Below are positions 1-64,000 of a stretch of DNA of 64,000 bases, piece after piece. Source of the DNA: Gracilariopsis chorda (lineage: Eukaryota > Rhodophyta > Florideophyceae > Gracilariales > Gracilariaceae); NCBI GenBank assembly GCA_003194525.1, contig NBIV01000082.1:62001-126000 (forward strand). Direction: 5' to 3'. The notes below the pieces were generated by a model. That model ran no database searches. It was not told the origin of the DNA and saw only the letters and a list, made by a program, of their open reading frames with translations. How positions within the stretch are numbered: the stretch's first letter is position 1; each line of letters starts with the position of its first letter. The translations under genes were made by a program, and so were the position numbers.

Positions 1-390
1 CACCAGCAGCCGTGCTGGAATCTGAGACTTCCATTCCGGGTTTGCAAGTTCTGGTAAATCGCTTATAACGAGGTCGAGATTGCAGTGGAGGAACAGCGAT
101 ATATCGACAAACGTGGAATCAAGCCGGGTTCGTCGGCTGCACAGCAGAGCTTCAACTGTTTCCAAATCCATTGCGATTTGAGCGGAGGAAGCAGGGTGTC
201 CAAGCACAGCCCTGGCAACGAGCCTAAGAGAAGAAAACTTAGGGCCTTTTGTCCGTTACCAATTCAAAAGATATCGTGAGGTAACATCTCCAGGACGGAC
301 GCGCTCTTGATCTAAGTAAGAAGTGATTTCTTTCCGAACAGAGTCTTCTGCAGTGCTTGGAGACTCGTCCAAAAGTCCGTTCCTTAAGAG
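1..390 (-). pseudogene. hAT-like transposase, C-terminal dimerisation region (fragment, runs off the left edge)
   Basis: Read on the minus strand, this stretch gives a protein resembling the C-terminal dimerisation domain of hAT transposases. A segment EITSYLDQERV leads to RYLLNW, then a segment with SSLRLVARAVLGHPASSAQ, an R-x-R-L pair (SRRTRLDS) and a closing leucine-rich piece (ISLFLHCNLDLV). This order (paired Trp, Ala-Arg-x-Leu, Pro-Ala-Ser-Ser, Arg-x-x-Leu, Phe-Leu-x-x-Asn) is the usual hAT pattern. In hAT enzymes the domain holds transposase subunits together. One in-frame stop (plus-strand bases 256-258) follows the first Trp of the normally paired Trp residues, so the copy is not functional. 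The rest of the gene lies off the window or was separated by the piggyBac-like insertion starting at 502. The family call is from motif pattern only. Confidence 0.6.
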
Positions 391-501
391 AAATTTTGAA
401 TACAAAGAGTACCGTTAAAAGACGCATTGCAATCTTGGATGACACAGGTGAGCCATCCGGACGGCATGCGGAGGGTTCGAAATCTGCATTTCTAGCCAAT
501 A

Positions 502-699
502 TCCCCGTTCTCATAGGGTAATGAATTTCATCACCCTTTTTTTGGGGGGAAATTGGGGTGAGGAGATCCCACTTCACCCTGGCAAGGTGAGGAAGTCCCG
601 CTGGTTGGTGAATCTCACTCGCAATCAAGGTGAGATCACCCCATTTCTCACCCAGTGAGACACACCACGCACCCAGAAGGACCCACCGCTCACCCCGCG
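502..699 (+). repeat. Left terminal inverted repeat of the piggyBac-like element
   Basis: Begins TCCCCGTTCTCATAGGGT and matches the reverse complement of 27889-28086 with scattered differences. It holds about nine copies of TCACC or its complement GGTGA in 198 bp, some as inverted pairs such as TCACCCTGGCAAGGTGA. Repeated short motifs in transposon ends are commonly transposase binding sites; that role is inferred here. Confidence 0.75.
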
Positions 700-948
700 G
701 GACCTACCACTCACCTTACAAGGTCAAAAATCATAGCTGACATTGTGTAACGCCATGTCAAACTCTCAACGACAGATGAGCTCGCTTTGCCTATCACGAT
801 GCCCCCAGATTGACAGGTATTCTTCCACTTCAGAACAGGACAGATCTTATCATGTAATCTCTGTTGATTAAGACTTTGATCAAGCGCTTGAACCCACTGC
901 ATCGGAGCAACACTCCCGTATAGCAATCCAACCTTTTTCTACTCACCG

Positions 949-3388
949 CCTGACGAGTTCATTCTAACAGATGATCCACAGCCGGTAAAAGCTGGAGATT
1001 CCGACACTGTTTGGACAATATCAGAAACTACCAATCCTTGAAACCGAAAGAACATCAAATTTTTCTTTAACTCAGAAAGAGAGGACAACGACAGTGTTGA
1101 TAACCCTGACGACGCAGAAGTCACGAACACGGAGTCAGATAGTTCACAAGACGGTTCTATGAACGCTGATCAACAAGCGAGCGTTACGGAAGAAGACGTT
1201 CAATAACTGCATACCGAAATTTTTACGAACCATCCGCAAACAGTACACATATCAAACTCATCAAACGCTCTCAATGCGTGGCAGATTTTAATTCAAGACG
1301 TTTGGTTCTTTTTGTTTAACGGAGATGTAGACACTCTCCTGGACAACAGCATTGATTCTATCCACTCTGCAGAGCCATGTCAAGAGAACAACCCGGATTC
1401 AAATGATGGAACCCGAGGGCATCTGGAGGGACTCGAAGACTGGGAGTACGCGTCACCTTTTCAGTCATTCAAAATTGACATTGACGGTATCAATCAATCA
1501 CTAGGGAAGCGTTTCCGTTTAGAATCAAATCATGTTCTAGAACGGATCACACGAGAGGCTGAAGAACGGATCGGTGTACGGAACTTAATTACGCCGACTA
1601 ACTTAACGAGATTCAGTATACTAGATGTCTTTCTTCCAGAACATTTTATGCTCAAGGTCCTTTCAAATCTGAATCGCGTTCTAAAACGAAGAAGACAAAA
1701 ACCAACGACACCTATGGAGTTCAAAGGATTTCTGGTCCTGCATGTCTTGGCAGCATCGTACTCTTCGTCAGTCAGCACCATAACAGCCAAGCGAAACAAA
1801 GAATTTTTCTTTCAAATGGGCATTAGTAGTGGCCGATACGCAGAAATATTGGGTGCATTATCGTTTGCTGTAGGTCGAAGACAGCGGGTGGAAAGTGATG
1901 GAGACCGATGGTGTAACTTTCCGCAACGCGCCAACGCAATGATTACTGAGCTGGATGACGAATTAGCTGCAGTGAACAGACTCTTTCTTTACGTACCTGG
2001 CGTGACAATATTTAGTTTAGACGACGATCATCAGAGGTTCCGGTCCAGAGCGGTTGGACAGTTGACCGTGATGTCTCACGTGAATAATCCATAATAAGCT
2101 TTAGGACTGGTTAACAACGCGATGTGCTCCGCTCAGAATCCTATGTTTTTAGCCAGTCACCATTCAAGGGCTGGTGAGAAGATCATTGACGTTTGGGAAC
2201 GTTTGTTTAGGCTGATACAACGAATGCCGACGGTAGGGCCGGTGCGACCAATGACTGATGCTATCTTTGCTTCCGATAGAGGTTATAATGGAAAGAGCAC
2301 AGTTGATCATATTACAAATCGTATTGGTGCGACTGGAATTGGTACTTGCAAGTGAAGTCTAGACTACCCTTTTGGTTTTGGTCAAGGAGCAATTAGAAAG
2401 CGTCATAAGGGCGTAGTCGTGAGCGAATCCGGTTGCGGAGCAATTTTAAAACTCTAAAAGGAAGGCGAAAACCATAACGGGATGTAGAGTTGAGGCCATT
2501 GTTTATCGCGAAAGTTTGAGTGGCCGCATAGCTGCTGTTTATCATAACAACGATCGTTTGTTTTCTGCAGAACATTTTACTCTTATTCCGAAAGCTAGCT
2601 ATGAAGAAAAAAGAATGGAAGTTGATAGGAAGCTTTTCCATTCGATTTATGCCAGCTCTGTGTCTGAAAATGGTACACAAAGCAGCACAACTGGATGTCT
2701 TAGCACGACTTCAATTGCTAGATTGAAGGTCATGCAAGCGTTATCGGGCACTGTAGAAGTCACGCTTCTTCAATCAGAAAATCCCGGTTGGTTCCTAAAC
2801 CGTGCCTTTCAGTATACTTCTCCCATGACACAGGCATTTCTCCCTGCGTTGGCAGACAATCATGACGACCACGTCGAAGCGCTCTAGTCTCTCAGAAGCG
2901 GAAAGCAGATTGATCATAGGCCGTTAACGTTTACAATGGAAGAGAATGAAACAAAACAGAGTTTGATGTCTAAGTTTATTCTAATAAGCTACTCTTTGAA
3001 TACGAAGCCGAACTCGAACCCCACCTTAGATCAACGACCACAGCCTGTAGCTTCCCTAATGTCTTCAAATGCCACTAGTCTTCAAGCGAAGACAAGAAGT
3101 GAAATTCTTACCCTTCTTAGTGCTGTGGGTCACCGACATCCTCACTCTCTCCTCAAAAGACACCTCATTGAGAAAGCATTAGAATTGAAAACCTCTGTGG
3201 AGAACAACCTTGTAGAATTGTTTATACCGGCAGGACAAGAACTCAGACACTCGTAAAAACTGGATATGACGAAACATGAGCTTCTGGACGCTCTGTACAG
3301 GGCGTCGCTAACGCGTTGGGTGATGAAGCTACTGGTAAGCTCAGTTGGGATGAAAGAGGGCAAGTTCAATGAATCTCGGATTTTGAAT
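949..3388 (+). pseudogene. piggyBac-like transposase, N-terminal and catalytic part (broken)
   Basis: An acidic N-terminal stretch (about 949-1205) is in the same frame as the 260-codon open segment at 1312-2094. That segment has the piggyBac layout: a leucine-rich helix (FLPEHFMLKVLSNLNR), a conserved block around EFKGFLVLHVLAASY, YAEILGALSF, and then YVPGVTIFSLDDDHQRF with the first catalytic Asp near 2020-2028. A second block, FASDRGYN with Asp at 2275-2277, leads to a Gly-rich segment ending GIGTCK, as at the second Asp of the family. Open segments at 2516-2887 and 2936-3256 continue the same strand. Several stops and frame changes separate the blocks (for example directly after 2094), so it cannot make a full enzyme. 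LTR-C is inserted at 3389-3393. The piggyBac call rests on motif order, not on a database match. Confidence 0.55.
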
Positions 3389-3393
3389 GCTTT

Positions 3394-3776
3394 TGTGAGA
3401 TTTAGGTGACATTCAGGAGTCTCACCTCTTACAACAGATGTATCTCTTTTGCGTAAGAACTGGTCTGAGGTTAGTACCTGTGTGGACTAGTGCGTGTCCG
3501 TTGTGAATTTGGGCATATGCGTGTCGGTCTCTTCTGATTGTTATTGGTTCCACTTGGATGGTGAGCTGATTACATGGACTGCAGAATATCTGAGTTGGAG
3601 CCGCTCACAAATAGTCGGTTGCAAAGCATATAAATACCGGTGGCAGTTCTTGGATACCAGGAGAGCCAAGGCAAGAAGAGAGACGAAGACAAAACGTCGA
3701 GTTCTACCCCCGTGTAGTAAACCAATTGTTATCCGATCTATAAACCCAACGCCATGCCTAGTCATAACTTTTAATT
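3394..3776 (+). repeat. LTR-C 5' long terminal repeat
   Basis: 383 bp, starting TGTGAGATTT and ending CTTTTAATT; matches 25568-25950 along its full length. It is preceded by the target duplication GCTTT. A TATAAAT-like box (GCATATAAATACC) near 3627 could serve the element's promoter. Confidence 0.9.
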
Positions 3777-3784
3777 GTTATGGG

Positions 3785-4239
3785 CCCAGAAAGTTCTTCA
3801 TCTGATCTGCCAACACGTCCCCGTTTTTCGTAGGACATCCGAAATGTTCCGTGGACCGACGGAAAGAGGAGTCAAGAGCAGTACGCGAACGCCGTTTCGC
3901 TATGGCAAGCCTTTCACCAGACTTCGGCAGATTCGAACGATAACAAGATCCGACCCGGTTTACAAGGCATCATGCTTCTTTCCCAGCTCTTTGGCCGAGC
4001 CCGTGATATCTGCAAGGCGATACCAGCAGACACCGTCCGATCCGAAGCCGGTGCGCAAGCTATAGTCGATGCACTGTACAAGAGAGATCCACCGGCTGTA
4101 GTTTCTGATGTCTATCAGGATTTTTCGGCGCTTCTGAATACGAAGAGGAATGCCAATGAGAGCTTCAAGAACTTTGAGTCGCGCTTCCAAGCGCATGTTT
4201 CCAGAGTTAACGCTCACGGATCAGAAGCTACGCTATCAG
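3785..4239 (+). pseudogene. LTR-C gag, first part (fossil, interrupted by LTR-B)
   Basis: Plus-strand coding-like sequence starting just inside the 5' LTR. The second half carries helical, charged sequence (LLNTKRNANESFKNFESRF) of the kind found in copia gag, where helices pack retroelement RNA. It ends at the LTR-B insertion (target duplication ATCAG at 4235-4239). The remaining gag sequence lies beyond LTR-B from 20588 and includes a short Cys pair (CNRCSKYG) that may be a remnant zinc knuckle. The region is broken. Confidence 0.5.
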
Positions 4240-4245
4240 TGTAAT

Positions 4246-5072
4246 TGTGGTGCAATGCCCCAAAGACGAAAAACACCGAAAGACGTTCGGGATCTTCCTC
4301 TCACGAGGTGAACCCAGTTGGGTAGAGCCCTCCCAGAGGTGTCACGGCGGAGCCGGTTTGTAAGACCAGGGACACCTGTCGCGACTCGCGCAGGGAGGTG
4401 AAGGCGAAGAATCGGTATCCGCGTGAGCGGGGTGTGATCCTCAGTAGAGGTATGTTTCCACGTAAGTGGGGGTGTGTCAGCGGATGCGCACACGAGGGCC
4501 GCGGGTAGCGGGAGGTGCTACCCTAAAAAAGGGGAAAAGAAAAGGCGGAGAGGAGGAAGAGAGGACGAAGTGAGTCGCAAGAGCGACGAACAGATACGGC
4601 AATGCCGGTGGACAGGACTCCCTATACAGGGCGAAACACCAATATGATTGGAACAATTATACTCCCAAGGATGGGCTTCTTTAGATGTGCAAGGGGGTTA
4701 GATGTCCCGTGGTTTACGGCGTTTCCCTCCAAGGGGGAGTGGAGCACGCGCGCAAGCGGCAACAACTAGAGCCAATTCCCCAGGTTGGGGTCCCTTGTTG
4801 GGGAAGGTTTACTGGTGCGACGGCAGTGCGCCGTCGCACTAAGTACTAGCTTCCCAGAAATGGGTGTGAAAATAATAAATAATATTAACTAAAATACTCC
4901 ACATTTCGTGGCAACATCCACTACTGTGGCCAACCGCCAATTGACCCAAAACCCTGTCCCACGTGTCCATACCCACCATTGTGGGGCGTAGTTCATACAC
5001 GCACTACACAACCGATAATATCGGGAAAACGATCAAGTACCTAGAATCCCTCCCTGAGGGCGTTGCACTTCA
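4246..5072 (-). repeat. LTR-A 3' LTR (in the element's own orientation)
   Basis: 827 bp, from TGTGGTGCAATGCCCC to CGTTGCACTTCA; matches 14796-15620. It contains many small hairpins, for example CCCAGTTGGG (4313-4322), CCGCGTGAGCGG (4419-4430), CCTCAGTAGAGG (4439-4450) and CCACGTAAGTGG (4458-4469). The longest is a 10-bp stem at 4816-4838. Confidence 0.93.
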
Positions 5073-5086
5073 TATCCCCCCCTAAG
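5073..5086 (-). promoter_or_regulatory. Polypurine tract of LTR-A
   Basis: On the minus strand, CTTAGGGGGGGATA directly precedes the 3' LTR. This is the usual place and composition of the primer for plus-strand DNA synthesis, and it fixes the element's orientation independently of the coding sequence. A similar tract is found beside LTR-H at 56350-56365. Confidence 0.75.
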
Positions 5087-5127
5087 ACGGGAAAACGACC
5101 GCGGACGCGGAGGATTCCCAGACGAAA

Positions 5128-6915
5128 ATGGGTGATAAAAGCGCGTGCTCTGTCTCCGGTTCTCCGGTTAATCCCTCTGCATCAGAGTCACCAAGCGCAC
5201 AAACGACAACAACAGCCACCCTCGACAAGGGAGAAATGAACGACGACAACAACATCAACAACCACAGCCAACCTCCGAGGCTTCTCGGGCGATACACCAC
5301 CGGTTTTCGGTCAGTTCCCCTGCCTCAGGGCGATCGACATCCGGTACAACCGGGGAATATGGCTGCTGCAGCCGACCATCCCTTCGCACTACCACCTTCG
5401 GTGGTGTCCTCCGGAACCACTCCGGTGTCCAACTGGCCAACCTACAACACCCTGGTGGGGCTCAACCCGATGAATCGGAATCACGCGTCGCGCCTGCGCC
5501 TTGCCCCGTGGTTCCACCCGGTCGCTGTCCTCAATGAGGGCTTGGTCACCGCTTACGCGGATGGCTCAGACACCCTTCCGGGGGATCTGCCCAGAGCAGT
5601 CACCACATCGTGGGATTGGCGTCACCGGATTGCGATTCCGCGTCACCACCTCCGAAGGAATTCGGGCGAGACCGTCGCTGCGGTGCACACCGCGTTGACG
5701 CGCATGGCATATCAACGGCAGAGCCGGGCTCCATTCGATGTACCGGTCCCACCGGAGTTTGGCTTCGACGTTACCTACTTCCGCACTCGAGGGGAGGTTG
5801 GGTACGGCGAGAACCTGTTCCGCCTCGAGACCCTCGCTTGGAGGAATTTCCCCGCAGCGCGGCAAGAAGCCCTTTGCTGGGAGCGACCGATCATTCCGGC
5901 GGAGTTCAGGTACCTTCCCCGGCAATACCGGTCCAACTGTCTCCAAAACTTCATCCGCTACGAGCGGCGTTGGCGATCCCGATTCGGGTATTTTATCCCG
6001 TATCAGAACGTGGAGATAGAGCGGATTGCGCCGCCTCACCGACTAGGTCGGTATGTAGCACTCCCCGAGTGGTGGCGCTTCCATGAAGCCTGCCGGGGGT
6101 GCTACATAGAACTCCCGCCGGTACTTACGTACCTCGGTTCGCTGCTCATGCAGGATCCCCGGTCGGGGTTGTGGTCCATAGTGGTTACGGAGTGGGCGGC
6201 CCGCACTGCGGCTTATATCCTCAACGAGGCTTACGACCAGTATCGTCTCTGGTTCCTTCAACCGCGTGTGCGGGCAGCGATCCGAAACCTGGATCTTCGC
6301 ATCCCCCTTGGGGGCCAGGCCAACAATGAAGAGGTCCTCCAATTACTTGGGTACATCGACAGCGTTAGCTGGAGTGAGGTCCCACTGGAGCAAAGTGGTC
6401 GTCTGGATGGCGGCAGCGGTAACACCAGTGGTCCGGGACTCGGTAGAAACACCGCCCTTGCGGGGGATTTTATCTACTTCGACCCCTGGGAGTTCCGGGA
6501 AATTTCCTCCGAGGAGGCGCGCGAGCTTCGCGATACGCCCCGGCATGTGCTGGAAGACCACCCTGTTGGGTACGTCGATTCTGACGACTACTACCGCGCA
6601 TACGGCGGGGATGACCCAATGGTCGATAACGAACCGGAAGAACCCGGGGAGATGGACGTAGGGGAAACCGGCGCTAGCGCGGAAGTTTTCCCAGAGGAGG
6701 TATCTCCGGCCGAGCCGGCTGCTGACCCTTCAGCGGCAAGTGCCGGACCTTCTATCCCCAGCGGGGTGATGGCGAATGAAAACGAGATCATCGCACGTTT
6801 TCTCCGGGGTGCCGGTCAGAGCGCTGCCGAGGTATCGGGGGATGTCACCACCATGGCGGACGCGTTGGCCTACCGCCTCGCTGGTGGTTACGCCCCGGAC
6901 GATGGGGGTGAGTGA
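5128..6915 (+). CDS. Antisense ORF of LTR-A, 595 residues, unknown function (looks whole)
   Basis: An uninterrupted ORF on the strand opposite to gag-pol, in the spacer between the integrase end and the 3' LTR. The ATG at 5128 has A at -3 and G at +4. Residues 1-55 are rich in Ser, Thr, Asn and Gln. The core, about 60-430, is rich in Trp, Tyr, Arg and Pro, with blocks such as LRLAPWFHPVAVLNEG, RFGYFIPYQNVEIE and GLWSIVVTEWAARTAAYILN. An acidic tail (DDYYRAYGGDD, EPEEPGEMDVGE) precedes a short helical end. No signal peptide, membrane segment or known catalytic motif is visible. An AATAAA lies 87 bp after the stop. A decayed relative exists at 56.5-58.6 kb (LTR-H) in the same place beside an LTR. 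Antisense ORFs in the pol-LTR spacer are known in some plant gypsy elements, but I cannot link this protein to them. Function unknown. Confidence 0.8.
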   Translation: MGDKSACSVSGSPVNPSASESPSAQTTTTATLDKGEMNDDNNINNHSQPPRLLGRYTTGFRSVPLPQGDRHPVQPGNMAAAADHPFALPPSVVSSGTTPVSNWPTYNTLVGLNPMNRNHASRLRLAPWFHPVAVLNEGLVTAYADGSDTLPGDLPRAVTTSWDWRHRIAIPRHHLRRNSGETVAAVHTALTRMAYQRQSRAPFDVPVPPEFGFDVTYFRTRGEVGYGENLFRLETLAWRNFPAARQEALCWERPIIPAEFRYLPRQYRSNCLQNFIRYERRWRSRFGYFIPYQNVEIERIAPPHRLGRYVALPEWWRFHEACRGCYIELPPVLTYLGSLLMQDPRSGLWSIVVTEWAARTAAYILNEAYDQYRLWFLQPRVRAAIRNLDLRIPLGGQANNEEVLQLLGYIDSVSWSEVPLEQSGRLDGGSGNTSGPGLGRNTALAGDFIYFDPWEFREISSEEARELRDTPRHVLEDHPVGYVDSDDYYRAYGGDDPMVDNEPEEPGEMDVGETGASAEVFPEEVSPAEPAADPSAASAGPSIPSGVMANENEIIARFLRGAGQSAAEVSGDVTTMADALAYRLAGGYAPDDGGE

Positions 6916-7002
6916 AACCTCTAGTCCAGTTTCCTGGTTCTTCTTTCCCTGGCTATGCCAGTTAGTGTAGTGTAGTATTGGGGGGAGCTAGCTGCTCCCT
7001 TG

Positions 7003-7008
7003 AATAAA
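7003..7008 (+). terminator. Putative poly(A) signal of the antisense ORF
   Basis: AATAAA, 87 bp after the stop of the 595-residue ORF and about 100 bp before the convergent end of pol. Its position would end a plus-strand transcript without running far into pol. LTR-H has the same hexamer 18 bp after its related ORF (58665-58670). Confidence 0.5.
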
Positions 7009-7106
7009 CTTTCCCGTTTAGAACGGTGCTTCTCTGTTGAGTACCCCGTCTTCGACGGACCTTGCCTTGTTATCCTTTCCTATCGCTCTCCGCTCGCGCG
7101 GCAACG

Positions 7107-10100
7107 TTACCCAACTTGGGCATTAACCAGCGAGGCTGGGGCTGCAGTTCCCGTTTGACGGTGGTATCGCAGGACCTGCGACCGTGGGAGGTGTTCCATT
7201 GGCTCCCACGTATCCCCACTGGGGTCGTACCCGTACCAGCGGACGCGGTATTGTAGAATACCATCCTGGTCCCAAGTGTGTCCGACAAGTCGTTCTACTA
7301 CGAACTCTCGTTCGTAGACCTGCCGGCCGTGCCGGGTGGTGGTTGTACTCCCTTGCGGGGGCTGCCCGCTGTGCGGTATAATGTCCCTTAGCAGGGTGTT
7401 CGGCGATAACTCCGGCGTTGCCGTGCGCTGTGATAGCGGCCGCTGCTCATGCGGGAAGATATCCCTCAAGAGGGTGTGTGGTGCCACGGTTTTCACCGGC
7501 AAGTCATTCCCCATTGGGGCAGGCTCATTTCCGCTTTCGCGGTATTGCGGGCGAACCGCCAGTCGGCGGGGGACTTGGGCTCCGCCTTCGCGGTTGAGCT
7601 CAAGAACCGCGGGTTTGCGGGAAGATGACCGCTCCTGCGGAATCGGCATTTCCACAATCCCCTGGGGGGTCCCGTGCGACACGGTGATTGGGTGGCAAAC
7701 CGCCTCCCTGCCAGGCGCACGAGCGCTCTGCACCATACGTTCCGGCGATGCAGTGGTGTCCCCGGCTACTGACGGGTTGCCTGGGGCTAACTCCGGTACA
7801 CTGGTATTTTGGTCAAAATTCCCCTTTGGGGGGTGCCGGGCAGGTGCCGATGACACCCTTTTCAGGGGCTTGGCCGCTAAGTGCGGTGCACCGTCTCCAT
7901 GCAGAGGAGCAGCGTCCGGTATGACCGGTTTCGAGCGTGCGATGGCGTGCGTTTTTTCCGAGTTCCTCGGTTCTTCCCCGCAGCGTTGCGGGAGGTGGCG
8001 CAAATTATTCCCCGGAACGGGGGTTTCAATTCCGTCGACGACGGGAGGCGTTTCCGGCGCTTGCGGGCCAGGGCCTGAAACTTCGGCTGCGGCTTGGCTG
8101 CCCTTTTCCCCAGGTTGGGTGTGGGGATTTCCCAGCGGCGCTGGTGTATCTGGGCGCCTCTTCTCCGCAGGGCGCGGGTCTGATCGACCTGATTGAACCG
8201 CTTCCGCGGGGACTTCCGCCAACGGCGGCTTCGAGGCATCGCCCTGCTCAGGGGATTGAGGGCGATCGTCGCCGTATTCCCGTAACGGGGATCCCTCCCT
8301 GACAGGGCCGTGCGGTAGCTGCGTTTCAACATCCCGTTGCGACGGCAATATCGTTCCTCGAAAACGAGTGTTCTCCTCCCCCTTCTTAGACGGAGCGGTG
8401 GGATAAGGGATAACAATCCCCGCCTGGCGGGTGTAAATTCGCGCCAGGGGGGCGGGCGCTGAGAGTCCCGAATTACCCGGCTGAGCCGGTGAGTCCGACA
8501 GGGTCGGTAGGTCTGAAAGTCTCCGGCTGGGGTGTGGTAGTACCGTAGGCCTAGTACTCCCGGAGGATTCCGGTGTTGCAGAGTCCGTAGAAACGGGATG
8601 TTTTGAATCCAGGATTACCTCTGAGGAGGGAGGGGGGGCGCGTACGACACGATTGCGGGAGATCCGCTCGTGTGCTCCACCTATCTCTACAACGACAGTG
8701 TCGGCATTAACAGAGATGGCCTTGAAGGGTCCGTCCGCCACAGGCGAGAGTTTGTGACGCTTCTCCCGTTCCGGGTTGTAGTACTCCTTCCTGATGAAGA
8801 CGTAGTTATTTGCCCGAATCGGGGGGGTCTTTCCTCGCAAGCGAGCGTCAAAATCCCGCTTGTAAGCGGCTTTGGCCCGTGCCATAGACTTCCGCGCAGC
8901 GGGGACCAGCTTGGAAAGCCATTGCTTCCATTGCTGCCGGTAGATACCCACAGATGGGAAATTGTCCAAGGTAGCTTGGGGTTCCAGCGCCACAGGCGGG
9001 GGTGTTCTAGATAGAACCAACTCGAATGGCGAAAATCCGGTAGTCCGGTGTACCTGCGTATTGTACGCATAGGTTACCGCATCATCGTACATGTCCCAGT
9101 TCTTTGGGTGCTCTGCGACGTAGGAACGTAACGCCGCGAGTAACGTCCGGTTAAACCGTTTAACTTGCCCATTACACTGGGGGTGGTAGGTAGTCGTGAA
9201 CAAGTTCTTGACATCCAGGATGCGACGAACATCCTGGAAGAACTTGCTCACGAACTGTTTCCCGTTATCGGAGAGCACCTCTACAGGGGGACCGTAGACA
9301 AAAATCCAGTGCGTCACCAGAGCCTGGGCCACCGTGAGAGCGGTTATCCTCCGAAGAGGGACGGTCCGTACCAGCTTAGAAAAGCGGTCGGTAATGACAA
9401 GTAGAAACTTGTTTCCACGTTTCGTGGTGAGTAATGGTCCGAGAATATCGATCGCGATAAACTCGAGCGGCGTCCTTGCGGGGAATAGTTTCATCTTGTT
9501 CGCATTTTTGGGGAGCTTGACGCGATTCTTCGCGCATTCGCTACAAAACCGCACGGTTGCGTAGCAATCCACCGCCAGGGCGGGCCTCCAATGGGGGCGT
9601 AGTGTGATAGATGTAACACCCGTGACTACAGGGAATGAGGTACCACAATCTGTGGGCGGGCTTCGACCTTCATTACGAGGTAGCCTTTGTCGTTTACCCC
9701 GAAAGGGAGATCTTCACCACCGTTGATACGGGCACGAACCCTCGTACAGAATGGGTCGCCGAATTGTTCTCGGATCATTTCTTCCGGTGATACCGGTACG
9801 AAGTTTCCCGGTAACCGGTTCTCAGATTCATCTCGCGATGCGAGTAGTTCGTCAAATTCAGCATCCTCGTCCCAGTTTTCTGGCCCAGCCTCGACGGCAC
9901 ATTCCGGATTATCCGGGTCTATGGCCATGAAACATGGGACTTCATCATCCTCCGTTGGGAGTGCTTCCCCACTTGTGGGTAACCGCGACAAAGTGTCGGC
10001 CTGGGTGTTCTGCGCGCCCTTTTTATAAATGACTTGAAAGTCATATTCCGCGAGGCGGAGTCTCCAGCGCATGAGGCGTCCCGACGGGTCGGAGATATTC

Positions 10101-12498
10101 ATCAACCACCTCAATGAGGAATGATCCGTGTACACGGTGAAGTGAATTCCCGTAAGGTAGGGGCGCAGAGTGGTCATCGCCCATATGACGGCGAGGCACT
10201 GTTTCTCCGATACGGAGTAGTTCCGCTCATGAACATTGAGCGAGCGCGACCAATAACCATTTGGATGTCGTTCCCCCTTGGGGGTGGTTTGGAAAAGGGC
10301 ACACCCGACTTGGTAGTGGCTCGAGTCCGTATCTACGGAGTATGGCAACCCAAGTTTTGGGAGATGTAGGATTGGTGCTGATGTGACAGCCTCCTTCAAG
10401 GAGTTGAAGGCTTCCGATTACTCGGGCGTAAATGTTCCCAGTTTTGGGGGATTCCCCTTTCGCAACAACGCGTTCAGGGGCGCCGCAGTATCCGAAAAGT
10501 TCGGGATAAACCGTCGATAGACGTTGACCAGCCCCAGAAAGGAGCGCAGTTCCGTTTGAGTACGGGGCTCTTTCGCCTCGATGAGGGATTTTACTCGAGC
10601 TTTCTCGATCGCTAACCGTACAGGACGGATAATGTGACCCAGATACTTCACAGTATCTGTGAAAAACTCGCATTTCCTCAACTTGAGGGTTATTCCCGCA
10701 TCGCGGAGTACGGTCAGCACGTCTTGGACGTGAGTGAGATGGTCGTCCAACGAGTTGGAGAAGATGATAATATCATCAAGGTAGACCAGACAACTCCGCC
10801 ACTTAAAGCGGTTGAGTAGAATATCTACTGCACGCTGAAAGTTGGGGGGGCGTTGGTTAACCCAAATGGCATCCGCTTGAAGCGGTACGTTCCTGCGTGG
10901 CAGGTGAATGCGGTTTTGTCGCGATCCTCCTGTCTGACAGGTACTTGCCAATATCCCTAATTGGCATCAAGGGCCGTGAACACGGTGGCGTCTCTAAGGG
11001 AGTCAATGCACTCGTCCATACGAGGGATAGGGTACGTGTCCCTAACGGTCACGGCATTGAGCCGGCGGTAGTCGACACAGAACCTCCAGGTTCCGTCGGC
11101 CTTTAAAGCCAGTACAACTGGGGATGCCCAGGGTGATTGAGCGGGCTCAATCACACCTGCGCGGAGCATCTTGTCTACTTGGGACTGCTCCTCTTCCCGA
11201 GCTTTCGGACCTGCCCTGTAAGGGGGTTGTGCAACCGGTCGCGCACCGGGGATTAAATCGATCCGGTGTTCCGTTGCATTAATCTCGCCAAGCGAGCCAT
11301 CCCACATTGTGTTGAATTCCCGTAACATGGTACGGAGTTTGTCCCGGTGCGACTCTGGCACGTGGCTGAAGTCCAGCGCTTCAAGTGCTTTTTCCGGATC
11401 ATTCCAGTCGTTGCTCGATGGAGCATTGTCCTGTGGAACAGGTGTGGTTCGCAATTCGGAGTTACTCGGTATGTTCGACGCTGAAGTAGCGGTTTCCTCC
11501 CCCTCCTTAGACTTGACGTCTTCGAACGGCGGGGCGAACTCTTCAGAAGGGGTGGTAACTCCGAGTACATCGGCGGCTGTCATCTTCGTTGGCAGCATTC
11601 CCATAGGATGGGGGGTTACAATCCCAATTACTTGGTGTTTTACCAGATACTGGGGGTGTTTGCCAAGGTTGGCAACCAATATCCGGAAAGGAACATCCGG
11701 GGAAATGGAGACAATTCCATTAGCCAGCGCCAGCTGGGATTTCTCGTAGAACGAGGCGAGGGGTTGTATAACCCGAAGACCGTGTTGACGGGAATTTACC
11801 TGTACCCAGACTTGGGACTCACCCGGTAAAGAAACCGAGGCAGCGACGCGGAGCTTGGTGGACTCGCGGGACGCGGGCGGTGGTTCCTGCGCAGCAGGGA
11901 GAGGAACGTGTTTCCGAGAGGACCGCTTTAGCGGGCGGCGAACAATCGGAACCGACGATCCGTCGTCAAGTTCTACACGCCTGAGGCGGGGCCTGATTGC
12001 GTCGACAAATCTGTCGCAGTAATCACATCCCAGTATGACTGGTGCTGCCAATGAACGGCAAACGATGAAGTCCAACTTCACCACAGAGGTACCAAGTCTC
12101 ACGACGAGGTCCACTGTGCCCACCGTTTGTAACGGATTGTTGTTCGCATCCGAAATGTCGGGGACCGCGTCAGAGCGGATACGAGACCACACAAGCGGGG
12201 GTAACAGTGCTTCCACAACAAAGTTGGGGCCTGCACCTGTATCCAGGACGGTGAGAAACCTCACCATAAACTGGGGGTCAAGGCCAAGGTCGGCATAGAC
12301 CTTATAGTTGCGCTTGGCCAAGACCAAGACTCTACCGGGAATTCGGGGATTTTTACTCCGTATCCACGGGCGACGCAACACACCGAGGTGCGCAGAGTCC
12401 GCGTCAGCGGTGGCTTTCCTCGAGAGGACTTTCACCGGGGAGCGAGGCGAGGACGCCTCGGGCGCCAACAGCCTCGTTCTTGAGGACGCCTCTCCCAA
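7107..12498 (-). pseudogene. LTR-A pol: protease, reverse transcriptase, RNase H, integrase, linker, chromodomain (fossil)
   Basis: Minus strand, Ty3/gypsy order. The protease has the loop VLDTGAGPNFV. The reverse transcriptase shows WRFCVDYRRLNAVTV and YLDDIIIFS. RNase H has PYSVDTDSSHYQVGCALFQ and YTDHSSLRW. The integrase has FCSECAKNR, FIAIDILGPL, VLSDNGKQF and YHPQCNGQ. After the integrase core comes an unusually long Pro/Ser/Glu-rich linker of about 430 residues. It ends in a clear chromodomain near 7140-7310 (YEREFVVERLVGH, LQYRVRWYGYDPSGDTWEPM), with the aromatic residues that bind methylated histone tails in this family. In chromoviruses this module is thought to direct integration to marked chromatin. 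The region is broken. Confidence 0.88.
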
Positions 12499-12515
12499 AG
12501 GGGAGACTCCCTCAG

Positions 12516-14690
12516 TTAGTTTTCCGCCTTCGGCGGTGGGTTGATATCCTCGACAACGAGTGCTTCATCCCGTTGACGGGGGTTTCTATCCGCATAAGCG
12601 GGGGTTGCAACGGATGGTTGCGTGATCTCCCGAATCGGGGTGCATGAAGCTTGCCGCGCACGCGGGGTCTGTGGTAGGGCATGGGAAAAGTCCGTTTTAG
12701 CACGGAGGTAGGAAGCCGTCGGGACGGAACGTTTCTCCTCTGGAGTGAGGGCCTCATACTTTGCCACCACCTTGGCCATATCCTTCAGTGAACAAATACA
12801 CTGAGGTGAGGTATGGCCATGGGCATAGCACAGGTGGCAAATGAGAGCCAATACCGCGACACGCGGATTATTATTCCGAGTATCGGAGAAGCGAACCGCA
12901 GGGCGGGTGTCAGTCCACCCAGGCCGTTGATAACGGGATTGACCGTTTGAAAACGGGAGTCGTTGGGGTTGAACCTGACTGTTACCACCGTACAAAACGG
13001 GGTCTTCCGTTCCCGTATCACGGGTCATCTCCGTCGTTGACGGTAAATCACTGGTGGGTATCGACACACCATCCTCCAGCACCAAATGCACGGTATCAAA
13101 TCCCTGTGCAAGGTTCCCATCCGTGGTGAGCGGGAGAGAGGAAGCTTCGCTTTCCAGCAACAACGCGTTGGCGGATTTAGACCGATTGTTCGGAGTTCTT
13201 GCACGAAGTGCATCCCCTTCCGCTCGGGCGTGTTGGACCAGCTCGAGATAGGTGATCCTCCGCTTGTCCTCCCGATAACGGGTAACTAAACTCCGGATTG
13301 CCGGGTCAAGACCATCGATTAACATGGTACTGCGCTCCCCAGCGGGGTATACGTTACCACATCTGTGGAAAGCCTTGTTAAGGCGCACCGAGTAATCGGT
13401 CTCGGTCTCTCCAGCACGCTGGCGTGTATCTTGCAAAGCGAGGATAGCCTGCTGAATAGTGGTGTTGGTGGCGTAGGAGCGCAGAAGATACTGCACAGCC
13501 TCCGGCCAGCAAAGTAACTCCTCCCTCGGAGGCACGAGAAGATCCTCTGACAGAGTTGTATTGGTCCTCCGCCACTCCCCGTAAGAAATACGGTAAAGCC
13601 AAATAGGCTTGTCCCTCATTCATACCAAGGATATCGGCCTCCGCTACAAAGCGGGATAGGAAATCCAGTACTAGGACTGGGTCCTCTCCAGTAAAATACT
13701 GGTTGCGGAGCGAGAGCTGCATTCGCTTAATGCATTCTCGCACCTTTCCCGTACCACGGGGCGTACGTCAAAGTGACGAGTCTTCGAGCCGGTAGTACCG
13801 GTATGATAAAAGCTTCCGGTAATCCGGGTTTGTCGGTTTCAATTCCTGGAGACCGGGGTGTCTTCTCCCCTTCTGGCGGGTTCGGACCACACCTTCAGTG
13901 GCCCATGACCACTTCGAGCGGGAGGAGTAGCCTCGCTTCTCGTCCTCCGAGTCGGAGTCCGAGGAGCTCGAGCTAACCGAATGGTTTCGGGATGAGTCCG
14001 ACGATGTCGAAGAATCGGAGTCCGAATATTTTCGGTGGTGTTTCCGTCGATGACGGCGTTTCTTCTTCCCAGCAAGCTGGTCGTTGTGCGATGCCTCGTT
14101 TACCGGATCATCCGGGAATGGTTTGTCCATGAGGACGAACTGCTCCAGCGTCTCCAGGCGGGCACCAATCCGATCAAATTGGGCCTCAAATCCTTCGATG
14201 AAGGTGGCGGGTTGTCCCAAACTCTCCAACACGGAGTTGAAGTCAGACCGTAAAATACGGAGTTCCTCGGCGACCTCCTTTACGGGGGTTGCCAACACCA
14301 CCTTTTGGAGGGATTTTAGTTCCCCTACAAGGGTGTCATAGGCGGTCCACAGAGCGCGGATCTGGGATTCCAGGGAAGTCCCCTGCGGGTTGTTATCGCC
14401 CGTTCGACGGGGGCTTGAAGCCGCGACAGCGGGAGCAGGCCGGGGTGCCTGGGGCACTGCGACAACAGCCGGAGTCGATGCTGCACTCCCCTGCGGGGGT
14501 GATAACGAGGGCAAAAGAAGGTTCCGGGGGTCCCGGTCGGGGGTATCATTCCACAATGAAGCGGCGCCGGCACGTCTGCACTTTTCCGTATAGGGATACG
14601 GGGTACGAACCGAACTTCGGAAGTGTCCGCGTTGTCGCGGGAGCGACTACGCGTAACCACTGGCTCCGCATTGGAGGGATTTCTCGACAT
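12516..14690 (-). pseudogene. LTR-A gag (fossil)
   Basis: Minus strand, directly upstream of pol. The N-terminal part is Pro/Ala-rich, then helical (SLESQIRALWTAYDTLVGELK), followed by a very basic stretch (GKKKRRHRRKHHRK) and a long Ser/Asp stretch. The gag core continues with FTGEDPVLVLDFLSRFVAEA, and a CCHC zinc knuckle (CHLCYAHGHTSPQC) stands near the end, as expected for the nucleocapsid part that binds the element RNA. The order matches Ty3/gypsy gag. The region is broken. Confidence 0.75.
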
Positions 14691-14795
14691 GAGAAAATAC
14701 CGTTACGACGGGAAACGATCACGGAACTTCCGGTAAATAAAAACAATCCTCGTAAGAGGGAAACCAAAAACCGATTCTAAGTCAGGAGACCACTT

Positions 14796-15620
14796 TGTGG
14801 TGCAATGCCCCAAAGGGGAAAAACACCGAAAGACGTTCGGGATCTTCCTCTCACGAGATGAACCCTGTTGGGTAGAGCCCTCCCAGAGGTGTCACGGCGA
14901 AGCCGGTTTGTAAGACCAGGGACACCTGTCGCGACTTGCGCAGGGAGGTGAAGGCGAAGAATCGGTATCCGCGTGAGTGAGGTGTGATCCTCAGTAGAGG
15001 TATGTTTCCACGTAAGTGGGGGTGTGTGAGCGGATGCGCACACGAGGGCCGCGGATAGCGGGAGGTGCTACCGTAAAAAGGGGAAAAAGTAAGGGCGAAG
15101 AGTAGCAAGAGAGGACGAAGTGAGTCGCGAGAGCGACGGGGGCGAACGGCGATTCCGGTAACAATATCCCTATACAGGGCGAAACGCCAATGCAATTGGA
15201 ACAATTATACTCCCAGTGATGGGTCCCTTTAGATGTGCAAGGGGGTTAGATGTCCCGTGGTTTACGGCGTTTCCCTCCAAGGAGGAGTAGAGCACGCGCG
15301 CAAGCGGTAACAACTAGAGCCAATTCCCCAGGTTGGGGTCCCTTGTTGGGGAAGGTTTACTGGTGCGACGGCAGTGCGCCGTCGCACTAAGTACTAGCTT
15401 CCCAGAAATGGGTGTGAAAATGATAAATAATATTAACTAAAATACTCCACATTTCGTGGCAACATCCACTACTGTGGCCAACCGCCAATTGACCCAAAAC
15501 CCTGTCCCACGTGTCCATACCCACCATTGTGGGGCGTAGTTCATACACGCACTACACAACCGATAATATCGGGAAAACGATCAAGTACCTAGAATCCCTC
15601 CCTGAGGGCGTTGCACTTCA
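14796..15620 (-). repeat. LTR-A 5' LTR (in the element's own orientation)
   Basis: 825 bp partner of 4246-5072. It should drive gag-pol transcription on the minus strand. The 10-bp stem hairpin is conserved here at 15364-15386, while a stretch near 15070-15180 is more diverged than the rest. Confidence 0.93.
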
Positions 15621-15625
15621 GTAAT

Positions 15626-15824
15626 ATAGTATCACGTGACGACTCCTTATAGTATTACCTAGCACCTGTTCATTTCAAATTCATATTGCTCAATATAATT
15701 CAAATACCAAAACGCTTCCTATAAGAGGAACGGCTTTTGGTATCAAGATGATGAGAAGCAGTAGCTTCCATCGTTGCAGTGTGTAAACGTGAATTTCAAT
15801 TGTCGATATTGCTCCTCTCTTATA
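15626..15824 (+). repeat. LTR-B 5' LTR, main part (first six bases at 4240-4245)
   Basis: Matches 20384-20582 across its length. With the six bases at 4240-4245 it makes 205 bp, the same length as the 3' LTR. The insertion of LTR-A within the first six bases of this LTR explains the split. Confidence 0.88.
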
Positions 15825-15858
15825 TTTGATAGCATCTAGGGTGGATCCTATCCGCTAA

Positions 15859-16925
15859 ATGGCCCAGACACGCAAACACTCATATCGACCTACGATGAGC
15901 TTTGGAACGCGAAACCGTAGGAACGGCGCTGAGAACGAGGTCGCGGACACAGTAGATGTCTCAGAGGTTCTGCAGCAGCTGATACAACTGCAAAATACTG
16001 TTCAGAACCAGGCTAATCTCATTTCGACTCTCCAGAGTCAGCTGAATGACCGTCAGAGTGATCATGGAGGCCACTCCAATATTGGAGCTAGTGCGTTCAA
16101 GGCTCCTCCAGTTCCAATCTTTAAAGGATCAGTCACAGATCTCAAATCCGAGCGGGTGAAAAGCTTTTTCTATTCAATCGAGAAATACGGCTCATTGTGC
16201 AACTATACGGAGGAAAAGATGGTTGCTCTGGCTGAATGTCACTTACAAGATCGAGCAGCATCCTGGATACTCCGTTTAGAACGCGAAAATCAGCAGCCAA
16301 AGACTCTCGCAGAACTGAAGCAAGAAATGATTCGTGAGTTCGTACCGACAAACGAGAGAGCTGCTGCTCGAGTGCAGTTAATGGATATCAAACTGAAAGA
16401 TTCTAAGGACTTGAATGAAAATCTTGGGCTCTTCGAGGATTTGATTTCGTTGTGTGGCACTCCTACTAATGAAGCGTACATCTACTTTTTCAACAGCTTG
16501 CCTAAATCTTACAAAGGAAAATTTGCAGAACGCTTCCCGGACTCTGAACCCATTGATTGCACAGGTCGCCCGAGCATTCATGTAGCCTATGATTATGCTA
16601 GAACGCTGGGGCTTTCTATGAAACTCAGTGGCGAGTTTCAGAAGAATGCTAACGGAGACAGCAAAGGGCACGATAAAAAGAAGAATAAGAGAGGAAACAA
16701 GACCTTTGACAACAGGAAGTATACTAAAGACGACAATTCCGTTTATTGGGGTTCAGCCAAGAAAGGGGAGAACACTTTGTACAGAAAGTATGACAGGTGT
16801 TTCGAATGTGGTAAAAAAGGCTAGAGCGATCCGAAACATCCTTCTCGCCTTGAAGGAGTGGCTAAAGCGAAGGAAAACTCAAAAAACGAATAAAGCCGCA
16901 CGCTGGGGCGGCTCTCGGAGGTTGT
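15859..16925 (+). pseudogene. LTR-B gag (fossil)
   Basis: Begins with an ATG 35 bp after the 5' LTR. An N-terminal coiled-coil-like stretch (VLQQLIQLQNTVQNQANLIS) precedes the gypsy gag core, recognisable from FKAPPVPIFKGSVTD, AECHLQDRAASWILRLE and REFVPTNERAAARVQLMDIK. A lysine-rich part follows and then the start of a zinc knuckle (CFECGKKG). Gag forms the particle shell. The same order appears in the gag of LTR-F, which supports one lineage. The region is part of a broken element. Confidence 0.75.
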
Positions 16926-16949
16926 AGTGAGAGGCCTCGTCTCTCTGCA

Positions 16950-19900
16950 ATGACAGTGGCAGAAGAGGAAAACTGGATGTATGAAGCACATTTTGGGGGA
17001 CATCCGGTGACAGTATTACTTGATTCGTTCGCGTCCCACAACTTCATGGCATTGGCCACTGCTAAGAAGTTTGGTTTTGAGATTGAGAACACAGAAAGCG
17101 TCGAAGTGGAACTTGGGGACAAGACTGTTAGGCCTGTCGTAGGTCGAGTAACAGCAGTTTTGAACATCAAGGGATGCTTGGCTACAGAAAGTGTGTTTCT
17201 CCTCGATATGGACAGCGAAGACAACACACCACTGTTAATTCTCGGAAGATCTTGGTTAAAGAACCACAACCCAGAGGTTAACTGGTCCAGTAACGCATTG
17301 ACGTTAACGAAACGGGACGGCTCACGAGTGAAGGTTCTACCAAGGAACAGTTCAAATTCAAGCACCACGACCTTTGTGAAGAGAATGTCTTTTAAGAAAA
17401 TTGCTCGTGTATTGAAGAAGGGCAACTGTGAGTTGTACATGGCACGGATTACTGAAAGTATTCCATCCCACTTAGAAAAGGTCGAAGGCCCCAAAGACTT
17501 CAAAGATATAATCGCAGAGTATCAAGACATTTTTCGTGAAGAATTGCCAGAAAAACTCCCACCAAGCCGAAGAATGGATTTTGAAATCAACTTGAAACCA
17601 GAAGAAATCCCTCCCGTACGACCGGTGATTCGCCTATCGCCAAAGGAGCTGAAAGAACTGAAAGTTCAACTGCAGAAGTACGTTGATAGAGGAATTCTTC
17701 GTCCTTCATCCTCTCCTTTCGGTGCGCCAGTATTCTTTATTAAGGAAAAGAACGGCGATCTTCGCATGATATGCGATTATAGGGCTTTGAATAAGATCAC
17801 GATTCCTGATTCAAGCCCTATCCCTCTGATTGATGAGACGATCGATCAGGTAGCTGGGGCAACAATATTTTCCCAGCTGGATCTCATTTGGGGTTATCAT
17901 CAGATGAGATTGAAAGAAGAAGACTGTCATAAGACAGCTATTAGGACCCTGTTTGGTTCATTCGAATGGCTTGTCTTGTGTTTTGGGTTGACGAACGCTC
18001 CAGCAGCGTTTTCACGACTACTAGCCAGTCTATTTCAAGAGCTTCTTGGCGAATGCATGGTACTGTATCTGGACGATATTCTGATATACAGTAACACGGC
18101 AGAAGAACACAAGGGACATCTGAGACGTGTATTCGAGATTCTACGAAGACACAAACTCTACCTATCACCGAGCAAGGGCAGCTTGGGACATGAAGAAGTA
18201 GAGTACTTGGGTTACAACGTTATTTCCAAGGCCATTAGCACACAGAGACGTTTGGTGAAAGCAGTCGAAGACTGGCCAACACCAAAGAATGTGAAGGAGG
18301 TTGAAAGATTTTTAGGCCTTGCTAACTTCTACAGACGCTTTATGAAGAACTACTCCGGTGTTTAATTGCCTTTGACCAAGATAATGCGCGAGAAGGAGTT
18401 CAGATGGCCAGAAGGAGAAGAGAATGCGTTCAAGAATGTTAAGCAGTTGTTAACAAATGCACCTCTTCTAAGACACACTTCGTCGGCCAAACCATTCGTC
18501 CTGACTACCGAAGCGTCGAAGTATGCTGTGGGAGCCACGTTGGAGCAAGAAGGTCATCCAGTCGCATACCTCTCTCACAGATTGACCGACACAGAGACGA
18601 GATGGGACACAGGTGTTCAGAAGCTCTTAGCAGTAATGATTGCACTAAGAAAGTGGGCAGTCTACCTCCGAGATAGGCCTTTCATCTTGAAGACAGATCA
18701 TGTACCAATCAAATATCTACAGTCGAAGACCAAACTGACAGGTAGACAGATGCAATGGATAGATGAGCTACAGAGCTACAATTTCACAGTGGAGCATCTA
18801 TCAGGGTCAAAGAACGGTGCGGCGGATGCTTTGAGCAGGAAAGTGGAAAGCTCAGTGATGCTGAAAGCGCTACGTTGGAAAGACAGTACTCTTGTACGAA
18901 GAATTCAGGAGAGCTAAGCGAAGGAAAAATGGTCCACGGAATTAATCGCTTGGCTTTTGAAGAAAGACGGACCACACTCTAAGAAGGTACAGATGTATGG
19001 TGGAAACTACCAACTAGAGGACAACAAGCTTTACTGGACTGTAGCATGCTCCAAAAGACTTTTCATACCAAAAACAGGAAACCTACGAAACGAAGTCATT
19101 GCTGAAGTCCACACATCCGCTCATTTTGGCGTTGAGAAAACCTCCTATCAGTGTGCAAAACACTTCTACTGGAGAGGAATGTACAAAGAAGTCGCAAAGT
19201 TCGTTGGTTCTTGCCATGATTATCAACAAAACAAAGAAGAACGTTCGAGAAGAAAGGGAATGCTACAACCTCATGCAGTTCCTAACAGATGTTGGGAAGT
19301 ATTGACGATGGATTTCTTGACAGAATTCCCTACATCGGAGAGAGGGAATGATTCGGTATTTGTCATTGTTGAGAAGCTATCGAAACGCAGCATTTTCATT
19401 CCTACGAATAAGGAAATCACTTTGGCGGATGCAGTTCAAATTTTGTTTGATAACGTATTTTCCAAACACGGTATGCCCATCAAGATCATCTTGGACAGAG
19501 ATCCTCTATTCATAGCGAAGTATTTTGAAGGTATCACAGAGATGTTGAACATCGAGAAGAACATGGCAACTAAGGGACACCCGCAGACGGACGGACAAAG
19601 TGAGAATACTATCCGTACTTTGAGTCAGATGTTAAGGCAGGTTATCCAGAACAATCCCAAGGATTGGGATTGGATGCTAAGCGCGTTGTGGTTCGAATAC
19701 AACTCTACGAGACACAAAATCACAGAGCTCACTCCGTTCGAGGTGGACCTCGGATTCTTGCCACAGTCGCAATTGAGCATGGATACAGGAACTGGTGAAC
19801 AGTGTGATGCTGCAATTGAGATACTGAAACGACGTAATATGTGTCAGTCTGCTGCACGGGAAAACTTGGCTGTCGCAAAAGCTCGACAGGTGTACTATGA

Positions 19901-20288
19901 CAACCAGAAACGAAGAGAGGCTTCCTTTCGCGTTGGAGATTTGGTGATGCTAGAGCTTGCTGGTACTGGCCTTCATGCTCGTTCCGATCTACCGAAGAAG
20001 TGGAGACCGAAGTTTGTCGGTCCGCTTGCCGTGACTGAAGTACTGGGGCCCGTGACGTACAAAGTCGAGTTACCGCCGACTATGAAGCGAGCACACAACG
20101 TCTTTCACGTGTCAAAGCTTAAGAAGTATTTCAGACCAGAGAACGATACCTCGTCAATTTCAGTAGTTATTGATGCTGATGGAAATGTGGAGCAAGAGGT
20201 GAAAGCAGTTCTGGATAAGAAGAAGTCTCGAAGAAAAATTCACTATCTGGTTCAATTCGAAAATGATGCACCAGAAGACGCAATATGA
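16950..20288 (+). pseudogene. LTR-B pol: protease, reverse transcriptase, RNase H, integrase, chromodomain-like tail (fossil)
   Basis: A protease-like part (LLDSFASHNFMALA) is followed by a long gypsy reverse transcriptase with RPVIRLSPKELKELK, MICDYRALNKITI, FGLTNAPAAFSRL and the YLDD box (VLYLDDILIYS). RNase H (FVLTTEASKYAVGATLEQE) and integrase follow, with its zinc region (H near EVHTSAHFG, then SCHDYQQNK), MDFLTEF, ILDRDPLF and GHPQTDGQSENTIR. The end carries a GPY/F-like module (KFVGPLAVTEVLGPVTYKVE) and a short chromodomain-like tail (IHYLVQFENDAPEDAI). The gene order PR-RT-RH-IN is that of Ty3/gypsy. The region is broken. Confidence 0.85.
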
Positions 20289-20377
20289 ATGGCGAAAAGC
20301 GAATTGCGCAACTGCAAGGATCGCATCCAAGAGTTTGAGAAATCAGCTAGGACGCATAATTTCAAGAAGGGGGTGAA

Positions 20378-20582
20378 TGTAATATAGTATTACGTGACAA
20401 CTCCTTATAGTATTACCTAGCACCTGTTCATTTCAAATTCATATTGCTCAATAGAATTCAAATACCAAAACCCTTCCTATAAGAGGAACGGCTTTTGGTA
20501 TCAAGATGATGAGAAGCAGCAGCTTCCATCGTCGCAGTGTGTAAACGTGAAGTTCAATTGTCGATATTGCTCCTCTCTTACA
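20378..20582 (+). repeat. LTR-B 3' LTR
   Basis: 205 bp, from TGTAATATAGTA to CTCTTACA, followed by the target duplication ATCAG. A purine tract (AAGAAGGGGGTGAA, 20364-20377) abuts its left end, as expected for a plus-strand gypsy element. Confidence 0.9.
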
Positions 20583-20587
20583 ATCAG

Positions 20588-22492
20588 AGGCACTGGTGGC
20601 CTTTACTCTGCTGGCCAATTCCAGTGTTGACAGTAACCAGCGCGTTTCTGTACTAGCAAACTGTGCACCGAAGGAGTCTTCCTGCACATCAACTTCTAGC
20701 ACAAATGAGTTTCTGAAGGCAGTATCTTAAGAATCAATTGCGTCCGTACTGCGTCAGTGTGACAAAGTTCGAGCTTCTCCCAGCTCTTTGCAATCAAACA
20801 ATCTGTCTTCGAATGCATCCTTTGCTACACCTCTGCGATCAGGAAGCCGCAGACCTACGCACAAGTAACGCAGAACCCCTGAGCAGATTATGGAACCCAA
20901 GCAGAAGACCAAGTGTAATCGCTGCAGTAAGTACGGACTTGGGCTAATGACCATCGCCGTGAAGGGTCACTCAAACAGGTTTTTAAGGCTCTCGATGCAC
21001 CTATGCATGCGGAGAGAGGCCACAATAATGTTCTCACATTCAATATGGCAACCCTGAGTGAAATGCGCTGTGCGGCTGATCACATAAGGGGATCTGATGG
21101 GCCATTGTTAGACAATGCTGCTCCCTATAGCAGCATTGGAATGTCAGAGCTCAAGCTAATCAAGACTCTCATCTGCCCAGATTGGGACGGATCACTCTAT
21201 CCACTCCCACTTTCCGTAGCTGACAAGACACAATGGCAGTATGGCTCAGGTTCGCATCGTAGTGAGCCTAGTGTGGAGCAACGCTTTCGCTTTAGTGAGG
21301 AAGGACTCCCATTCATGGGAAATGTCCCTGACCGGAGTGATGTAATACCCCAGTTATGAAATTGATCCCTCTCGGGACGTGGCAAGAGCACCTGAGTGCA
21401 ATGGCAAACCTGGACAGGTGGCATAGTTTAGCTCTGGTGACAGATGGTACGGTTCCAATTTTGGATGGTTAATTTAACGGTTGGCACAACTTGTGGCCCA
21501 GATAGTGGGAACTCCACGTGTATGGACCTCGAGAGGTGTGCACCAGATTAGTTAATTAGTTCAGTTTATTGTCGTGAAACCTACTTAGGTAATGGGGGCT
21601 GCGCCGTCAGCTTCACCAGTAAATGGCAACCTTGGTTCTCGTTCGAGAAATACCCTTTGCAGAGGAAGGCTCTGGTACGATAGGCCATCGTAGGGATTAC
21701 GACTCCTTGCAAAGAGTATCCACGAGTGGATTCCGTCTACTATCCCCTTGGGAACACTCAGGCGTCACTACTGTTACAGTATCACCGTGTTCGGTATTGT
21801 TATCTATTCCACTGTCAGTCTTGGAATTCGCCCCGTATCGGGTTCATTCTCGTGGTGTGTATCACCACTCTTCTTTGGGAAACACCCATACCACCTGTGT
21901 GGATTCGCTCCCGTCTCCGGTTCTGTTGCCACTGTGTGCACGCCCCGTCGCCGGTTCACGTCGTGTTTCTCTTCCCTTTTAGGGCCCCCTTTCTCCTTCG
22001 CAGGATCCCCCGCTCAACACTCTCGTGTGATCGACTCCTAGAGACACACCCCATTTTCTGGGCCATTCCCGAGCCTCTGCAGGTATAGCAAGAACCATTT
22101 TGGTCTCACACGCCAACTCGTACGTGGCGCAGAGGGCTCACCACTGAGACACCATCCCCAAAGGGAGCGAGGTCTCGAACACCTTGAAGGTGCATCTCCC
22201 GTCACCGGGTTTTTGCTCTACATCTAGAGCGATTGTTGGCTCGATTGTTCTCTCTGGACAATCAGACAAAGGTGACATCGTGAAGATCAGACATTTGGTA
22301 ATTGAAGGATCATCACAGTGGGTCATTGGTCGTAACGTCACGAGTCGATGTGACATTTTGCACATGAATGGCAACATACTCAGGATACCACCAGCCAGCG
22401 AAGGTCAAGCTCCCAGTACTATTTCTCTTGTCGATGTAGACATGCATACCTACATTCCACACTCTGCTTTCACGTTCCAAAACCCCCCCTGA
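20588..22492 (+). pseudogene. LTR-C gag end and protease region (fossil, interrupted by a solo LTR)
   Basis: Sequence after LTR-B resumes the copia element. A protease-like segment includes DNAAPYSSIGMSELK, where the Asp and following small residues match the position of the active-site loop of copia aspartic proteases. After the solo LTR at 21272-22222 the protease sequence continues with a hydrophobic flap-like part and SSQWVIGRNVTSRCDI, resembling the Ile-Gly-x-Asn pattern seen near the end of this protease type. The protease normally cuts Gag-Pol inside the particle. The region is broken. Confidence 0.6.
21272..22222. repeat. Solo LTR (gypsy type, LTR-A-like) inside the LTR-C protease
   Basis: About 951 bp, beginning TGTGGAGCAACG and ending TTGCTCTACA; the ends are inverted repeats with one mismatch. 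It is flanked by CCTAG (21267-21271) and TCTAG (22223-22227), a 5-bp duplication with one change. No internal genes are present, so it is best read as a solo LTR left by LTR-LTR recombination. Its ends (TGTGGAGCAA) resemble those of LTR-A (TGTGGTGCAA), and it shares the dense small hairpins of LTR-A, for example CCCATTCATGGG at 21308-21319 and TACGATAGGCCATCGTA at 21676-21692. Confidence 0.7.
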
Positions 22493-22499
22493 CGTCACA

Positions 22500-23931
22500 G
22501 AACAAGTCTGTTCTGTTCTGTGCGACTGCTCGCATCGATCCAGGATTATCCGAAAGGCCGTGGAGAGAATTGAAGAAAGTAGTCGACAAGGTGCACCAAC
22601 ATTTATGTGGCCACTCTACGTATACGGACATCAAAACACTTCTCAAAAGAAACGGGCTATGGAATGATCAAATTGATGGCTACCTTACAAGTACATTGAA
22701 GGAATGTACGGTTTGCCTAACAACCGCCAAGCCGAAGGCTTCTCGCAAAGTTTCACTCAGCAACATGAGCCGGGGTTTCAACTAAGTAATTTGTGTTGAT
22801 CATATGTACCTTGAGCAGTATTGTGTCATGCAAATCATGGACGCAACCTCTCGGTATTCAACCGGTGCAGTAGTTGAGAACGCCTCGATGGAACATGCTA
22901 TTCATGTCCTCGATATGCACTGGATTATACCCTTCTGGACCCCAGAAACTGTCGCGTTTGACCCAGCATTCAACAATGCTGTATTTCTGGAGTTTCTGCA
23001 ACACACCGGGATAGATTCAAGGCCGCTCCCACCTCGAAGGCACAACAAGAACGTGCTTGAGTCTAAGCATAGGGTTATCCGTGACGTCCTTCTCCGTATG
23101 AAGGAAGATTTGAATATTCCTTATCAGCGCAATCGTCCTCTGATGATCAGTCACACAATTTTCATTTCATACGATCTCTATGGTAACGATGTGATGTCAG
23201 CCCACGAACTTGCAAAGGGTTACGCTAGGCCACTTGAATCTGGTCAGCGCCCGACTCTACTGCCCCAAGAAATCGTAGACGCTCATCAAACTCTGATGAC
23301 AAAACGCAAGCTCACCGTCATTTTACACTCCAAGAGTTTGAAAGAATTCCCTATTTCAGTTGGCGATTTGGTGCAAGTGTTCATCAAACTCCAACATGAG
23401 AAAAGAGGAAAGTGGTCGCAACCGAAACCTGTTCTTTCGTTCGACATAGAAAGCAGGACAGTTACTGTCCCTGGTAAATCCGGCAGAACAGTGTCCGCAG
23501 CCAAAGAAGATATCAGACCCGCTCTTCACACCGAAGAACTAGCTACTGCTGTGCAACACGCTATTGAAGACATGGATCGGACGTTGGAATACTCCTTGTC
23601 GGACAACAATGGTTTCGCAGATGACGTACCCACCGAGCCGCTCGACAGTCCTCTGGTAGAGAGTGGAAAATCACTTCTGAACTCGGATTCAGAATCAATA
23701 TCTATCGGAACGCAATACCCGAGCGTAGGGGACCGCATTAAAGTGTACTGGCCCCAAGACGAGAGGTTCTATGAAGGAACTGTAACAAAACACAACCCCC
23801 GTACACAGAAGTACTCTGTCAATTATCTTGATGGAGACAAAGAAGTATTGAAGCTGCAGGAGAGAAGTGGAAATATGCCAAAGGAAGAAGTAAAGCGACC
23901 GAGAGAGGATCAACTGAAAGTGCGGAATTAG
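22500..23931 (+). pseudogene. LTR-C integrase with a Tudor-like C-terminal domain (fossil)
   Basis: The N-terminal zinc-binding part shows H-x3-H (HLCGH) and C-x2-C (ECTVCL). The catalytic core follows, with acidic positions in VDHMYLEQY, AFDPAFNN and NVLESKH that match the D,D,E order of retroviral-type integrases. At the C-terminal end (about 23719-23860) is a compact module: VGDRIKVYWPQDERFYEGTV, then YSVNYLDGDKEVLKL. The pattern of a short acidic barrel with aromatic residues and Tyr-x-Asp-Gly-Asp resembles Tudor-type chromatin readers. In chromoviruses a chromodomain at the same place guides integration, so a targeting role is a fair inference. The region is part of a broken element. Confidence 0.65.
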
Positions 23932-24015
23932 ATGAGGTTGTGGAAAACCCTTTGGAAGCAGCGGAAATTCAGCTTTCTCCAGGGCAGGAGCTGGAGAGCA
24001 AAGAACGCGAAATAA

Positions 24016-25533
24016 TTGCTTCGTACTTCCAGGCGTTTGGTAGTCGAGAGTTTATGCTTCACCAAGCGCAAAGTTTGCCTCCGTACGCGACCCAGAACGC
24101 CTACGAGAGAGAAGAAAAGTCTTTTATGCGAAGTCAAGAAGGGCGACGACGGGTCTGTTACTCTCAAGGCACGTATAGCTGTTCATGGCAAAAAGGACAG
24201 GGAGAAGAACTTATTGAAGACCGATTCAGCTACCTGTCCTCCCGTTGGTATTCGCATTCTGCTGTCACTTGCATTTTTCTTTAAGTGGACACTGGCCAAA
24301 ATTGATTTCAAATCTGCGTATCTCCAGACCGAAGCGAACCGTGACGTTTACGTCATACCTCCAGGAGAGTGTAGCACAAAGTATTGTCACTACTGGCTGC
24401 TTCTGTCCGCAGCATATGGACTGGTTAATGCAGGTGCTAAATGGGAGCAACTCAGCGATGACGTGCTTCGCAGTTTTGGATTTCTGCAGGTGGTTTATGT
24501 CCCGCAGCTATTCTATCTGGTGGAAAGCGGCAGGATTTGCATCTTGGCTGTAAAGGTAGTAGACGATATCCTATTTGAAGGCCAGAGAAACAAAGTGTCC
24601 GCCTTAATCAAGAAGATTGGAGAGCAATATCAACTGGGTACTATACTGTACGGTCCTGGACAGTTCAAATTCTACGGACTCCTTGTGGAGCAGACAGAAG
24701 ATGAAACTATCTCGATTGATGGCGAAGAGAAGCTGCAAGCCTTTGATGGATACGTACTGTCTCGGCCCCGACGTAAGGAACTTGACCAAGCTCTAAGTGC
24801 AATTGAAGCCTCTGCGTTTCGGTCCCTGAATAGCTCCATTGGATGGTTAGGAATTGCAGCTTCCCCGTTTTTTGCACATGCCACAAGCTATCTTCAGCAA
24901 AGGGGACCTAGCCCACTTGTTAAAGACCTTGTCACCCAGGTCAATTTACTCAAGTTATTGAAAAGGCGTGGTTCTGTGCTCAAGTTTGCTAGACCGACTG
25001 GAGAAATGCAGTGTCGAATAGTTGTATTTTGCGACGCAAGTCGCAGCACCGATCATTGACAGCTCGGATTTGTTGCAGGAATGCTCTTCGGTGACCTGTC
25101 CTTGGGTTCAGTGATTCATACTATCAGCTGGAGCTCTCATAAGTCTCGCAGGCCGGTGAAGTCAATTGGATCTGCTGAGATCCTTGCGGCAGGAGAGGCA
25201 ATCGACGAAGGAAAGCTTTTAGCGAAGGCCTATAGTAAGCTATTGGGTTTTGAAATTGGACTATGGATTGTCGTCGATTCAAAAGATCTGTATGGAACAT
25301 TGTCTACATGCAGGAACGCGTCTGATAAATTGATTCGAGGAGAAGTGAGTGTTACCCGATTAGACTTTGAAACTAAGAAGATTGAGCGCATGGTTTGGGT
25401 TCCTGGGAAGTGCAACTACGGCGATCCTCTAACCAAAACAGACAGTCCTATGGCCGACGCTCTACAGAACCTCCTCTATTCTGGACGAATCTCGATTGAT
25501 TTCGAAGTTGCACTTTTCAATCGATCGGACTAG
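24016..25533 (+). pseudogene. LTR-C reverse transcriptase and RNase H (fossil)
   Basis: Copia-type reverse transcriptase signatures are present in order: ARIAVHG, KIDFKSAYLQ, LLLSAAYGLVNAG and the active-site region ILAVKVVDDILF. RNase H follows, with VFCDASR, SAEILAAGEAIDEG and VVDSKDL in the positions of the acidic catalytic residues, then WVPGKCNYGDPLTK. These enzymes copy the element RNA into DNA and remove the RNA template. The coding sequence ends 34 bp before the 3' LTR. The region is broken. Confidence 0.8.
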
Positions 25534-25567
25534 TCCACTGGTTAGTAGTATTTCGAAAAGGGATTGT

Positions 25568-25950
25568 TGTGAGATTTAAGTGAGATTTAGGAGTCTCACC
25601 TCTTACAACAGATGTATCTCTTTTGCGTAAGAACTGGTCTGACGTTAATACCTGTGTGGACTAGTGCGTGTCCGTTGTGAATTTGCGCATATGCGTGTCG
25701 TTCTCTGCTGATTGTTATTGATTCCACTTGGATGGTGAGCTGATTACATGGACTGCAGAATATCTGAGTTGGAGCCGCTCACAAGTAGTCAGTTGCAAAG
25801 CATATAAATGCCGGTGGCAGTTCTTGGATAACAGGAGAGCCAAGGCAAGAAGAGAGACAAAGACAAAACGTCGAGTTCTACCGCCGTGTAGTAAACCAAT
25901 TGTTATCCGATCCATAAACCCAACGTCGTGCCTAGTCATAACTTTTAATT
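25568..25950 (+). repeat. LTR-C 3' long terminal repeat
   Basis: 383 bp, equal in length to the 5' copy, followed by the target duplication GCTTT at 25951-25955. A purine-rich tract (GAAAAGGGATTGT, 25555-25567) directly precedes it, the expected position of the plus-strand primer. Confidence 0.9.
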
Positions 25951-25955
25951 GCTTT

Positions 25956-27375
25956 ACTGTCATTCTATGAGACACACGATGTCCTTAAGGGTACAAAGTT
26001 TGATCGGCAGAACGTTTCGTATACAAAGCCGAGTTTCAAAATCGAATACATTCGCATCACTGGTCTGTTATCTTCTAAGAGGGATACGATGATGTCAGAC
26101 AGTCCGGATGGTATTTTATGTTTTGTTGCTGAAGAAGGGGAGATGAAGGTGTGAGCTGTAAAAATCAAAACAATGACTTCTCTCAACACGATTGATGCCG
26201 CTTGCCAAAGACGACATAACTATGCTCCACCAACGTATTTGAAGAATGTCGGACAGAACGAAGCTTTCATTAAGCAATTTTATGAGCTTGTCCTGTCAAA
26301 AGAATACAGGGAACAGTGTTTGCACCATTCCGTCTGCTTGAACTTCAATCATGTTCTTTTTGTACAGGCAAAAGGGAGCAATTGTGATGTTGAAGATTTG
26401 ATATATGTCACAATTTTGCACTTTCATTCGAGTCTAATGGATAACTACAGTTTTCTCTTGTGGGACGTTCGTTTGAGAGCATTTTAGTGAGTGGGAAAGG
26501 ATTCTTCAAACATAGCAAAAGCATGTGACACCTTGTTGCAGACATCGCACGCATCTGATCTTCACTCGTACGCTTCGTATTACGGACTGAGCCAGGCTTA
26601 TCGCTCACTTGCCTTCCGATATGGAACTCTTCCTCCTGCCCAAAGGATATGTCCAACCGCATTTTTGTATTGGAATTACCTCAAAAGAGGCGTTGACTAG
26701 TTTAGCAGAGCAATAAACTATGTTTGTTACACAAATGTTGGTGAAAATCCTGTTTTGAGCATCATTGAGCGCTTGCTATGCGCTCAGATTAATAATGCAG
26801 CGATGGTTCATCGACTGTGTCTTGCGCGTCAGAAGAAACATCTCGCAAAGAGCATGACTAAACATATGGCAAAGGCTATAGACAGCTCAGAAAAAAAAGT
26901 TGCACAATGCTCATCATTTGCGGATTGGGCGCGCCAGCTTGCGAAAGAGTACGTTGAAACAGCAGAAGCAAGTACAAGAACGGCAACGTCCCCAAGTAGT
27001 AACGGAAATGTATATGTGCTGATTCTGAACGCTTTGGCGTTTGTGGAAGAACCAATCTATCGTCGTGACATTGCAGAGAAATATGACGGTGATGAAGACA
27101 AAAAGCGAAGGCTTGGAAATAACGCTATACATTAAAAAGTAAAAGGAGAGGAGACCTACTGCGCATTTTGCTCATACAGTCACACAATCAAGAAAAGTGG
27201 AAAGAAGTACAGAAAAAAGGGAGGAGCGCGACAGAAGCAGTGATGTAGCCTATGCAGGCAGGCCATATGTTCCCAATGCCGGGAGAGATGGCATAAAGAT
27301 GAAATATTAACAAGCGCACAGATTCCTGATGAAGGAATTGAGAAACTGCAAAGCAAGGCAAAAGTTGTTCTCTAG
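25956..27375 (+). pseudogene. piggyBac-like transposase, C-terminal part with cysteine-rich finger (broken)
   Basis: Right-hand continuation of the transposase beyond the LTR-C insertion. Open segments at 26173-26487, 26491-26700 and 26755-27135 lie on the plus strand and include FLYWNYLK and a basic, alanine-rich stretch. At 27160-27294 a Cys/His cluster reads C-x2-C, a basic spacer, then C-x2-C-x4-C-x2-C-x4-H (CSLCRQAICSQCRERWH). This is the spacing of the cysteine-rich domain at the end of piggyBac transposases, which binds the terminal repeats. A TGA stop falls just before the second cysteine pair. The open frame after the finger ends at 27375. The finger is the strongest single argument for the family. 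Confidence 0.6.
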
Positions 27376-27888
27376 AAACAGTGTACAAAACATATTTGTT
27401 GGATGTCTGCTTCTATAGCGTTAAGAATAGTAAAACCGTAACCAGTACGTTCTTAAACTACGGTCCAAGTTATCACCAGAGTCACGAAAAGCATCCACGC
27501 CGTAAGGAAGAATGGCCCGAGTTGTGGTTTCGTGTGATTAGCAGTGATCCAAGTACGTCACACATCGTACCGATAAGTCTTTAGTCGATAGTTTTCAACT
27601 TTGTTCTTTTGATTTTTCTTTTCATCTCCATTGGTCTTTCTTAAGTGAAAAAGCTCTTCGCACAAACTCTTTCAACTCGCTTATGATCATATCTCGCACT
27701 TTCTCGTGTCACACTTTTACCTGTCCAATTTCATCCTTGGCGTCACCGCTCCTGTCGACAAATGTGCGCTGCCATCACTGTGCGCGCGGTTTCTGGCCTA
27801 TGTATTCGCCAACCCTGCACTCGGAAAACCGCGTCGGGCTCAAATCAGTTTTCTTGGATTCGACTAATCCAACTATGCTGAAGGCGCT

Positions 27889-28086
27889 GCGGGGTGAGCG
27901 GTGGGTCCCACTGAGTGCGTGGTGTGTCTCAATGGGTGAGAGATAGGGTGAGCTCACCTTGATCACGAGTGAGGTTCACCCACCAGCGGGACTTCCTCAC
28001 CCTGCCAGGGTGAAGTGGGACCTCCTCACCCCAACTTCATCCCAAAAAAAAGGGTGTTGAAATTCATCACCCTATGAGAACGGGGA
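27889..28086 (-). repeat. Right terminal inverted repeat of the piggyBac-like element
   Basis: Inverted partner of 502-699, ending CCCTATGAGAACGGGGA at 28086 and followed by TA. The same TCACC/GGTGA motifs are spread along it. Similarity to the left copy runs over the full 198 bp and stops at the GCGGGG border on the inner side. Confidence 0.75.
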
Positions 28087-28088
28087 TA

Positions 28089-28835
28089 AGACGCCGACTA
28101 TTCTTTACGAAACAGATTTTACGTGCGCTACCAGCCGTATGGCCGGTTGGCAGTTTTCTTCAGCACCTGTTGTGCTCAGCCGTGCTTGCAGCTGTGAAGT
28201 GTGAGAGCAGCAGTACAGTTTACAGCCCGAAGAGAGTCAAAAGCGGTTCAGTTAAGGACTAATTGTTAACTTCGTCTCAATTCTCGCGATGATCGATACA
28301 GCTTTGCTGGACCGCTACAAAGCTAGGCCCAGTGCGATAGCAAAGCGTACTTCTCTAATCTAACTGGTTAGAGCCGTTGGGTAATGCCAATGCGCCTCAA
28401 ACTAGGTGCATTGCACTCCCTTCTCAATCCCCGCTCCGTTCCAGCCCTCTACTTGTACTCAGCTCCACAACGACGAGCGCCAAGCATCTCCCCCTGTCTC
28501 CGGCAGTGCTATCTGACACGCCTATCGCCGTGTATGGTGTTGACCATAAATAGTTCCACGTGTTATCTTTTTGGTCAGCATAATAAACCGTGTGCATTCG
28601 TAAGACTCCGTTATCTTTTCGGAACCCTCCACAGAGTATCCGCATCGTGATCCAAGCATTAATTGATTGACTATTACTTGCTCCGCAGTTGTTGCTATAT
28701 GTTCGAAGAACAACAATTCTAACTGCACCATTGATGTAAGACACCCTTTCTGGCAGCCATCAGCCTCCTTCATGCACGATGAAGCATCTCCCATTCGGCA
28801 CCTGCGTTTACGTCATGTGGCTGGTGCTTTTGCTG
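28089..28835. other. Unassigned sequence between the piggyBac-like end and LTR-D
   Basis: About 750 bp with only short open frames on both strands and no recognisable protein motif. It may include the other part of the hAT relic seen at 1-390, because the piggyBac-like element sits between them, but I could not confirm hAT motifs here. LTR-D is inserted at its right end. Confidence 0.4.
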
Positions 28836-29202
28836 TGTAATGACTCAAGGGGATAGCTCCCTCTTCGTCAACCACTGATCGTCCTCGAGCTCCCTCCTTT
28901 TTCCACAGAAAACACGTCGGCTCTGTCACCCTGCTAGTCGTTGCCACTAGAGAGCGATGCCTTTATAGCCCGAGCCCAAAGGCCCGGTTGTTTTTCACTA
29001 GTCACGTCAAGCCAAATCGGTGTCGCCCGATTACAGCACTGTCGAACGCACCCGAAGGGTTGCATGCTCGTTCAAAATTAAAGGTAGATATGTAGCGTCT
29101 GTGTCAAGGTTGTTTGGCGGATGCCCAAGCCTTGACCAAATCGCCTGCATCCCACAGATAGTTTGGACACAACAAAAGTCTAAAATGCAACCAGTGGTTA
29201 CA
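28836..29202 (-). repeat. LTR-D 3' LTR (in the element's orientation)
   Basis: 367 bp, from TGTAATGACTCAAGG to CAGTGGTTACA. The ends are inverted repeats (TGTAA...TTACA). Matches 34056-34422. Confidence 0.92.
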
Positions 29203-29238
29203 GTGCTCCTAGATGTGCTTCCGTCCAAGGGGGGCCAT

Positions 29239-32238
29239 CTATTCAAATGAGCAAAGGTTGCTTGCCTCTATCTTGAGTAGACGCTTGCCGCTTGTATTTA
29301 AAAAATCCTCCAACATCGCGGGTAGATCTTCATTGACCTGTTTCAGCGGTTCCCAAGTAAAGTCAACAACATCAGGGAGTCCCTCCCATTCAACGCGGAT
29401 CCGCATGCCATCATCGTCCTTGCGAATATAGCATAGTGCCCGTGCGTCCTGGTAGGTATTCTCACTGTGTCGGGCTGCATCCAACAACTTCGGTACTACC
29501 TCCTTCCCATCCATTGCTGCCCTGTATAGGATGATCCGGCGGGCATGGAATACCTCGACCTTACTGTCTATCAAGTTCTCCACTTCGAAGACCCAATCAG
29601 ATCGGACTGCAATAATCCGTCTCGGCCCGCGCCAGATGAACTTGAGCTTGTGCCCCTTCTGTGTTGCGCGACGCACGAGCACGAAGTCCCCAACACAGAA
29701 GTTGACCGGTCGAATGTTAGTGCTTTCGTTATGAAATTTGATGTGGCGTTCACGTTGCTTTTTGCATCTGTCCGCTACATCACGATGCATGTCCTGCAGG
29801 GTAGATTGTAGGGCATCGATGCCGATTAATTGGCGCGCGCGTAGCTCTTCACCCGTCCGCGCAAGCTTATAGGTGGGCATGGGCATGGCGCGAAGGAGTG
29901 GGCGTTTTGGAATGTGTCCTGTAAACACTTCCAAGAGCGTACGGTACACTCCACTGACCTCTTTGTCTCGGAGGCCGAGTCGCTTTACCGGGGCATGATT
30001 GAAGACACTTTGCACACATTCTGTCACGGCTGGCCAATCTTGCGGGGCTAGACCCCATTCGCTAAGTAGTGCCTTGCAAGCACGCAAAACCTCCCTGCAG
30101 ATTCTCTCCACAGAACCGTTCGCCCACGGAGAGTCAGCGGTGGTAAAATGATGTGACACGTGAAATTCGTCCGTCAGCGCCTTCAAAAGCTGATTTTTGA
30201 AATGACTCGCTTGGTCGCTGGTCAACCAATCCATGGTCCCAAAACAACCCAACCACACAATCAGCGCGTCTGCGGCGGCTTCGCTGGTTGCCTCCTCCGT
30301 TGGCCAAAGCCAAACATAGGAGGAGTGATCGTCCCGGATCAGGAGTATATACTGCTTCTCGCCGACACCTTTCCCCATATAGAGAAAGTCAAGATGAACC
30401 ACCTCGTTGGGTTTCTCACCATGTAGCGCCTGAGCGAGCGGTCTAGGGATCAAGTCGCCAGCCTTAGTTACTAAACAGTGAAGGCAACCGCGTACTAGCG
30501 CTTCAGCATCCCTATCCATTTTCGCCCAGTAGAAGTTCTCATGCAACACGCTCTTGGTTGCGTCCATTCCCCGATGGCCCATTGAACCACAGTGTGAAAC
30601 GACTAGGATCTTAAGCTGTAGTTCGAGATCCTTCGCCGGTATCCAGATCCTACCATGCTTCTTGTAAAGTCCGTCATTGCTGTCAAGCATTAGTCCAGAC
30701 TTGCTCTCCGCCGTATCCGTCTGCGACTTGCGTATCACGTTAATGTTCGGCCACACAATATCATCAGCGGATGGTATGATCTGTTCTGCAGACTCGAGGA
30801 AGAGACTGCATACAGACTTGAGAGTCTTCTCACGCCGATACCCGCGCGCCCACCGCGTCAATATATCAGCGAATACGTTGGAAGTTCCGCTCACGTGTTC
30901 GATGACGTAGTCGAAACGGGACAGAAACAAAGCCCAGCGCTGCACCTTAGAGACAACGTGCCGTCCTAGTGCCGGCTCCAGCGCCAATGGTGCGAATACG
31001 AACAGCAGATTTCTATGATCTGTGTAAACGTGGGTATTAGATCCGTTCAGGAATAGGTAATCCAGCTTATCAAAAGTCTGGAATATCACAAACCCTTCCT
31101 TCTCGAAGGTACTCCATCCCAATTCAGCACCCTTAAAGGCACCGCCCAGGAATCCAAGCGGCTCATGCTTCTGCTCGCTCACTGGCAGGTCTAGGTGACT
31201 CTTGTGAGTCTGTGTCACCACCGCTGACCAATAACGCTCTGAAGCGTCTGTATACACACAAATCTCCATGTCCTTTTTGGGGTATGCTAGCCTTACTGAG
31301 TTGCGCAGGGTGTCCTGTAATTCTAGGAATGTTCTTTCCTGGTTAGCGCCCCAGGACAGGCTGCTCAACGGCATGTTTCGTATCGATCGTTTCGTTCTTC
31401 TCCCAGAACGTTTGTAGGCTTCCTCAAGGACTTGCGTCAACGGGGCGCATCTTGTTGCGAAGTCAGGGATTGTCAGAGACATCCGTCTACAACAGTAAAT
31501 GAATTCAGACAGCTTTTCGGCCGTCTTTGGCGGCTCCATGTCTTTCAAACCTTCCAGCCTGGCCGGGTCCATCTCATACCCGTCCTTAGACACTATACGT
31601 CCACACCATTTTAAACTCTTAGAGAAAAAAATGGACATGCGCACGGACAAGAAGAGGTGGTGCTTAGTACAAATGCTGAAAAGGGTCTCGAGGATATCGA
31701 GTAGCTTGTCCTCATCTTGGGCATGGAGGTTGAAATCATCGAGCCAAGCTTTCATATTATCCTGCAGCTCGCGAAATAGAGGCTCCACTGAGCTCTGGAA
31801 ATAGGATGTTGCATTCGCTAGTCCAGGTAGAACACGTTTCGAAGCAACGACCCTCTTCGGGGTTACGATCCCACACGCAGTGTACGACTCCGGGTCCAAT
31901 GGCAGTTGCCAATATCCAGATACGAAGTCCATGCATGCAAAACAAATGCTGCCCGCAAAATCGTTGACCTCCGAATCAATGTGGGGCATCGGCCACGATT
32001 CCTTCACTGTAGCAGCATTAACCGGACGAAGATCGATCTCCATTCTGTACTTCGCCTTCGATCCTGGTTTTGGGACCAGCAGAGGGGCTGCTTGCCACTC
32101 TGCTGTGGGCAGGTCAAAGCAAAATCCCATCTCAACGAGCGTGTCGACATACTTGTCGAGAAACGCACGCTGCTCAAGGGAGTAGCGTCTCGCCTTAACT
32201 CTGATTGGGCGTTTGCCTGGCTCCAGGCGCACCTTCAT
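29239..32238 (-). CDS. LTR-D pol: reverse transcriptase, RNase H, integrase, chromodomain, 999 residues
   Basis: The reverse transcriptase has YRMEIDLRPVNAATVK, FVSGYWQLPLD and an active-site box reading MKAWLDDFNLHA, with Trp where most gypsy enzymes have Tyr; this looks like a lineage trait. RNase H (CVYTDASERYWSAVV, VYTDHRNLLFVF) follows. The integrase has an HHCC finger (HCGSMGHRGMD, then CLHCLVTK) and the D,D,E positions in VVHLDFLYM, LTSDQASHFKN and ANGSVERICREV. The C-terminal end is chromodomain-like (IRVEWEGLPDVVDFTWEPLK). Full length for the family, no internal break seen. It copies and inserts the element. Confidence 0.88.
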   Translation of the reverse strand: MKVRLEPGKRPIRVKARRYSLEQRAFLDKYVDTLVEMGFCFDLPTAEWQAAPLLVPKPGSKAKYRMEIDLRPVNAATVKESWPMPHIDSEVNDFAGSICFACMDFVSGYWQLPLDPESYTACGIVTPKRVVASKRVLPGLANATSYFQSSVEPLFRELQDNMKAWLDDFNLHAQDEDKLLDILETLFSICTKHHLFLSVRMSIFFSKSLKWCGRIVSKDGYEMDPARLEGLKDMEPPKTAEKLSEFIYCCRRMSLTIPDFATRCAPLTQVLEEAYKRSGRRTKRSIRNMPLSSLSWGANQERTFLELQDTLRNSVRLAYPKKDMEICVYTDASERYWSAVVTQTHKSHLDLPVSEQKHEPLGFLGGAFKGAELGWSTFEKEGFVIFQTFDKLDYLFLNGSNTHVYTDHRNLLFVFAPLALEPALGRHVVSKVQRWALFLSRFDYVIEHVSGTSNVFADILTRWARGYRREKTLKSVCSLFLESAEQIIPSADDIVWPNINVIRKSQTDTAESKSGLMLDSNDGLYKKHGRIWIPAKDLELQLKILVVSHCGSMGHRGMDATKSVLHENFYWAKMDRDAEALVRGCLHCLVTKAGDLIPRPLAQALHGEKPNEVVHLDFLYMGKGVGEKQYILLIRDDHSSYVWLWPTEEATSEAAADALIVWLGCFGTMDWLTSDQASHFKNQLLKALTDEFHVSHHFTTADSPWANGSVERICREVLRACKALLSEWGLAPQDWPAVTECVQSVFNHAPVKRLGLRDKEVSGVYRTLLEVFTGHIPKRPLLRAMPMPTYKLARTGEELRARQLIGIDALQSTLQDMHRDVADRCKKQRERHIKFHNESTNIRPVNFCVGDFVLVRRATQKGHKLKFIWRGPRRIIAVRSDWVFEVENLIDSKVEVFHARRIILYRAAMDGKEVVPKLLDAARHSENTYQDARALCYIRKDDDGMRIRVEWEGLPDVVDFTWEPLKQVNEDLPAMLEDFLNTSGKRLLKIEASNLCSFE

Positions 32239-34004
32239 AGGCTTAACATCGGCTGGCGAGAATTTTCCCAGCCGAAGTCGAAAACCTGCTTGTATTTCTT
32301 GAACAAGCGTGTAAGCCTGCTCGCACCACTTGTCGAGAGGCCATTGGCCCGCGCCTTCTCGACCTTTCCATCTAGTGCCGCTTCTAGATCCTCTTTCGGG
32401 TCCTCGCCCAAGCCAACATACACGTCACTCTCCTCCAGCATGTCCTCTTCTGCTCCCCCAGTGCTATGGTAAGTGCTGCCATGCTCAAAGGCTCTGGACT
32501 GCAGAATGCTGTGGATCGAGCCTTCTATGGGAGTTTGGGCGTCGGCCTGCGCCTTCTCGAGGAGTTTAGGTATGTTTAGCACTCCATCATGTCGATCGCA
32601 CGCGGCCGCCATCAAAGTGCGATTGTCTAGTCCAATGGCTGACAGCACTTCTCTCCTGATTATTGCGTACTTCGTATCACCGTCGCTTACCAGCCATTCC
32701 ATGCCGGGCATCATCATTTTTCTGCCATGACGTATGCGTAGCATGACGTTGGACGTCACTTTGCGGCTGCAACGTAGAGGCGCTGCCTCCAGACTGGCGT
32801 TGCTGTACTCGAGGGTCTCGTCAAGTTCGATGACTTGGAGGCTCGCGTCCGCCTCTAGCATAAGGGTGAGCAAGCTTGGTGGAATCACATTAATATCGGA
32901 TCCCTGATCAGCAGGAACAATGCCTTCCACCGCACCAGTACAGAACGTAGCAGAGAAAAGAGAAGAATTCTCTTCGATTTCTGCTCCACCGAAGGTCCCA
33001 ATGTTGCCTTTGTACTTGTCCCCTTTGCGCTTCTTTTCGGCCCCCTTGCGGGCCTTTTTCGCCTCGTGGTACTCGGCGACAAGTTTCTTCTTATCCTCGT
33101 CTGACGTCATCGGGCACTCGTTCATGTAATGGTGCCCGTCACAGACTGGATTCAGACAGCTTGTTCTGTCTCTTTTCGGCTTATCTTTTCCAGCATTGCT
33201 TTTTCCATTTGCGCCTGAACCACTCGCGCCCTTCTTTCTACGCCGATCCTTGTTAGCACAGTCAGGCTTGGGGCCCTCCTTGTGCTCCAAGTCATCGTCA
33301 GAATCAGAGAAGTTGCTGCGAGCCTTGAGGCCCTTCGCTGCTTCGTGACGGTCGATCTGCTTCGCCTCCTTCAGGAGCTCGCGCATGAAGGCCTTGTAGT
33401 TCTTCTTGAAGCCCTCCTCCTTACGGAGTTTGATGGTCAAAAGCATACGTTTTCTGAGCTGCTCGTGTGTCACACGTTTAATAACATGCTCGACAGCAAG
33501 CTGTGGCTGTTTCTCGATAAACTCGGAATAACCCAGGTTCTCAAGTGTAGTGCTGTACTTCAGTCCCAGCCGCAGGACTTGCATCTCCAGGCTGTTGCTT
33601 TTCGTATTCTTGTCCATCCTGACATACTTCAAGTCTCTCTCAATCTGGGCTAAATTGTACTCTTCAGGATTCACCTGAGCTGGTTCCTCCACGCACTGGC
33701 GCAGATGCTGCTCTGTGATGTCCTCAACGCTCTCTACTGGGACCCAACAAGCTGTCACAAATATGTCCAGGACTGGCTTAGTAATAGAGTTCCAGTAGGT
33801 CTTCAACGGAACCTGAATGCCTGATTCTGCATTTTTCTCGGCTATCTGCCTCTCATACACTTCCAGTTTCTGCTTAAAAAGGACAAAGTCCTCTGTGCTG
33901 ATATCCCTCAAACGCGGGGCTTCGACCGACTCAATGATTGTTTGACGCACTGTATCAGTTGGCGTCTCCGGCCCTGATCCAGCGACATTCTCCGAGTTCG
34001 ACAT
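32235..34004 (-). CDS. LTR-D gag with protease, 589 residues
   Basis: The gag part has a helical core followed by a lysine-rich zone and a zinc-knuckle-like Cys/His cluster (CLNPVCDGHHYMNEC). The protease is carried at the end of the same ORF: the loop IVPADQGSDINVIPPS is in the position of the aspartic protease active site. Having the protease with gag rather than with pol separates this lineage from LTR-B, LTR-E and LTR-F. The pol ORF begins within the last codons in another frame, a layout that gypsy elements commonly express by frameshifting or re-initiation. Confidence 0.8.
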   Translation of the reverse strand: MSNSENVAGSGPETPTDTVRQTIIESVEAPRLRDISTEDFVLFKQKLEVYERQIAEKNAESGIQVPLKTYWNSITKPVLDIFVTACWVPVESVEDITEQHLRQCVEEPAQVNPEEYNLAQIERDLKYVRMDKNTKSNSLEMQVLRLGLKYSTTLENLGYSEFIEKQPQLAVEHVIKRVTHEQLRKRMLLTIKLRKEEGFKKNYKAFMRELLKEAKQIDRHEAAKGLKARSNFSDSDDDLEHKEGPKPDCANKDRRRKKGASGSGANGKSNAGKDKPKRDRTSCLNPVCDGHHYMNECPMTSDEDKKKLVAEYHEAKKARKGAEKKRKGDKYKGNIGTFGGAEIEENSSLFSATFCTGAVEGIVPADQGSDINVIPPSLLTLMLEADASLQVIELDETLEYSNASLEAAPLRCSRKVTSNVMLRIRHGRKMMMPGMEWLVSDGDTKYAIIRREVLSAIGLDNRTLMAAACDRHDGVLNIPKLLEKAQADAQTPIEGSIHSILQSRAFEHGSTYHSTGGAEEDMLEESDVYVGLGEDPKEDLEAALDGKVEKARANGLSTSGASRLTRLFKKYKQVFDFGWENSRQPMLSL

Positions 34005-34055
34005 CTTCGGCTCCGAACGAATAACTTCCCTAGAGCACTTTCGCGAAGTAATTAC

Positions 34056-34422
34056 TGTAACGACTCAAGGGGATAGCTCCCTCTTCGTCAACCGCTGATC
34101 GTCCTCGAGCTCCCTCCTTTTTCCACAGAAAACACGTCGGCTCTGTCACCCTGCTATTCGTTGCCACTAGAGAGCGATGCCTTTATAGCCCGAGCCCAAA
34201 GGCCCGGTTGTTTTTCACTAGTCACGTCAAGCCAAATCGGTGTCGCCCGATTACAGCACTGTCGAACGCACCCGAAAGGTTGCGTGCTAGTTCACAATTA
34301 AAGGTAGATATGTAGCGTCTGTGTCAAGGTTGTTTGGCGGATGCCCAAGCCTTGACCAAATCGCCTGCATCCCACAGATAGTTTGGACACAACAAAAGTC
34401 TAAAATGCAACCAGTGGTTACA
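34056..34422 (-). repeat. LTR-D 5' LTR (in the element's orientation)
   Basis: 367 bp, partner of 28836-29202, lying 52 bp upstream of the gag start. Followed by GCTG, which also precedes the other LTR. Confidence 0.92.
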
Positions 34423-34690
34423 GCTGCTAGCTGTTCTCCCATCATTTTTCCACGTCCTGCGCCCATTGTGGCGCATTGTGGCTGCTCTCGGTCCACTAAT
34501 CCTCGCATAAGACATTGATGCAGGTAATCACTTCGGCTTCGACAGAGCCAAACTCACCATCTCTTTGATTTTCTCGCTGCTCTCGATCCCCTTTGTATAC
34601 GAGACCTCTGGATTCGAGCAAATAACGCCTTTCTTGCGCGCTGTTGTTCTAGAACTTCTGCTGCTGTTGATAGCGTCATGTGCCACCACT

Positions 34691-34969
34691 ATGGCTGCCA
34701 ATCGCCGTCGCTCTTGCGTATGGGTCGGCAAAACGAAGCAAATCCACACACGTAACAACTTCTTTCCCATTGACAAGTGCTTGAACGCAGTGCCGTACGC
34801 CGACTACCCTTCGCGCACTATCTGCACGCCACTCACGCCTGCAGAACTCCGCGGGGCTTGGGTGAGAGATAGTGAAGGTGGGTGCCGAATGCTTTCCGTT
34901 AACGAGGTACGCGCGCGCGTACTGTTGTTGCTTGAACTTCTGACATGTGGTCGATGTTCATTGTCGTAA
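34691..34969 (+). CDS. Hypothetical ORF, 92 residues, possible first exon of a host gene
   Basis: Starts MAANRRRSCVWVGKTKQI and continues with a Pro/Tyr/Cys-containing segment (NAVPYADYPSRTICTPLT). I do not recognise it. A donor-like sequence AACGAG|GTACGC occurs at about 34900-34911, so the ORF could be the first exon of a gene continuing into the next ORF, but no acceptor can be fixed. It is outside every identified transposon and is one of few candidates for host coding in the window. Alternative: a chance open frame; the upstream part of the frame from 34565 is less convincing. Confidence 0.3.
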   Translation: MAANRRRSCVWVGKTKQIHTRNNFFPIDKCLNAVPYADYPSRTICTPLTPAELRGAWVRDSEGGCRMLSVNEVRARVLLLLELLTCGRCSLS

Positions 34970-35531
34970 ACAGTACGTAATCGACAACTGTTCATACATA
35001 TGCTTCATTACGCAATTCGTCATGCAACGGGTTTTCAAGTCTCCGCAAAACCAAATATACGTCTTTTCGCTAGTGGCATGGTATCGCATGCGCGTGTTGC
35101 TGCTGCTGGCTGCGACTGCGGGGTTCATGGACGTGTTCGACGGCCTTTTCCACGGCAGCTACGCAGATTCTGATGTAATTTCGAAGGCCATTCTGTGGTT
35201 GACGCTGCTCTCCATCACGGTTCGAGCCATCCTGCGCATCTACTTTGGCAACAAAGCCAGCCTGAAGCTTCTGTTCTATGGGTTCATTCCGGTGAGCTCA
35301 GATCGCGAACTGTGGTTGCGCCTCGGCGTCCGACCGCGCGATTTGTACACGGCGCTGACGAACGGTGTTCGCACCGAACGCGTGCTGAAGGAAACTGTGT
35401 GCCTCATCAACGGCGCTGGAGTGGGCAACGTCAAGGTGGAGAATATGCCCGACGCGGTGCGGGCGTCTGAGGAGTTGCTGATTCGCTTGGGCGACTTATT
35501 CGTACGCGTGTTTGATGGAATGCGCTTTTAA
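34947..35531 (+). CDS. Hypothetical membrane-associated ORF, 194 residues
   Basis: Unrecognised protein. From about residue 35 it has two strongly hydrophobic stretches (MRVLLLLAATAGFMDVF and ILWLTLLSITVRAILRIYFG), then a short third one (LKLLFYGFIPV), followed by a soluble, charged C-terminal half (VRPRDLYTALTNGVRTERV). This organisation suggests a small membrane protein with a cytosolic or lumenal tail. A second ATG at 35022 (MQRVFKSPQ) may be the real start. The stop is 20 bp inside the next ORF, in another frame. GC-rich codon use differs from the AT-rich transposon relics around it. Could be a host gene, but no homologue is named here. Confidence 0.4.
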   Translation: MVDVHCRKQYVIDNCSYICFITQFVMQRVFKSPQNQIYVFSLVAWYRMRVLLLLAATAGFMDVFDGLFHGSYADSDVISKAILWLTLLSITVRAILRIYFGNKASLKLLFYGFIPVSSDRELWLRLGVRPRDLYTALTNGVRTERVLKETVCLINGAGVGNVKVENMPDAVRASEELLIRLGDLFVRVFDGMRF

Positions 35532-36195
35532 AAAGCAGGGGGGCTCGCTACGAATTCATTCCCCGCGCTTCGAATTGATACACCAGAATTGCAATGATAG
35601 TGCGGCGAGTGGTTCCAAACAGTCAAATGACGTGGATGAGGAGGAAAAGGAGCTGGTGGGCACAGGATGGGATTGTGGATGGGAAACAAAAGGCGGTGTG
35701 CTAGAGGCTTCGGAAGCGGAATGGGAAGGCAGCGAGGGCGACATGAGAGTCGAAAGAGAAGGAGAGCGACAGCGGTGGCGCAAGTGGAAAAAGTTATGGA
35801 GAAGGCGTGATGGTATGACGCAGGATGTACGGAAGCAACTTCGGCGATTGATTGCAGACGCGTTCTCGAAAGAGGAGCTCGAAGAGGACGAGTATGAACG
35901 ACTGACCGAGAGCGTGACTGTTGACGGTGGAAGCCGAAGTGATGCTGAGCGGCTGTCACATATTGTGGCAGGCGCATATTGGCGGGGGTACATCGACTGG
36001 GTCGAGTATAGACTTGTGTCTCAGCCTCTGGAGCGGCGGTTGGCGATGCGATTCATTTTTCGTGCTTTCGGTGCAAAAGGGACTGCAAAAGGCATTGAAG
36101 GTACAGCTGATGATGAGGAGGACGAAAAGAGACTGCGGAAGGCATTGAAGGCACGGCTGATGATGGTGAGGACGAATCGGCAAACGTTTGAATGA
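35512..36195 (+). CDS. Hypothetical charged ORF, 227 residues
   Basis: Overlaps the end of the previous ORF by 20 bp in a different frame. The N-terminal half is acidic with Gly/Trp (VGTGWDCGWETKGGVLEASE), followed by a basic, Trp/Arg-rich section (RQRWRKWKKLWRRRDGMTQ) and a helical region (LRRLIADAFSKEELEEDEYE). A related pair of short direct repeats occurs near the end (around 36090-36160: KGIEGTADDEEDEK and following). It may be the continuation of the preceding ORF after a frame change, a second gene, or a chance reading of low-complexity sequence. No known domain is seen. It ends 60 bp before LTR-E. Confidence 0.35.
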   Translation: MMECAFKKQGGSLRIHSPRFELIHQNCNDSAASGSKQSNDVDEEEKELVGTGWDCGWETKGGVLEASEAEWEGSEGDMRVEREGERQRWRKWKKLWRRRDGMTQDVRKQLRRLIADAFSKEELEEDEYERLTESVTVDGGSRSDAERLSHIVAGAYWRGYIDWVEYRLVSQPLERRLAMRFIFRAFGAKGTAKGIEGTADDEEDEKRLRKALKARLMMVRTNRQTFE

Positions 36196-36255
36196 CAAGG
36201 AGTAGTGCTATCTTACCCTAGCCTGTTATAGAGCTAGATAACCAAAATGGGATAC

Positions 36256-37285
36256 TGTGGGCGCCATCACGGGATGGTGACGCAGGGGGCCAAAAATTTG
36301 TAATAATAAAAGCCAAAAGGGTGCTCTTCGTAGCTAAAAGCCCCAAAAAAAGTTGAAAACAGTGGGATCAAAAGAACTAAACCCACTGGATGAGATAAAA
36401 CAACACTAGGGAGAGCAAGAGGCTCAATCTCCAAATAAAACTTCTTAACTTCTTTGTTGAAACGGCGCGCAACCCAAGAATTATGTCAAGGATCACTAAG
36501 GGTCAGACCCTCGGCTTCCGGTCAGACACTCCGGATGTGAAGTGGATTCTGCAGCCTACCTACCTCTGCACTAACCAGAAGCAGGCGCATACAATCCTTA
36601 CAGGGCTTCCCGAGGAGAGCTACTAACAGCGGGATATGCTTACACTCTATACCCAAGCTGGCCCATGGCAGGAAAGGTTGCACGGCACGTCGCCTGCGGA
36701 TAGCTTCCCGTCAAGTACTTCCGTCCAGAAATCACCAGGTCTTTCGACCGACACCGTTATCCGAGCAAAGCTCCGGTGGGGCTCACATACGACAGAAACA
36801 CCTTTGGTACACACTACCCGTCTCCCGTCCACGCCTAAGGCGCTTCAACCGGTCTTAGCGACGGTACTTCCCCACCCTATTGGACAACTAGCGGCACATG
36901 CCTCACTGGTTGTTGATGATAGTTGAAGTGGTTGAAGGTTGATAGGGGGTGGGGCTTAGATGTTGGTCGATTGTTGAGGTGAGTTCAGACCGAAGTTCGA
37001 AGCTCAGAACCTCTTTTTATAGTGTTTAGAGGCACTACAAACGAGCCAAATACGCATTTCTACTTGCTAGTTACTCATGTGTGCGTCTAGGTTACTCCAT
37101 TGGCTTCTAGAGACCTCTGGAGCTGCATACTAACCAATAATAAAGCGACAATTTGCGCCAGCATCACTAAAATACTGTAGTCTTTGCTGGACCAACAAAG
37201 CGTGCAATGTGCTAGACACTACTGGAACATTCTACACGTGTGTTCCAGCAATGTCTGGCACATTCCGCAACATTAGCGACCGACA
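36256..37285 (-). repeat. LTR-E 3' LTR (in the element's orientation)
   Basis: 1030 bp, TGTGGGCGCCATCACGGG to GCGACCGACA. A purine-rich tract on the minus strand (GAGGTTGGGGTTG, 37286-37298) abuts it, supporting the orientation. Short open frames inside it occur in both copies and are not taken as genes. Confidence 0.93.
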
Positions 37286-37329
37286 CAACCCCAACCTCAA
37301 GGGTTGCCACGCCGCGGCAACCTGAAAAC

Positions 37330-40300
37330 CTAACCTTCCATCGGGCGCGCAATATACTTCTTCAAACGACGGGCGTGTATTCCATGGCGAGTGTACCGGT
37401 TGGGTGGAGAAACCAACGTGTACCTTGGATGGTGAGCCCTTACCACACGACATGGGCCAAAGTACTTAGAGGAAAAAGCACGCCATTTCACGGTAGTGTT
37501 TAGGGCCTTTCCACGAGCCACAAGGACCAGATCACCGACTTCAAACTTCGTAATGGAGACTGCATCGACTTCCTTCAAAGGCCTCTGAGCAGAACGTTTA
37601 GCTCTATGATTCCTTGATGCGAGCAGCTCCACTGAGCGGAACCGGTCGGAGGAGTCCCCAACTCGTGCCACGACACCACCTTCATCGGAGGTCATACGTG
37701 GTTTCACGCCGTAAAGCAACTCGAACGGAGAGATCCCACTGGCAAGATGTCTGCGCTGGTATCCGTACAGAACCGAAGGCAGGTGTTCGTCCCAACTTGA
37801 ACGATTATCCAGATCTTTCTTTCCTATTGCTCTTTTCAGAGTACCAACCATCCTTTCAGCTCGGCCATTGGACATGGGGGCGTACGCCAAGATCGTTTTC
37901 CATTTGATACCATGGTCCTCCATGAATGAGACGAGCGACTTAGAAGTGAAGCATGTAGCATTGTCCGATACCACGATACGAGGGAAACCAAACACGGCAA
38001 TGATCTCTTTTCTCACGAAGTCTATGACCTCCTGTGACGTAGACCATTTTGTCGCTACGGCAAGTGGCCAACCAATCAAATGCTCAACACAAACCAGAAT
38101 GAAACGGTTTCCGGATTCGGTAGTCGGAAGAGGACCTGCAAAATCAATCGTGAAGACGTCAAAGAGAGAGGAAATGGGAGTCCGAAGGTTGCTGTAATAT
38201 CTTGGTAGTGGTGCGAGTCTCTGGCATTCGTCACAACTCTTGACGTAGCTGCCGATATCTTCATGCATAGTGGGCCACCAGTATCTCTCAGTGATGAACT
38301 TCCTTGTAGTCTTCAAATCCCAGTGTCCAATCTCATCATGAAATGACTTGATAATGATCTGTCGCCGACCAATAACAGGAACAACTCGCAGTGCGTTTGG
38401 CATCCTTCTGAACAATTTTACTTCCCAGACCAGGAATTTCTTCGCATTTCGTCGGTTTGCTTGGCGGAGACGTGCATCAGTCTCATCTTTAGGCAGACCA
38501 CACAAGAAGCGCGCAATGTTTGCGTAGTATGGTTCAAGACCGGAGAAGTCGTCAGGCTCAACAGCCATACAAGCAAGGTCGCCTTCATCTTCTAACGGCT
38601 CGACCTCGTCTCCGTGAACTATCCTTGACAGATAATCTGCTGCGCCATTCTCCTTGCCTGCGCGATACACTATTTCAAAGTCATACTCGGCCAGAAAGTC
38701 TAGCCAGCGAGCTAAGCGTCCATGTATATCGCGCTTCTGAAATGCATATCGTAAAGCCATATGGTCCGTGATTACCTTGAATGGAACAGACGAGAGTAGA
38801 TACAATCTGAACTTCTTGAGAGCAAAGATAACTGCCAATGCTTCTCTTTCACATGCCGAGTAGTTCTTTTCCGCAGCGGTCATAGTACGACTGGCAAACT
38901 GGAGAGGATGTATCTTCCCATCTTCCTTTTTCTGAGAGAGAACTGCGCCGAGTGAAACACTAGAGGCGTCCGTTTCCACAATGAAAGGCTGCTCGAAGTT
39001 TGGAAATGAAAGTACCGGAGGCTCAGTCATCTTTTTCTTCAGACCGTGGAAAGCTTCTAGCATCTCTCTGGTCCAACGCAGCTTCTTATTCCCCGAGTTA
39101 GAACTGTGAAGCACGGCGGAGGTCTCAGCAAAGTTTCTGATGAACCTTCGATAGTATCCGGCTAGTCCCAGAAAAGATCGTAGTTCCGTAGTGGTGGCAG
39201 GAATTGGGGCATCCTGGATCTTAGCAATCTTCCCCTGGTTCACTTGCACTCCATCTCCGTTGATGACATGGCCTAGAAGAGACACCTCCGATAGTGCAAA
39301 GAAACATTTGGACAGTTTGAGCTTCAATCCATGCTTCGCAATCCGACCAATCACAGCCTTCAAGTGAATCACGTGCTCTCTGAGGCTTCTTGAGAATATG
39401 ACAACGTCATCAATGTAAACCCGAACGAATGGAAGTCCTCTTAGCACATGATCCATCATCCGTTGAAAGGTGGAAGGGGCATTCATGAGATCAAATGGCA
39501 TGACTTCGAACATGAAAGTTCCGTATCTGCACACAAAGGTCGTCATCTCTTTGCAATCCTCAGACATCTTGACTTGCCAGTATCCAGAGAACAGGTCGAG
39601 CTTAGTGAAGACACAGCAACCTCCAAGTTCGTCAAAGATCTCTTCCATGCGTGGCAAAGGCCAGCGGTCAGCTTTCATGACTCTGTTCAGCTCTCTGTAA
39701 TCGACAAAAAACCTTGCGCTTCCATCTTTCTTCGAGGCAATGACAATTGGAAACGACCAAGCAGAGGCTGAAGGGGTAATGATACCAGCTTCGAGAAGAA
39801 GATCAATCTCCTTGCGTACGAACTCGTTATGCTTCGGCGACATCCTCCTAGCTCTGAAGTAGATTGGTTTGTCAACTGTCAACTCGAAAGAGTGAGAAAC
39901 AGGCACATCGGCTGGGCGTAAGTCTTTCAATGACCAAGCGATTACATTCGAGTCCTTCAGACAAGAAACCAAGTCGTCTCTTTCATCCTCTGAAATGTGC
40001 GAGAGTTTTGAAAAGAGTAACTTCTTGTGCTGCTCATCGGTATTGATGTCCAATTGCGGGATCATTTCGGGAGTCTCGCCATGGTTCTTTTCTGTTAGAG
40101 CAACCACGAGTTGTTCGTCATTTTCAGAAGCAGTATCAGAGTCAATAGCGGCGTCAGAATCTGAAGTGAAGTCGTCGCTATCCGTCTGGAAACCCTCTTC
40201 GTCTGAAATCTCGACGCGAGCATAGTCAAAGCCAAGTGTTACTCTTTTTCCATCAATATTCATCTTCACGTGCTGATTTCCGAGGTCAAGGCAGGCTTGT

Positions 40301-40704
40301 AACGATTCAAGTGTTGGACAACCCACAATGATGTCGAATGGCGGACCATCAATAACAAGAAAGTCTAATGGAACGGAGACGCCCCTGAAGGATATAGGGA
40401 TATCGTATAGTATTCCTCTGCACACGGCGCTCTGTCCACTGGCAACAGTTATCTTCTTCGTCGTATGCTTGAGTTCCAGTGCTAGCCTGTCACACAGCTT
40501 GGTTGACATAAGGTTTGGAACAGCTCCAGAGTCGAGCAAAGCTTCAGTCTCAGTCCCATATATCATAACGGGGACCGCCTTAAGACGTCTAGGCTGCTTA
40601 CCGATTGGCCCAACAAAAGGGCGTCGAACATTGCTTTTGCGACCGATGAGCTTACGAATCCCTTTTTTTCGCATCATCTGCGTCTCCTCTGATAAGTTGT
40701 CCAA
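37330..40704 (-). CDS. LTR-E pol: protease, reverse transcriptase, RNase H, integrase, 1124 residues
   Basis: The protease loop is TEALLDSGAVPNLMSTK. The reverse transcriptase includes ARFFVDYRELNRVMK, FDLMNAPSTFQRMMD and the active-site box FVRVYIDDVVIFS. RNase H has PFIVETDASSVSLGAVLSQ and VITDHMALRYAF. The integrase shows an HHCC finger (HDEIGHWDLKTTRKF, then CDECQRLAPL) and catalytic positions in FTIDFAGPL, VVSDNATCFTSK and SNGRAERMVGTLK. The end has a GPY/F-type module (FGPCRVVRAHHPRYTLVSPP) and no chromodomain, unlike LTR-A, B, D and F. Full length, no break seen. Confidence 0.9.
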   Translation of the reverse strand: MDNLSEETQMMRKKGIRKLIGRKSNVRRPFVGPIGKQPRRLKAVPVMIYGTETEALLDSGAVPNLMSTKLCDRLALELKHTTKKITVASGQSAVCRGILYDIPISFRGVSVPLDFLVIDGPPFDIIVGCPTLESLQACLDLGNQHVKMNIDGKRVTLGFDYARVEISDEEGFQTDSDDFTSDSDAAIDSDTASENDEQLVVALTEKNHGETPEMIPQLDINTDEQHKKLLFSKLSHISEDERDDLVSCLKDSNVIAWSLKDLRPADVPVSHSFELTVDKPIYFRARRMSPKHNEFVRKEIDLLLEAGIITPSASAWSFPIVIASKKDGSARFFVDYRELNRVMKADRWPLPRMEEIFDELGGCCVFTKLDLFSGYWQVKMSEDCKEMTTFVCRYGTFMFEVMPFDLMNAPSTFQRMMDHVLRGLPFVRVYIDDVVIFSRSLREHVIHLKAVIGRIAKHGLKLKLSKCFFALSEVSLLGHVINGDGVQVNQGKIAKIQDAPIPATTTELRSFLGLAGYYRRFIRNFAETSAVLHSSNSGNKKLRWTREMLEAFHGLKKKMTEPPVLSFPNFEQPFIVETDASSVSLGAVLSQKKEDGKIHPLQFASRTMTAAEKNYSACEREALAVIFALKKFRLYLLSSVPFKVITDHMALRYAFQKRDIHGRLARWLDFLAEYDFEIVYRAGKENGAADYLSRIVHGDEVEPLEDEGDLACMAVEPDDFSGLEPYYANIARFLCGLPKDETDARLRQANRRNAKKFLVWEVKLFRRMPNALRVVPVIGRRQIIIKSFHDEIGHWDLKTTRKFITERYWWPTMHEDIGSYVKSCDECQRLAPLPRYYSNLRTPISSLFDVFTIDFAGPLPTTESGNRFILVCVEHLIGWPLAVATKWSTSQEVIDFVRKEIIAVFGFPRIVVSDNATCFTSKSLVSFMEDHGIKWKTILAYAPMSNGRAERMVGTLKRAIGKKDLDNRSSWDEHLPSVLYGYQRRHLASGISPFELLYGVKPRMTSDEGGVVARVGDSSDRFRSVELLASRNHRAKRSAQRPLKEVDAVSITKFEVGDLVLVARGKALNTTVKWRAFSSKYFGPCRVVRAHHPRYTLVSPPNRYTRHGIHARRLKKYIARPMEG

Positions 40705-41794
40705 AGGTTAGTCCGGAAGAGGCATTCGCGAGCTCAGTGAGAACGTTATATTTGCTTGCATGGTCTTGAAGACTCTGCTTCTTCGACTTCCTCTGTTTCG
40801 GCTTCTTGACTTTCTGTTCATGAACCTTAGGTCTCCGAACTCTCTCTTCGTATCTTGTTGGATTGAGCAAAAGCGGGATGGGTGCACCACCGTCTGAACG
40901 GCGCTGTTTAGGCAACGCTTCACCGTCAGCACTTCTCTTGGTTGTGGCGACTACATCAGCATTCCCGGCGTTTTCGGTGACAATTGATACGGGGTCGGAT
41001 CCTTTCTGAAGATTAGATGCTGACTCTTTAGATTCCTCATTGGCATCCCATACTTTGCGGGTCTCTTCGGGTCGGATTCTTCGCCAACAAGTGATCTCTG
41101 AGTGTCCAATTTTCCCACAACGCGGGCATCGCGTATCTCGGTGCGGATTGGAGTCACATTGTGAGGCATAATGTCCGGGCTTCTTGCAGTATGAACAAAC
41201 CTTTTCGTAGTCTCGACGCTCCGTCTGTGTCTTCTTAACCATTAATGACAGCTGAGCAAACTGCTCAGAGAGTTTGTCGACCTTAGACTCCAAAGCATGA
41301 GAGATAGTTTCTTCAGAAGACCTGTGGTTTTGGACAATACGCTTAGGTGTGGTACTTAATGAAACGTAGTTCCCCATTGCTTTCCGGGCAGCATCGAAGG
41401 CTTTTACTTGAACCTTCAACTCATCATAATCATCAGCGCCACGGAAAACAACGAACTGGGCTAGATCAGCGTATTCCATTACAGATTTCTTCAAAAGACC
41501 AAACTTAGCCTTAGCGTTGAATCCTGCCTTTAAGAAGAGGTTGTCCATATAGATCAAGGAACCAACCAAGTCTGCATAATCCCATTTAGCAGAAATTGCA
41601 AGGCGTATATCTTCCTCAGGCTCCTCGGCTTTTCCAAAACGATCAATGAAAGCTTGCTTAACGGAGCGGTAGTCCTTTGCTTCTTCCGAAAGTGAACCAT
41701 TAACAGCATAAGAATCATAGTAGAACTCAAAGGCTTTGTTCTCAAGGAAACCAAGCAACTCAATTGCCATGTCCTCGTCAGTCCTTCCTCTCAT
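40652..41794 (-). CDS. LTR-E gag, 380 residues
   Basis: Gag-type helical core (MAIELLGFLENKAFEFYYDS, then YRSVKQAFIDRFGKAEE) followed by two classic CCHC zinc knuckles, CSYCKKPGHYASQC and CPRCGKIGHSEITC, both with C-x2-C-x4-H-x4-C spacing. A lysine-rich tail (HEQKVKKPKQRKSKK) ends the protein. It packages the element RNA. The gag ORF overlaps the start of pol by about 50 bp in another frame, which suggests expression by frameshifting, as is common for gypsy elements. Confidence 0.85.
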   Translation of the reverse strand: MRGRTDEDMAIELLGFLENKAFEFYYDSYAVNGSLSEEAKDYRSVKQAFIDRFGKAEEPEEDIRLAISAKWDYADLVGSLIYMDNLFLKAGFNAKAKFGLLKKSVMEYADLAQFVVFRGADDYDELKVQVKAFDAARKAMGNYVSLSTTPKRIVQNHRSSEETISHALESKVDKLSEQFAQLSLMVKKTQTERRDYEKVCSYCKKPGHYASQCDSNPHRDTRCPRCGKIGHSEITCWRRIRPEETRKVWDANEESKESASNLQKGSDPVSIVTENAGNADVVATTKRSADGEALPKQRRSDGGAPIPLLLNPTRYEERVRRPKVHEQKVKKPKQRKSKKQSLQDHASKYNVLTELANASSGLTFGQLIRGDADDAKKRDS

Positions 41795-41902
41795 CGCAAC
41801 ATTCTCAAAGTAAAAGAAAAACTTTACGACGTCAATAGAAGAACCGTCATAAGAAGTAAATGCAGCGTTAGAGTCATAAGAGCTCCCTCCTCAAGAGTAC
41901 CA

Positions 41903-42932
41903 TGTGGGCGCCATCACGGGACGGTGACGCAGGGTGCCAAAAATTTGTAATAATAAAAGCCAAAAGGGTGCTCTTCGTAGCTAAAAGCCCCAAAAAAAGT
42001 TGAAAACAGTGGGATCAGAAGAACTAAACCCACTCGATGAAATAAAACAACAGTAGGGAGAGCAAGAGGCTCAATCTCCAAATAAAACTTCTTAACTTCT
42101 TTGTTGAAACGGCGCGCAACCCAAGAATTATGTCAAGGATCACTAAGGGTCAGACCCTCGGCTTCCGGTCAGACACTCCGGATGTGAAGTGGATTCTGCA
42201 GCCTACCTACCTCTGCACTAACCAGAAGCAGGCGCATACAATCCTTACAGGGCTTCCCGAGGAGAGCTACTAACAGCGGGATATGCTTACACTCTATACC
42301 CAAGCTGGCCCTTGGCAGGAAAGGTTGCACGGCACGTCGCCTGCGGATAGCTTCCCGTCAAGTACTTCCGTCCGGAAATCACCAGGTCTTTCGACCGACA
42401 CCGTTATCCGAGCAAAGCTCCGGTGGGGCTCACATACGACAGAAACACTTTTGGTACACACTACCCGTCTCCCGTCCACGCCTAAGGCGCTTCAACCGGT
42501 CTTAGCGACGGTACTTCCCCACCCTATTGGACAACTAGCGGCACATGCCTCACTGGTTGTTGATGATAGTTGAAGTGGTTGAAGGTTGATAGGGGGTGGG
42601 GCTTAGATGTTGGTCGATTGTTGAGGTGAGTTCAGACCGAAGTTCGAAGCTCAGAACCTCTTTTTATAGTGTTTAGAGGCACTACAAACGAGCCAAATAC
42701 GCATTTCTACTTGCTAGTTACTCATGTGTGCGTCTAGGTTACTCCATTGGCTTCTAGAGACCTCTGGAGCTGCATACTAACCAATAATAAAGCGACAATT
42801 TGCGCCAGCATCACTAAAATACTGTAGTCTTTGCTGGACCAACAAAGCGTGCAATGTGCTAGACACTACTGGAACAGTCTACACGTGTGTTCCAGCAATG
42901 TCTGGCACATTCCGCAACATTAGCGACCGACA
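41903..42932 (-). repeat. LTR-E 5' LTR (in the element's orientation)
   Basis: 1030 bp partner of 36256-37285. Directly inside it, the minus strand reads TGGTACTCTTGAGG, starting TGG as primer binding sites for tRNA 3' ends do; the tRNA was not identified. Confidence 0.93.
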
Positions 42933-42937
42933 GATAC

Positions 42938-43859
42938 CTAGGTCAAGCCGAAGGGTACATGTACGGGTGTGGAATGCGTGACAAGTCGGAGCGTCACGTT
43001 CCAAAATGAAGCCCTCAAAGCGCAGTGGCAACGACGTCATCTGCGCGTCATCCATCGTTTGTTGTTGTTGTTTATTAGGGGCTGTCAAAGCCTAATTGCT
43101 GCATTGTGGGTAGAGTATCGTCTATAGATACTTCTTTTTCCGCAGGAAACCAAGGAAATTGTTTGGCCATTGCCCAATTATATCATTGATCGAATTTCGC
43201 CTTCTCTCACGCGGACTAAGAAGATGATCTCTTGTAGTGTCTATCCGCTTGGATGTATTTTTGCCAAATGATTATTTTTTGAAGGTTTTGAACCTTTCAT
43301 ACACGCGTCAGAAACGGTGTTCTTGAATCAAAAGTAGGTTTTTGATATCAAAGAAGGCTTTTTTTCTGAAGCTCTGTAGTAAAATCGACATATTTTTCAA
43401 GCACATCTCTATTAAACCATCTGGTTTCCTTCTGTTTCTGCTTATCACCGAGCATAAACATTGGCTTAGAATTTTTGGTATACAAAAACAGGTTGCATAA
43501 CTTCTACGGACTACAAAAGGCAAAAAAAACACGATCAAAATCACTAAAATTAAAGGTTAAGTTGATTGTTTTGACCTTATATGAGTTCAGCGGTCCGATA
43601 GACACTAGTTTGGTTGATCAACTGGCATCGCAACACGTAATTTTATACGGTCTTCTTCGTTCTTCTCAAACATTCACACCTTACTGAGCGTTTTGAAAGA
43701 GAAAAAGCAACAACATGAAAAGTAGCAACATGACCTGCATAAAACTAAGCCAATAGCACCTATGCTTTCTTGGCATCAATATCTGTCTTCAAAACGTTAG
43801 GTTTCTCTATGAGCAAGCTTGAATGCTGATGTTTCCTCAGTAACTGTGATCTTACCGTC
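42938..43859. other. AT-rich sequence without recognisable genes
   Basis: Only short open frames with low-complexity translations. Because it lies directly downstream (minus strand) of the LINE RNase H relic, its right part may be the 3' end or tail of that LINE, but no tail or target duplication could be fixed. Confidence 0.35.
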
Positions 43860-44607
43860 AAGTATATCAATCGAAACACCGTTTTGTGAGCTCAAAGTTA
43901 GTCCTAGACCTGTTCTCTCCAGCTAATCAGCGCGTTCATTTCTCTAAATTCTATTATGTGCCGGAACCGACGCGAATTGCACTGCATACTCTCTTGAAAC
44001 GTTACTTAGTAGCAAAGAAAGACGCTGTAACGTCGTTAACTGCTTTCGAACTGAGTTTTTAAGCGCTTTGATCATGATTTGCGAGTCCGTGAAGAGTCGT
44101 ATTGTGCTTCAGACTTTGTCACGTGCTGTACTCAAAGCATCCTTTATTGCTTTTACCTCTGCAATGTCTGAGCAGACTCCTACTTCTGCTGCTATAACGC
44201 TTTTCACGCCTGTTTTGTGATCCATGCTACCAAATTTTAAATGAACTTGCCCCTACATTCTCAATGTTGAGGAATCAAGCTGGCAGAACATGTCCATCAG
44301 CATCTTTCACAGTTCCGTTCTCTTCATTGGCTTTATAAGCCATGATAAATCCGTCATCTTATTTATTGCAAAACTTCGGAGCAGCTCCATGGTTTTGTCG
44401 AAAGCGTTCACTGCATTTGTGACCTCCAGAAGCGTTACCACCGTATCTCAGTGAACCTGTAAACCATCCGTCGTCTCATATTATGGCCCCTCGCATTGCT
44501 GAAGCTTGTTTCAACGACTTTGGGATAGCCCAAACCAAGCTGTCACACCATATATCGCACATCGAATCTGGAAGATTTCGCATGATCTCTTCTACAGCTT
44601 TCTTTTG
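43860..44607 (-). pseudogene. LINE RNase H domain (broken)
   Basis: On the minus strand: DDGWFTGSLRYGG (near 44460) in the place of the first catalytic Asp, SDIAEVKAIKDALSTA (near 44130-44175) with the conserved Glu, TIRLFTDSQIMIKALK with the second Asp, and FASVPAHNRI followed by RNERAD (43928-43945) with the His and last Asp. This is the complete RNase H signature set. A stop follows GAII just before the first motif, and further stops occur after SARDKV and after HNRI, so the domain is dead. The domain would remove RNA during target-primed reverse transcription. Confidence 0.72.
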
Positions 44608-44929
44608 CTTTTGGACAGGGATGCGTTGCAATTAATTGCAGTCAAGAGATTGCAATCAGAGACTTCAATCTTTTTGCGCCATTGCAATCTGATGGCAGTG
44701 CAAACGGCAATCTCTCCATCAGATTGCATTCCAATACTGCAGAAAGTAGACGTTACCACTCCACCCTCACTGTTTCAAAAACTTCCAAGCCGTTCAAGCC
44801 ATGTTTTTTGAACGACTACACAAAAGTACATTTAGCGCAAGGCTCATGTGTCCAAGCGACTTAAGTCAATGAAACTGATACCAGTATCACATCTTTTTGC
44901 TCTTCATCTTTCTTACCAACTAAATCACG

Positions 44930-44956
44930 ATGAGCACCCTACCTTCACCTCCAACC
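44930..44956 (+). pseudogene. hAT transposase, first nine codons
   Basis: The ATG at 44930 opens MSTLPSPPT and is cut by LTR-F. After LTR-F and one copy of the CAACC duplication, the sequence from 50320 continues in the same phase with PKQVVYALAKYVC. This identifies the start of the transposase despite the 5.4-kb gap. Confidence 0.55.
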
Positions 44957-45200
44957 TGCAACAACACAACATTAGCATAGTAGTTCACCCCATACCACAA
45001 CCACATCCTTCGTGTCTCGCCGCTTCTCTAGGAAGCTCCATGCTGGATCAAGCCAGGTACGCAGCCCTAGCTTGATCTAACAACTTCTATAAATAAAATC
45101 CCGCCCCAGGCTGATAGCTTAGAGGGGGCGGTTAGACCTTGTCTCCGACTCTTTAGTCGTATTTCGTGCGAAGCATCTACCCTACGACTGCTTTGTTACA
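44957..45200 (+). repeat. LTR-F 5' LTR
   Basis: 244 bp, TGCAACAACACAACATTAGC to GCTTTGTTACA. A TATAAATAAA-like box lies near 45090. Directly inside it the sequence TCTGGTAGCATCTTTGG includes a TGG start typical of a primer binding site. Confidence 0.93.
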
Positions 45201-45291
45201 TCTGGTAGCATCTTTGGTCTTTCTCTGACCGCTGATTAACGCATACTTCCACTCTCTATCCCCCGCACCCCGCTCCACCCCCGTTCTCGAC

Positions 45292-46566
45292 ATGTCGTCC
45301 AACCCACCGAACATACCGAACCCGCCGGTGTACGCCAGTGAACGAGAGTCCTCCGCAACTCCTGACGCGCTTGAGAGCCTCCAACTCCAGGCCAACAGGC
45401 TCCAGGACATGATTTATGGTGTGCAGACCACTCAAAATGCGCTCCATTCCCTTCTGAACTCGTTCATGAAGGACCACATGGCTACTTCAGACGACATCAA
45501 ACGTGCGTTCGGCACCTATGCACAGGACCTCGAAAAGCTCAAAGACGACTTTTCTACGCTGATGGCACTTCTCCGGAACTCACAGGCCGCCCCACAACCC
45601 GTGGACATACATCCTGCCACACGAAGCCCACACACGCCACCCCTCACCCGTGACTTCCCCGAACATGCGAACATATCCCCTCCGTCGGCCCCGGCTCTGA
45701 GTGTGCGTTCAATGCCGCCACTGCCACCCAACTCTACCCTACCCCCAACGGGCAACAAGGGACGACCGTCGTTGGCATCACTCGTTAAAACCGCCACACC
45801 GGAAGCATTCAGTGGTAAAGCAGATGAACGCTCTTCGATCCGTATTCGCAGATTTATCGCATCTATACGCCGTACGATGCGTGCGGCAGGTGTGGAGCAC
45901 CACCACGAGATGGTGGATGTCGCCAAGTGCTTTCTGAAAGGAGCGGCGAGTACCTGGATTAACCGAGAAGAGGCACAAGGCACTGAATTTTCCAACCTCG
46001 ACGCATTGGAAAAGGCCTTAATCGAGGAGTATGTCCCCGATAACGAAGACGCCCAAGCACGTTCGAAGCTCATGCGTCTTCAATTCAAGTCCAACTTGGA
46101 GCGCCACATCTCCCAGTTTCGTGACCTCATTGAACTCTGCGGACCCCATCCTGGCGACGCCTTCAACTATTTCTTCATGAGCCTACCTGACGAGTACAAG
46201 GCAGAGCTCGCTCAGCGTTTTCCCAAGGGCTCTACGGACCTGAAGGCCGTCTACAATTTCGTGCGTAACCTCGAAGTCGCACAGTCCTGGCGGGCACCAT
46301 CCGCCCAACCCCCACGCCGTCGATCATCCAATGGGTTCCCCCGCACATCATCCAGACACACCGGCGCCACCAACTCTCGCACAACTACCCCCCAACATGA
46401 CCCAGCAGCCACTTCGTGGGGCCCGTGCGACAAGTCTAACGCACTGGAACGCCAACGCTACCGGTCGAGCGATCGCTGCATGGCATGCGGAGGCGAAGGT
46501 TGGAGCAAACCAACCCATGTCTGCGACCTCACCGCCAAGGACAGCGCCGGAAAGCCAAAAAACTAA
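45292..46566 (+). CDS. LTR-F gag, 424 residues
   Basis: An N-terminal coiled-coil-like region (ALESLQLQANRLQDMIYGVQ) is followed by a Pro-rich stretch and the gypsy gag core (ATPEAFSGKADERSSIRI, FLKGAASTWINREEA, EEYVPDNEDAQARSKLMRLQ). The C-terminal part is basic, with one Cys/His cluster, CMACGGEGWSKPTHVC, that resembles a zinc knuckle with unusual spacing. The ORF overlaps the pol frame by about 80 bp, consistent with frameshift expression. Same layout as LTR-B gag. Confidence 0.85.
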   Translation: MSSNPPNIPNPPVYASERESSATPDALESLQLQANRLQDMIYGVQTTQNALHSLLNSFMKDHMATSDDIKRAFGTYAQDLEKLKDDFSTLMALLRNSQAAPQPVDIHPATRSPHTPPLTRDFPEHANISPPSAPALSVRSMPPLPPNSTLPPTGNKGRPSLASLVKTATPEAFSGKADERSSIRIRRFIASIRRTMRAAGVEHHHEMVDVAKCFLKGAASTWINREEAQGTEFSNLDALEKALIEEYVPDNEDAQARSKLMRLQFKSNLERHISQFRDLIELCGPHPGDAFNYFFMSLPDEYKAELAQRFPKGSTDLKAVYNFVRNLEVAQSWRAPSAQPPRRRSSNGFPRTSSRHTGATNSRTTTPQHDPAATSWGPCDKSNALERQRYRSSDRCMACGGEGWSKPTHVCDLTAKDSAGKPKN

Positions 46567-49500
46567 CGCCGCCGCCTTGGAAGGCGGCGAGCCCCCCGGG
46601 TACCGATCCCCATTTTCTATTGCGCCTCACAGGACTCGAATCAGATGATACGGAGTTCCATTATGATGCATTTCTCAATAATTTTAACGTGGTGGCAAAT
46701 ATAGATCCGGGCGCGTCACACGCATTTGTGTCGCCCGTGACTGCCGCCGCGTGTGGCCTCTCGGTTACACCAGTGACCGACGCATATGTTGAGCTGGGAA
46801 ATGGACAACGCATCCCCGTTCAAGGTTCCGTGCAGGCCCCTCTGCGGCTGGGCACTTCGGACCACCTTTTGTCGGCTTTCGTAATTGACATGCCAGACGA
46901 TATGGACGCCCGGCCTTACATCATCGTTGGCCGCCAGTGGCTGCGCGCATGCGCACCACAGATCTGCTGGAGTACTGGGGACTTACTGCTAAGGGGCCCT
47001 GAAGGGACACAACGGCGGATTCACACCCGACAGCGACCTCGATCCAGGCGTCCACCGGGACTTACCTTCAAACTGATCTCTTGGAAGCGTGCCGCTCGCT
47101 GTCTCACGCACAAACGCAAAGGCTGTGAGCTTTTCGCCATCAAGCTCCGCCCGGAGGTACTGACAGGATCCACACATCCTAACATCCTTCCACTAGTGGA
47201 GGAATTCGCCGATATCTTCCGATCCGAACTTCCACATGAACTACCCCCAACACGCGCGATGGACTTCGCTATTCCCCTCAAGTCCAATATTCCCCCACCA
47301 GTGCGACCGGTCATCCGTCTTTCGGCAGAGGAGCTTCAAGAGCTAAAGCGTACCCTCCACGAACTGCTAGACAGAGGCTATCTTCGCCCCTCGACTTCAC
47401 CATACGGCGCCCCAGTTTTCTTCGTCAAGAAAAAGAACGGCGAGCTTCGTCTGGTCTGTGACTACAGGGCTCTCAACCGCATTACCATTTCAGATGCCAC
47501 CCCGCTGCCTCTCATCGAAGAGGCTTTCGATCAACTCGCAGGTGCAACCGTTTTTTCGCAGATTGACCTCGTCGGCGCATACCATCAGATGCGCATCCGC
47601 GACGAGGATTGCCACAAAACCGCAATAAGAACACGTTATGGTTCATTCGAATGGACCGTTCTTTGTTTTGGCTTAACAAACGCCCCGGCTGCCTTCTCCC
47701 GACTCTTCGCATCCCTGCTTCGCGATCTCAACGGGCGATCCCTCATTCTTTACTTGGACGACATCTTGGTATACAGCCGCAACATGGAGGAGCACCAAGC
47801 TCATTTGCGGGAGCTATTCACCATCATGCGTAGGGAAAAACTGTACATTCACCCTACAAAGTCCCATTTCGGAGTAGCCGAAGTCGACTTTTTGGGCCAC
47901 AGGGTCTCCTCTGCGGGTATTCAAACCCAAAGCCGCCTAGTTGATGCGGTAAGGAACTGGCCCACTCCCACCTCAACCAAAGAAGTCCAACAATTCGTCG
48001 GACTAGCCAACTACTATCGCCGCTTCGTAAAGGCCTACGTGGACATCATGCGCCCAATCACGGACTTATTACGCCGCGAGGCGTTCAACTGGACAGCGGC
48101 ACAAGCCGAAGCATTCCGTGCTATCAAACAAGCCCTCACTGCCGCTCCGGTCCTCGCACTACCTGCCGCCGACAAGACGTTCGTTGTGTCCACAGATGCA
48201 TCACAACACGCCGTCGGCGCCACTCTGGAACAAGATGAACACCCAGTTGCGTACCTATCCCATCGCCTATCTCCAGCAGAGTCACACTGGGACACCGGGG
48301 ACCAGGAGCTACTCGGGTTCATTATTGCCTTGCGTAATTGGAGCCACTACCTCAGGGGAAGACGTTTCATCTTCCGCACGGACCACCGCCCATTGCAGTA
48401 TCTCCAGTCCAAGGCCAATCTCTCCGGCAGGCAATGCCGGTGGCTAGATTTACTTCAAGAACACTCCTTTGAAGTACAACACGTCTCTGGCCCTTCGAAC
48501 ACGGTCCCAGATGCCTTGAGCCGCCACCCAGACCACCTTGCGGGAACCCTTGCCCGATTGATGATCAGTGTACAACCCTTCCTCCAGCGCATTCGAGGTG
48601 CATATGAGCAGGATCCGTGGGCCAAAGAGATGATCACCGCCCTACGACGCCCACAAGATGCCTCCCCCCCCAGGATACAACGCCAACGCGCTCTGTTTTC
48701 CTTCGACAACTCCTTGCTTCGTTGGATTGGATTTCAATCCTCCCGGCTATATATCCCCAAGCTCCGCCGTCTGCGACGAGATGTCGCGTTTCATTTTCAC
48801 GGCTTGGGCCACCTCGGCACCGACAAGACGTTTTCCGCCGCACACCGCTACGTCTACTGGCCCAACATGTACCGAGACATTGTAGGGTTCCTGGCTGCTT
48901 GTCATCAATGCCAGACAAACAAACACTCCAATCGCATCCCAGCAGCCCCCCTTCAACCGCTCCCGATCCCCAACGAGTGCTGGGAGGTTATAGCGGTCGA
49001 TTTTCTATCAGAACTACCTCGCTCCGTCAACGGGAAGGACATGATCATCGTCATCGTGGACAAGCTCTCCAAACGAGGCATCTTCGTTCCGGCATCTAAG
49101 ACGGCCACCGCGGTGGATGTTGCTCAGGTCTTCACTGATTTGGTCTTTGCGAGACAGGGGGTTCCACAGACTATCATCTCTGACCGCGATGGTAATTTCA
49201 CCTCCGCCTTCTGGCAAGAACTACAGCGCATCTACAACGTCAAACTCAACATCGCCACGACCGGACACCCTCAGACCGACGGCCAGACAGAGAACCTCAT
49301 CCGCACCGTCTCATCTATGCTCCGCTCCACAATCCAATCGTCTCCGCATAACTGGGATACACTTCTCAGCGTGTTTGAGTACGAATACAACGCCGCCAAA
49401 CATCACTCCACGCAGTTCTCGCCCTTCTAGATTGATCTTGGACGCGTACCACCCTCACACGCAGCACGCGAGATATCTTACAACTCTCTTTCCCAGAAAG

Positions 49501-50090
49501 CTACCGACTACGCCACACAGCGTGAAGCGTTCCGCCTCGCAACACGCGACAACCTCCTTTGCGCTCAGGAACGCCAGAGGTTCTACGCGGACCTCCGAAG
49601 ATCCCCCATGTCTTTTTCGCCCGGAGACTTAGTTCTTTTACAGGTTGCTGGCCTCTCTATAGAAAGGCGCACGGATCTGCCGCAGAAATGGAGGCCTAAA
49701 TTTGTCGGCCCTCTCCGGATCCTCGAGAAGATCGGCCCCGTAGCGTACCGTCTGGAACTTCCTCCCGATATGAAGAAGGCGCATAACGTATTCAATGTCG
49801 ACAGAATACGCCGCTATACCCCGGATGATACTACAGCCTACGTCAATGTGGTCGTGGATGCGAAAGGAGGCATCGAACAGGAAGTCAAAGCTATTCTCCG
49901 CCATCGCGGTCCCAAGACTCGTCGCCAATTTTTAGTACAGTTTGTGGGAGAAACACCAAATGCCGCACTTTGGCATACTCGGACAGATCTAAAACACTGC
50001 CAGGATCTGGTCTACGAATACGAGAAGTCTCTGACGACGTCCCGGAGGACGTCTTCTAGGAAGCGGGTGAGTGCAACAACACAGCATTAG
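46485..50090 (+). pseudogene. LTR-F pol: protease, reverse transcriptase, RNase H, integrase, chromodomain-like tail
   Basis: The protease-like start (NIDPGASHAFVSPVTAAACG) leads to a clear gypsy reverse transcriptase (LVCDYRALNRITI, GLTNAPAAFSRLFASL, LYLDDILVYS). RNase H (FVVSTDASQHAVGATLEQ, FRTDHRPLQYLQ) and the integrase follow, with the HHCC finger (HFHGLGHLGTDKTF, CHQCQTNKHSN) and VIAVDFLSELP, IISDRDGNFTS, GHPQTDGQTENLIRT. The end has a GPY/F-like module (RPKFVGPLRILEKIGPVAYR) and a chromodomain-like tail (RRQFLVQFVGETPNAALW). It is almost whole, with about one break. Confidence 0.88.
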
Positions 50091-50314
50091 CATAGTAGTT
50101 CACCCCATACCACAACCACATCCTTCGTGTCTCGCAGCTTCTCTAGGAAGCTCCATGCTGGATCAAGCCAGGTACGCAGCCCTAGCTTGATCTAACAACT
50201 TCTATAAATAAATCCCGCCCCAGGCTGATAGCTTAGAGGGGGCGGTTAGACCTTGTCTCCCACTCTTTAGTCGTATTTCGTGCGAAGCATCTACCCTACG
50301 ACTGCTTTGTTACA
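50072..50314 (+). repeat. LTR-F 3' LTR
   Basis: 243 bp partner of 44957-45200, preceded by the purine-rich AGGAAGCGGGTGAG (50058-50071) and followed by CAACC. Confidence 0.93.
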
Positions 50315-50319
50315 CAACC

Positions 50320-52069
50320 CCAAAACAAGTTGTCTACGCACTAGCCAAGTACGTTTGCCCAGAAAACAGGCACATCAAATGCAAAGTAGGTGGGAATATC
50401 CAACGAAACCACTTATTATTTCAATGTCCAAATGTGTACTGCAAAGAAAAGCACCACAAACTTTTATGCCAGAAGAACAAAGGCTTTAACAATGATGCAA
50501 TGCATCTCAGAGCTTTTGTTGCAGAAGATGAACAGGAAACATTGCTGCAAATGTACTAAGTTGTTATCAAACGACGAACGTTACACCCTGACCATGGCAC
50601 ATGCTGTTCATTCTTTCATAAGATCACAACGAAAGAAAAAGCACTTCAAAATGACATACGAATCGTTGTGTTTCACGAAATGCCGATATCTACAGTGGGA
50701 AACAAAAATATAAGAAATTTTTCCAAGCATAATGACCGCTTCTCTTGGGAAAAGTTCGCAGCGTCATCCTCAATCTGACCGAACTTTTAGAAGGGGAAAT
50801 AGCAAAGGAATTGAAACAAGTCAGCAGAGGTGCGATTCTTCACGACGGCTCAAGTTGCGGTGGCGTTAATTATATTGGACTGTACGCGTCATACACTTTG
50901 GAAGTGAGAAATGGTGCCCCCGACACTGGACCGACTTCATGCGAAACAGTGAAGCTAGCACTGTTGTCGTGTTCACCAATGACTAACATTGAATTGAATG
51001 ACAGTAACAATGAGGAATCTGAACTCGATATTGAAGAGGCTGCTACATTCTGCGCCAACACTCACGCTACGCATATTAAGTCAATTTTTAACTTTTACGA
51101 CATCAAAGTGCTCTCATCGGCAGTATGTCAAATTTCCCACACTTGTAGGGTCAACAAGAAGGTGGCAAAATTACTGTGCATACCACATGTCGCATGCAAA
51201 AGCCATCTATTGAATCTAGAGGTCAACTACATGGTCCGTATGATATCTGATTGGGATACTACTATTGTTTCTGTTCATGCCAAAATGTTGCAATGCAAGC
51301 AGCATCTGCAGAACCCTGCGCTGCTGCGTAACGTAATTGATTTACGTCCTGTGCTGCACAATCAGACGCGGTAGTCTGGGAAGTTGTACATGTTGGAACG
51401 TTTCTTGCGTATACGAGATGAGCTCATTGAAGTAAGTCAAGATGACCGTTCCCATTTGATTGTGAACAGGAGTCAGGCTTTTAAGAACAAAGTACTGAGG
51501 TACTGCCAGCAACTAATTCAAATTGATTTGACAACGAAAGAGTTGCAGACGAGAAACATTTGGCTATCACATTGCCAGAACGCTTTGGATTTGCATTGTG
51601 ACGATGTCAGAGATGGATTTCATTACTCAAACTCTCCATTCTTTCTCTGCGTTTTGAAGAACCGGTACATCACAAACGACGCAAAGATCTTGTATGATCT
51701 GTTGTTTGAGAGTGGTGTTTGGAAGATCCAGGATAACCGGGTGGCGGGAATTACCAATTCAGGAAAGATTGCGTGCCAAACACTTTTGCTTCCCGTAGAA
51801 AATTCTGATGATGATTTAGTTGTGATATCAGACAATTTTCTTACTACAAAGAGCGCTTGTACCGTCGTAAGCGTCGCAAAATTATTGCGGAAGCATGTTA
51901 CATGAACTGTGATTATAGTTTGGGTTCTGTTGCTGAATTAGAGTGCTTGTGGTCTATTGCGTACAAGATTGTTACAGATGATGGTATGCGAATGACTCCA
52001 CAACTGTTTGAGTCTATTACTTTGCTTCGTGTGAATGAACTATTTTGGGACATTCATTCAGTTCAATAA
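50320..52069 (+). pseudogene. hAT transposase, main part (broken)
   Basis: The N-terminal part has a Cys/His-containing DNA-binding region (RHIKCKVGGNIQRNH, FQCPNVYCKEKHH), possibly a degraded BED-type finger. The core has ILHDGSSCGGVNYIGLYASY, the hAT motif around the first catalytic Asp, and PHVACKSHLLNLEVNYMV, matching the Cys-x2-His-x-Leu-Asn-Leu block. The C-terminal dimerisation region, near 51920-52069, reads LGSVAELECLWSIAYKIVTD and FESITLLRVNELFW. These lie in different frames (50745-51374, 51384-51905, 51857-52069), so several frame changes and a stop at 51372-51374 inactivate it. The family order is clear. Confidence 0.7.
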
Positions 52070-52255
52070 GCTTGTGCTCTTTCTATGAATGAGCTTTAGA
52101 GTATGTAGTTACTAAAATTGCAATCCCGATTGCTTTTGGAAAGAAGAGATTGCGATTGGGACTGCTTATGGTAAAGATATTGCAATAAGAATTGGGATTG
52201 CTGTGAGAAGCGGCAATCCCCTTCCCATCATATTGGTTTCATGCCTGCTTTTGGG

Positions 52256-53230
52256 TATTGTAGCTCTTTTGTAACTGCGAAGAATAGAAGAATACATTAC
52301 TCATGTTAATCAATCCAGGTTCTGAAGGCAATGGAGTTCTTGGGAGCTGCAGTAGCCCATAGGCCGCTAGCCTGTGTTCTGCCTCTCGCTTAAGCGTAGA
52401 ACGGGTCTTACGAATCCTCATCGTTGAAAGATTGCTCATTGCCCTCTGTAGCGGCACTTCCTGACTTTATCTCCCTTCTCTTCTCATCTTGTTGCGCTGC
52501 TTTCCGAATTAAAATCTCTTTCATTGATATTATAGGGCCCAATTCGCGAAAGAGGTCAACCGGGGATGACTTGAGACATTCTTTCGGTACCTGCAAGCCT
52601 TCATTGCGTGCTCTTTCTAGCTTATTTACTCCTGATTATAAGGCTTTTGTAAAAACCGTGCCAGGTGGTACTCTGCATCGGTTAAGAATTTTTTTAGCTG
52701 TCGGCTCTAGATAAGTTCAGAAACTGAGCCGGGAGTCCAGTACCCCTCCTAGACATTTTGCGCTTTTTGATGGCGCAACTTCTACTGTATCGACTAGGGG
52801 GCTTTTTTCGGTTTCGACCGCTTCTTGGTGAACGGCACCACGACAATTTTCGATGCGTTCATCCTTATGTCGTGCGTCTTGCAATATTCTTCCAGGTGTT
52901 TCAATGCAGTCTGGAACACTATTTGGCACTCTCCAAGGTATTTTCTTTGTGCCTACATCGCCGTGTCGTCAGCAAACTGACTAGTATCGATGTTTGGGCA
53001 CCATTCTTTGATGTAATTTGGGCGCTCGGTAACATTGTAGTACAGTGGGTACTATATGCGCTCCTAAGGATAGGCTCTTAGGGAAGATTCCTAACGTAAT
53101 ACTTGTATTTTCTAACTGGTGCCACGCAGCACACCAATCCAGAGGATTCGTTCTAGCGGACTGTAATTCAATTAGGTAGAATAACCTAACTTAGATTCTT
53201 ATAGGGTACAGTAGGTAGTTTTTGTTGAGG
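52256..53230 (-). pseudogene. LINE reverse transcriptase, palm and C-terminal part (broken)
   Basis: The active-site box FADDTAM is encoded at about 52965-52976 on the minus strand. It is followed by a helix FQTALKHLEEYCKTHDIRMN and ASKIVVVPFTKK, the usual LINE sequence after the FADD box (Asn-x-x-Lys-Thr region), and later KSAKCLGGVLDSRLSF, the conserved Leu-Gly-x-x-Leu-Asp block. A stop lies directly after FADDTAM and others follow. N-terminal RT motifs are not clear here; a LINE RT N-terminal part lies at 62330-62900 on the same strand and may be another copy or the separated start of this one. Confidence 0.7.
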
Positions 53231-53775
53231 TCAGCTCGCGGGACTATATAATGCGCCAATGGAACTCCACCTGCAGGGAAGTAAACCAAAGCACCCTCGA
53301 GGCTTGTTATTGTTCGTCTGGTGCAACCTCGTGTCGTTTCCTTAGGATGCTCTCCTCTTGCATCAACCACTGCACCTGCCTTCTTAGGCACAGGCACCGG
53401 TCCAGATCTGGTACATGTCGAAATGATCCCCAGCTCAGCCCTGAACTCCTTAAGGACGGAAAAATTACCAATGGTGCGCCGCACCTCGCGGTGAACGTTA
53501 AACATCCTCGGGGCTCTGCCTTTATATCTCCGTATCGGATCCTTGCAGTTGAAAATGTGGTTCCTGGTGGTGACAAACTTGGCCACACGCTGCATACTGG
53601 GGACTTCTTTTGTGAACGGATATATGCGTACCACCTATCCATGCCTGCGGAAGGTGACATTTCATCATGCCGCCCCTGCATCTATCGTGTGCGCATCTCC
53701 TGGACACGACGCAAAAGCGCGTCAACTGGGTAGGCTTCTAAAATAGACGCAGTCGAACAAACTCCAGGTAGTAAA
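53231..53775. other. Unassigned sequence with a block repeated near 62.1 kb
   Basis: No gene is certain. A block at about 53285-53345 is similar to 62050-62110; on the minus strand both read with a shared QASRVL segment. It may belong to the LINE, to LTR-G or to a further element. A long minus-strand open frame (53191-53634) crosses it without a recognisable motif. Confidence 0.35.
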
Positions 53776-55825
53776 ATGCTTCAGATACCCGCAAGGAGCC
53801 GGGACGAAGTCTGCGTGCAATCATCCACCTCAGGTTTGTCCTCCTTGCAGGGGAGCCCTCAATTTAGTACGAAGCAACACTCAATGATGGCAAATGGTTT
53901 CATGGAAGTAGTGCCATCTATTCCCTTCAGGTTTGTCGATGCCAATCTTAAGGAGTCTCTTTTAAGGCTCCACAAGGGCATCGCAGTGAGTATAGCTCTG
54001 CCGACTTCTACAGGACTGGCTCAGATCCCGCTAAAGAAATACCTCGCCGTACAGGACACTGTCACTGCATGGGGACTGAATTTTCACCGTCGCCTCCTAA
54101 GGAGACACTCCCTGGCCCATGACAGGAGAAGCTCCAAATTGGCGAAGAATTCGTAAAGAATCACTAGCGGATAATAGAAATGTTATCCGTCTTTGAGGAT
54201 ATATGTTCCAGCCATTTGAGCCAAGTGAACTTAACCAAGCACCGGATCCAGTTAGCATCTGAGGCTAAACCAGTACATCAACTCCCCAGGAGAGCCGGAT
54301 CCCATGCATGCGATTTTAAGCGTGAAGAGATCCAACGCATGTTGGACAAGGGCATGATTGAGCTTTCCACCTCCGAATAGGCCCCCCCGGTGGTGTTCGC
54401 CAAGAAGAAAGGTGGACTGCAGCCAATAGTTTATTGGAGTCATAGCCCCTCCCAGGCGGAGTGGAACTACTCCACCTCTGAACGGGAATGTCTCGCAATC
54501 GTGTGGGCGGTGCTACTACTGTGAACCTACGTGGAGGGTACTCGTTTCACTTTGAGGTCTCATAATGCTCCACTGAACTGGATATTGTTCTTGACGGACG
54601 CCTTCGGACGCAGAGAAAGTTGGAGGTTGCGCCTGCTGGAGTACGAGTTTGGTATGGCCCACCGCCCAAGCGTGAAACACCAGACAGTGGCCGCTCTGTC
54701 CGGTACATCCACCGATGGAGAAGATACAACCCCCTTGGAGGACACTGTTCTGTGCCTCACACTATGTGGCACGGAGGAAGGAAGCGAACCTGCAGGGGAC
54801 TCCGTGGAATTTAGTAACCCCAGTGGAAGATATGCTGGTAATCCTGAGGTGATGGCCCTAGTTGAGGAGGAGAAGGAAGTACTACCCATAACCATGGAGG
54901 AAGTTTTGAAGGAGCAGAGCACGTAACCTTTCTGTAAGGAGATTCTCGCCACTGCTTTGTACACAACATCCCTCTTCGATATAGATCAGGATGGCGTGTT
55001 GGTGCGCCGCCTCGACGGCGCACTCTAAACGGTAGTCCCGGCCAGTCTGCGGGCTATGTTTCTGTATCTTTCGCATTATCCGCGCCTCGCAGGACACCAA
55101 GGCAGCTCCCGTATGTATTTCACCATGAGGAAAGAGTTCTACTGGCCGCACATAGCCAACGATGCTTTCCAAACAGTGGAGGACTGTCGTTCATGCGCCG
55201 CCACAAGGGGTACAATAAGGAAGCATAGCATGCCCTTAAACTTTTTTACTCCTTCAGATCCTTTGGAGTTTGTGGCCATGCATATATTGGGCCCTCTACC
55301 GAAGTCAGAGCGAGGATGCCGTTATATCCTGGTTATCACCGACCGGTTTTTGAAGCTCACCCGCACCATTTCTCTGAGGAGCACCATGGCTGGATTTATT
55401 GCCGACGCTTTTCCGGAGAATTGGGTCTACCCGTACGGGATAGCCCTATACCTTGTCACGGATAATGGTCCTCAATTTGCAGTGAAACTATTCGGCGCCA
55501 CCTCAGGAATGCTTGGGATGAAACAGCTGTTTACCACCGCCTATCATCCCCAGACGAATGGTCAAGCCGAGAACTTCAACAAGACCATCGCATCGAGGTT
55601 AGGACACCTTGTTCAGGACCACGAGAAGGATTGGGACGCATACGTTGTCCCGCTCACGTATGAGTACAACCTTCAAATGCACTGCTGCACAATGACTTCA
55701 TCGATCAATCTAGTGCTGTCACGGATTCCGCCAAGTGCCGTGATTGTGAGGCGCGTCACGGCGCACGCTTCAGGCAGTCCTCAGGCCCCCACGGCAGCCC
55801 AAGCAAAAAGGGCAACCGTGAGACA
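53776..55825 (+). pseudogene. LTR-G: pol relic of a gypsy element related to LTR-A (fossil)
   Basis: Plus-strand fragments of a gypsy pol in the right order. First a part following the protease (SMMANGFMEVVPSIPFRF), which matches the corresponding part of LTR-A (LALANGIVSISPDVPFRI). Then short reverse transcriptase and RNase H pieces (CDFKREEIQRMLDKGMIELS, WNYSTSERECLAIVWAV, WRLRLLEYEFGMAHRPSVKH). The integrase comes last, with FVAMHILGPLPKSERGCRYI, LVTDNGPQFAVKLF and AYHPQTNGQAENFN. Much of the reverse transcriptase is missing. It is badly broken and old. No LTR of its own was found; on the right it runs into LTR-H. Confidence 0.75.
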
Positions 55826-56544
55826 GTATAGTAGAATACAGGTCCAAAGTCCAAGTGGGGAAGTAGTACCAATGAGGGTAGCGGCAGCAGAGTACCAGCA
55901 ACTAGGTTGACAGTCCACTGGGGTCTAGTTGTGTCTTGGGCACCTTCTCACGTGCAGGCACAATTGGCGGGTGTTATCTGATTTCCCTACAGGTCGGGTG
56001 CCCTCGTAACGATGGCTTGGAACCCTGTATCCGCTTGGAGCTTGAGGGCGACTAGAGGACGGAGGTGGTGCTTGCCTTTACTGCTCAGTGGCCGGCTGCA
56101 CCCGAGCCAACTAAGATAGTCGGTGAGATGCTCTAGACCACCGGTACCTACTACTAGAAAATTAAATAAAATACTACACTATTCTACCGTGCACTGTGCT
56201 GCAGTACCAGGTTTACTGGAGGTCACACTTCAGATCACAATTATCTACCACCCACGTGGCTAATTTTGGCACGAGCCAGCAGTTCTCTGGTCCTTCGTTC
56301 ACCTCTTCGGCACTCTAGCTTGCCAGTCATCTGGCCCTATTGTACTACATACTCCCCCCGTTAGTTGCTGCCGCCTCGGCAGAATCCACCGTCGTCCAAC
56401 TTTTCCCTGATGTCCATTTCCGTGCACTTCTGTTTAAAGGTTGGTAGGGATAGCTGCACTAGCGCTGATTGCGATCCCACTTGTCGATTGACTCGTTTAG
56501 CATCCCCCTACTAGGCCTTAATAAGCGCTGGGAAGGGACATTGA

Positions 56545-58646
56545 ATGCCCATTGGTCGTGCCCGCCTCCCTGTTTCGTATCAAATGCCAGTGGCCACGGG
56601 GATGAGTACATCACTTGTGGATCTATTGGGAACCCACGTCTACGACCGGGGTGTCGCTACTGCACGTTCGCAACCACTTCGTTCGCTCAGCTTCTTTTGG
56701 GTCGTCCCTTCTATCAGCACGGCGATTGCCCACGGGGGCCGTTGGTCTTCACGTTATAGTGCCCCCAGAAACCTACCAATACCACCGCTGTCCATTCTGC
56801 TTTGTGACTACTCCACTCGGCATGTCTTTTGGAACATATATGTACTTAACCCCTTGGAGCCTTCGCCCGCTGTACGAAGACAGTGAATGCATCCCGCTGT
56901 CGGCCGTCAGTGTTGAATCCTCTCGAATGGTTTTAGTCCCCGCCAGCAGCGCTTACGTCCATCCTGGGGAGAGGTATGACCATACCCTGGGGTGCAGTCC
57001 GATGGCCGTGAAGATCACACATTTGCCCGGTTCGGTCAAGGATTTCATCTGCTGCCAAGACCAATATTTTGACGCCCGCATATTCGCGGCAATTCCGAAT
57101 TATGTCTGTGAGAAGAAGAACGGGCGAGAGACCTCTTAGTACAACCGTTGGCTACATCTCTCCGCGGACGTCCAAGCAGTGGCGCGTTGCTCGTAGCGTG
57201 GTCCGCCCGGACATGCCGTAAGTCCAATGCCACAAAGAAGAAGATTACCAATGGAGGGCTAGCCGGCTCCTCGCGGACCTATATCTCTTACACGGTGACC
57301 CCTGGTGTTAACTCCCCCCTAGATACCATAACCTTCTGGCGCTGATGTGGTACAAGCTGCCATATGATCAGCTGTACTGGATTACCAACAGTTCCTATTA
57401 GAATGACATGATCTAACCCGACGGCCGTATCCGGACGAATTTGAAGTACTTCTTCTGCTGGCATCAGGTCGAACTCCATGACACGCCGCCGTCCAGTAAG
57501 GCCAACGTCTATCTTCCCATGCCGTCGGTCTCTGCGAGCCCTGAGGCACCCATATGGCATGTATCTAATCTCCTTATGGTCCCTACTCTGTCCATTGTGG
57601 CTTACAACACCACCCAGCTCCAAGGCGATTTCCATCAGCGACTCCCTTGGCTTACCTGGCAGGTCTTCTTTGTCGAATGGGCAGTATTCTGCCTCATGGC
57701 CTTTTTGTATACCGCTAGTACCGGCGTGCATGCCAATGTCCGTAAGACAGACCATCGTATTTAGAATGACGAAATCATTTCGAGTCTTGAGGGCCGATTG
57801 GTGCCCCTGCCTCCCCGCCACATCGCGTTCATTCGCGAGCTAGGGGTGCAGAACATAGTCCGAGAGACCGCGTATAGCGCAGAGCACACGAAGGAGCTTT
57901 TAGATTATGTCCCGCAGGTCGATTCGGCGAGGAACCCTCGATACCTGTTGTACGAATACGACGCAGACGAGTTCTGGGCGATTCCGGAGCATTTTTAGGG
58001 TCGCGACGATGGCAAACACTACGAGGCGAAGCCCTTATTCGATACCCTAATCGACGTACCGCGTCAGACCATCCCGGACTGTTATCCTCAGGCGATTGGG
58101 TTTGATGTCGCTTGCCTGTGACCTCTTTCTGATGGTCCGTAAACCGTGCCTGTCCCTGCTTCTTCTTGGGTGCCACCTTTAGAGCAACCCGTGGTCGAGC
58201 ATCCTGAGACGTCCATTGGTCCAACAGCCACCGTTACTAGTCCACTCGATTCTTTGACAGTCACTACGTCAGCGCCGCCTCCACCACCTGCGATATCTGT
58301 GGCCGTAACTCGAGTCTATGGGGAACTCGTCGACGTTTGCCGTTGGGCAGGCGTAACCAAGCCCATTGAGATCGGCGAGGCGTTGCTTGTGGTGCAGTCA
58401 TGGTTCCGTAGGGCGTCGCGGTACGAGTCCATGGTGGAGAGGAGCCAAGAGGTCATAGAGGCATTGGCGACCATTCTGGAGGAGAACGCTAAAGTTCTTT
58501 CACCTTCTGTGGCCACCAAGTTGGATAACCAATTCGGTCCGAACCTGACGGGCAGCGAAAATTCTCCGCCTGACTCTTCCGCGTCAGCCCATAGCCCAGC
58601 TCGCAAGCACGCGCGCATCGGTTATTCCGCTGGTCTTTCGGCCTAA
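56545..58646 (+). pseudogene. Relative of the LTR-A antisense ORF (fossil)
   Basis: Several plus-strand segments align in order with the 595-residue antisense protein of LTR-A. MYLTPWSLRPLYEDSE parallels LRLAPWFHPVAVLNEG. YFFCWHQVELHDTPPSS parallels YFIPYQNVEIERIAPPH. PWLTWQVFFVEWAVFCLMAF parallels GLWSIVVTEWAARTAAYI. ELLDYVPQVD with YLLYEYDADEFWAI parallels VLQLLGYIDSV with FIYFDPWEFREI. The final part (about 58146-58646) is helical and Ser/Pro-rich, with no clear counterpart. Function unknown. The similarity was found by eye. The copy is broken. Confidence 0.6.
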
Positions 58647-58664
58647 CTGGTCGTTGGCGTATTA

Positions 58665-58670
58665 AATAAA
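58665..58670 (+). terminator. Putative poly(A) signal after the LTR-H antisense ORF relic
   Basis: AATAAA, 18 bp after the stop of the ORF relic. The partner element LTR-A has AATAAA at 7003-7008 after its intact ORF. Confidence 0.4.
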
Positions 58671-58699
58671 GCCTTGAGTCTTCCATACTGTCCAAATGG

Positions 58700-61450
58700 G
58701 TCGTAGTTTAGGATTTCTACGCTGATATTCGTCTTTCAGGCCCTGAGTCCTTATTCAAATCCCATGGTCCGTGTTTTTTGAGGTCAAAACTTACGCCTTT
58801 GGCCATCATTCCACCTTTCAGAGTCATGAATCCAGTTGTAAGCAACGCGCAGAGGCGCGTGAAAAAGCTCAACATGAGACATCTTCGATGGAGATTCAAT
58901 CAGAGCATCCACTATAGTCACACCATACACCGTTTCATTTGCTGCTAGCTCTGCGGATACGAAGTTCGATCCCCGATGGACGTGCAGAAAGTCTGGTGGA
59001 CCGAGGTATACACTAATCTAACATCCTAAAATAGATTTCCAAACATGCTGAGACGTCATGTTCTTCAGAAACTGAGCTGAATTGAAAGGCGTTGCTTCAT
59101 CAACAAGATGCAGTATAGGACGGCTGTTAATGTACATTACGTCAATGGCAACGATATGGTTGAAGTGCAAGTCATCTTTTCTTATCATAACCTGGAAACG
59201 GCGAGGCTTGGCGGCATGCTGAATGCAGATGTCACATTCGCGAAGAATATCCTCAACAACCTTGTGTACAGACCCATACAGATTATCCCCACTAGCCCGC
59301 TTCAGCAAATTGTACAGGGCTTGTACAGAAAGATGACCAAATACGCGATAGAGCTTTCGTAGTTCCGACTCGGTGTATAACGCAAAAACCTAAATCTTCG
59401 GGTCTCCAACGACGCACAAGAAAGTAGTTCTCCATAACTAAGTCCTGCTCAGCATTCTTAAATCTGACAATCTCGTCCTGAATACTGAAGTCTAGCCCGT
59501 TGTTCTTCATTTCCTTCATACTGAGAGGCGATGGCACATTATCTTTCATGATTTAGAATGTAACTTAAATCACAAGATGAAGACCCTTAAAATGAACAGG
59601 GACTACAGCAGTACCGATTGCATTGATTGTGCTCCCAATTCCAACATCGATCGACGTGAATCTGTATCAATGTTCATTCTAACGTTGAGCTCCTCGCAGT
59701 ATGCGCGATACGGGTTGTAAGAACTACAGAAGAGATGTTGGCACACGAGTCAATAGTCCTTTGAATCGTGGAGCTTCTCCCATAGAAAGGGCGGAGAACA
59801 TAGCTGCCATGTCGGCTTGAAGGTCGATAGAGAACGTCCTGCAGTGTAAAAATGCTTATTTTGCCAGATAGGCTTCAGTGCCCCGTTGCAGATTGTGGAC
59901 ATCTCTTGCAAGACCTTCAATTTCTTCTAAGTCAGAGAATTTAGCTTCCCATGGAGTCCCTGTTGGTTCCTGAGATTCAGTGAGCTGTTCACATATATAT
60001 GTAACATTCTTTACACTCAGCATTGCGGAAGGGTGGGAAGCTTTCAGACGGATGATTGATGCTCGAACCCCATCAGAAGAGTGACACCTATAAGCCCTGT
60101 GATTATTTCCGCATACATAGCAGCCTTTCAATTCCTTAATCAATCTGAAGGATAACGTTCGGGGACGTCTGTAGCGTTGGTATGGGACAGTAGAGGAAAA
60201 AGAATTCCTTGCTTCACCGCCGTAGCGTCTGCCGAGGCCATACAGTACAGAATTGTCACCAACGTCCTGATTAATATAGACACTGGCAGGCCTTGAATCG
60301 TGGGGCAAGAACGTCGCTTTGCAATTCACCGCTTCCTGAGCTGTCTTTGGGAGTCGTTTACGAATTTATTGTTGTATTCGATCAAAATCGCAGATAATCA
60401 AAACCTGTTCGCGCAGCAGTTTGTCATGCTGATAGTTTGCAGACAACTGCTTCTGAAGAGTGGAGAGTTTCACGGCGCAGCACGAAGTACCTCTGCCTCA
60501 ATGTTTTAAGGATCTTCCCTCATCCCTTCGGAGAGCTTCAGAGTCTGCCTTCGAACAAAAACAAGATTGCGCTATTTTTCTCTTGTATAAAAATCAAAGA
60601 GCTTCTGGCGGAGGCCGTCGAAAGTATCTTCGGTGCTATATACTCTTCTGTTGTACGAAAGAGCTTCTTCTTTCAACATGAAAGGAAAGGCTTCGGCCTT
60701 TTCGTGCTCAGTAAGGCGGCACACACGATCCAACGTCTCGTACAGCACGAATGCGAAAGAAACCCCTTCATTGCATTGATCATTGAACTTTTCACGGCCT
60801 TGATAAGCTCGCATAAGTCCATTAATGCTGAGAGAGTAGCTGTTATATATACTCTCTTGAGCGTGGGATGGATTTCATGTACTAGAAGGATTCTTATTAA
60901 GTTTTTTCAGGTCACAAACAGCAGTATTGGTACCTGCAGCTGGCCTCTCAGATTCATTTGTAGGTCCTGTGGATATACGATGATGCTCATGTCTATCATC
61001 TCCTGCAGAACGATGATGAGTTTCTCCTTCATTATGATTGGCTGGAGCAGCAGAATAACGTGTAGGGATTCCGGCCCTGGTGCTTTCATTTCTTTGCAAT
61101 TCAGTTCTGGAGGCCAAGAGTTGGCTCTCCGAGCCTGCATGAGGTCCAGCAGGAACAAATTACTCTCGCAAAAGACATTCAATAATTGCTTCAGCACGCG
61201 GAAAGAAACGCTTACGAGTAACATGCACAACGTGATAGAGCTGGAATGCCAACCATCTCTGAGCATTTGCTTCGGCATAGCCTCAGTTGTTTGCTTGCGA
61301 AACTTTGTATTGTATTCAATGCAAAGAGACTCTTCAGTAAACCCAGTAGACGTCAAGGCATCCAGCAGACTTTCAAAGTAAGCCTGAACTTCATTTTCAT
61401 AAGCTGCTTTTTCGGGGGAGTGGCAGTAGAGGGAATTGCGTCGGGATCAT
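58700..61450 (-). mobile_element. LTR-I: copia-type retrotransposon relic (gag, protease traces, integrase start)
   Basis: Minus strand. Gag-like segments occupy about 60400-61360 (AFPFMLKEEALSYNRRVYS is the typical core), with a zinc knuckle CYVCGNNHRAYRCH at about 60070-60115. Weak protease-like traces lie between 59560 and 59850. The integrase start at about 59018-59310 has LLKRASGDNLYGSVHKVVED, ECDICIQHAAK and FNHIVAIDVMYINSRPILHL, a zinc pair and a first catalytic Asp region. The rest of the integrase, reverse transcriptase and RNase H are missing. No LTR was found. Broken and old. Its domains resemble those of LTR-C. Confidence 0.6.
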
Positions 61451-62046
61451 CCGCTTCTTAATTGACGGCAAGAATTTGGTTGGTTAAACCTGCATTGGTC
61501 TGAGAACACTACTTGCTGCAGCACAATCAAATGGCGGCGAGTTCAGCGTGCTGTGATATGATTCCTGGCCAGATATGTTGCTTAGTTATATTTGTCGACA
61601 GAAAGAAAGGACATACCCATGAAAGTTATAACTATCGAAAGGCTGGGTTTGAACCACATGCGCGAGCGCGGTAGTTCGTAGAATAGTTGTGCTGGATTCC
61701 AATACTACAAGCAGTGGCTAGTTGGGGCGATGGGCTGAGGTCCAGAGGACAAGCAAACACGGGATAACACGACAGGCGTGGTAGGCGTGGACGTAGCTGA
61801 GCAAGATATTTGAGTCAAGTAAAGTTCGTGGTTGTTATTATTTTTGGCAACCAATACTACACTCTCAAGTGCTACTTAAGCACAACAAAGTATGGAGTTA
61901 CACGCAAATGCACTGATCACACTTTCAACAACGCCATACATCAGTTTGAATTCATTTTCACCATCATAGACATGAAACATACGCGTCAATGTACACTTCA
62001 TCGGACTACAGCCCTCTCCTCCATTTTAAACATTTTCCAATCACGT
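61451..62046. other. Unassigned sequence right of LTR-I
   Basis: No convincing coding sequence. It may include LTR or leader sequence of LTR-I, but there is no second copy in the window to define it. Confidence 0.3.
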
Positions 62047-62900
62047 ACACCTTCCACATAAACAGAAGCACCCTGGAGGCTTGTTCTAGTTCGTCTCGTT
62101 CAACCTTTTGACACTCACCTTCAGGTACACTATTACGTCATCCTCTAGGTGTGATTTCTAAGCCGCAGATACCCAGCGCGTCCCATAGCAGCGCCTTTAG
62201 GATTATATTCTGCTTAGTGAACCCCCTCTGCGCTTGGTGCTTGAGGATCTCCTTCCAGGACTCTCCCGGTCTTCGTTCCTATATTTGGGAGACCACCACC
62301 TATTCGAACCCATCTGTTAGGTCGAATCTAAAAGTCCTTTTTACGGACATTGTGCTGACCACTGGCTGTACCATACACATATGCTATCCAAAATCTTGGG
62401 GATAACGTCCCACCTTGTGGAAGTCTCTGGGGCACTAAACCTTCCGCTGTTGTGGCATTTGCCCATGTGCACTTCCAACTTCGATCATGAAGAAAGTACT
62501 TTATCCATTCGCAGGGTCCTGGTGGGCAGTTCAAGTGGCATTGCTTGGCGAGCAACTTCTCAAGTTGGACGCGATCGTATGCTGCGGAAATTTCGCAGAA
62601 AACGGCCAATGTATCTTAGCTTTTGTCTCACGTGCTGGTTATGCTTTCACACAATGCGGCGACATGTTTTTATGTGGATCTCCCAATACAAAATATGGCT
62701 TCCTCTTGGGGCAGCATTGGTTCCAGCCACTTCATGTACAGTCTATTGATCATTCTCTCTGCTAACCTCTACATAACTGAAAGTAAAAATATTGGTCTGA
62801 ATCGTTTCCGAACGCATCCATCATTTAATGTTAACCCACTATGAGACGATACACCTTCTACCGCTACGGCGTTCGACTGCGCGATCATGAAAAGCACCGA
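62047..62900 (-). pseudogene. LINE reverse transcriptase, N-terminal half (broken)
   Basis: Minus strand. FRPIFLLSVM and RLAERMINRLYMKWLEP match the start of LINE reverse transcriptases, followed by FCIGRST (Gly-Arg-Ser-Thr motif), AVFCEISAAYDRV (first catalytic Asp region, here Glu-Ile-Ser), WIKYFLHDRS and LPQGGTLSPRFWIAYV (the Pro-Gln-Gly box). The FADD box is not found downstream; instead a segment with ESWKEILKHQAQRGFTKQN and the block repeated at 53.3 kb follow. At least three stops interrupt the frame. May be a second LINE copy or the front part of the LINE at 43860-53230, separated by LTR-G, H and I. Confidence 0.65.
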
Positions 62901-64000
62901 ATGATGGGAGTGGTATCTACTACAAGCCACGGTTCGCTATTCATTATACTCTGCCAGAAGGCATCGCTTTTCAGCGTTTGTAGCATATTTTTCTCTCTAC
63001 AGCCGCATTCAAAGGGGCATGCGGCTCACTTCTATGCTTTTGCCGCGGTCATTCATCTTTTTATCCGGTTGCGGCATCTATTCTATAGTGCCTTTACCCT
63101 CTCACGATTCACGTTCTCAGCATCATTTTCAGACATACAGTTACTAATACTTGCCTGGCGCGGTGCACCTGACTGCTGCGGTGTCGTCTACCGATGCGTT
63201 CAATTGAACACCAACATCGCTTGTAGGTTCTCCTACAGACACCTTATTTCGCGCGGAGCTGCTTTTCTCCCACAATTTCTCAGTTACTGCACGCTTTAGC
63301 CATGCTTCTCGTTGAGGATCAGTGATGTCACCATTGCCAGAGAGTAAATGATAGGCACCTATGACTTCAGTCACTATATTGCACGTGCCAACTTGAGGTG
63401 CCAATTAAAATAGCCCATGCCGACAAATTTTCAGTGCCTGCAATCACTGTGCCGACGTCACTTGACACCTGTTTGACGTCAGCATGTGCTTTTCGCGCCG
63501 AGTAGCAAGCAAACTGCTCCTGATGAAAGAGCGCAAATTTTTTCGAAGAGACATTTTTCCTCTGACACAAATTGCACCCCTCCTAGCTTACCCTCGAAGG
63601 TACCGACGGTAAGGGTTAGCGGTCAGAAGAGCTTAACTTGGAACACATTCAAGACATTAAAAATGTAAAATTTTGCACAGATTTTTGGTATCTGCCGTAC
63701 CGGTGGTAGACAAAGAACGGCCTAACCTGAGACAAAGACAAAGCTTGGAATTCGTATCGTCTTTTCAAACTTGTGTTCTGTGTTGGTATAGTGGCCCTGA
63801 ATCTTTTTAGAATAAACCGCTGTAGTGCAAACTAGGGCAAAATTAGCTTGGTAATTTTGGAAGTGTTAATATAACTGACGTTCTTGCTTTCTTAAACGCA
63901 ATGAAATGCCAAACCCGTTTGGTGCAAGAATTAGAAACAAGAGCCAACAGCTACTGTTCTTAGAGTTGTGTATTAAAAACGATTGTCCTCTCTGGCTGTG
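62901..64000. other. Unassigned sequence to the right edge
   Basis: Short minus-strand open frames at 63144-63404 and 63367-63570 have no recognisable motif; they could belong to the region upstream of the LINE reverse transcriptase. The last 400 bp are AT-rich with no open frame of note. Confidence 0.3.

Follow-up and report, generated by a model that had tools for sequence, protein, structure and literature searches.

Structure of LTR-A and its antisense open reading frame

The window analyzed here, a stretch of 64,000 nucleotides from the genome of the red alga Gracilariopsis chorda, contains a gypsy retrotransposon, LTR-A, whose two long terminal repeats (LTRs) are 94.4% identical (Table 1). 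The gag-pol region of this element is read from the minus strand and consists of six successive open reading frames (ORFs) with five junctions between them. The gap between pol and the 3' LTR is occupied by a single ORF of 595 codons on the strand opposite to gag-pol. The start codon of this antisense ORF lies 55 bp from the inner edge of the 3' LTR, and an AATAAA motif at position 7003 is located 88 nt past its stop codon, ahead of the convergent pol stop at 7107. The original prediction had placed such an ORF between the integrase end and the 3' LTR, unbroken in an element whose gag-pol is broken about five times, and the coordinates of the ORF and the LTRs bear this out, the five gag-pol junctions being candidate breaks. 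Transcription of the antisense mRNA probably begins within the 3' LTR, from a promoter in antisense orientation, and ends past the AATAAA at 7003, so that the mRNA would stop short of pol. LTR-A itself seems to have been inserted in the first bases of the LTR of LTR-B, and the GTAAT duplication is part of the start of that LTR (4240-4245, 15621-15630).

Table 1. Coordinates of the features of LTR-A and LTR-H in the window.
Feature	Position	Strand	Basis
Target site duplication GTAAT of LTR-A	4241-4245 and 15621-15625	.	Sequence
3' LTR of LTR-A (sense direction minus); presumed antisense promoter of the ORF	4246-5072	-	LTR comparison
A/T-rich block in 3' LTR (28/30 A/T), 261 bp 5' of the ATG; possible TATA-like role	4867-4896	.	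Base composition
Polypurine tract TTAGGGGGGGAT adjoining 3' LTR of LTR-A	5074-5085	-	Sequence
Antisense ORF of the LTR-A gypsy element, 595 codons (595 aa), ATG to TGA	5128-6915	+	
Layout of the antisense ORF: variable N-terminus, conserved core (about residues 105-480), acidic C-terminal tail	5128-6915	+	Alignments, composition
AATAAA, presumed poly(A) signal for the antisense transcript	7003-7008	+	Motif scan
pol, 3' part: integrase core and chromodomain (chromodomain about 7179-7304)	7107-9572	-	Pfam, above cut-off
Rest of gag-pol: five ORFs, interrupted	9626-14556	-	ORF list
5' LTR of LTR-A	14796-15620	-	LTR comparison
LTR-H: probably a distant and decayed relative of the antisense ORF, from another multicopy branch	56350-58646	+	Profile searches
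AATAAA past the LTR-H relative	58665-58670	+	Motif scan

The G+C content of the antisense ORF is 61%, which lengthens chance ORFs, and one might suppose that the frame is open by chance or is an artefact of G+C-rich antisense DNA. We assign virtually no probability to this explanation, which is already contradicted by the data. The chance of an open run of 595 codons at the local base composition is about 9e-9, and in the window copy each of the five remaining frames contains 8-21 stops, the annotated frame alone being open. Moreover, in four comparisons between subfamilies of the ORF (see below) pN/pS was lowest in the annotated frame (0.38-0.51, versus 0.95-1.72 in frames +2, +3, -1 and -3); only frame -2, which shares the wobble position, came near with values of 0.51-0.69, but it carries 17-26 stops. 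The same frame control was noisy in five pairs from within subfamilies (annotated frame 0.25-0.73, other frames 0.33-3.85). The intactness of the single window copy was considered as evidence in itself and dropped, since about one break is expected in 1.8 kb at the break rate of gag-pol; the case for the importance of the protein is made from family-wide statistics instead.

Elsewhere in the window, an ORF at 22804-23931 (+), apparently in a copia-like element, combines a weak integrase-core match with a Tudor-like domain at its C-terminus (PF21743, narrowly above the cut-off with E 3e-6), a possible chromatin-reading module that parallels the chromodomain of LTR-A. The ORF at 1312-2094 (+) has a weak DDE_Tnp_1_7 match (E 0.0013, below the curated cut-off) and is perhaps a decayed DNA transposon. 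A long inverted repeat is formed by positions 534-705 and 27882-28053, with arms of 172 nt that are 88% complementary and 27 kb apart.

A multicopy family of antisense ORFs

The closest annotated protein, BWQ96_03215 of G. chorda (P0003), is 50% identical to the antisense protein (best 8000 candidates scored), and residues 1-491 of P0003 are present at 100% identity in the G. chorda genome searched; P0004 from Gracilaria domingensis is 47% identical. Three protein searches, each with the best 8000 candidates scored, yielded 10 distinct database proteins, two named as G. chorda and one as G. domingensis, and none of these 10 matches carries the name of a plant or a fungus. Viral contigs gave 19 pattern matches, none of which was confirmed. 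Pfam searches with the ORF and nine other proteins, and then with all 14 members of our alignment A2, revealed nothing convincing: the best weak matches were DUF6220 for the window ORF (P0001; E 0.11) and VirE1 for one other A2 member (E 0.018), and no capsid, zinc, membrane, bZIP or DNA-binding domain was recognized by Pfam. NCBIfam searches with 3 proteins were equally unconvincing, and the A2 profile had 0 matches among PDB sequences at E 10. These domain searches agree with the initial impression that no known motif is visible. AlphaFold models built from 8- and 11-sequence inputs had mean pLDDT values of 42 and 62, and Foldseek/PDB, Foldseek/BFVD and VIA-align returned no significant match with them, models so weak that a known fold could be missed.

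Within the G. chorda genome, the ORF belongs to a large, repeat-borne family with hundreds of copies and six diverged subfamilies, which were compared as F1 to F6, F1 being the subfamily of the window ORF. Thirty-base probes for F1 and F4 recognized 299 and 111 sites, respectively, in the 91.3-Mb genome with at most 3 mismatches, counts that take in broken copies; the reversed patterns of both probes recognized 0 sites. Out of 1933 first-look candidates in a genome search with the window ORF, the best 74 had identities of 94-100%; 57 of these 74 best-scoring F1 matches are stop-free, a proportion that applies to this selection and not to the genome as a whole. The queries P0003, P0005 and P0006 had at least 82, 98 and 68 matches listed, respectively, some of them being two pieces of one copy and more diverged subfamilies being included. 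Representatives of F1, F3, F4 and F5 are 32-51% identical in pairwise comparisons, and 31 alignment columns are invariant among the 14 sequences of A2.

Antisense copies beside gypsy LTRs, looked for as a check on the original prediction, were found. All 30 F1 loci fetched for context and selection analysis, out of the 74 matches, have a pol C-terminus antisense downstream and an LTR-A-like LTR upstream. Among the loci of the more distant queries, pol lies antisense downstream in 26 of 35, namely 4/11 for P0003, 11/12 for P0005 and 11/12 for P0006, and in the remaining nine the element's own pol was not recognized within the fetched stretch. The seven P0003 loci (within L031-L041) that lack the standard layout comprise four without pol, two in which the pol match lies beyond the LTR and one with a different pol upstream. 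One fetched locus (L042) duplicates an F1 locus. The sequence that copies share 5' of the ORF reaches to about 884 bp (F1), 945 bp (F2) and 430 bp (F5) from the start codon, a limit that would fit the outer LTR edge, and in F4 it extends past the 909 bp fetched. An A/T-rich block (24-29 of 30 positions) is found 92-309 bp 5' of the ORF in 7 copies from six subfamilies. When 50 of the 51 subfamily sequences were scanned for AATAAA or ATTAAA, a signal was located 88-93 nt past the match end in 28/30 F1 copies, at 160 nt in 10/10 F4 copies and at 76 nt in 5/5 F5 copies, and none was present within 400 nt in the copies of F2 (3/3), F3 (1/1) and F6 (1/1). Some copies of other subfamilies (L056, positions 3-687, and L063, upstream of the ORF) are seemingly nested in gag-pol-like sequence of other gypsy elements.

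The pol C-termini of F1, F3, F4 and F5 align over the chromodomain region. F1 and F3 are the closest pair for both pol (56% identity) and the antisense protein (51%), and the other pairs follow in much the same order. Because the identities of the two proteins agree in this way, they fit a joint descent of antisense protein and pol, four families being few for such a comparison. This bears on the idea that the ORF is a hitch-hiking gene of other origin, such as a captured host gene, a nested transposon or a virus gene that chanced into one element. The protein searches, with the best 8000 candidates scored in each, revealed no recognizable homologue outside the family, as such an origin would allow, but the ORF has the same location and strand in several divergent subfamilies and diverges together with pol, which makes this a very improbable explanation. 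It is recent capture that is contradicted by the shared position and co-divergence; an ancient capture is compatible with the ORF being a gene of the element.

A second candidate, in LTR-H, had been claimed as a decayed relative of the ORF. This region sits just inside an LTR-like edge (at about 56347) with a polypurine tract, and the AATAAA motifs that had been noted soon after the stop in both elements were recovered at 7003 in LTR-A and 58665 in LTR-H. A profile search over all six frames of the window gave its best match beyond the ORF itself at 57393-57686 (+), with an E-value of 0.11. When the search was limited to 56350-58660, frame +2 scored 5.6 bits, against 2.5 bits for the best of 283 scoring shuffles (300 made). 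An hhalign comparison produced one gapped collinear match of 145 columns with a score of 36.7 (E 0.001 as a single comparison, HH probability 20%), versus 17.7 for the reversed sequence. On the strength of the profile scores, the LTR edge, the polypurine tract and the AATAAA motif, LTR-H probably holds a remote, decayed relative of the antisense ORF. Where the earlier claim described four separate blocks in the same order, the alignment gave this one gapped match, and the case for LTR-H is weaker than had been stated, as the E-value of 0.11 and the HH probability of 20% indicate. The LTR has no partner in the window, no pol was found to the right of the relative, and its tentative designation as antisense depends on how the LTR edge and the polypurine tract are oriented. 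To its right, a gag-like ORF at 59856-60329 (-) contains a CX2CX4HX4C zinc knuckle recognized by eye.

Searches with the LTR-H region uncovered a further large branch in which long open frames occur. At least 42 DNA matches to the region, itself included, were listed in the genome, and its C-terminal (166 aa) and middle (115 aa) open pieces had at least 150 and 151 matches, respectively, some being pieces of the same copy. Among the H-branch matches, stop-free frames of 738-829 aa occur in at least 12 places, while the A-branch matches listed are mostly 586-673 aa long.

Selection on the antisense protein

Sixty-six loci were fetched, of which 51 entered the dN/dS sets (F1 30, F2 3, F3 1, F4 11, F5 5, F6 1). 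The 15 loci left out have an interrupted or incomplete ORF, or in one case duplicate an F1 locus, and the in-frame stops present in 3/30 F1 copies were treated as missing data. Pooled pN/pS, which is close to dN/dS in F1 owing to the low divergence, was 0.28 for the whole antisense ORF in the 30 F1 copies, with values of 0.20 for residues 105-480, 0.54 for residues 1-104 and 0.45 for residues 481-550. In the same 30 copies, pol had values of 0.36 for the chromodomain, 0.79 for the linker and 0.62 for the whole C-terminal stretch (406/435 pairs). The ratio near 1 that would have spoken against a function was therefore not observed, and this result, together with the antisense copies beside LTRs, supports the earlier claim that the antisense protein matters to its lineage.

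Between subfamilies, median pS was 0.57-0.78, and dN/dS was 0.17-0.37 where synonymous sites were unsaturated (0.37 for F4-F5), no ratio being given for saturated pairs. Since synonymous sites have diverged to this extent at such low dN/dS, it is the protein that is conserved and not the DNA. Median ratios within F2 (0.79), F4 (0.61) and F5 (0.56) were higher; these are near-identical copies, and we take the high ratios as drift after insertion. Among the 30 F1 copies, variants shared between copies have an omega of 0.16-0.18. Those present in at least 4 copies comprise 13 nonsynonymous and 24 synonymous changes (omega 0.18), whereas singletons comprise 146 nonsynonymous and 93 synonymous changes (omega 0.51; Fisher p 0.004). 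Based on the difference between shared variants (0.18) and singletons (0.51), selection appears to act between transpositions and to relax in dead copies, which is the pattern of an element gene and not of a host gene.

These data also bear on a role in copy-number control, in which the antisense mRNA, as double-stranded RNA with the genomic RNA, or the protein, or both, would restrain the element. This mRNA would be the complement of the 3' region of the genomic RNA, and a role of this kind has been raised for plant antisense ORFs (PMC7264820). We consider it improbable, as synonymous sites vary freely (pS 0.57-0.78) while amino acids are kept, a pattern that a role of the RNA alone does not explain; moreover, a restraining protein should be lost by escape copies, yet this one is kept in diverged subfamilies.

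Composition of the protein, known parallels and possible roles

Overall, the antisense protein is acidic (pI 5.2), with an arginine-rich basic core (pI 9.8 for residues 101-250 and again for 251-400) and an acidic tail (pI 4.1 for residues 481-595); the mean hydropathy (GRAVY) of its sections ranges from -0.19 to -0.61. A simple search for basic clusters found one only, KRRR, in 1/14 sequences. The protein contains 52 arginines and only 2 lysines (K4 and K34), followed by 561 residues without lysine. The K/(K+R) ratio is 0.02-0.12 in 13 A2 sequences (P0006 aside), versus 0.22-0.36 in six gag-pol pieces of LTR-A. From the base composition at each codon position 13 lysines are expected in F1 (P 2e-4); the shortfall is weaker in other subfamilies (P 0.006-0.10) and is significant mainly in F1 and F5, and the distant relatives P0006 (20 K) and P0009 (10 K) are less depleted. 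Every one of the 51 subfamily sequences contains a run of 169 or more residues without lysine; when 11 pieces of gag and pol from the window were examined, the longest such run was 162 residues in one piece and 52-130 in the other ten. With the threshold of at least 150 residues without lysine taken from PMC10665810, lysine deserts are present in all 51 subfamily sequences, in P0001 (561) and in P0002-P0005, P0007 and P0011, but not in P0006 (90), P0008 (100), P0009 (96) and P0010 (86).

Lysine deserts that are conserved between relatives have been linked to escape from ubiquitin or Pup tagging, and Mycobacterium phages reportedly have many lysine-desert proteins, which was read as avoidance of pupylation (PMC10665810, PMC10169902). 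The antisense protein resembles these proteins in having long lysine-free stretches common to relatives, but it comes from a retrotransposon, a word that is absent from the main text of PMC10665810. The near-total lack of lysine might conceivably keep the protein from ubiquitination and degradation, a suggestion we make only tentatively.

Antisense ORFs between pol and the 3' LTR (aORF-3R) are described for Grande (gene23), RIRE2, Retand (ORF4) and PvRetro13, and for the fungal element Boty; Grande has its own antisense transcript, and its gene23 product localizes to the nucleus (PMC7264820). The original prediction had mentioned antisense ORFs in some plant gypsy elements, with which this source agrees, adding the fungal example. 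The function of such genes is called unknown in both PMC7264820 (2020) and PMC11963269 (2025). The red-algal ORF resembles aORF-3R in position, orientation, multicopy conservation and the absence of an assigned function. It is antisense to gag-pol (30/30 F1 loci, 26/35 others), and it is conserved like other element proteins (pN/pS of 0.28 in the 30 F1 copies, versus 0.62 for the C-terminal stretch of pol). It differs in its host, a red alga instead of a flowering plant or fungus, in residing in chromodomain elements and in its lysine desert; its apparent separateness from the Grande, RIRE2 and Boty proteins is judged from the 10 database matches, none of which is named as a plant or fungal protein. 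Antisense ORFs at this place were thus already known from flowering plants and one fungal element, and what is new here is the red alga, the chromodomain elements, a protein unrelated in the tests run and the lysine desert. The open-access literature searched listed no report of such ORFs from retrotransposons of red algae. The TRP28 protein of Retand (PF04195), encoded by an antisense ORF in nearly all recent copies, was proposed to bind nucleic acids, and Retand is a non-chromovirus lineage of Eudicotyledons and Liliopsida (PMC11963269). Both are antisense ORFs of multicopy elements, but PF04195 was matched by 0/14 family members at E <= 10 (with HMMER filters that drop most weak matches), and, unlike Retand, LTR-A has a pol with a chromodomain and resides in a red alga. 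An Env-like third ORF was also considered and rejected, because the ORF does not have the orientation of gag-pol.

HBZ of HTLV-1 is a bZIP protein. The genes for HBZ and other deltaretroviral antisense proteins are located next to the 3' LTR (PMC11963269, PMC7264820). The red-algal gene likewise lies beside the 3' LTR, and its layout, with a start codon 55 bp from the LTR and an A/T-rich block, suggests transcription from that LTR; unlike HBZ, its product has no bZIP or other domain recognized by Pfam.

Our best explanation, held with moderate confidence, is that the ORF is the third gene of the element and that its product, on which selection has been shown above, is an accessory protein encoded antisense in chromodomain gypsy elements of red algae. 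Somewhat less securely, this protein may work in the nucleus on the chromatin, transcription or RNA of the element, as an HBZ-like regulator or an anti-silencing helper. We favor such a role because the gene forms a compact unit beside the 3' LTR, because a basic core is combined with an acidic tail, and because Grande gene23 is nuclear. Points against it are that the protein is acidic overall, that a single basic cluster was found among 14 sequences and that no DNA-binding domain was recognized by Pfam. Alternatively, the protein could be a structural or intracellular-transport accessory, acting in particle assembly, in nuclear import of the integration complex or as an RNA chaperone, and not a regulator of expression. 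The constraint on it is at least as strong as that on the chromodomain segment of pol, its co-divergence with pol is what an obligate replication factor would show, and the arginine-rich core could bind RNA; we nevertheless find this alternative unlikely, as the antisense placement would imply a separate transcript that is untied to Gag, and no capsid, zinc or membrane domain was recognized.

The accessory-gene explanation can be extended to a more specific one, in which an antisense protein with a new fold, poor in lysine so as to evade ubiquitin or other lysine modification, would work in the nucleus against silencing or as a regulator and thereby allow the chromodomain elements of red algae to multiply. 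This combination is doubtful as it stands. For study, the family provides hundreds of copies within a single small genome, subfamilies that have diverged, evident selection on the protein and an oddity in lysine content that can be tested. If the combined reading is true, red algae are another group in which accessory genes of this antisense type arose, and evasion of ubiquitin may help such elements to persist. The red-algal family would then represent a further independent origin of retroelement antisense regulators, in addition to the origins in deltaretroviruses and in gypsy elements of flowering plants, and would bear a signature of escape from proteolysis.
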